From NCBI GenBank assembly GCA_021735645.1, contig JAIPGP010000037.1, positions 1-34,082 on the forward strand: a stretch of DNA of 34,082 bases, read 5' to 3'. Source of the stretch: Candidatus Cloacimonadota bacterium (lineage in GTDB: Bacteria; Cloacimonadota; Cloacimonadia; Cloacimonadales; TCS61). This document shows, one piece after another, positions 1 to 34,082 of the stretch. Position 1 is the stretch's first letter. Every line of letters begins with the position of its first letter. The notes beneath the pieces are model-generated. The model was not told the origin of the DNA. It worked only from the letters and a program-made list of their open reading frames with translations, and did not search any database. The position numbers and the translations under genes were made by a program.

Positions 1-133
1 AAGCAGATTCGACTGATGAAACTGTGAATGCTTGGAATGAACTTTGTCGGAAAGCCGTGTGCGGGAAAACCGCATGCACGGTTTGATGAGGGGGACAGGT
101 GGATAGAATACTTGAAGCCTGTCTCTACTCTAC
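1..133 (+). ncRNA. Group II intron, 3' end (domains V and VI)
   Basis: Bases 52-84 fold into a typical group II intron domain V hairpin. The lower stem pairs AAGCCGTG with CACGGTTT and contains the catalytic AGC triad at 53-55. There is a two-base bulge (TG, 75-76), and the upper stem TGCGG/CCGCA is closed by a GAAAA loop. Domain VI follows at about 91-126, where GGGGGACAGG pairs with CCTGTCTCT. The element ends in the usual CTACTCTAC, which puts the 3' splice boundary near 133/134. Domains I to IV and the intron-encoded reverse transcriptase are not in the window; bases 1-50 would be the end of domain IV. The exact boundary is uncertain by a few bases. The fold is directly visible; whether the intron is complete and active cannot be judged here. 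Confidence 0.87.
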
Positions 134-545
134 TGGTTAGTAAATATATTCCTTCTCCTCTTCCCATCTTCTATTTTTTTTGCCTGATCGGCTCGACACA
201 TTAACACGGTCGCTGAATACAGCTAATGTACTCCAAAATCCTGTTCTCACCTTCGTTCTTAATATTGCATTCTTTCGCGGTTTTCACGGTTACATAAGTC
301 TTACATTACATTATCAATGTGTTCAGTGGCACAAGGATAATTTTGAATTTTGGATTAAGAATGTAATTTAATATAATCGAAGGCTGGCTGAGGTTAGTTA
401 CCACCATTTATTTTGCTAATCCTGTAAATTTATTTAATCTTGATAATCCTGATTCTAAAGATTCGGGCGAAGAGACTACTTTATTATTGACAAAAAAAGG
501 GGTGAGATAGTTTGTTTCAGAAATTTTATATCAGGAGAATAAGTT
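134..545. other. Gene-free region between intron and tdh
   Basis: No convincing coding region is seen in these 412 bases. The first part is pyrimidine-rich (about 150-180). At 416-465 there is a short imperfect repetition of TAATCCTG and TAATCTTG phrases. A perfect -35-like TTGACA lies at 487-492, but the best -10 options at 15 to 18 bases are weak (TAGTTT, TTTGTT), so it is only a candidate promoter for the tdh operon. An AGGAG ribosome binding site at 533-537 sits just before the tdh start. Confidence 0.6.
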
Positions 546-1496
546 ATGAAGAAGATATTAGTAACTGGGGGAGTTGGTCAAATCGGTTCTGAACTGGTGA
601 TGGAATTACGGCGGGTGTATGGAGCCGGGAATGTGATTTGCGGTGTAAATAGAACTAAGCCGGAAGGCGAGTTAAAAGAATCCGGACCTTGCGAAGTAGT
701 GGATTGCACAAATGTTCAGCAAGTGGCAGATGTAGTTAAGAAGTATAAAGTTGATACCATTTATCATCTGGCAGCGATTTTATCAGCAGTGGCAGAAGCC
801 AAGCCTAACCTTGCCTGGAATGTGAATATCAATGCGCTTTATAATGTGCTGGAAGTAGCCAGAGAAGAGAAATGTGCCGTATTTACACCCAGTTCTATTG
901 GTGCCTTTGGAGCATCTACTCCTTTGGATAACACACCTCAGGATACTATCCAGCGTCCATCCACCATGTATGGTGTAACCAAAGTAGCTGGAGAATTATT
1001 ATGCGATTATTATTATAAGAGATTCGGTGTGGATACGCGTGGTGTACGCTATCCGGGGATCATTTCTAATGTAACACTGCCTGGTGGGGGAACAACAGAT
1101 TATGCTGTGGAAATATATTATGAAGCTATCAGGAATAAGAAATATACCTGTAACCTGCCGGCAGGCACATTTTTAGATATGATGTATATGCCTGATGCTC
1201 TTAATGCCTGTATAGACTTGATGGAAGCAGACGGAGCAAAACTTATTCACCGTAATGCTTTCAATGTGACAGCGATGAGCTTTGATCCTGAGATAATTGC
1301 AGCAGAGATCAAAAAGCACATTCCTGAATTTGTGATGGATTATAAAGTTGACGCAGTGAAAGCCGGAATCGCCAATAGCTGGCCAAATTCCATGGATGAC
1401 AGTGCAGCCCGGGCAGAATGGGGCTGGAAACCCAGCTATGATCTGGCAGCTATGACCACAGATATGCTGGAAGTATTAGGCAAGAAACTGAAATAA
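546..1496 (+). CDS. tdh: L-threonine 3-dehydrogenase, short-chain/epimerase type
   Basis: This 316-residue protein oxidises L-threonine to 2-amino-3-ketobutyrate with NAD+ in the cytoplasm. It belongs to the extended short-chain dehydrogenase (UDP-galactose epimerase-like) family, not the zinc-dependent E. coli Tdh family. Visible features are the Rossmann glycine motif GGVGQIG at residues 8-14, the YHLAA segment near 73-77, the catalytic serine region TPSSIGAFG at 114-122 and the YGVTK catalytic pair (Tyr142, Lys146). Length matches the family. The start is supported by AGGAG at 533-537. It leads an operon: acpS begins one base after its stop, and kbl, which uses its product, follows. That pairing favours threonine dehydrogenase over a generic sugar epimerase. 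The expected product of the two steps is glycine plus acetyl-CoA, consistent with amino-acid fermentation. Confidence 0.88.
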   Translation: MKKILVTGGVGQIGSELVMELRRVYGAGNVICGVNRTKPEGELKESGPCEVVDCTNVQQVADVVKKYKVDTIYHLAAILSAVAEAKPNLAWNVNINALYNVLEVAREEKCAVFTPSSIGAFGASTPLDNTPQDTIQRPSTMYGVTKVAGELLCDYYYKRFGVDTRGVRYPGIISNVTLPGGGTTDYAVEIYYEAIRNKKYTCNLPAGTFLDMMYMPDALNACIDLMEADGAKLIHRNAFNVTAMSFDPEIIAAEIKKHIPEFVMDYKVDAVKAGIANSWPNSMDDSAARAEWGWKPSYDLAAMTTDMLEVLGKKLK

Positions 1497-1497
1497 A

Positions 1498-1869
1498 ATG
1501 ATAATTGGCATAGGTACTGATCTGATCGAAGTATCGCGTTTTGAGAAGAGCATCAGTAAGCCGAGATTTCTGGAGAAGGTCTTTACAGAGCAGGAACTGG
1601 AGCTTTGCGGGCATAAGCAATCGCGAGTGCAGAGTCTGGCAGCCCGATTTGCAGCTAAGGAAGCGTGTATGAAGGCATTAGGCACAGGCTGGAGCGAAGG
1701 TGTGAGTTTTAGTGAAATAGAAGTTTTGAATAATTCTCAGGGAGCGCCGGTGATGGTTTTGCATGGAACAACGCAGCAGCGTGCTCAGGAGCTGGGAGTG
1801 GAAAATATACATATAACGCTCTCTCACTTACATGAGATAGCCAGTGCGACAGTAATTCTGGAGAAATAA
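1498..1869 (+). CDS. acpS: Holo-[acyl-carrier-protein] synthase
   Basis: This enzyme transfers 4'-phosphopantetheine from coenzyme A to the conserved serine of acyl carrier protein, activating it for fatty acid synthesis. The 123-residue length is normal. The N-terminal motif GIGTDLIEVSRFE carries the magnesium ligand Asp8, and RFAAKEACMKALGTG (residues 50-64) carries the second acidic ligand Glu55. The C-terminal ITLSH motif (about 106-110) is also present. The ATG is one base after the tdh stop, so the two are almost certainly co-transcribed and probably translationally coupled; no separate strong ribosome binding site is seen. Its place between the two threonine-degradation genes is unusual, since it has no direct role in that pathway beyond the shared use of CoA. 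Confidence 0.93.
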   Translation: MIIGIGTDLIEVSRFEKSISKPRFLEKVFTEQELELCGHKQSRVQSLAARFAAKEACMKALGTGWSEGVSFSEIEVLNNSQGAPVMVLHGTTQQRAQELGVENIHITLSHLHEIASATVILEK

Positions 1870-1886
1870 ATATAACGGAGGAAACT

Positions 1887-3113
1887 ATGGCTTTAGAAAA
1901 ATTAAACAAAGCTCTGCAGACAGAGATTGACGAATTATTTGCCAAAGGAACGGCAAAAGGTGCTGAACTGGTGATCACTGAGATCATTAAACCTTCAGGG
2001 AAAAAAGGACCACGCTATCTGATAGATGGCTATGGCGATAAGGAATTCATTAAAATGAATGCTAATTCCTATCTGGGCATGAGCATGAAACCGGAAGTGA
2101 TAGCAGCAGAAGAAGCAGCAGCTCAGAAATATGGCGTAGGACCGGGTGCTGTGAGATTTATCAGCGGAACACATACTCCGCATATCGAACTGGAAGCGAA
2201 GCTGGCAGAATTCCATGGCAGGGAAGCAGCCATGATCTTCTCATCTGCCTATGTGACATCTTTAGGTGTGATCTTTCCTCTCACAGACAAAGAAACTGTG
2301 CTGGTATCAGATGAATTAAACCATAACTGCATCATTCAAGCAATGCGGTTATGCCGTCCAGCCGGAAAATATATTTATAAGCACAATAATATGGAAGATT
2401 TACGAGCAAAACTGGAAGAAGCTGTGGATAAAGGCAAGCGCTGTCTGGTTATCACAGACGGTATTTTCTCCATGCGTGGAGACCACTGTCCATTTGATCA
2501 ACTGGTGCCTATCTGCAAAGAATTTGAAGATAAGTTTCCGGAAGGCGTGATCACAATAGCTGATGATTCTCATGGCGTGGGTGCTTTTGGAGCAACCGGC
2601 AGAGGAACAGAAGAATATACCGGAACTCAGGTAGATATCCTGATCGGAACCATGGGTAAAGCTTATGGCGTGAATGGCGGATATGTGGTAGCATCCAAGA
2701 CAGTACTGGATTATCTGCGTCAGAAAGCGCCTATGTATATATACAGTAATCCAATAACCTGTTCAGAGGCAGCCGCTGTGCTGAAAGTTCTGGAATTTGT
2801 AGATACCCCAGCCGGAAAAGAGCGAATCGATCATCTGGCAAAAATGACAGCCAAGTTTGAGAAAGGACTTATCGACCTTGGTTATGAAACCATCCCTGGA
2901 CCACATCCTGTAGTACCTCTGATGGTGAGAGATACTCCCAAAACTGCTGACCTGGTGAAATACCTGACCGCCAATGGCGTACTGGGAACCGGCTTGAATT
3001 TTCCGGTAGTACCTAAGGGTGACGAAGAAATTCGTTTCCAGGTGAATGGTGACCATACTGAATATGACATAGATTTTGTTCTTGATATTTTAAAGAAATA
3101 TAAGGAACAATAA
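1887..3113 (+). CDS. kbl: Glycine C-acetyltransferase (2-amino-3-ketobutyrate CoA ligase)
   Basis: This 408-residue pyridoxal-phosphate enzyme of the alpha-oxoamine synthase family cleaves 2-amino-3-ketobutyrate with CoA into glycine and acetyl-CoA. Visible motifs are NANSYLGM (58-65), the SDELNHNCII segment (141-150), DDSHGVGAFG (226-235) and the Schiff-base lysine Lys258 in GTMGKAYG (254-261), followed by the GGYVV strand. A strong GGAGG ribosome binding site at 1878-1882 fixes the start. It is the third gene of the tdh-acpS-kbl operon and ends before a strong terminator at 3123-3161. Serine palmitoyltransferase and 8-amino-7-oxononanoate synthase share this fold and cannot be excluded from sequence alone. 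The tdh gene upstream makes Kbl the best reading. Confidence 0.86.
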   Translation: MALEKLNKALQTEIDELFAKGTAKGAELVITEIIKPSGKKGPRYLIDGYGDKEFIKMNANSYLGMSMKPEVIAAEEAAAQKYGVGPGAVRFISGTHTPHIELEAKLAEFHGREAAMIFSSAYVTSLGVIFPLTDKETVLVSDELNHNCIIQAMRLCRPAGKYIYKHNNMEDLRAKLEEAVDKGKRCLVITDGIFSMRGDHCPFDQLVPICKEFEDKFPEGVITIADDSHGVGAFGATGRGTEEYTGTQVDILIGTMGKAYGVNGGYVVASKTVLDYLRQKAPMYIYSNPITCSEAAAVLKVLEFVDTPAGKERIDHLAKMTAKFEKGLIDLGYETIPGPHPVVPLMVRDTPKTADLVKYLTANGVLGTGLNFPVVPKGDEEIRFQVNGDHTEYDIDFVLDILKKYKEQ

Positions 3114-3122
3114 TTAATAAAT

Positions 3123-3161
3123 AAGACCCTGCTATCTGATGATAGCGGGGTCTTTATTTTT
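3123..3161 (+). terminator. Rho-independent terminator after kbl
   Basis: A 14-bp stem (AAGACCCTGCTATC paired with GATAGCGGGGTCTT, one G-T pair) with a TGAT loop spans 3123-3154 and is followed by TATTTTT. It closes the tdh-acpS-kbl operon. The T tract ends only six bases before the rsmI start codon. Confidence 0.9.
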
Positions 3162-3167
3162 AGCATT

Positions 3168-3998
3168 ATGAAAAATAAGGGAATTCTCTATCTGGTACCC
3201 ACTCCAATAGGCAATTTAAAAGACATTACACTGCGAGCTATCGAGATATTGAAAGCAGTAGATTTGATAGGAGCGGAGGATACACGCACTTCCGGCTATT
3301 TACTGAAACACTATGAAATAGACACTCCGCAGATAAGTTATCACAAATTTAACGAGAAGAAGCGCAGTGGCGAATTAGTGCAAAGACTGCTTAATGGAGA
3401 AAACATAGCTATCATCAGCGATGCCGGCAGCCCGGCAATCAGTGATCCGGCAGCCGAAATCACGCAGCAGGCAATTGCTAACGGAGTGCGGGTAGAAGCG
3501 CTGCCAGGTGCAACGGCTTTTGTCCCGGCACTTTCCGCTTCCGGCTTACCGGCGGAGCGTTTTTATTTCATAGGTTTTCTGCCCGAAAAGAAGAAAGATA
3601 GTGCCCAGCTATTAAACAGGCTTTCAAACTGTCCTGATACCTTGATATTCTATGTATCACCCCATGATATCAAGAGCTTTGTGGTGGAGCTGCAAAGATA
3701 TTTTGGCAATAGAGCTGTCACACTGGCAAGAGAACTCAGCAAGTTGCACGAAGAATATATCCACAGCAGTTTAGAGGAACTATCTGCCGGCAGAGAAATT
3801 ACTTTACGGGGTGAATTTGTAGCTGTAGTAGCTGGTAAAGAGACAGAGGAAGTATCAGATGAATCATTGCAGCAGCAGATACTCGCCATGCAGGCAGCAG
3901 GAAAATCTAACCGTGAAATAGTAGATAGTATATCATTACAAGAAAACATATCAGCGAATCGGGTAAAAAAACTATTATACTTTGAGAATAAAAGATAA
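3168..3998 (+). CDS. rsmI: 16S rRNA (cytidine-1402-2'-O)-methyltransferase RsmI
   Basis: This protein methylates the 2'-OH of C1402 in the decoding centre of 16S rRNA using S-adenosylmethionine. The 276-residue length is normal. Diagnostic motifs are LYLVPTPIGNLKDIT (7-21), GAEDTRTS (35-42), ISDAGSPAISDPA (83-95) and LPGATA (112-117), typical of the tetrapyrrole methylase-fold RsmI family. The start is chosen because the family begins a few residues before the YLVPTPIGNL strand, leaving no room for a later start. No ribosome binding site is visible: the ATG lies just after the T tract of the kbl terminator. Transcription may therefore begin around the terminator, or depend on read-through. 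The gene is followed by 84 bases before the signalling cluster, with no terminator seen. Confidence 0.93.
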   Translation: MKNKGILYLVPTPIGNLKDITLRAIEILKAVDLIGAEDTRTSGYLLKHYEIDTPQISYHKFNEKKRSGELVQRLLNGENIAIISDAGSPAISDPAAEITQQAIANGVRVEALPGATAFVPALSASGLPAERFYFIGFLPEKKKDSAQLLNRLSNCPDTLIFYVSPHDIKSFVVELQRYFGNRAVTLARELSKLHEEYIHSSLEELSAGREITLRGEFVAVVAGKETEEVSDESLQQQILAMQAAGKSNREIVDSISLQENISANRVKKLLYFENKR

Positions 3999-4082
3999 TA
4001 AATAAGCTTTTACTTGACCTATTTTTAGCAATATACTCTTTTAAATTTGAGGAAAAGGGAAATTATAGAAGCTTAGGGGAAT

Positions 4083-4643
4083 ATGAAAGGAATAAAAGTA
4101 GTAATTGGTTTACTTTTTTTAATAGCAATAGGACCATACTATATATATTCTCAGGCAGATGAACAGGAGCTGAAATTAGTTTTTATCGAGCGATTTACTC
4201 AATTTATTGATTGGAATTCAAATCAGTTATCTGATATAGAGGATGTAAGCAAAGAGTTTGTTATAGGCACAACCGGAGATAGTGAGTACGCAGAAATTCT
4301 GCACAGTTTTTTTAGCGGGAGGAAATTGAAGGGAAAGCCGGTAAAAATAATAACAGCTCAAAATAAAGAAGACTATTTGAAATGTAACCTGCTTCATGTA
4401 TCGGATATGGATGATAAAAAACTGAATACATTAGTGGAGACGGTGTCACGATTACCAATTTTAACTATAAGTGATAGAGAAGAATACTCCGAATCTGGGA
4501 TACAGATCACCATTTGCCGACAGGGAGAGCATTTGGGGTTTTGCATCAATGAAACAGCTCTGGCAGGTTCTGGTTTAAAAGCAAATTATCTGTTACTGGA
4601 ATCCGCCAGGATCATAAATCCAGTCCTCAAGGAACGTCCGTGA
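4083..4643 (+). CDS. YfiR-like (DUF4154) exported regulatory protein
   Basis: The 186-residue product starts with a hydrophobic segment (about residues 4-19) that reads as a signal peptide or N-terminal anchor, so it should act in the periplasm. The rest resembles the YfiR/DUF4154 family. Visible are the aromatic segment VFIERFTQFIDW (33-44), GKPVKI (84-89), CNLLHVSDMDD (101-111), LPILTISD (124-131), GIQITICRQGEHLGFCIN (139-156) and a closing LLLESARII helix. Cysteines are at 101, 145 and 154. In Pseudomonas, YfiR binds and represses the periplasmic sensor of the diguanylate cyclase YfiN. Here the partner is probably the kinase encoded downstream, whose GTG start overlaps this stop codon. An AGGGGA ribosome binding site lies at 4075-4080. 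The family call rests on motif pattern, not a database search. Confidence 0.7.
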   Translation: MKGIKVVIGLLFLIAIGPYYIYSQADEQELKLVFIERFTQFIDWNSNQLSDIEDVSKEFVIGTTGDSEYAEILHSFFSGRKLKGKPVKIITAQNKEDYLKCNLLHVSDMDDKKLNTLVETVSRLPILTISDREEYSESGIQITICRQGEHLGFCINETALAGSGLKANYLLLESARIINPVLKERP

Positions 4644-7549
4644 AACGGTTTTCTATCAGTTTCAAGATTTCTTTCTGGGTTTTTGCCCTGACCAGTTTAA
4701 TAGTCATAACAATCGGAATATTTCTGGTAAATAATTATAAAACATTAGCGGAAGAAGACTTTATAAGAAGCAGTAAAATAAAAGCAGACCTGATGAGTGA
4801 TAATTGCGTGATACCTTTGGCATTTTATCTTGATATGGCAGGCGTGCGCACCAAGCTGGAGAAATTTAAAATCTATCCCTCTATCAGGCAATGCATAATC
4901 TATGATCAGAATCAAGAATCTGTAGCAGGATATTTTGCTGAAGAAGTAGATGTATATGAAGGAAGTGTATATCAGGATACAACGTTTTTCATCAATGGTG
5001 ATCTGCATTCATTTCTGCCAATAATGTATCATGATAAAGTTTACGGGACGATATTTCTTTGTGAAGATACTTCCGCCTTATACCAGAAAGTTCTCAATTT
5101 CACCTATATTACACTAATAGTAGGATTATTGCTGATCCTGATATTTTATTTAGTGACTCGAAATCTGCAAAAGACCGTATCTGAGCCATTAAGCCGGTTA
5201 ATAGAAGCCACGGAGAATGTATCTAATGCCCAGGAATTCAGCCGTAAGCTGGAGATAGGCAACAATGATGAGATTGGCAGGCTATATGCCGGATTTTATA
5301 AGCTGATATCTCATTTGGAGATGGAAGAGAGCCAAAAGACCTCCTTCAGTCATGAATTATCTGAAACGCTTGAGAAGCTGAAGAAGAGCCGGGAAGAAAT
5401 AATTGGCTTAATGCATGCCTTAAGCAAAGAAGTAGAAGCCAAGAACGAGACAGTGTCCATGCTGGAAGAGACCTGGCAGCGTTTTGAATTGACAGTTAAA
5501 GGTTCTAATGATGGATTATGGGACTGGAAAGACTTGGGAAGTGACCAGCAATGGTGGTCACCAAAAGTATTTAGTCTGCTGCATTATTCAGAGACAGAAA
5601 TAAAACCCTGCCGAGCCAGTTTCAAGAAGCTGGTACATCCTGCCGATATAAACCGGGAACTGGAAATGATGCGAGACCATCTGGAAAGCAATCTGCCTTA
5701 TGACATTCGTCTGAGACTGCAGTTAAAAGACGGAATTTTCCGCTGGTTCAGGTTACGGGGACAGGCTCTTTGGGATGAAAATAATACGCCGGTCAGAATG
5801 AGCGGTTCGATACAGGATATAGACAAGCAGCAGAAACTGAAACAGCAGATGCAATCTCAGATTTCGGATCTGGAGACTATTTCTAAAACGGCGATAAGGA
5901 TCAATGAAAGCAGTGCGCCTGATCAGATTTGCCAAATGCTGGGAGAAGAAATTTATCGTCTGAATCCTGGCAGTTACGTAGTAATAAGTCTTTATGATCC
6001 TCAGGAAGATGCTATCCTGATAAAATCAGACTTTGGTTTTGATCAGTATCGGGATGAAATTCAGCGGATAATTGGAAACGACTTCCGTACATTTAAACTG
6101 AAAATCGATAATTCTATATTACGGTTAATACCAATGGTCAATATGAGCCAGATGATCGTTATGGAAAATGGCATATATGATCTACTGGGGCATAATGTGT
6201 CTAAAACAGTCTGTAAGCTATTCCTGAGATTTCTGGATATTGAAGAAGTATATCATATAGGTTTTTCCATCACTGAGACGGCTTCTGGAGGAATGACGCT
6301 CATGATTCCTTCAGGCAACCACCCACAACATGTGCAGGTAATGGAAACCCTGATGAATTACAGCAGCGCAGTTCTGCAGAGAATATTCATCAATCAGCAA
6401 TTGCAACGTAAACAGGAAGAGCTTGATATGGCAATAAACAGCACTGATATGGGTATGTGGAGCTGGAATCTGCAAACAAATCAGTCCACATATAATGACA
6501 AGTGGTTTTCCATGTTAGGCTGGGACAGGGAAGATGTGATCACTACCCAGCCAGTCTGGGAAAATCTTTTGCATCCTTCTGAGAAAGAAGCCTGTCTGCA
6601 GAGATTGCGGGATTATACAGATGGCAGGACAGATCATTACGTTTCGGAATACCGTCTGCAAACCAAATCAGGAAACTGGAAATGGATTCACAGTCAGGGT
6701 AAAATAGTAAGCTGGACAAAAGATGGAGAGCCTTTACTCATGCTGGGAATACACCTGGACATTGACAACCGGCGCCGTAATGAAGATCAGGTGAAGAAGC
6801 TGAATGAGGAACTGGAAGAGCGTGTAAAACAAAGGACAGAGGAGCTTGAGAAGACAATTTATGAGCTGGAAGAATTCAGTTATTCCATCTCACATGACCT
6901 GAAAGCACCGCTGCGGGCAATTGGTGGTTTCGCTGAAATATTGAGAGAAGATCATAGTCACTTACTTGATGAAGAAGCACTTAAACTGCTGGGAGTAATA
7001 GAAGAGAATGTTTGGATGATGGGGCAATTAATCGAAGATTTATTGTATTTTGTCCGTTTAAGCCGTTTACCACTCAAGGTAGCGACCTTAGATCTGGGAC
7101 TGATCGCCTGGAATGCTTATAATCATTTGCAGTCTGGCAGGAAGAAGGAAGACATTGATCTAACGATAGCCAATTTAAAAACCACTAAGGGTGATGCTTC
7201 TCAGATCAAACTGCTTTTCACTCATCTTCTGGAAAATGCAATAAAGTATCGGAAACCTGAAGGTAAACTCCAGATCGTAGTCGGAATAGAAACTATAACC
7301 GGTAAAGACTATTATTATGTGAAAGATACTGGAATTGGTTTTGACATGCAGTATGCGCATAATATCTTTAAGATATTCCATAAATTACATTCTTCCGAAT
7401 ATTACAAGGGAACAGGAGTAGGTCTGGCAATTGTGAAGAGAATAATAGAAAAACATAATGGCGAAATTTTTGCTGAAAGTGAAATCGATAAAGGAACAAC
7501 ATTCTACTTTCGCCTGGACGTAAAAGAAGATCAACAACAAAGCACATAG
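4640..7549 (+). CDS. Membrane sensor histidine kinase (CHASE8-like, HAMP, PAS, GAF-like, PAS)
   Basis: This 969-residue kinase starts at GTG 4640, overlapping the YfiR-like stop by four bases (GTGA), with AAGGAA at 4629-4634 as a likely ribosome binding site. Transmembrane helices at about 12-31 and 154-172 enclose an extracytoplasmic sensor. Its NCVIPLAFYLD and IRQCIIYDQNQE segments resemble the CHASE8 domain of YfiN-type proteins. A HAMP domain (about 173-230), coiled coil, PAS (280-395), GAF-like region (410-590), second PAS (595-712) and a second coiled coil follow. The kinase core has the phosphoacceptor His752 in SHDLKAPLRA, the N box with Asn866 in LLENAIKY, the G1 box DTGIGFD at 896-902 and the G2 box GTGVGLAI at 924-931. 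It lacks a receiver domain. The HisKA form resembles phytochrome-like kinases. Probable role: transmit a periplasmic signal gated by the YfiR-like protein. Confidence 0.88.
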   Translation: MKRFSISFKISFWVFALTSLIVITIGIFLVNNYKTLAEEDFIRSSKIKADLMSDNCVIPLAFYLDMAGVRTKLEKFKIYPSIRQCIIYDQNQESVAGYFAEEVDVYEGSVYQDTTFFINGDLHSFLPIMYHDKVYGTIFLCEDTSALYQKVLNFTYITLIVGLLLILIFYLVTRNLQKTVSEPLSRLIEATENVSNAQEFSRKLEIGNNDEIGRLYAGFYKLISHLEMEESQKTSFSHELSETLEKLKKSREEIIGLMHALSKEVEAKNETVSMLEETWQRFELTVKGSNDGLWDWKDLGSDQQWWSPKVFSLLHYSETEIKPCRASFKKLVHPADINRELEMMRDHLESNLPYDIRLRLQLKDGIFRWFRLRGQALWDENNTPVRMSGSIQDIDKQQKLKQQMQSQISDLETISKTAIRINESSAPDQICQMLGEEIYRLNPGSYVVISLYDPQEDAILIKSDFGFDQYRDEIQRIIGNDFRTFKLKIDNSILRLIPMVNMSQMIVMENGIYDLLGHNVSKTVCKLFLRFLDIEEVYHIGFSITETASGGMTLMIPSGNHPQHVQVMETLMNYSSAVLQRIFINQQLQRKQEELDMAINSTDMGMWSWNLQTNQSTYNDKWFSMLGWDREDVITTQPVWENLLHPSEKEACLQRLRDYTDGRTDHYVSEYRLQTKSGNWKWIHSQGKIVSWTKDGEPLLMLGIHLDIDNRRRNEDQVKKLNEELEERVKQRTEELEKTIYELEEFSYSISHDLKAPLRAIGGFAEILREDHSHLLDEEALKLLGVIEENVWMMGQLIEDLLYFVRLSRLPLKVATLDLGLIAWNAYNHLQSGRKKEDIDLTIANLKTTKGDASQIKLLFTHLLENAIKYRKPEGKLQIVVGIETITGKDYYYVKDTGIGFDMQYAHNIFKIFHKLHSSEYYKGTGVGLAIVKRIIEKHNGEIFAESEIDKGTTFYFRLDVKEDQQQST

Positions 7550-7613
7550 TGACATTTTTTTTGTGAGATAGTGTAATGTTGTGGGACTGGTAATCCAAAT
7601 AATTACTATGTAG

Positions 7614-7648
7614 TTGCAGTCAGATAATTTAATAATTATTGACTGCAA
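7614..7648. promoter_or_regulatory. Palindrome overlapping the -35 box of the downstream kinase gene
   Basis: TTGCAGTCA (7614-7622) is exactly inverted as TGACTGCAA (7640-7648). The inner arms ATAATT (7624-7629) and AATTAT (7634-7639) continue the symmetry, so the dyad is 15 bp with one unpaired G and a four-base centre. There is no T tract, which argues against a terminator. The right arm covers the -35 box TTGACT of the promoter at 7639-7667, the usual layout of a repressor operator. Confidence 0.6.
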
Positions 7649-7667
7649 ACAAGAGAATCGTTATTTT
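7639..7667 (+). promoter_or_regulatory. Candidate sigma-70 promoter for the REC-kinase gene
   Basis: TTGACT (7639-7644, five of six consensus bases) is separated by 17 bases from TATTTT (7662-7667, four of six). Transcription would start near 7674, leaving a leader of about 33 bases before the ATG at 7707. The -35 box overlaps a palindrome, so regulated transcription is plausible. It is inferred from consensus only. Confidence 0.5.
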
Positions 7668-7706
7668 GTGCAGTAAAAAATGAGAGAAAAATTATAAAGA
7701 GAAGAA

Positions 7707-10700
7707 ATGAAGAAATTAATTAAAGTATTGATGTTAGAAGACAATCCCTCTGATGCAGCTTTGATTTTACGGGAACTACGAAAAGGCTGGCATGAAGTCC
7801 AATATACCAGAGTGTTTTCCGGCGATGACATGAAGACAAATCTCTATGCTGAAGAATGGGATTTGATCATATCAGACTATTCAATGCCGCAATTCACTGG
7901 TGTAGATGGTTTACAAATATTAAAGGCAAATGGACTTGATCTGCCATTCATCATGGTTTCAGGCACAATGGGTGAAGATGTGGCAGTGTCAGTAATGAAA
8001 GCGGGAGCTCAGGATTACATTTTAAAAGATAAACTGCACCGGCTATTACCAGCAATAGAGCGAGAACTATATGAAAAGAGTCTTCGTATTAAGCATAAGA
8101 TCACCAGCAAAGCGCTTGATGAAAGCGAGGCACTCAGTCAGGCAGTAATCGAAGGATCACCAATCGGCATCTCAGTTCGCGATAAAAATGGAACTCTGAA
8201 ATTAGCCAATAAGTCCTGGCAGCGAATCTGGGGATTCACAGATGAGCAGGTTTTAGAATATATGCAGGAACGCAGCAGCCTTAATTTTGACAGTAAGGAC
8301 ACCTATTTAGGTGAGTATCAGGATGACGTTAAAAATGTCTATATAAAAGGGATTGACCTTTATATTCCGGAGCTGAAACTTAAAAATCGGCGACACAAAA
8401 AAGCAGAATGGATAACTCAACATTTTTATGCTTTATCAGATAAAAATGAATCAGTGGAACGTGTAGTAGTGCTCACCGAAGATATCACAGAACGAAAGAG
8501 TAATGAGCGCAGGAAAAATTTGACTCGGCTTATCCTGCAATTACTAAATCGGCATGAAGACTGGAATATTATCCAAAAGAAAATACTATTTGAAATTCAA
8601 CAGGTAATGGATGTGGAAAGCCTAGCGGTGAGATTTTCTCAAGACGATGATTATCCTTTTTTTGAGACATTAGGCTTCCGGGAAGAATTTATTGAAAAAG
8701 AATGTTATCTACATTCCCCGGATTACAAGCAGAAAAAGCAATTCGATGGCAAGACTGAGGAATTAGCCTGTCTTTGCGGAAAAATAATCAGGCAGGAATT
8801 TGATAAAAAACAACCCTATTTTACCGAAAATGGCAGTTTTTGGACTAATAATCTTCCTGAATTAGTAAAACTCCCTGAATTTGACAATGACCAGATAATC
8901 AGTCGTTATACTTGCCTAAAAGAGGGCTTTAAGGCTTTAGCTCTGATACCAATGGTATCGGAAAGCACAACGCTGGGATTAATCATGCTCAGTGATAAAC
9001 GAACGGGAATATTCTCCTCTGAAATGATCAAATATTTAGAAGAGATAGGTGCTACACTTGCCATAGCCTATCAACGGAAACAATCAGAGAAAAGAGTGAT
9101 TGACAGTGAGAAGCAGTTCCGGAGTCTTTTTGAAAACTCTGTAATGGGAATTTTCCGTTTATCGTCTGAGGGCAAAATTTTAATGATGAATCCCTGCCTG
9201 CTTGATTTTCTAGGCTATAGCAGTCTGGAAGAATTTAACCTGAGCGAAATAGCTCCAGCAGACGATTTCAAAAGGATCATACGGAAGCTTTATAATAATA
9301 TTAAGGTCTATCCGGAGAACGTGCATCAGTTTGAAGCCAGTTGGACAAAAGCGGACGGAAAAAACATCTATGTTCGCACCTCGTCAAAAACAATTCTGGA
9401 TGAAAACAAGAAGCTATTATTTATTGATGGCACGATAGAAGACCGAACAGAGCGATTGAAAGCATCTCGCGCCTTGCTGGAAAGCAGAGAGATGTATAGA
9501 AGCCTGGTGGAAAAGGCAAATGTAGGTATTGTAACTGATGATAAGAATTGTGTAATCACCTATTTTAACCAGAAATTTGCCGAGCTTTTTGGTTATACTC
9601 AAAGAGAAATGTCAGAATTAAGTTACGATGATATTTTCCATCCTGATAATATATCGTTAATGCGTCAGCATCATGAAATGCGGATAAATGGTAAGGAAGC
9701 CCCATCTAATTATGAATTAAAAGGTATAAAGAAGGATGGCAGTATTATAAATCTGGCAATAGCTGTTGACCATATTCTGGATGAAGAGTTTAATATAATT
9801 GGGACACGGGCTTTTGTATGGGATGTTACTGCCAGGAAGCAGGCAGAAGCAATTCAATCTGCTCTATATAACACAATGGCTATTAATTCCGCGGAAAATC
9901 TTAATGAGCTATATTTGAAGATCAAAGAGCATCTGGGAACAATAATTGATACCACTAATATCTTTGTGGCAATGTATGATAAAGAGAAGGACGAGCTGAG
10001 TCTGCCTTTTGAAGTAGATGAACGGGATCATTTTGAGACCTTTCCAGCCGGCAACTCTATAACATCTTATGTGATCAAAACCAAAGAAGCAATCATGTTG
10101 ACAGAGGCAGACATCGATAATCTTGCAGAAGCTGGAAAAATAGATTTAATTGGTACATCAGCCAAGATCTGGCTGGGAGTACCCTTGAAAATTGGTGACG
10201 AGATAATCGGAGCTATTGTGGTGCAAAGTTATGATAATGCCAATTTGTATTCAATAGAAGACCTGAAAATATTATCAATAATCTCTAATGAAATAGCTAT
10301 AGCTATTGATAAGAAACGGGCAGAAGAGAAACTTCTGAGGACAAACGAGGAATTGATCAAGTTGCATAAGAGCCTGGAAGAGAAGGTGATCAAAGCAGTA
10401 GCGGAATCCCGCGAAAAAGATCAAGTGATCATGCAGCAATCCCGTCAGGCAGCGGTTGGTGAGATGATATCCAGTATTGCCCATCATTGGCGTCAGCCCT
10501 TAAATGTGATAGGAGTAACCTTTCAATCAGTACGTGAAGCTTTCGAATTTGACGAACTAACCAATGAATATATGGAAGACAAAACTCAGATAATCATGGA
10601 TATTCTACAATCGCTTTCCAAGACAATAGATAACTTCAGGTATTTCTATAGTCAGGATGACAGTATAGTGGATTTTGATGTACAGGAAATCATTTCAAAT

Positions 10701-11111
10701 ACTGTCTATACAATTCAGAGTAAGCTAAATAATAGCCAGATTATATTGAAACAGGATATTGATAGCAGTATCACAATTAAAGGGAATAAGAACGAGTTTT
10801 CTCAGGTATTGCTGAACCTTTTGAATAATGCTTATGACATCCTGTTAGAGAGAAGGATTGAGAATCCCTGTATTGAGATCAAACTGGAAGCAATTGAAGG
10901 TAAAACCAGGTTATCAATCTATGATAACGGCGGTGGAGTAAATGAAGATATCAAAGATAATATCTTTGATCTTTATATTTCCACGAAGAAAAATCTTAAT
11001 AATACAGGGATAGGATTGTATATTGCCAAACTCATCATTGAAGGGCACATGAGTGGTAGATTATATTTTGAGAACAGAGAAGCAGGAGCCGAGTTTATTA
11101 TCGAACTTTAA
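7707..11111 (+). CDS. Soluble hybrid histidine kinase with N-terminal receiver (REC-PAS-GAF-PAS-PAS-GAF-HK)
   Basis: This 1134-residue cytoplasmic protein has no signal peptide or transmembrane helix. The N-terminal receiver (5-120) has the acidic pair Glu11/Asp12, phosphoacceptor Asp57 in IISDYSMPQ, Ser85 and Lys107. Then follow PAS (about 135-265), GAF (275-460), PAS (470-590), PAS (595-715), GAF (720-880) and a coiled coil. The C-terminal kinase core has His926 in IAHHWRQPLNVI, Asn1041 in LLNNAYDIL, the G1 box DNGGGV at 1073-1078 and the G2 box NTGIGLYIAK. Receiver-first kinases commonly accept phosphate from another kinase, so the membrane kinase 157 bases upstream is the obvious candidate donor. 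No separate output regulator lies beside it. A promoter and palindrome sit directly upstream, and AGAGAAG at 7698-7704 is a weak ribosome binding site. Confidence 0.88.
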   Translation: MKKLIKVLMLEDNPSDAALILRELRKGWHEVQYTRVFSGDDMKTNLYAEEWDLIISDYSMPQFTGVDGLQILKANGLDLPFIMVSGTMGEDVAVSVMKAGAQDYILKDKLHRLLPAIERELYEKSLRIKHKITSKALDESEALSQAVIEGSPIGISVRDKNGTLKLANKSWQRIWGFTDEQVLEYMQERSSLNFDSKDTYLGEYQDDVKNVYIKGIDLYIPELKLKNRRHKKAEWITQHFYALSDKNESVERVVVLTEDITERKSNERRKNLTRLILQLLNRHEDWNIIQKKILFEIQQVMDVESLAVRFSQDDDYPFFETLGFREEFIEKECYLHSPDYKQKKQFDGKTEELACLCGKIIRQEFDKKQPYFTENGSFWTNNLPELVKLPEFDNDQIISRYTCLKEGFKALALIPMVSESTTLGLIMLSDKRTGIFSSEMIKYLEEIGATLAIAYQRKQSEKRVIDSEKQFRSLFENSVMGIFRLSSEGKILMMNPCLLDFLGYSSLEEFNLSEIAPADDFKRIIRKLYNNIKVYPENVHQFEASWTKADGKNIYVRTSSKTILDENKKLLFIDGTIEDRTERLKASRALLESREMYRSLVEKANVGIVTDDKNCVITYFNQKFAELFGYTQREMSELSYDDIFHPDNISLMRQHHEMRINGKEAPSNYELKGIKKDGSIINLAIAVDHILDEEFNIIGTRAFVWDVTARKQAEAIQSALYNTMAINSAENLNELYLKIKEHLGTIIDTTNIFVAMYDKEKDELSLPFEVDERDHFETFPAGNSITSYVIKTKEAIMLTEADIDNLAEAGKIDLIGTSAKIWLGVPLKIGDEIIGAIVVQSYDNANLYSIEDLKILSIISNEIAIAIDKKRAEEKLLRTNEELIKLHKSLEEKVIKAVAESREKDQVIMQQSRQAAVGEMISSIAHHWRQPLNVIGVTFQSVREAFEFDELTNEYMEDKTQIIMDILQSLSKTIDNFRYFYSQDDSIVDFDVQEIISNTVYTIQSKLNNSQIILKQDIDSSITIKGNKNEFSQVLLNLLNNAYDILLERRIENPCIEIKLEAIEGKTRLSIYDNGGGVNEDIKDNIFDLYISTKKNLNNTGIGLYIAKLIIEGHMSGRLYFENREAGAEFIIEL

Positions 11112-11144
11112 CTTTATTGTTTTTCTGGCATCTTTTATGGCAGT

Positions 11145-11177
11145 AACACCCGACCCACAGTCGGGTGTTTTTTTTTT
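11145..11177 (+). terminator. Terminator of the signalling cluster
   Basis: AACACCCGAC (11145-11154) pairs with GTCGGGTGTT (11160-11169) around a CCACA loop and is followed by a T run to 11177. It lies 33 bases after the kinase stop codon on the plus strand. Confidence 0.92.
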
Positions 11178-11182
11178 AAATA

Positions 11183-11214
11183 AAAAGCCCGGAAGATAAC
11201 TTCCGGGCTTTTTG
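11183..11214. terminator. Bidirectional terminator between convergent genes
   Basis: AAAAGCCCGGAAG (11183-11195) pairs with CTTCCGGGCTTTT (11200-11212) around ATAA, a 13-bp perfect stem. Ts follow on the plus strand, and A-rich sequence (AAATAAAAA) precedes it, giving a T tract on the minus strand. It should stop the giant minus-strand gene ending at 11230 and back up the preceding plus-strand terminator. Confidence 0.88.
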
Positions 11215-11229
11215 TATCTTTGCCTTCTG

Positions 11230-11497
11230 CTATTTAAGCAGCAAAGCTTTACTTATATCTCGTCCTTCGGCTGAGATCATACGGAAATAATAGATTCCAC
11301 TAGGCTGGTAATTATTTTTTTCATCTCTTCCATCCCAGATAACTTTATGAATACCCTTCTGAAATTCAGCGTTAACCAGGTTTCTGATAAACTGCCCGCG
11401 GGAATTATAGACATCAATTCTAATCTGCTGATCAGCCCTTACGGCAAATTCCAGAGTTGTTACCGGATTGAATGGATTAGGATAATTTCCAATAATT
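11230..11497 (-). other. C-terminal sorting domain of the giant protein
   Basis: Residues from about 6012 to 6100 form a compact beta domain starting with IIGNYPNPFNPVTTLEF. It continues through RIDVYNSRGQFIRNL and KVIWDGRDEKN to SGIYYFRM and a basic end. This is the pattern of type IX secretion or FlgD-Ig-like sorting domains common in the FCB group. The second secreted protein of the window carries the same domain (YPNPFNPETTV). Secretion route is inferred from family knowledge. Confidence 0.85.
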
Positions 11498-14400
11498 TCT
11501 GTAACAGCAGGGAGTATCTCTGTGCCATCATTCTCAGATTCTTCCACATAGACCGTCCAGACAACATTGTAGCTGTAGCTGCCATCAGTTAAATGACAAC
11601 GGACAGTGAAGGTGCCGTGCTGCTCAAAGCTGTATGATAAGTCTGGAAGATCATCACCTGCGGTTTGAGAATTAACCGTCCAGGCAAAAACCGGATCACT
11701 GTCTATATCAGTGACTTCCAGATGGAAATCAATTGAAGAATGCTGTAAAATCTCAAGTTCTGTTTCGGCTGGTTCAAAGGATACTATTTCAGGAGGATCA
11801 TTTACCGGGTTTACAGTTACAATCATATCCTGCCTGTATATCTCCCGAGCAATTGCATCATCCACGAAGATAGAAACAATTTCGCTGCCGTTCCAGTTTT
11901 CAGTGGCACTAAAGAGAATCGTCATGCCAAATATCTGGGCATTTATTTCGGTGTTACCGGTGATAGTGCAGATAAGCTCGTCACCTTCAACATCAAAGGC
12001 ATATTCACTTACATCAAAAGCAAGAGAGCCATCCTCATTGAAGCTTACTTCGGCTGGTAAATTCAATTCGGGTAGATCATTCACTGAGGTCACTATCAGC
12101 ATAAAGCTGTCAACTATCTGAGCTCTGCCCTGATTATCGCTTACTGTGAGGGTTATAGTTGTTTCTCCGAACCAGTTAGCTACTGGTGAAATAGTAGCGA
12201 TAGAGCCAGTCAGATCTATTTGAATATCGGTTTCATTATAATCAACCTCATAGCTTAATATATCACCATCAACATCATTGTAGTAATCATTCAAGTCTAA
12301 AACTACTGGATCGAAATCCTCTTCGACAGTATATGGGTCAGGAATCTGAACTTCGATATATGGTGGATCATTTACAGGGGTAACTATAATATTCATATCG
12401 TCATTAGCATATCCGCCGTCAAGATCACTGATATTAACTGTGAGACTGCCAGTTCCATTCCAGTCAGGTTCAGCTGTAACTACTGCATTCAAGCCGGTTA
12501 TGGAAACTATTAAGCCATCTGTAGGCTCAATTGTCATCAGAAAATCATCGCTGTCTATATCAGTGAGATACAAAGCAAAATCAATGATCAAACTGCCATC
12601 TTCAGCAAAGGACAACTCTGCCGGCAATTCAAGTTGAGGTGGATCATTAATGGGATTTACTGTAACGATAATCATATCAGAAGTTGGTGGGAAAGCTACT
12701 CCATCTGTAATCCCCAGGGTGACGTTTTCATTGCCAAACCAGTTTTCAAGAGCAGAGAACGTAGCTGTAAGCCCGTCGAATTCAACATCAACGTTATTCG
12801 AATTGAGCAAGACAGCAGTTAGATCATCTCCATCCACATCGCTGGCATATAAACTAAGATCAAGTGCAGCACTAGTATCTTCATCAAAACTGAGAGTTGC
12901 GGGAAGATTGAGCACCGGTGCGTCATTTACTGCTGTAACGCTGATAAGAATATCATCTGAGACTATAACCCGATCATGACCATCATTAACAAAGAAAGTC
13001 ACCAGTTCCTGACCATTCCAGTCAGGGGCAGCAGAGATTTCTGCTATCATTGCTGTAATGGTAATATTGATATTCACATTTCCTGCTACTTCAAAAGTTA
13101 ATACATCCTGATCAATATCAAAAACATACTGCTGCAGATTAAGATATGAAGACCCATCTTCCTGGAAAGTCAATGTTTCCGGCAGATTAATTTCCGGGGG
13201 ATCATTTATGGTAACTACATTGAGAATAATATCACCGCTGACAGATGCTCTGGTGATGCCATCCTCAGCCACTACTGTAATTGCTGTAGTTCCATACCAG
13301 TTACTGATAGAATTGATTTCCAGTATTGAATCTGTGATTTGGACTGTCACTTCTTCTTCATTATATTCAATGCTGTATTCCAGGACATCATTATCATAAT
13401 CAGCAAAGAAATTATTCATATTCAGGCTAAAGCCTTCAAAATCCTCTTCAAGATCATAAACAGGTAATGATACTGCGATATATGGAACGTCATTGACCGG
13501 AACAACCATGACACTGATATTATGAGATACACTTGCCAGGTCAAAATCTATTGCTGTGAATTGCAGTACTTCTGTACCCGCCCAGTTTTCTGTAGCACTT
13601 AGATTTACTACAGAACCAGAAAATTCTACTATAACGTCCATATTCCCGGATACCTGATAAGTCAATTGATCGCCGTAAGGCAGATCAGGGTCAGCAAAGA
13701 CGGAACCAAGATTGAACTGATAGCCTGAATCTTCATCAAATTCTATCGTTGTAATGGGATCATCTACTATATACGGAGGATCATTCAAGCCTGTAACTGT
13801 CAGCATCGTTTGATCAGAAGCTATCAGTCTGCCTTCCTGATCATTTACCGTAAAGGTCACAAATTCTGAACCATTATAATTCTCAGGGGCAGATAATGTA
13901 ACAGTGAGACCTGCTATCTGAACATTGATATTCATTGTCTCCGAGGCTGTAAGCGTTAAATCATCCATATCAACATCAAAAATGTACTGCTCAAAATCTT
14001 CGATCAGTTCAGTTTCTTCAGCAAAGCTGAATTCGTCTGGCAGATTGATCTGAGGTACATCGTTTTCAGGTAATACAATAATATTTACAGCTGCAGTTGC
14101 AGGAGTGTTTCCGGGATCATCATAAGCAGAAATATTGAGCACAGCAGTACCATTCCAGTTTGCTACTGAGCTAATATAGACAACCTCACCTACCAGCACA
14201 GCTCCAATTTCTTCTACCTGATAATTTATCTGATAAATAAGCTCATTATTATCAATATCATTGAAATGACTGCTGAGATTCAAGCTGAAGGTTGTGAAAT
14301 CTTCCATTTTGGTTATATCATTAAAGGGCAGAACCATTTCCGGCAGATCATTCACAGCGATCACTGTCAGTGTAAATGTATCTGAGATATTCATGATACC

Positions 14401-17400
14401 ATCATTAGCTGTCACGCTGATCTGAGTAACACCATTCCAGTTCGGTTTAGGTGCCAGAGTCATAACGCCATTTAGTATAGCCAGGTTCACGTGAGTGTTT
14501 GCATATGAAGCAGTATAAGTAAGAGAATCAGTATCAATATCAGAGAAATGCAGTGCCAGATTTATTTCCAGCGGCTCAGCATCTTCCAGCATTTCCAGAT
14601 CGGCAAACGGCAGAATCAGAAGTGGATTATCATTCACCGCCACGACATTAACCGGAACAATCTCACTATCCATTCCGTCAAAGCCATCATTAACAATGAA
14701 TTCAATATTCTCAATCCCATTCCAGTTTGCATTAGCTGAAAGCGTTACCAGCAAACCATTTTCCACTTGAATGTTAATTTCGTCATTTCCAGAGTAAGTA
14801 ATGAATAATGAATCTCCGTCAGGATCAGATACATACTGCTCAAAATTGATTGTCAGTTCTGTATCCTCATTAAATATAAATCCACCATCTGGCAGATCGA
14901 TCTCAGGATACTGATTTGCCATTACATGAATAGGCAGCGGATCTTCCGGTGTTCCAATATCACCACCAGGGTTTGTCAAAGTGGTATAAACGCCGTCATA
15001 AATCCGGTTATTACCAGCATCCCAAACGCGAAATTCCACTTCTTCTATGATCTCACCCTGGATGTTCATTGATACATAAGCCAGATCATCACTCATAAAG
15101 ATATTTGCAGCACCTCTGCACTCATTATCTACAAAAGCTCCCACAACATCTTCCATATTTGCCTGCTGGCCGTTTATCATCACTGATCCATAGGCTACAG
15201 TGCTGTTTGTATATACCACAGGTAGCCAGTCTTCATTCAGATAGACTTCCACATTCCAGCTTTGAGTTAATTCAAACTCCTGATCTGAAACTGTCACTGA
15301 AATCTGCGTTGGCCATACTTCGTTAAAAGTATAACTCAAACTACTGGACATCTCAGATAACATCTCACCATTACTGTACCAGTTGTAAGTTATTTGAGAA
15401 TCAGGGTCATAAGCATCTACACTGAAATCTACTGTCTCTTCCCTGTATACACTGAGATTAGCATTTGCTGGAGTGTAATCATTGATCACAGGACCATCAT
15501 TGGATGGAGTTACTGTATAGACAAAGCTGTCTGATACCTGAAATTCTCCGTCTCCTGCCGTAACAGTGATTGTCCCTTGTCCAGACCAGTTTTCAGCAGA
15601 AGATATCGTCATTATTCCGTTCTCCAGAATTACAGTAAGCTGAGGTTGATTATTCGTATAGCTGTATTGCAATGTATCGGAATCAACATCGATAAAATAA
15701 TCTCCCAGATTGATCATGGTAGGTATATAATCCTCCATAACTACAATGTCTGCCAGTGGAGTGATCAAAAATGGTGAGTCGTTAATATTTGTGACGATTA
15801 TCTCTGTCTGATCACTGACAATTGCCCGAGCCTGATTATCACTTACAGAAAATGTTACTGTTTCTGTTCCATACCAGTCAGCAATTGCTGATAATGTTAC
15901 GATTTTTCCCGTTATCTGAGCATTGATATAATCATTGTCCTCTAATACAAGGGTTAGCAAATCACCATCAATATCTGATACATAGGGAGCAAAATTAACT
16001 GTTATGCTGCTATCTTCATTGAAATTGAAAGATTCCGGCAGATTAATCACTGGCAGGTCATTTACTGCTAAAACCTGAACCAGGAAAGATGCGCTGGTAA
16101 CTGCTCTGTTTACGTTATCATTCACATTAACTGAAATAGTAGTACTTCCATGCCAGTTTGCCAGAGAAGAAATAGTCATTATCCCCTCTGCAAGACTGGT
16201 TTGGATCTCATTATCATCAAAATCTACAGCAAATGTAAGTGGATCATTTTCCACATCGGCAAAATGTACATTCAGGTCTATCTCAAATTGGGCAAAATCC
16301 TCTTCCAGAATCAGAGTCTCAAAGGGGACGGTTAACAAAGGAGCATCATTGACAGGTGTAACTGATACGTTCATGATATCAAATGATACTGCTCCTCCAG
16401 AAACTGCATATACTGTGATGGGTTCTACCCCATTCCAGTTATCTATCGGATTGATAATTAAGGTTCTGCCGCTGATAGTAGCTCCTAATTCCGGGGCTGC
16501 TTCAAGATTCAATGTATATGAAGTACTTCCTGATACATATTGAGCCAGATTAATAATCCTGGAGCCATCCTCAATAAGTGTGATGGTCTCTGGAAGATCA
16601 ATCACTGGAGGATGGACTATTGTATTATTTGTAGAGAAATCGAGAGGTAGAAAATCTGGAGGATAGCCTAAATCATGTCCAGGATTGCTCATAACCAGGT
16701 AATCTGATACATATACGTCATCCAGATCACTGTCCCATAAAGCAAATTGGATTATTTCGCTTACTTCTCCCTGAATATTTAAAGTTGAATATGAGCTGCC
16801 ATCCAAAAATATGATCTCACCGGTACCCCGGCATTCTGTACCTGCAAATGCTGCTATTTCATCACCCTGGCTGGCTATGCCATCATTGATAGTAACCTCA
16901 CAGTAAGCAACCGTGCTATTAGGATAGATCACGACCTGCCATGGTCTGGGGAATTCGTTCGGCAATTCTTCACCTACGGAAATTGGCAGTAAATCTGGAG
17001 GATATCCCAAGTCTCCGCCAGGAATAGTAGTAGTATTATATTCAGCTACTAATACTACATCCAGACTAGCATCCCAAACTGCAAACTGCACAGGCTCAGG
17101 AATTTCACCCTGGATTGATATAGTAGATACTGACATATCATCTGAATAATTAATTTCTCCAATTCCACGGCATTCATATCCTACAAAGGCTGCCACTTCA
17201 TCATCCAGCGCTGCTCTATTGCCAAAAACTGTTACTTCGCAATAGGCTACTGTACTATTTGTATATATTATCACATTCCAGGGTCTGGGGAAATCTGTGG
17301 GCATTTCCTGACCAACATATATTGGCAGCAGGTCTGGAGGATAACCTATATCACCACCTGGGTTGCTGAACGTTGTGTAATCACTTACATATACCTGATC

Positions 17401-20400
17401 TGAGGAAGCATCCCATACAGCAAACTGAAGTAATTCTACTTCCACTCCCTGAACATTAATTGTTGAATAACTCATGCCTTCATCAAGCACAATGTTTCCC
17501 AGTCCTCTACACTCTGAAAGAACAAAAACTCCTACTTCATCTGAAGTTGACGCTGGAATTCCGTTCATAATCACCTGGCAATAAGCTACTGTGCTGTTTG
17601 GATAAATAACCAGATTCCAGGGTCTGGGGAAATCACTTTGCAATCCGCTGCCTACATAAACCGGCAGATAAGCTGGAGGATAACCTATATCATATCCAGG
17701 ATTGCTCATTGCGGTAAATTCACTAATCAGAACTTCATCAGCAGAAGCATCATAAACGGCAAAATTCACCAGTTCTGGCATTTCACCCTGAATGTTCATA
17801 GTAGCATAACTGGCTTCTCTTTCCATAAAGACTTCACCAACGCCACGGCATTCATAATTTACAAAAGCACCTACTTCATCGCCGGATGCAGCGTTTTCAC
17901 CGTCTATCATCACCTGGCAATAAGCTACAGTGGAATTTGTATAGATCACAGGTACCCACGGACGAGCATAATCTCCCTGTACTCCACCGACATAAACGGG
18001 CAGATAAGCTGGAGGATAACCTATATCATATCCAGGATTGCTCATTGCGGTAAATTCACTAATCAGAACTTCATCAGCAGATGCATCATAAACAGCAAAA
18101 TTTACCAGTTCAGGCATTTCACCCTGAATATTCATAGTAGCATAGCTGGCTTCTCTTTCCATAAAGACTTCACCTACGCCACGGCATTCATAGTTCACAA
18201 AAGCACCTACTTCATCGCCGGAAACAGCATTTTCACCGTCTATCATCACCTGGCAATAAGCTACTGTGGAATTTGTATAGATAACTGGTACCCACGGACG
18301 AGCATAATCTCCCTGTACTCCACCACCGACATAAACCGGCAGATAAGCTGGAGGATAACCTATATCATATCCCGGATTGCTCATTGCAGTAAATTCACTA
18401 ATCAGAACTTCATCAGCAGAAACATCATAGACAGCAAAATTTACCAGTTCAGGCATTTCACCCTGAATATTCATAGTAGCATAACTGGCTTCTCTTTCCA
18501 TAAAGACTTCACCAACGCCACGGCATTCATAATTCACAAAAGCACCTACTTCATCGCCGGAAACAGCATTTTCACCGTCTATCATCACCTGGCAATAAGC
18601 TACTGTGGAATTTGTATAGATAACTGGTACCCACGGACGGGCATAATCTCCCTGTACTCCACCGACATAAACCGGCAGATAAGCTGGAGGATAACCTATA
18701 TCATATCCCGGATTGCTCATTGCGGTAAATTCACTAATCAGAACTTCATCAGCAGAAGCATCATAAACGGCAAAATTTACCAGTTCCGGCATTTCACCCT
18801 GAATGTTCATAGTAGCATAGCTGGCTTCTCTTTCCATAAAGACTTCACCAACACCACGACATTCATAGTTCACAAAAGCTCCTACTTCATCACCGGATGC
18901 AGCATTTTCACCGTCTATCATCACCTGGCAATAAGCAACTGTGGAATTTGTATAGATAACTGGTACCCACGGACGGGCATAATCTCCCTGTACTCCACCG
19001 ACATAAACCGGCAGATAAGCTGGAGGATAACCTATATCATATCCCGGATTGCTCATCGCTGTAAATTCACTTATCAGTACTTCATCAGCAGAAGCATCAT
19101 AAACAGCAAAATTCACCAGTTCTGGCAATTCACCCTGAATGTTCATAGTAGCATAACTGGCTTCTCTTTCTATAAAGACTTCACCAACGCCACGGCATTC
19201 ATAGTTCACAAAAGCACCTACTTCATCTCCGGAAGCAGCGTTTTCACCGTCTATCATCACCTGGCAATAAGCTACAGTGGAATTTGTATAGATAACTGGT
19301 ACCCACGGACGGGCATAATCTCCCTGTACTACGCCACCGACATAAACCGGCAGATAAGCTGGAGGATAACCTATATCATATCCCGGATTGCTCATTGCGG
19401 TAAATTCACTAATCAGAACTTCATCAGCAGAAACATCATAGACAGCAAAATTCACCAGTTCAGGCATCTCACCCTGAATGTTCATAGTAGCATAGCTGGC
19501 TTCTCTTTCCATAAAGACTTCACCAACGCCACGGCATTCATAATTCACAAAAGCACCTACTTCATCACCCGCAACAGCGTTTTCACCGTCTATCATCACC
19601 TGGCAATATGCTACAGTGGAATTTGTATAGATCACAGGTACCCACGGACGGGCATAATCTCCCTGAACTCCACCACCGATATAAACCGGCAGATAGTTAG
19701 GAGGATAACCAATATCTCCACCCGGGTTGCTCATTGCGGTAAATTCACTTAGTAGTACTTCATCAGCAGATGCATCATAAACAGCATAATTCACCAGTTC
19801 CGGCATTTCACCCTGAATATTCATAGTAGCATAGCTGGCTTCTCTTTCCATAAAGACTTCACCAACGCCACGGCATTCATAATTCACAAAAGCACCTACT
19901 TCATCACCGGATGCAGCATTTTCACCGTCTATCATCACCTGGCAATAAGCTACAGTGGAATTTGTATAGATAACAGGTACCCACGGTCGGGCATAATCTC
20001 CCTGAACGCCACCACCGATATAAACCGGCAGATAGTTAGGAGGATAACCAATATCTCCACCTGGATTGCTCATTGCTGTAAACTCACTTAGCAGCACTTC
20101 ATCAGCAGAGGCATCATAAACAGCAAAATTCACCAGTTCCGGCATTTCACCCTGAATATTCATAGTTGCATAGCTGGCTTCTCTTTCCATAAAGACTTCA
20201 CCAACGCCACGGCATTCATAATTCACAAAAGCACCTACTTCATCGCCGGATGCAGCATTTTCACCGTCTATCATCACCTGGCAATAAGCAACTGTGGAAT
20301 TTGTATAGATCACAGGTACCCACGGACGGGCATAATCTCCCTGAACGCCGCCACCAATATGAACCGGCAGATAGTTAGGAGGATAACCAATATCTCCACC

Positions 20401-23400
20401 AGGATTGCTCATTGCGGTAAATTCACTTAGCAGTACTTCATCAGCAGAGGCATCATAAACAGCGAAATTCACCAGCTCTGATGCATTACCCTGAATGTTC
20501 ATCGTTGCATAGCTGTGATCACTATCAATAAATATTTCTCCAACACCACGGCATTCAAAATTCACAAAGGCACCTACTTCATCGCCTTCTGCAGCTACCT
20601 CATTCTCGATTAATATTTCACAGTAAGCTACAGTGGAATTTGTATAAATAACTGGTATCCACGGTCTGGAATAATCTTCTGGCAGGCTATATGTTACCTG
20701 CCAGCTTACAGATTCCGTATACTCTTCATCACTTATTTCTACACTAACAGAGTAAATTCCTGCCAGACTGAAATTAATAGCGAGTTCTGATGAGGGATTA
20801 TTCTGATCAATACCATTCAGGAACCATTGATATTCCAAATCACTATCAATATCAGAAGCGCTAACACTGAAACTGATCTCAGTCTCTACATCGATCACAA
20901 TGTCCTGATCTTCTGGTTCATATCCAATTATCACAGGCTCATCGTTTACTGGTGATACTATTACTTCCATATCATCCGTGGTTATCAGACGACCTTGATT
21001 ATCATCAACCACAAAAGTCATTAACTCACTGCCATTATAATTTTCTGCTGGAATAAAAGTTACTGCCAATTCATCGATCTCAACAGCTATTTCTACATTT
21101 CCACTCACTGATAAGGTAAGATCATCACCTTCAACATCTGATATATAATCAGATAGATCAATACTTGTGCTACTATCTTCATCAAGCAGAACACTTGCCG
21201 GCAAATCCATTACAGGAGCATCATTAACTGCTGCCACAATAACCTGTGTTGCCCCAAAAGCAGACTGACCACCTTGATTATCATCAGCTAAAAATGCTAT
21301 ATCTGTAGTACCACTCCAGTTTGCTAAAGGTGTCAAAGTTACCAGATAACCATCTACTTCGATCATTATATTATTGTTGGCAAACGGGATTGTTTCTACA
21401 ACATCTCCATCTGCATCATAGATATATTGACTGAAATCCCGGGTTTCTGGTATATCTTCCATCATGTTGATCACTACAGGTAAATTTATTTCAGGATCAT
21501 CATTAACTGCCAGAACCTGTATGATAACATCATCGCTGGCTATCGCTCTGCCCTGATTATCATCAATAGTAAATGTTACTACTTCACTGCCAAACCAATC
21601 CTCATTAGGAGTAAAGGTAACAATAAAGTCAATAATATCTATCTGAATATTTTCTGCCAATTCTGAACTTAAACTTAAGTTGTCAAAATCAACATCATTC
21701 ACAAAGATACCAAAATATGCCTCATAAACTTCATCTTCATTAAAACTGATCATCTCGGGAAGATCAATCTCAGGAGCATCATTATCGTTGATTATTGTCA
21801 GATAAAAACCTTCGCTATCTGTTAATCCATCTCCATCAGTGCATGTGATCACAACCAGTGAAGTACCAAAATAATCTAAGGATGGATTTACTTCCAGTTC
21901 CAGCGTTGTGTCAGTTATTTCTGCAAAACTCAGCATCTCATTAATATCAGGAATACTGACAATTGACCAGAGATCAAGGCTGGCATCTTCATCCGGATTA
22001 GTATAATTTATTGTAAGACTTCCACTTGTCTCTTCCATAGTTTCATAATCCGCAATCATTTCTATTTCCGGCGCTATGCTAACCGCTGCAATATGGATGC
22101 TTATTGTCCCGAATGCCTCGCCATCATCTCCCCAGACCCTGAATCCTATTTCATCTGTGATATCTTCATTCACTGTAGGTTGATAATTTCCCAGATAGGT
22201 CGTGAGAGGTTCGTTAAATTCAAAGAAACCAAAATTACTTAATACTCCATATTGGGGTTCGGTTGTAATTTCAATACTTAATTGTTCCATTGGCTCTGTA
22301 AGATCCAGACCATTGAAATCAATCTCCATATTCATATCGTAATCTAACCAGACATTTCCGTTTATTGCCATAGGTTCTACCCGTGTTGCGATTCCTTCAG
22401 AACCTTCCCTGTAAATCCTGATATTGTAAACTCTGGAAACATAACCTTGTGCATCACTTAGCGTGTAACAGATGAAATCTACATCTCTGCTCTCTGGCAT
22501 CTCATAATGCAGATTCCAGTCAGAAAGTGTATATTCGACATCAAAAACACTTAGAAGCTCGTCTCCACTACCTGTTATTATTGAATCAAAGGTAAGAAGT
22601 TCATTTGCTGTTTCCACATCAAAAATATCTTCTGTAAGATCATAATCCAGCGTGTTACCAGTGATCATGAATTCTCTATTCATACTTACTGGACGATCAT
22701 TTACAGGACTGACCATATAATTAAACACTGCCGGCACTGATGTACCGCCATCAGTATCATGTACTACTATTTCCACTTGATCAGTTCCAAAATAATTTAC
22801 TTCTGGCTCATAGATCAAATATTCATCTTCTATAGTTACGCTGCCATGCATTGCCGGATTTGTTATTTCAAAGGTGAGATCTGCATAAGTATCATTATCA
22901 TCAATCACCAGTAATTCTATACTTTTCGCTTGATCCTCCATTAATGTATAAGCTGTAGAATTATTGATTACTACAGGAGGAGTATTAACTGGTATTACCT
23001 GCATATAAACAGCCGATACTGTAAATAATCCAGCTGGATCTGCTGCTCTGAACCTTCCAATAGCACGTCCTGTGAATCCTGCAGCAGGAGTTAAGGTTAA
23101 TTCGCTTCCGGATAATTCGTATGACATGTGATAGATATAGTTATTTTCCAGTGAATATGATAACACATCTCCATCAGAATCATTAAAATAATCATTTAGA
23201 TCAATCGTCACTGCCTGATTAATTCCCGTCTCAAGATCGATTGTATATTCTCCAGTCGGAGCATCATTTACCGGATTAACAGTTACAGGAACTTCCACAT
23301 CAACCTCTCCCCCGGCATTATCATTCAAGTTCACCCAAAGTGTGGTTGTGCCATTCCAGTTTTCCGAAGAACTTCTCAATCTATAAATATTACTTGCCAA

Positions 23401-26400
23401 TAAGGTCAAATTAAGCTCATCTCCAACGCTCAATTCTGCACTCACCTGCTCATTATCAACATCTCCAGTAGTTATTGTAAAAATACTTGATTGGTCTTCA
23501 TTGAATGTGATTGCAAGTGGAGAAACCAGGAACGGCAGATCATTAACCGGATTTACCTGGAATATTACTGTGTCCTCGGCGATTGCTCTATCCTGATTAT
23601 CGCTGACTGTAAATGTTACCGAAGCCTGTCCGTTCCAGTTTGCCTGAGGTGTCACTATCACTGATAAACCTGTTATTGATATATCCAGGAAACCACTATA
23701 ATCAGTGCTTAGAGTAATTTCATCTTCATCCACGTCGGTGATATATTCACTGAAATCAACTGTCAGTTCTGTATCTTCATCCAGTTCAATTACAGCGGGT
23801 AAATCTATCACCGGATTATGGTTGTTTATTACTTCAATCACTAAAAGATCAGGTGGATAACCAATGTCACCACCAGGATTGCTCATAGCTGTAAATTCAC
23901 TCACCAGCACTTCATCGGCTGATGCATTATAGATAGCAAAATTTATCAGCTCAGGGGTATTACCCTGGATATTCATTGTTGCATAGCTATGTTCACCATC
24001 GATAAATACATCTCCAACTCCACGGCATTCATAATTAACAAAGGCTCCCACTTCATCATCATCATCTGCTGCCGTGCCATTGATCATCACTTCACAATAA
24101 GCCACTGTGGAATTTGTATAGATCACAGGTACCCAGGGTCGTGCATAATCTCCCGGGGGTACTTCACCTATATATACCGGCAGATAATCAGGAGGATAAC
24201 CAATATCTCCACCCGGATTACTCATTACGGTAAATTCACTTAACAGAACCTCATCGGCTGAGGCATCATATATAGCAAAATTTACCAACTCTGCTGCAAT
24301 ACCCTGAATGTTCATAGTCGCAAAACTGCCTTCTCTTTCAATAAATATTTCTCCAACTCCGCGGCATTCGAGATTTACAAATGCTCCCACTTCATCACCT
24401 ACTGCTGCTGCTGCTCCATTGATCATAACTTCGCAATATGCCACAGTAGAATTTGTATAAATAACAGGTACCCAGGGACGGGCATAATCTACATGTGGTA
24501 TTTCTCCAATATAAACCGGCAGATAATCTGGTGGATAACCAATATCTCCTCCAGGATTACTCATCACTGTAAATTCACTGACCAATACTTCATCTGCTGA
24601 TGCATCATATATGGCAAAATTTACTATTTCCGGTGCATTACCCTGAATGTTCATTGTTGCATAACTATACTCACCATCAAAAAATACTTCTCCGACTCCC
24701 CGGCATTCATAATTTACAAATGCTCCCACTTCATCATCTATTGCTGCCGCTTCTCCATCGATCAGCACTTCACAATAGGCTACAGTGGAATTTGTGTAAA
24801 TAACCGGCACCCAGGGACGATTATAATTCTCAGGCGAGGCTATTGTTACCTGCCAGACTACAAATAAGCTATTATCACCGTCACTTACATCTACTCGAAC
24901 TATAAATACTCCAGGTTCGTCAAAGATCATTGTAAGATTATCTTCAGGGTTATTCTGATCAATATCATCAATAAGCCATTGATACTCTAATTCACTGTCA
25001 ATATCGGTAGCGGTAACATTGAATGTGATCTCGTCATTCAGTTCCCCGGAAATATTCTGCTCAGATGGTTCAAATGACTCGATAACAGGTGCATCATTTA
25101 CTGCTGTAATATCTAAAGTTACTGTATCTGATGCCATCAATCTTCCCTGGTTATCATCAACTGAAAATGTCAGCATTTCAGTACCATAATAATTCTCACT
25201 AGGTGTGAAGGTAACTTCCAGATCGTCAATGTCTACCTGTACTTCTACATTCCCGGTTACGGAAAGTGTTAAATTATCACTTTCAAGATCAGAAACATAA
25301 GCACTAAAATCTATCATCTCACTGCTATCTTCTGCAATTTCTATAACATCTGGCAATTCTATCACTGGCGCATCATTCACTTCAATCACGGTTACTTCCG
25401 TTGCACCAAAGCCTGAGTCTCCACCCATATTATCAGTCACTAGAAATCCCAGATCAGTGATCCCAGACCAGTTTGCGACCGGTGTGAGAGTTACATCATA
25501 TCCTTCAATGGAGATCATAATAAATGGATCAGCAAAAGGTATTATTTCCAATACATCTCCATCAATATCAGTTAGATAAGGTGTAAAATCAATTACTTCA
25601 GGAACGTCTTCCATAAGAGTAATCGAAGCTGGTAGGTCAATCTGGGGATCATCATTTACTGGTGTTACAATGATATTTACATCATCACTGGCAATAGCTC
25701 TTCCCTGATTGTCATTTACTGTAAAGGTAACCATTTCCTCACCATTCCAGTCCGCATCGGGTGTAATATTAACCAGAATCTGGGTGATCTCAATTGATAA
25801 ATGTCCTGCTATAGATACCGATAAACTCAAACTATCAGGATCGATGTCAATTATATAACCCAAGAAAGATTCCTGCAATTGACTATCTTCTGCCAGACTA
25901 AATTCATCTGGTAAATTTATTTCCGGAGCATCATTATCATTTATTACTGTTAAAATGAAACCCTGGCTGTCACTTAAACCGTTTCCATCCGTACAAGTCA
26001 ACTCCACAAATGATGTGCCAAAGTAATCAGCCTCAGGATTTACTACTACTTCAAGAGTAGTATCAGTCAATTCCCCGAAACTAAACATTGAATTAACATC
26101 CGGGAGGCTGCTGATTGACCAGAAATCAAGATTCATTGCCTCATCAGGATTTGTGTAGTTTATAATAAAAGAATCACTAGTATCTTCCAGCAGTTCAAAA
26201 TCACTTATTTCTTCTATCTCAGGTGCTATATCGCCTGCCGTGATATTGATCGTGATTGTTCCAAAATCTTCTCCATCATTGCCAAAAACTCTGAAATTTA
26301 TTATCTCTGTGACATCTTCATTTACTGTAGGAGTATAACTTCCCAGATAGGTTGTTAAGGGCTCATTATATTCCAGAAAGGCAAAATCATCCAGTACGCC

Positions 26401-29400
26401 GTATTGAAGATCGGATGTGATCTCAATCCCTAGCTGTTCATATGGTTCGGTAATATCAATTCCTGAAAAATCAACATCTGTTGATCCTCCATAATTAAGA
26501 TTAAATTCTCCATCTATTGCTAATGGTGCAAATCTTAATCCGGTATTTTCATTACCTGCTCTATAGACCCAGACGACTTCCGGAGTACTCGCCTCATTTT
26601 CTTCATCTAATATTCTAAATAAAATAATGTCAGAAATCCTATTTTCTGGCATTATATATGTTATCGTTGTTCCAGACACAGTATATGGTATGCCACTGAC
26701 AGCTACATAGTCATCTCCCGAGGTGTGAACAGGATAAAATACAAGGTCTTCGGTAGGAGTTTCCTCATCACTGATATTCCCCGAAAAGTCGTATTCCAAT
26801 ATATCTGAATCTATCCATATATTTACGACTGGCTCAACTTCAGGTGCATCATTTACTGAATGTATATAAATATCGCAATTTACGGTATCAGAAACAGCAC
26901 CTTCTTCATCAATAGCAACCACTGCAAAGTTATCTGTTCCCTCATAATTTTCCTCTATTAGATAAGATATTCTTCTATTGTTAATAAATTCAAATATGCC
27001 ATGCTGAGGCTGAATTACTATTTCAAATTCCATATCAGCAATTGAAGTATAGTCATCAACTGCATAAAGCTGAATTGCTTCCGGAGTATCTTCCTGGACA
27101 TCTACAATGTTATTGGTATTGATAAAAGCAGTTGGTGGCTCGTTTACTTCTCTAACTGATAATATTATACCTTTGGTTAAACTTAATCCACCTGGATCTT
27201 CTATATTTAAAATAATACATTGGTGATAAGAACTGGCTTCCAAAGGTATTATTTCTATAATACTACCACTCAATTCAACTTCTAGATGCTCATATTGCGA
27301 GGTTATATTATAAGTTAATTCATCTCCATCAGGATCTGTAAAATAATCATCTAGATCTAGGCTGACATACTCATTCACGTTTAGATTTAGTAAGACATGG
27401 TTACCCTGGGGTGCATGATTAACATGTAAAACAGTCACAGAAATATCGGCTTCCGTGATCCCACCATCGCTGTCAGTCAGCACAACTGTCAGGTTATCTT
27501 CTCCATACCAGTTAGCCATATTCGTTAAAGAATATACTCCAGCAGGCATTAAATTGATATTAAAATTATTCCCTCCAGTCACTGAAATTCCTATCTCGCT
27601 GCTTTCAACATCACCAGCTTCGACCTGGAAATAATAATTCGAATTCTCATTGAATTGAATAGTCAAAGGTGAGATCAAATATGGAAGATCATTTACACTG
27701 AATACGACAATGTTTACACTGTCCTCAGCTATCAGTCTACCACTATCGTCACTTACTCTGAATATCACTAACTCATCACCAAACCAGTTTGCGTCTGGAG
27801 TAATTGTTACATTAAATCCATCGACAGCAACATCCAGATTACCTTCATGATCGCAGGTTAATGTCAGTTCATCTTCATCAGGATCACTAACATAATAACT
27901 GAAATCAAATACTTCGGCAGTATCTTCCTGCAAGGATATTTCCTGGGGTAGTTCAATCATCGGAGGATGATTTGTCAATATCTCTACTGGCAGCAAATCT
28001 GGCGGATAGCCAATATCTCCTCCTGGATTGCTCAACACAGTAAAATCACTCACATAGACTATGTCGGCTGAAGCATCATATACTGTAAAAGTTATCATTT
28101 CTAGTGTCTCGCCCTGTATATTCATGGTTGATACAGTAATATCGTTATTAACTACAATATTTCCAACTCCTCGACATTCATCTCCCACAAAAGCTCCTAC
28201 TTCATCATCATCTGCTGCTGCTGCTCCATCTATGGTCACTTCGCAATAGGCAACTGTGGAATTTGTGTAATTGACAACTTCCCAGGGACGAGGATACAAT
28301 CCGGGATCTTCCATTATTTCTACTGTCCATAACTGAGAAATACTGAATTCTTCATCACTTACTACAGCTTCTACAGTGTAACTGCCAACTTCGGTAAATT
28401 CATAATATAGTTCCATTCCAGTACCTGTTTCAATTTCATTTACCAGCCATTGATATGATATCTCACTATCTATATCCTCTCCCTCAATTGAAAAATCTAC
28501 ACTGCCTGATTCCACAAATTCGATTTCCGTAGTTTCAGGCAAATAACCAACAATTACAGGAGCATCATTTACTGCTGTCACCACTACTTCAACAACTGCC
28601 ATTGACATTTCTCTATATACTCCGTCATCGGCAAAAAAAGTTACATTTTCAATACCAGACCAGTCCGGTGTGCTGCTGAATGTGGCTATTCCATCAAGAA
28701 CATCGATACAGATATTATCTCCTGTTGCCAGAATGTTCAAATCATCACCATCCACATCCCAGATCATGTCTGTGATATCAAGCTCATAACCTTCATCTTC
28801 ATTGAAACTCAGTCCCACTGGTAAATTAAACTCAGGAGCATCATTCACAGGTAAGATAACTATTTCCACATCAGCTTCGGCTTCACCACTCACCTGATCA
28901 TCAACTGCAAAGGTTAATGTTTCAGTTCCATTCCAGTTTGCATCCGGTGTAATACTCACCAGCATCCCGGTGATTTCCACTGTAAGATGCTCACTGTTCT
29001 CACAAGATAAGATCAAATCATCTTCTTCATCAGGATCATTTATATAACTGCTGAAATCCTCTAAGATACTCTGATCTTCATTGCCTGAAAACTCTTCCGG
29101 TAAAACTATTTCCGGTAAATGATTAAATGAATATATGGCACTTAAACCAAATGGATCATCAACTCCACCCACCGTTGTATTATTCACAAATGGAATACTC
29201 TCCTGGCAATCTATAACTATATCTGAATTTGCCAGATATACCTTAAAACTTAAGTCCTCTCCAGCAGTTACTGTGGATACAGCTGTCATGTTCCAGACAT
29301 TTGGTCCCGGAACAAATCCTGCTAATGCCCGGCAATCGTCCTCTCCTCCCGGTCCAAACGCCGCCAGCATGTTACTTCCTTCATCTGTGAAATTTTCGCC

Positions 29401-29532
29401 ATTAACTGTTACGGTATTAAATATTACCATATTGTATTCGGTGCCGCTGATAGGTTCCCACTCTGGTACTTCACCAGATAACAAACCACTTAAAAAAAAT
29501 AATCCCAAAAATACTACTAGTATTCGCTTCAT
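11230..29532 (-). CDS. Giant secreted repeat protein: cadherin-like and PKD-like domains, GDEVGAF modules, C-terminal sorting domain
   Basis: This 6100-residue protein has a signal peptide (about 1-20, MKRILVVFLGLFFLSG) and a GAGGAGC ribosome binding site at 29537-29543. Residues 21-135 are a divergent module. The body holds about 37 cadherin-like domains of roughly 90 residues, each with an LPE..F.ED opening, a DxDGDxLTL calcium-type motif, a NWxG segment and a closing VNDAP linker. Five PKD-like domains occur, and 17 clear modules of about 112 residues carry RPW, TNSTVAYC, GDEVGAFV, ECRG, MNIQG and NPGGDIGYPP motifs. Module runs lie at about 410-520 (one), 1568-1902 (three), 2949-4300 (twelve) and 4765-4870 (one). 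The C-terminal 90 residues carry NYPNPFNP and end in SKALLLK, a type IX-like sorting domain. It is probably a surface adhesin or stalk-like protein. The ligand and the module's function are not recognised. There is no frameshift or stop throughout. Confidence 0.93.
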   Translation of the reverse strand: MKRILVVFLGLFFLSGLLSGEVPEWEPISGTEYNMVIFNTVTVNGENFTDEGSNMLAAFGPGGEDDCRALAGFVPGPNVWNMTAVSTVTAGEDLSFKVYLANSDIVIDCQESIPFVNNTTVGGVDDPFGLSAIYSFNHLPEIVLPEEFSGNEDQSILEDFSSYINDPDEEDDLILSCENSEHLTVEITGMLVSITPDANWNGTETLTFAVDDQVSGEAEADVEIVILPVNDAPEFNLPVGLSFNEDEGYELDITDMIWDVDGDDLNILATGDNICIDVLDGIATFSSTPDWSGIENVTFFADDGVYREMSMAVVEVVVTAVNDAPVIVGYLPETTEIEFVESGSVDFSIEGEDIDSEISYQWLVNEIETGTGMELYYEFTEVGSYTVEAVVSDEEFSISQLWTVEIMEDPGLYPRPWEVVNYTNSTVAYCEVTIDGAAAADDDEVGAFVGDECRGVGNIVVNNDITVSTMNIQGETLEMITFTVYDASADIVYVSDFTVLSNPGGDIGYPPDLLPVEILTNHPPMIELPQEISLQEDTAEVFDFSYYVSDPDEDELTLTCDHEGNLDVAVDGFNVTITPDANWFGDELVIFRVSDDSGRLIAEDSVNIVVFSVNDLPYLISPLTIQFNENSNYYFQVEAGDVESSEIGISVTGGNNFNINLMPAGVYSLTNMANWYGEDNLTVVLTDSDGGITEADISVTVLHVNHAPQGNHVLLNLNVNEYVSLDLDDYFTDPDGDELTYNITSQYEHLEVELSGSIIEIIPLEASSYHQCIILNIEDPGGLSLTKGIILSVREVNEPPTAFINTNNIVDVQEDTPEAIQLYAVDDYTSIADMEFEIVIQPQHGIFEFINNRRISYLIEENYEGTDNFAVVAIDEEGAVSDTVNCDIYIHSVNDAPEVEPVVNIWIDSDILEYDFSGNISDEETPTEDLVFYPVHTSGDDYVAVSGIPYTVSGTTITYIMPENRISDIILFRILDEENEASTPEVVWVYRAGNENTGLRFAPLAIDGEFNLNYGGSTDVDFSGIDITEPYEQLGIEITSDLQYGVLDDFAFLEYNEPLTTYLGSYTPTVNEDVTEIINFRVFGNDGEDFGTITINITAGDIAPEIEEISDFELLEDTSDSFIINYTNPDEAMNLDFWSISSLPDVNSMFSFGELTDTTLEVVVNPEADYFGTSFVELTCTDGNGLSDSQGFILTVINDNDAPEINLPDEFSLAEDSQLQESFLGYIIDIDPDSLSLSVSIAGHLSIEITQILVNITPDADWNGEEMVTFTVNDNQGRAIASDDVNIIVTPVNDDPQIDLPASITLMEDVPEVIDFTPYLTDIDGDVLEIIPFADPFIMISIEGYDVTLTPVANWSGITDLGFLVTDNMGGDSGFGATEVTVIEVNDAPVIELPDVIEIAEDSSEMIDFSAYVSDLESDNLTLSVTGNVEVQVDIDDLEVTFTPSENYYGTEMLTFSVDDNQGRLMASDTVTLDITAVNDAPVIESFEPSEQNISGELNDEITFNVTATDIDSELEYQWLIDDIDQNNPEDNLTMIFDEPGVFIVRVDVSDGDNSLFVVWQVTIASPENYNRPWVPVIYTNSTVAYCEVLIDGEAAAIDDEVGAFVNYECRGVGEVFFDGEYSYATMNIQGNAPEIVNFAIYDASADEVLVSEFTVMSNPGGDIGYPPDYLPVYIGEIPHVDYARPWVPVIYTNSTVAYCEVMINGAAAAVGDEVGAFVNLECRGVGEIFIEREGSFATMNIQGIAAELVNFAIYDASADEVLLSEFTVMSNPGGDIGYPPDYLPVYIGEVPPGDYARPWVPVIYTNSTVAYCEVMINGTAADDDDEVGAFVNYECRGVGDVFIDGEHSYATMNIQGNTPELINFAIYNASADEVLVSEFTAMSNPGGDIGYPPDLLVIEVINNHNPVIDLPAVIELDEDTELTVDFSEYITDVDEDEITLSTDYSGFLDISITGLSVIVTPQANWNGQASVTFTVSDNQDRAIAEDTVIFQVNPVNDLPFLVSPLAITFNEDQSSIFTITTGDVDNEQVSAELSVGDELNLTLLASNIYRLRSSSENWNGTTTLWVNLNDNAGGEVDVEVPVTVNPVNDAPTGEYTIDLETGINQAVTIDLNDYFNDSDGDVLSYSLENNYIYHMSYELSGSELTLTPAAGFTGRAIGRFRAADPAGLFTVSAVYMQVIPVNTPPVVINNSTAYTLMEDQAKSIELLVIDDNDTYADLTFEITNPAMHGSVTIEDEYLIYEPEVNYFGTDQVEIVVHDTDGGTSVPAVFNYMVSPVNDRPVSMNREFMITGNTLDYDLTEDIFDVETANELLTFDSIITGSGDELLSVFDVEYTLSDWNLHYEMPESRDVDFICYTLSDAQGYVSRVYNIRIYREGSEGIATRVEPMAINGNVWLDYDMNMEIDFNGLDLTEPMEQLSIEITTEPQYGVLSNFGFFEFNEPLTTYLGNYQPTVNEDITDEIGFRVWGDDGEAFGTISIHIAAVSIAPEIEMIADYETMEETSGSLTINYTNPDEDASLDLWSIVSIPDINEMLSFAEITDTTLELEVNPSLDYFGTSLVVITCTDGDGLTDSEGFYLTIINDNDAPEIDLPEMISFNEDEVYEAYFGIFVNDVDFDNLSLSSELAENIQIDIIDFIVTFTPNEDWFGSEVVTFTIDDNQGRAIASDDVIIQVLAVNDDPEINLPVVINMMEDIPETRDFSQYIYDADGDVVETIPFANNNIMIEVDGYLVTLTPLANWSGTTDIAFLADDNQGGQSAFGATQVIVAAVNDAPVMDLPASVLLDEDSSTSIDLSDYISDVEGDDLTLSVSGNVEIAVEIDELAVTFIPAENYNGSELMTFVVDDNQGRLITTDDMEVIVSPVNDEPVIIGYEPEDQDIVIDVETEISFSVSASDIDSDLEYQWFLNGIDQNNPSSELAINFSLAGIYSVSVEISDEEYTESVSWQVTYSLPEDYSRPWIPVIYTNSTVAYCEILIENEVAAEGDEVGAFVNFECRGVGEIFIDSDHSYATMNIQGNASELVNFAVYDASADEVLLSEFTAMSNPGGDIGYPPNYLPVHIGGGVQGDYARPWVPVIYTNSTVAYCQVMIDGENAASGDEVGAFVNYECRGVGEVFMEREASYATMNIQGEMPELVNFAVYDASADEVLLSEFTAMSNPGGDIGYPPNYLPVYIGGGVQGDYARPWVPVIYTNSTVAYCQVMIDGENAASGDEVGAFVNYECRGVGEVFMEREASYATMNIQGEMPELVNYAVYDASADEVLLSEFTAMSNPGGDIGYPPNYLPVYIGGGVQGDYARPWVPVIYTNSTVAYCQVMIDGENAVAGDEVGAFVNYECRGVGEVFMEREASYATMNIQGEMPELVNFAVYDVSADEVLISEFTAMSNPGYDIGYPPAYLPVYVGGVVQGDYARPWVPVIYTNSTVAYCQVMIDGENAASGDEVGAFVNYECRGVGEVFIEREASYATMNIQGELPELVNFAVYDASADEVLISEFTAMSNPGYDIGYPPAYLPVYVGGVQGDYARPWVPVIYTNSTVAYCQVMIDGENAASGDEVGAFVNYECRGVGEVFMEREASYATMNIQGEMPELVNFAVYDASADEVLISEFTAMSNPGYDIGYPPAYLPVYVGGVQGDYARPWVPVIYTNSTVAYCQVMIDGENAVSGDEVGAFVNYECRGVGEVFMEREASYATMNIQGEMPELVNFAVYDVSADEVLISEFTAMSNPGYDIGYPPAYLPVYVGGGVQGDYARPWVPVIYTNSTVAYCQVMIDGENAVSGDEVGAFVNYECRGVGEVFMEREASYATMNIQGEMPELVNFAVYDASADEVLISEFTAMSNPGYDIGYPPAYLPVYVGGVQGDYARPWVPVIYTNSTVAYCQVMIDGENAASGDEVGAFVNYECRGVGEVFMEREASYATMNIQGEMPELVNFAVYDASADEVLISEFTAMSNPGYDIGYPPAYLPVYVGSGLQSDFPRPWNLVIYPNSTVAYCQVIMNGIPASTSDEVGVFVLSECRGLGNIVLDEGMSYSTINVQGVEVELLQFAVWDASSDQVYVSDYTTFSNPGGDIGYPPDLLPIYVGQEMPTDFPRPWNVIIYTNSTVAYCEVTVFGNRAALDDEVAAFVGYECRGIGEINYSDDMSVSTISIQGEIPEPVQFAVWDASLDVVLVAEYNTTTIPGGDLGYPPDLLPISVGEELPNEFPRPWQVVIYPNSTVAYCEVTINDGIASQGDEIAAFAGTECRGTGEIIFLDGSSYSTLNIQGEVSEIIQFALWDSDLDDVYVSDYLVMSNPGHDLGYPPDFLPLDFSTNNTIVHPPVIDLPETITLIEDGSRIINLAQYVSGSTSYTLNLEAAPELGATISGRTLIINPIDNWNGVEPITVYAVSGGAVSFDIMNVSVTPVNDAPLLTVPFETLILEEDFAQFEIDLNVHFADVENDPLTFAVDFDDNEIQTSLAEGIMTISSLANWHGSTTISVNVNDNVNRAVTSASFLVQVLAVNDLPVINLPESFNFNEDSSITVNFAPYVSDIDGDLLTLVLEDNDYINAQITGKIVTLSAIADWYGTETVTFSVSDNQARAIVSDQTEIIVTNINDSPFLITPLADIVVMEDYIPTMINLGDYFIDVDSDTLQYSYTNNQPQLTVILENGIMTISSAENWSGQGTITVTAGDGEFQVSDSFVYTVTPSNDGPVINDYTPANANLSVYREETVDFSVDAYDPDSQITYNWYSNGEMLSEMSSSLSYTFNEVWPTQISVTVSDQEFELTQSWNVEVYLNEDWLPVVYTNSTVAYGSVMINGQQANMEDVVGAFVDNECRGAANIFMSDDLAYVSMNIQGEIIEEVEFRVWDAGNNRIYDGVYTTLTNPGGDIGTPEDPLPIHVMANQYPEIDLPDGGFIFNEDTELTINFEQYVSDPDGDSLFITYSGNDEINIQVENGLLVTLSANANWNGIENIEFIVNDGFDGMDSEIVPVNVVAVNDNPLLILPFADLEMLEDAEPLEINLALHFSDIDTDSLTYTASYANTHVNLAILNGVMTLAPKPNWNGVTQISVTANDGIMNISDTFTLTVIAVNDLPEMVLPFNDITKMEDFTTFSLNLSSHFNDIDNNELIYQINYQVEEIGAVLVGEVVYISSVANWNGTAVLNISAYDDPGNTPATAAVNIIVLPENDVPQINLPDEFSFAEETELIEDFEQYIFDVDMDDLTLTASETMNINVQIAGLTVTLSAPENYNGSEFVTFTVNDQEGRLIASDQTMLTVTGLNDPPYIVDDPITTIEFDEDSGYQFNLGSVFADPDLPYGDQLTYQVSGNMDVIVEFSGSVVNLSATENWAGTEVLQFTAIDFDLASVSHNISVMVVPVNDVPYIAVSLPVYDLEEDFEGFSLNMNNFFADYDNDVLEYSIEYNEEEVTVQITDSILEINSISNWYGTTAITVVAEDGITRASVSGDIILNVVTINDPPEINLPETLTFQEDGSSYLNLQQYVFDIDQDVLTFEVAGNVNINITITAMIAEISAAPDWNGQELVTFFVNDGHDRVIVSDDILISVTAVNDAPVLNLPATLSFDEDTSAALDLSLYASDVDGDDLTAVLLNSNNVDVEFDGLTATFSALENWFGNENVTLGITDGVAFPPTSDMIIVTVNPINDPPQLELPAELSFAEDGSLIIDFALYLTDIDSDDFLMTIEPTDGLIVSITGLNAVVTAEPDWNGTGSLTVNISDLDGGYANDDMNIIVTPVNDPPYIEVQIPDPYTVEEDFDPVVLDLNDYYNDVDGDILSYEVDYNETDIQIDLTGSIATISPVANWFGETTITLTVSDNQGRAQIVDSFMLIVTSVNDLPELNLPAEVSFNEDGSLAFDVSEYAFDVEGDELICTITGNTEINAQIFGMTILFSATENWNGSEIVSIFVDDAIAREIYRQDMIVTVNPVNDPPEIVSFEPAETELEILQHSSIDFHLEVTDIDSDPVFAWTVNSQTAGDDLPDLSYSFEQHGTFTVRCHLTDGSYSYNVVWTVYVEESENDGTEILPAVTEIIGNYPNPFNPVTTLEFAVRADQQIRIDVYNSRGQFIRNLVNAEFQKGIHKVIWDGRDEKNNYQPSGIYYFRMISAEGRDISKALLLK
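14926..15240 (-). repeat. Isolated C-terminal GDEVGAF module lacking one cysteine
   Basis: One module near residues 4765-4870 has VYTNSTVAYGSV, with glycine where the other copies have cysteine. It also has DVVGAFVDNECRG, MNIQGE and NPGGDIGTPEDPLP. It follows a PKD-like domain, as every other module run does. Sequence is clearly diverged from the tandem copies. Confidence 0.85.
16631..20690 (-). repeat. Tandem array of twelve GDEVGAF/ECRG modules
   Basis: Residues about 2949-4300 hold twelve consecutive modules of 111-114 residues. The first (SRPWIPV, ENEVAAEGDEVGAF) and the last three (FPRPW start; NGIPASTSDEVG, FGNRAALDDEVA and NDGIASQGDEIA variants) are diverged. The eight between are almost identical. 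Each has one cysteine in VAYC and one in ECRG about 25 residues later, a possible disulfide pair. The cadherin-like domains around them are nearly free of cysteine. Confidence 0.93.
17640..20335 (-). repeat. Eight nearly identical 336/339-bp direct DNA repeats
   Basis: A marker phrase (CAGATAAGCT or CAGATAGTTA on the plus strand) recurs at 17665, 18001, 18340, 18676, 19012, 19351, 19690, 20029 and, in the more diverged first module, 20368. Spacings are exactly 336 or 339 bases. The three-base difference is one extra Gly or Val codon in the GGVQGD linker. Copies agree at most synonymous sites. Copies ending at 17665-19351 share NPGYDIGYPPAYLPVYVG, whereas those at 19690-20368 share NPGGDIGYPPNYLPV. 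Confidence 0.95.
20690..23827 (-). repeat. Superblock B: second copy of a duplicated run of about 1045 residues
   Basis: Residues about 1903-2948 comprise ten cadherin-like or related domains and one PKD-like domain, in the same order as superblock A at 24833-27973 and nearly the same length (3138 versus 3141 bases). Matching landmarks include an unusual domain with FNEPLTTYLG then PTVNEDITDEIGFRV, a following TINYTNPDED domain with CTDGDGLTDSEGF, and the PKD-like segment with EYQWFLNGIDQNNP. Confidence 0.9.
23828..24832 (-). repeat. Three tandem GDEVGAF/ECRG modules
   Basis: Residues about 1568-1902 contain three modules in series, each starting with NRPW or ARPW followed by VPVIYTNSTVAYCEV. 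They carry AAIDDEVGAF, AAVGDEVGAF and ADDDDEVGAF variants and end in NPGGDIGYPPD. They link superblocks A and B and are more diverged from each other than the eight central copies. Confidence 0.92.
24833..27973 (-). repeat. Superblock A: first copy of a duplicated run of about 1045 residues
   Basis: Residues about 521-1567 contain ten cadherin-like or related domains ending in a PKD-like domain, collinear with superblock B. Landmarks are YNEPLTTYLGSYTPTVNEDV, INYTNPDEAMNLDFWSI, CTDGNGLSDSQGF and LEYQWLIDDIDQNNP. The four or five middle domains depart from the standard cadherin-like pattern, and the departures are shared by both copies. Confidence 0.9.
27974..28305 (-). repeat. Single GDEVGAF/ECRG module before superblock A
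   Basis: Residues about 410-520 contain PRPWEVVNYTNSTVAYCEV, AADDDEVGAFVGDECRG and NPGGDIGYPPDLLPV. It follows the first PKD-like domain (EISYQWLVNE) and precedes superblock A, so module plus superblock forms the repeated super-unit. Confidence 0.9.
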
Positions 29533-29594
29533 AATAGCTCCTCTATCATTTTATTTATTTCGATTTTTCTCCCAAAAAATACTCTATTAATGAA

Positions 29595-29622
29595 ATTACA
29601 GTAATTTGCCCAAATCTGTCAA
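29595..29622 (-). promoter_or_regulatory. Candidate sigma-70 promoter for the giant gene
   Basis: Read on the minus strand, a perfect TTGACA (29617-29622) is followed after 16 bases by TGTAAT (29595-29600, five of six consensus bases). Transcription would start near 29588, giving a leader of about 56 bases before the start codon at 29532. Inferred from consensus only. Confidence 0.6.
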
Positions 29623-29750
29623 TATATTTTACTCTTTCTCTACATTATTTAGGCAATTAATATTTAATGTGTTTTGTATCCTTTTGTCTGATTGTCGCTT
29701 CTCCAATTCTTTATCTGCTGAAATAGCTGCTCAAAGAATTTTTCTCCTGT

Positions 29751-29790
29751 ATATAAAAACGGGCAGAATTGACTCCTGCCCGTTTATATC
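29751..29790 (-). terminator. Terminator of the second secreted-protein gene
   Basis: On the minus strand ATATAAACGGGCAG pairs with CTGCCCGTTTTTATAT across a nine-base loop, ending in a T-rich arm. It lies about 30 bases past the stop at 29820 and separates this gene from the promoter of the giant gene, so the two secreted proteins are probably transcribed independently. Confidence 0.85.
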
Positions 29791-29819
29791 ACTTGCTTTT
29801 TAAAGCAATGTCATTAATA

Positions 29820-32800
29820 CTATTTGATCATTAAAACCTTCTGCTGCTCACTCTTGCCGTTTACATTCAGACGTATAAAGTATATACCACTTGCTTTTCC
29901 TGCTGCTGACCATACAACTGCCTGATCTCCAGCACTCTGTCTTGCATTCAGCAGCGTCTCAACTTTCTGCCCTTTGCAGTTATATACATCAATTGTCACC
30001 TGACTGTCTGTCCCCAGTGTATAGCTTACTGTAGTTTCGGGATTAAAGGGATTAGGATAGATTGATCTGATTCCACTCACAGCTTCCGGTGCACCCGTCA
30101 TCAATTCACCCTTGACGCTGTTAGCTGTTGTGTAAATAAGCAGATTCTCTTCACGCTTCTCTCCCACATAAATTCGCAGGATATCTCCAGTCACTGGTAT
30201 TGCTGAAGCTATAGCAACTTTATCTTTCCACACTGCTGTCAGGAATTCATTACTGATCTCCAGTTTCTCTGTCTCCAGCTTAAAAGGGAATTCAAAACTG
30301 GCTGAATATAATTCGCCAATCGCTGTGATCACTAAATCGTTTCCAGCAAAATAATATCCCAGTTCGGCAAATGGAATATCACTAATCCTGTTCTCTACCG
30401 GGAATTCATTGATTATTCCCACTACATATTGCAGGATCAAAGCAGCATCATAAGCTTCCACGTAACCATTTCCATCTACATCACCCAGATCTTCCGGGAA
30501 TGGATCCACTGGTGTAGGCATACTTACAGCGAACATCAATACCAGTGAAGCATCATAGGCATCTATCACCCCATTGCTGTCCACATCTCCATAAGTTCCT
30601 AATCCTGCCGGATAATACAAATAAGACCGTATCATCAGATTACCATCTGTCACTGCCTGCCAGTTGCCATTCGCTGTCATGTAACTATTACCTTCTACAC
30701 TGTCTGTATCTTTTCCTAAGGCGCTGCTGTTTGCCATCTCAAATATCGATACATAATAAGCTCCGCTCTCAAAGGTTACATCTTCCAGATTCGCTGCCGG
30801 TATTGCTACCGTATTCCAGCCTGCTGTCAGATCTCCACCTGTTACCACAAATTGAACAAGATATGCTGCTCCCGGCATTCCACCTGCCCCACTATCATCA
30901 AATACACGTATCACATACTGACCGGTATTTAAACTCTCAATAAAAAATCGCACATGTGTAAGCACACAACTGCCATGAGTATAGCTGGGTTCAAACTTTA
31001 CTGCCATATTCTGGGCAATACCCACATTCAGGCCAGCTTCCGCACTTCCATCATCATAACCCAGTTCCAGCATATCATTATTCATTACAAATACTGATGC
31101 CTCATTACTGAATTCTCCATCTACTCCATCATATATTGCTGTCACTACATAATAATTCCACTCACCGGCAATTGCTTCATCATCTACATAGGTCGGATTA
31201 TCATCCTGTGGAACATTGCCAACCAATTCGTAAGCTTCTCCACTTACATCCGAACGCCAGATATTATAACCATTCACTTCCCGCTCTTCTCTGCTGCCGG
31301 CAAATAAGGGCAGATTCCTGCCTTCTGCTTCTACATAAGCATGAATATTCCAGTTATAATCCAGGTCATAGACATATAATTCGTTCCAGGCTCCCGGGTC
31401 TGTAGCTATAAAATCACCCTTGCCCTGCACAGCAGGTCCTATATCTGTTCCTGCACTGTGAGCTGTATCATCATTTGTTACCTCATAACCGATCCAGTAC
31501 TCTGTCATGCTTTCTATCAATACTGGTGTTGCCAGGTCTATTGTATTCCAGGCATCTGCCTGCGGTACATAAGTCTGGCTCATTAGTTCTGTATCTCCCA
31601 GATTACCACTCCACACATGCAATATCATCTCATCCGGCATCTCTGCTATATACACTTCCATCTGCGTGATCTCACCACCCACATATGGCATCATGTCCAG
31701 CTCATCAAAACGCGCCGCTGCCCATAATGTGCCACCATCAGTTAAACCTATACTGTTATCATTCAATCCATCATCCCAGTTTATCCAGCCCTCGCTGCCA
31801 CCTTCTATGATCGGATCCCAGCTCAGATTCACCTCTCCTCCAGCAGCTTCTGCTACCAGATTCTGCGGTCCTGGTCCCTGAAAAAATTCCTGCTGAATAT
31901 AAAAATCGTCTAACCGAAATCCACCTGGAACTACTTCATCGGTTACATTCGTATGAAGACCAAACCTGAATTGAACCATTCTGCCTGCCAGCATTGAAAT
32001 ATCTCCATATTGTATGCCCCAGCCATTCACAAAAGTATCCCATTCCGTGATTGAACCTGTAAATACATAGTTGTTACCAGCAGGATCGTAGAGCGGATTA
32101 GATATTGAAGTCCAGGCTAACCAGGGCTCACCTGGTATCTGAGAACGAACTTCCACATGAATATAATCGCAATCCGGGAAAGTTCCCTCATCAAGCATTG
32201 TTATACAACCAATGTCCCAGCTCAATTCTCCTTCTTCCGGTAACTGGATTTCAGGAGATATGATAAAATCACTCATACCTTGTACATAAGTATTTGTGCC
32301 ATCATCAAAACAACCCATACCATGTGTTGGACTCGGCGCAGCAGCATCTTCATATACGTGCCACAAATCACCAGCCGTCTCTCCACCATAGCCAGGCACC
32401 ATTAAAGCATCTCCCGCTGCTCCATCTCCATCACTCTCAAAAGTGCCGGTCGATGTATCTATCACTATATTATCTACTTTAAATCCAAACATTCCTGGAT
32501 CATCTGCTGTATCATACGCAGGATCACTGGCAAAGGCAAATCTTATCTTCACTTCCTGTCCAGCATAAGCCGCTAAATTAAAACTTGCCGCTGACCAGTT
32601 GTGAATCAATTCCGTGCCTCCCCAGCCGGGAATGCCTTCTCCTTCATTAAATTCATAACCAAAGGAATAAAAACCCGTTCCATTATATGCCGGTGAACCT
32701 GCTATCACTTCCCAGGTGATACCGCCATCTGTTGAGATCCGCACATTTGCACCATCCCAGGCATCATAAGGGGGAGTGCCTCCCACATCTTCACAATTCA

Positions 32801-33173
32801 AATTTAACATGAAATTCAGCTCTGGTGCTCCTGATAAGGTTAATACCGGAGTATCAAGCACCAGATAACGATGACTTGTATATCCTCCCAAATCCTCGTC
32901 ACCCATCCACCAGGAATTACCTGAATAAGCCCCAACATCACTTAAATGCCATGCTTCATTCCAGTCAGAAGGTGCAGTCTCATCATAATGCACCCAATCT
33001 GTTGCTCCATTCTCGAAATCCTCTTCATAAATTGTAGTAATCTCGCGACTACTACTGCGTTGATGGGTTAATGCCTGATCTGTGGTCGATTGCATCATAA
33101 TTTGATTGTCACCCCACAGAAAAATTGCTAATGTAAATAAAAGTGCTACAATAAAAATTACTCGTGTTTTCAT
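29820..33173 (-). CDS. Secreted multidomain protein with jelly-roll-like, FN3-like, dockerin-like and sorting domains
   Basis: The 1117-residue product begins with a signal peptide (about 1-21). Two jelly-roll or MAM-like domains follow (about 48-245 and 250-430), marked by IYEEDFENGATDW, DGGITWEVI, FGFKVDNIVID and FRLDDFYIQ, similar to those attached to immune-inhibitor-A-like peptidases. An FN3-like region starts near 435 (GPQNLVAEAAGGEVNLSW), with a domain inserted before its last strands (NGYNIWRSDVSGEAY). A beta domain spans about 700-850. Two dockerin-like calcium loops occur at about 862-881 (GDVDSNGVIDAYDASLVL) and 895-916 (GDVDGNGYVEAYDAALIL). The end carries YPNPFNPETTV and VLMIK, a type IX-like sorting domain. 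No HExxH peptidase motif is present, so no enzymatic role is claimed. An AAAGGGGG ribosome binding site at 33181-33188 supports the start. Confidence 0.88.
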   Translation of the reverse strand: MKTRVIFIVALLFTLAIFLWGDNQIMMQSTTDQALTHQRSSSREITTIYEEDFENGATDWVHYDETAPSDWNEAWHLSDVGAYSGNSWWMGDEDLGGYTSHRYLVLDTPVLTLSGAPELNFMLNLNCEDVGGTPPYDAWDGANVRISTDGGITWEVIAGSPAYNGTGFYSFGYEFNEGEGIPGWGGTELIHNWSAASFNLAAYAGQEVKIRFAFASDPAYDTADDPGMFGFKVDNIVIDTSTGTFESDGDGAAGDALMVPGYGGETAGDLWHVYEDAAAPSPTHGMGCFDDGTNTYVQGMSDFIISPEIQLPEEGELSWDIGCITMLDEGTFPDCDYIHVEVRSQIPGEPWLAWTSISNPLYDPAGNNYVFTGSITEWDTFVNGWGIQYGDISMLAGRMVQFRFGLHTNVTDEVVPGGFRLDDFYIQQEFFQGPGPQNLVAEAAGGEVNLSWDPIIEGGSEGWINWDDGLNDNSIGLTDGGTLWAAARFDELDMMPYVGGEITQMEVYIAEMPDEMILHVWSGNLGDTELMSQTYVPQADAWNTIDLATPVLIESMTEYWIGYEVTNDDTAHSAGTDIGPAVQGKGDFIATDPGAWNELYVYDLDYNWNIHAYVEAEGRNLPLFAGSREEREVNGYNIWRSDVSGEAYELVGNVPQDDNPTYVDDEAIAGEWNYYVVTAIYDGVDGEFSNEASVFVMNNDMLELGYDDGSAEAGLNVGIAQNMAVKFEPSYTHGSCVLTHVRFFIESLNTGQYVIRVFDDSGAGGMPGAAYLVQFVVTGGDLTAGWNTVAIPAANLEDVTFESGAYYVSIFEMANSSALGKDTDSVEGNSYMTANGNWQAVTDGNLMIRSYLYYPAGLGTYGDVDSNGVIDAYDASLVLMFAVSMPTPVDPFPEDLGDVDGNGYVEAYDAALILQYVVGIINEFPVENRISDIPFAELGYYFAGNDLVITAIGELYSASFEFPFKLETEKLEISNEFLTAVWKDKVAIASAIPVTGDILRIYVGEKREENLLIYTTANSVKGELMTGAPEAVSGIRSIYPNPFNPETTVSYTLGTDSQVTIDVYNCKGQKVETLLNARQSAGDQAVVWSAAGKASGIYFIRLNVNGKSEQQKVLMIK

Positions 33174-33562
33174 TCAAGTTCCCCCTTTATAATATACTCC
33201 CTATTAACTACTTATTCATACTTATAAAAGTTGACTTTCCCCATTTTTTCTGTCAAGAATTTTTATATCTTTTTTTGCATTTCCCCGGAATTAAAACAAT
33301 TTCTGTAGCTAAGTCATACGTGCACCGCTGGGTATTTCCAAGTGGGGCGCAGATGACGACCATTTTCAGCAGATTCCAGCATGATGTATTTCTCAGGTTG
33401 AAATTTTGAATAGATTAGTTGATTGGTCGTAGTTCTCGCCCTTCGAAGATCACGCCGTAGCCTTGTGCAGCGTAAGCGAAGGATGAACTTTCGGAGTACC
33501 GCCAGCGGTGCAAGTCCTACTTAACTGGTCAATTATCATTAAAATTCCTGCTATGAAAACAA
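33174..33562. other. Gene-free region upstream of the second secreted-protein gene
   Basis: The part next to the gene holds its ribosome binding site. On the minus strand a TTGACA (33251-33256) lies inside a TTGAC/GTCAA inverted repeat (33231-33256), but no good -10 box sits at normal spacing. Bases about 33300-33530 are richer in G and C than their surroundings and contain no convincing coding region or recognisable RNA. They look like an intergenic repeat or remnant of unknown kind. Confidence 0.45.
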
Positions 33563-33663
33563 AAAAAACAGGGGATGCCAGTTTTCATATCTTTTTTGAC
33601 ATTCTCCTGAAATTGATTTCATTGTAGCTCACTTAAAGCTGCAGGAGACCATTCTAAATTAAC

Positions 33664-33690
33664 CCCCAAATTATTTGGGGTCGTTATAAT
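33664..33690 (+). repeat. Short palindrome followed by TTATAAT
   Basis: CCCCAAAT and ATTTGGGG (33664-33680) form an eight-base palindrome around one T. TTATAAT follows at 33684-33690 and ATGGG a little later. The order resembles the hairpin unit at 34042-34082, so both may belong to one small repeat family, or TATAAT may be a -10 box. Confidence 0.35.
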
Positions 33691-33917
33691 GTGCGAAAGA
33701 TGGGCAATCACTTCAGTGACTTCTATATAAGTTAGAGTTATTTACAAATGAAAACATTCTGGTAATCATATTTATCCGAAGTGGCTGAAGCCACTGCACC
33801 AGATTCTATTTCGCTATCTACCAGCTTGAAAGCTAGTATCAATGAGAGTAGGTAATTAGCTTTCATAAACACACCCAAAAATTTATATATTAGAGAGATA
33901 CTTATATCAGCATTCTT

Positions 33918-33972
33918 AAAAAACAGGGGGATGCCAGATTTACTCATGAAAACTGGCATCCCCCTGTTTTTT
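33918..33972. terminator. Perfect 20-bp hairpin, terminator-like in both directions
   Basis: The arms at 33918-33937 and 33953-33972 (AAAAAACAGGGGGATGCCAG and its complement) pair perfectly around a 15-base loop. The stem ends in six Ts on either strand, so it can work as a bidirectional terminator. No gene ends nearby inside the window. The right arm doubles as a terminal inverted repeat of the 33563-33972 element. Confidence 0.65.
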
Positions 33973-34041
33973 AAATATTATTTACTTATAACACTTAGAT
34001 AATAATAGATTTACAGGTAAATATATTATGCAATTTATTTT

Positions 34042-34082
34042 TACCCTGAAAGGGTATCATTATAATAGCCATGGGTGCAACC
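34042..34082 (+). repeat. Small hairpin repeat cut by the window edge
   Basis: TACCCT and AGGGTA pair around GAA (34042-34056). TTATAAT follows at 34060-34066, then CCATGGGTGCAACC running into the window end, where a matching GGGT/ACCC or CCATGG arm would be expected. It looks like a dispersed intergenic repeat. Confidence 0.4.

Follow-up and report, generated by a model that had tools for sequence, protein, structure and literature searches.

The window analysed here, 34,082 nucleotides long and an entire contig of a Cloacimonadota MAG (3.77 Mb, 151 contigs), carries a gene for a putatively exported repeat protein of 6100 residues (11230..29532, reverse strand), and raises the question of how so long a protein is built, by which events it came to its length, and what its repeats may do. 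The open reading frame starts with ATG and has no internal stop, in agreement with the initial annotation, which had described it as uninterrupted. The host, a bacterium from anoxic water, belongs to the genus containing Candidatus Stygibacter, which NCBI places in Cloacimonadota. All genomes compared are MAGs: the window's own (G000); G088, from the same genus; Candidatus Stygibacter frigidus (G089, loci L073 and L074; 67% complete), listed in that genus; and Tobar13.5m-G51 (G083, loci L069 and L070), a Candidatus Cloacimonadota of another genus.

The gene lies between two neighbours that recur in relatives. On the same strand, upstream, domain matches and synteny identify a protein of 1117 residues with a T9SS type A sorting domain, Dockerin_1 and a MAM-like domain (29820..33173); such a dockerin/T9SS-tail protein directly adjoins the giant also in G083 and S. 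frigidus (L074, L061), and a homologue lies upstream of the giant's N-terminal fragment in G088 (L076). On the opposite strand, a convergent gene of the receiver/PAS/histidine-kinase type (7707..11111, forward) has counterparts that are likewise convergent in L074 and L062, the type being judged by eye from the translations in each case. A promoter scan upstream of the giant gene gave nothing exceeding chance. Antisense to the module array runs an open frame of 704 residues (17638-19752, forward), which probably exists only because the repeat period is 339 bases (3 x 113).

Domain architecture of the giant protein

Some 60 small domains, repeated at nested levels, make up the protein and are arranged as five cassettes; in each, one or more modules are followed by a run of cadherin-like units closed by a single PKD-type unit, with the following module run, or the tail, directly behind it (all coordinates on the reverse strand). 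After a putative signal peptide of about residues 1-22 (MKRILVVFLGLFFLSGLLSGEV; 29467..29532), read from the sequence itself, the first cassette comprises the divergent module M0 (residues 23-132; 29137..29466) and, by unit profile, two cadherin-like units with their PKD-type unit (residues 136-408; 28309..29127). The second has module M1 (residues 415-520; 27973..28290) and superblock A (residues 521-1566; 24835..27972), in which four cadherin-like units, a stretch that we call X/Y (residues 891-1099), four further cadherin-like units and a PKD unit follow one another; the third has modules M2-M4 (residues 1572-1903; 23824..24819) and superblock B, of the same layout (residues 1904-2950; 20683..23823). 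The fourth combines an array of twelve modules, M5-M16 (residues 2956-4301; 16630..20667), with four cadherin-like units and PKD (residues 4305-4765; 15238..16620), and the fifth module M17 (residues 4768-4871; 14920..15231) with eleven cadherin-like units and PKD (residues 4872-5998; 11539..14919). A probable C-terminal sorting tail of T9SS type, or FlgD_ig domain, completes the chain (residues 6012-6100; 11233..11499).

The module runs of 1, 3, 12 and 1 proposed in the initial annotation are borne out by the module starts (residue 415; 1572, 1685 and 1798; twelve from 2956 to 4196; about 4768), and Tandem Repeats Finder places a 339-base repeat in two arrays, at 17654-20677 and 23848-24819. 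Within the long array M6-M13 are near-identical in protein sequence and M14-M16 divergent. The annotation did miss the eighteenth module, M0, found directly behind the signal peptide by profiles built without any M0 sequence (E 7e-8 to 1e-10; none of 20 shuffles with E<1), and although the levels of nesting that it named hold, it overlooked that of the five cassettes.

A unit profile search finds 38 cadherin-like or PKD-type units. Three pieces of the protein score 280, 166 and 342 bits against NF012211 (cut-off 90) and 206, 127 and 228 bits against Big_9 (cut-off 23.6); with these multiple matches over curated cut-offs, the giant is a tandem-95 / cadherin-like repeat protein. The Pfam PKD model exceeds its cut-off only at residues 1479-1555, the remaining four PKD-type units being assigned by their position and a shared W-x-V ending. 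The units, of about 93 residues, thus belong by curated models with those of the tandem-95 / Big_9 / Cadherin_5 giants (NF012211, PF17963, PF17892), from which the protein differs in the regular interleaving with an unnamed module and in the one PKD unit that ends every run. The 22 DxDxD motifs counted in the sequence would fit Ca2+ binding. A Pfam search of the whole protein finds no cohesin and no known adhesive family, only stalk domains.

The module, of about 106 residues, is covered by no Pfam or NCBIfam model, and its profile matches no PDB sequence. AlphaFold2 predicts an all-beta domain of seven strands (mean pLDDT 95), for which no PDB fold match reaches E<=0.001; a CBM20-like module was considered, CBM20 being the best PDB fold match, and set aside as weak (E 0.028, TM 0.43). 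When PKD and two modules are predicted together, from an alignment of four rows, the PKD unit is modelled well and the modules reach a pLDDT of about 30. The fold also occurs in an uncharacterised protein of an uncultured marine virus (BFVD A0A0F7L4H0; TM 0.72, E 4.7e-5); a phage origin of the module was rejected, as phage records give no match. Stabilisation by a disulfide is likewise rejected as a general trait: of 44 aligned modules, 43 retain the second cysteine but only 26 the first.

Of 125 Cloacimonadota genomes, 61 contain the module. In G000 it occurs in about 70 copies, spread over the giant gene and about ten other, mostly giant, open reading frames; those on C98, C101, C36 and C147 (L063-L067), of 2052 to 5164 residues, hold many modules each, the giant on C98 also having Cohesin and that on C36 Dockerin and a LamG-like domain. 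A frame of 3988 residues from another family (L096, G060:C21:1-15164), with masked N stretches inside, shows weak module matches in alternation with pairs of cadherin-like units, the pattern recurring about every 311 residues. Because modules and cadherin-like units alternate there as well, the cassette principle seems to predate the giant gene.

Superblock duplication and turnover or conversion in the module array

The spacing of the modules agrees with the initial annotation's proposal of a duplicated super-unit of one module plus about 1045 residues: M1 and M2 lie 1157 residues (3471 bases) apart and M2 and M5 1384 residues (4152 bases), and the difference of 681 bases is close to two 339-base modules. 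As a refutation of that proposal the annotation had named superblocks aligning no better to each other than to other domain runs; in pairwise alignment of the blocks (a BLASTP self-comparison gave only the trivial match), A (residues 521-1571) and B (1904-2955) are nearly gapless, with 503 identities in 1042 aligned columns (about 48-48.7%; 48.7% for the superblocks as delimited above), and score 2520; no other pairing that involves A or B scores above 926, and shuffled sequences do not exceed 133. Their descent from one duplicated segment is supported by this comparison. The duplication is old; dS between the two superblocks of G000 exceeds 2. The X/Y stretch at 22084-22704 has its second copy at 26236-26823; two copies are found in each of G000, G088 and G083, none in S. 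frigidus, and a single, distant one in G060 (L096).

The same layout recurs in relatives, whose comparison the annotation had suggested for counting modules and superblocks. In G088 the runs are 1, 3 and at least 8, the contig ending inside the array; in G083, where the locus has a neighbour of 1131 residues upstream and receiver/histidine-kinase genes downstream, M0 precedes runs of 1 and 3, after which two contigs hold between them at least 3 plus 8 whole modules, and M17 comes last. Since the 1-3-N-1 layout is common to another genus, the long form is, as read from the order of domains, older than the split of the genera.

Between G000 and G088 the superblocks are 69% (A-A) and 85% (B-B) identical. 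A and B of G083, at 69%, resemble each other more closely than they do the superblocks of G000 (50-54%); superblock windows favour within-genome pairing in 14 of 16 cases, and the tree is nearly a three-way star. Either of two events in the lineage of G083 would explain this pattern, a separate duplication or conversion between its two superblocks. We consider it unlikely that the superblock was duplicated independently in the two genera, as the 1-3-N-1 order, lengths equal to within a few residues and the positional orthology of M1, M15, M16 and M17 would all need to have arisen twice, whereas conversion accounts for the pattern with one duplication. The modules before the superblocks in G083, M1 and M4, are mutual closest relatives (86% amino-acid identity; clade support 99/89), and a duplicated unit of one module plus about 1045 residues thus fits; in G000 M4 is nearer to M2 (81%) than to M1 (65%), so that the module part there no longer shows the unit.

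The long array has a different history from the modules around it. M6-M13 of G000 have a mean identity of 96% in protein and 93% in nucleotides, and their DNA is 0.90-0.97 identical within the genome, against 0.73-0.80 to the core copies of G088; M2-M5 have a DNA identity of 0.83-0.89 between these two genomes. A tree built from 46 modules joins M1, M15 and M16 each to the module at the same position in other genomes, and sets M17 together with its counterpart apart from the rest of the full modules; M6-M13 of G000 all fall into a single clade, and most core copies of G088 and G083 cluster with others from their own genome. Because core copies are alike within a genome and flanking modules alike across genomes, tree and identities indicate that the central array undergoes turnover or conversion genome by genome, its flanks remaining fixed.

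This homogeneity does not reflect fresh amplification. The longest exact repeat within the 12-module array measures 119 nucleotides, and only two reach 100; core module pairs differ at a mean of 0.245 of synonymous sites (pS) and 0.020 of nonsynonymous ones (pN). With such short exact repeats and about 24% synonymous divergence the array is thus not a run of identical copies; and since the protein is 96% identical all the same, the substitution pattern points to core copies that are old and under purifying selection. The copy number given here is that of the assembly, the contigs of two relatives (G088, G083) breaking inside the array.

Contraction in Candidatus Stygibacter frigidus

In S. frigidus the locus L074 holds a homologue of the 1117-residue neighbour (65% identical, cut by the contig end), the convergent receiver/histidine-kinase gene and, complete between them, an orthologue of the giant of only 1277 residues (L074:2684-6517). 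Aligning it with the 6100 residues requires, besides one small indel, only a gap of 4165 residues and another of 660. The first absent stretch covers residues 229-4393 (16354..28848, reverse strand), with the joint at VNDAP, and the second residues 5060-5719 (12376..14355, reverse strand), with the joint at VND[L/P]P; both joints, 229/4394 and 5060/5720, fall exactly where one unit meets the next, at the VND[A/P]P linker. As the retained parts are nearer to G000 (65-74% identical) than to G083 (53-56%), the loss is placed inside the genus; the short form most likely arose there by deletion from a long one, and the alignment documents a domain-precise contraction in a relative. The 15-nucleotide motifs at the two joints, compared in G000, share 14 and 11 bases, and the loss probably went by way of the linkers, through recombination or microhomology-mediated deletion.

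It is very improbable that the repeats, or the short form, stem from misjoined short reads. All sequences are contigs of MAGs, the array interrupts those of G088 and G083, and S. frigidus is known here from one MAG; but the array offers few long exact repeats to an assembler and shows synonymous divergence throughout, the 1-3-N-1 layout was recovered from independent genomes, the similar DNA at the S. frigidus joints is limited to the short motifs just described, and the X/Y block is not found elsewhere in the S. frigidus MAG. Length at this locus changes by exchange of whole domains. Of the history proposed in the initial annotation, segmental duplication thus stands, but the recent one-way growth that it implies with local amplification does not, the long form being old, its array homogenised, and the difference between 6100 and 1277 residues a contraction.

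Export, composition and possible function

The tail scores 34 bits against FlgD_ig, over the cut-off of 27, and 21.3 bits against Por_Secre_tail, below the cut-off of 27; NCBIfam TIGR04183 makes no call on it, and a profile of 30 sorting tails from the same genome matches it at E 1.9e-24. That genome encodes components of T9SS machinery (SprA_N at E 3e-25; four matches to the PorV family that exceed the cut-off; 44 to Peptidase_C25, the gingipain family), and sorting tails are matched in it at least 150 times; a T9SS has been described as possibly present in Cloacimonadota (PMC11285876). Given signal peptide, sorting tail and T9SS genes, the label of surface protein is plausible. An RTX or type I secreted giant adhesin was rejected, the whole genome having no match to PF00353, for which two control genomes are positive.

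We regard it as moderately probable that the protein is a giant exported filament of the T9SS type, a rod with repeated beads, whose length is set by in-register recombination of domains. Signal peptide and sorting tail would direct it through Sec and then the T9SS across the outer membrane. The rod would be formed by about 40 cadherin-like/tandem-95 and PKD units, probably stiffened by Ca2+, and the 18 all-beta modules, known here only from this phylum, would serve in their five runs as repeated beads for binding or self-association. In-register recombination between domains would set length and bead number; an old duplication of the unit of module plus about 1045 residues would have been followed by continuing turnover or conversion of the array, and now and then whole blocks would be cut out at VND[A/P]P linkers. 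Points against this reading are the sub-threshold Por_Secre_tail score of the tail, the weakness of the module's PDB fold matches, and a search of the giant that turned up no domain binding a ligand of known specificity.

Alternatively, the modules may be pure spacers in a stalk of the Periscope type (SasG, Rib, Sgo_0707; PMC8201768), their number setting the distance of M0 from the cell and their similarity serving recombination; this is possible, but we think it somewhat unlikely. The giant shares with Periscope Proteins tandem near-identical folded domains and length variation by gain or loss of repeats: it has both tandem similar domains (96% in protein, pLDDT 95) and a repeat number that differs between relatives, which, with the large length variation at one locus, matches the published definition, and its distal N-terminal M0 is distinct in sequence. 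It differs from them in its several nested levels with two unrelated repeat families, in a T9SS-type rather than an LPxTG tail, in module identity kept by purifying selection despite the synonymous divergence, and in length variation seen between species rather than strains. Against pure spacers speak the five places in which the module runs sit, parted by long unrelated rod sections; the excess of pS over pN in the core, by which the protein sequence is kept and not DNA similarity alone; and M0 itself, which is a relative of the modules and not a different adhesin domain. A further parallel lies in fibrillar adhesins (PMC8286594), likewise single chains with multidomain stalks and with Big_9 listed as a stalk domain; unlike in these, the search found no known adhesive domain in the giant, and the repeated module is the only candidate.

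It is doubtful that the giant is a scaffold resembling that of a cellulosome, with the module as a non-cohesin docking site for dockerin proteins such as the 1117-residue neighbour. That protein, with its Dockerin_1 and sorting tail, does adjoin the giant in G083 and S. frigidus and has its homologue upstream in G088, and Cohesin and Dockerin occur in the module-bearing giants of C98 and C36. A cellulosome-like complex has moreover been proposed for Ca. Stygibacter (PMC8542988), and the scaffoldin of that complex (3,755 residues), from the same genus, is similarly large, repetitive and exported, with a C-terminal sorting domain. But the giant has neither cohesin nor CBM domain, none of the module's top 50 fold matches bears the name of a cohesin, and adjacency of a neighbour is not interaction. 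The cell-envelope section of that paper does not describe the giant.

The composition of the protein is unusual: it has 12 lysines in 6100 residues, five of them within the last 42, whereas lysine makes up 5.7-8.3% of the proteins encoded upstream in the window, mostly intracellular as judged by their translations. Sorting-tail proteins of G000 have a median of about 2.1% lysine in the C-terminal parts examined, and module proteins of other families mostly 0.9-2.4%, the giant's group being the most extreme at 0-0.3%. Sorting-tail proteins of G000 are generally low in both K and R (loci L001-L050). C25 candidates number 41-50 in G000, G088 and G083 against 3-24 in the rest of the phylum; a link between low lysine and C25 abundance is offered only as a hypothesis, both extremes coming from a single clade, and adaptation to saline water would explain the low lysine just as simply. 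As a long shot, the module could be an undescribed binding domain and exchangeable bead; by recombining in domain register at the VND[A/P]P linkers, Cloacimonadota would tune valency and reach of their surface rods, whose near-lysine-free composition would shield them from the unusually many C25 peptidases of the cell itself.

The locus provides a pair of forms, of 6100 and 1277 residues, with domain-exact joints, and a second genus with the long form. Growth, homogenisation and shrinkage of a giant bacterial protein, which is plausibly located at the surface, can thus be read from sequence, where they are usually inferred from single genes. They involve a module family without a matching model in Pfam or NCBIfam; roughly half of the Cloacimonadota genomes searched contain it, and in the Stygibacter group it has expanded within giant exported proteins.
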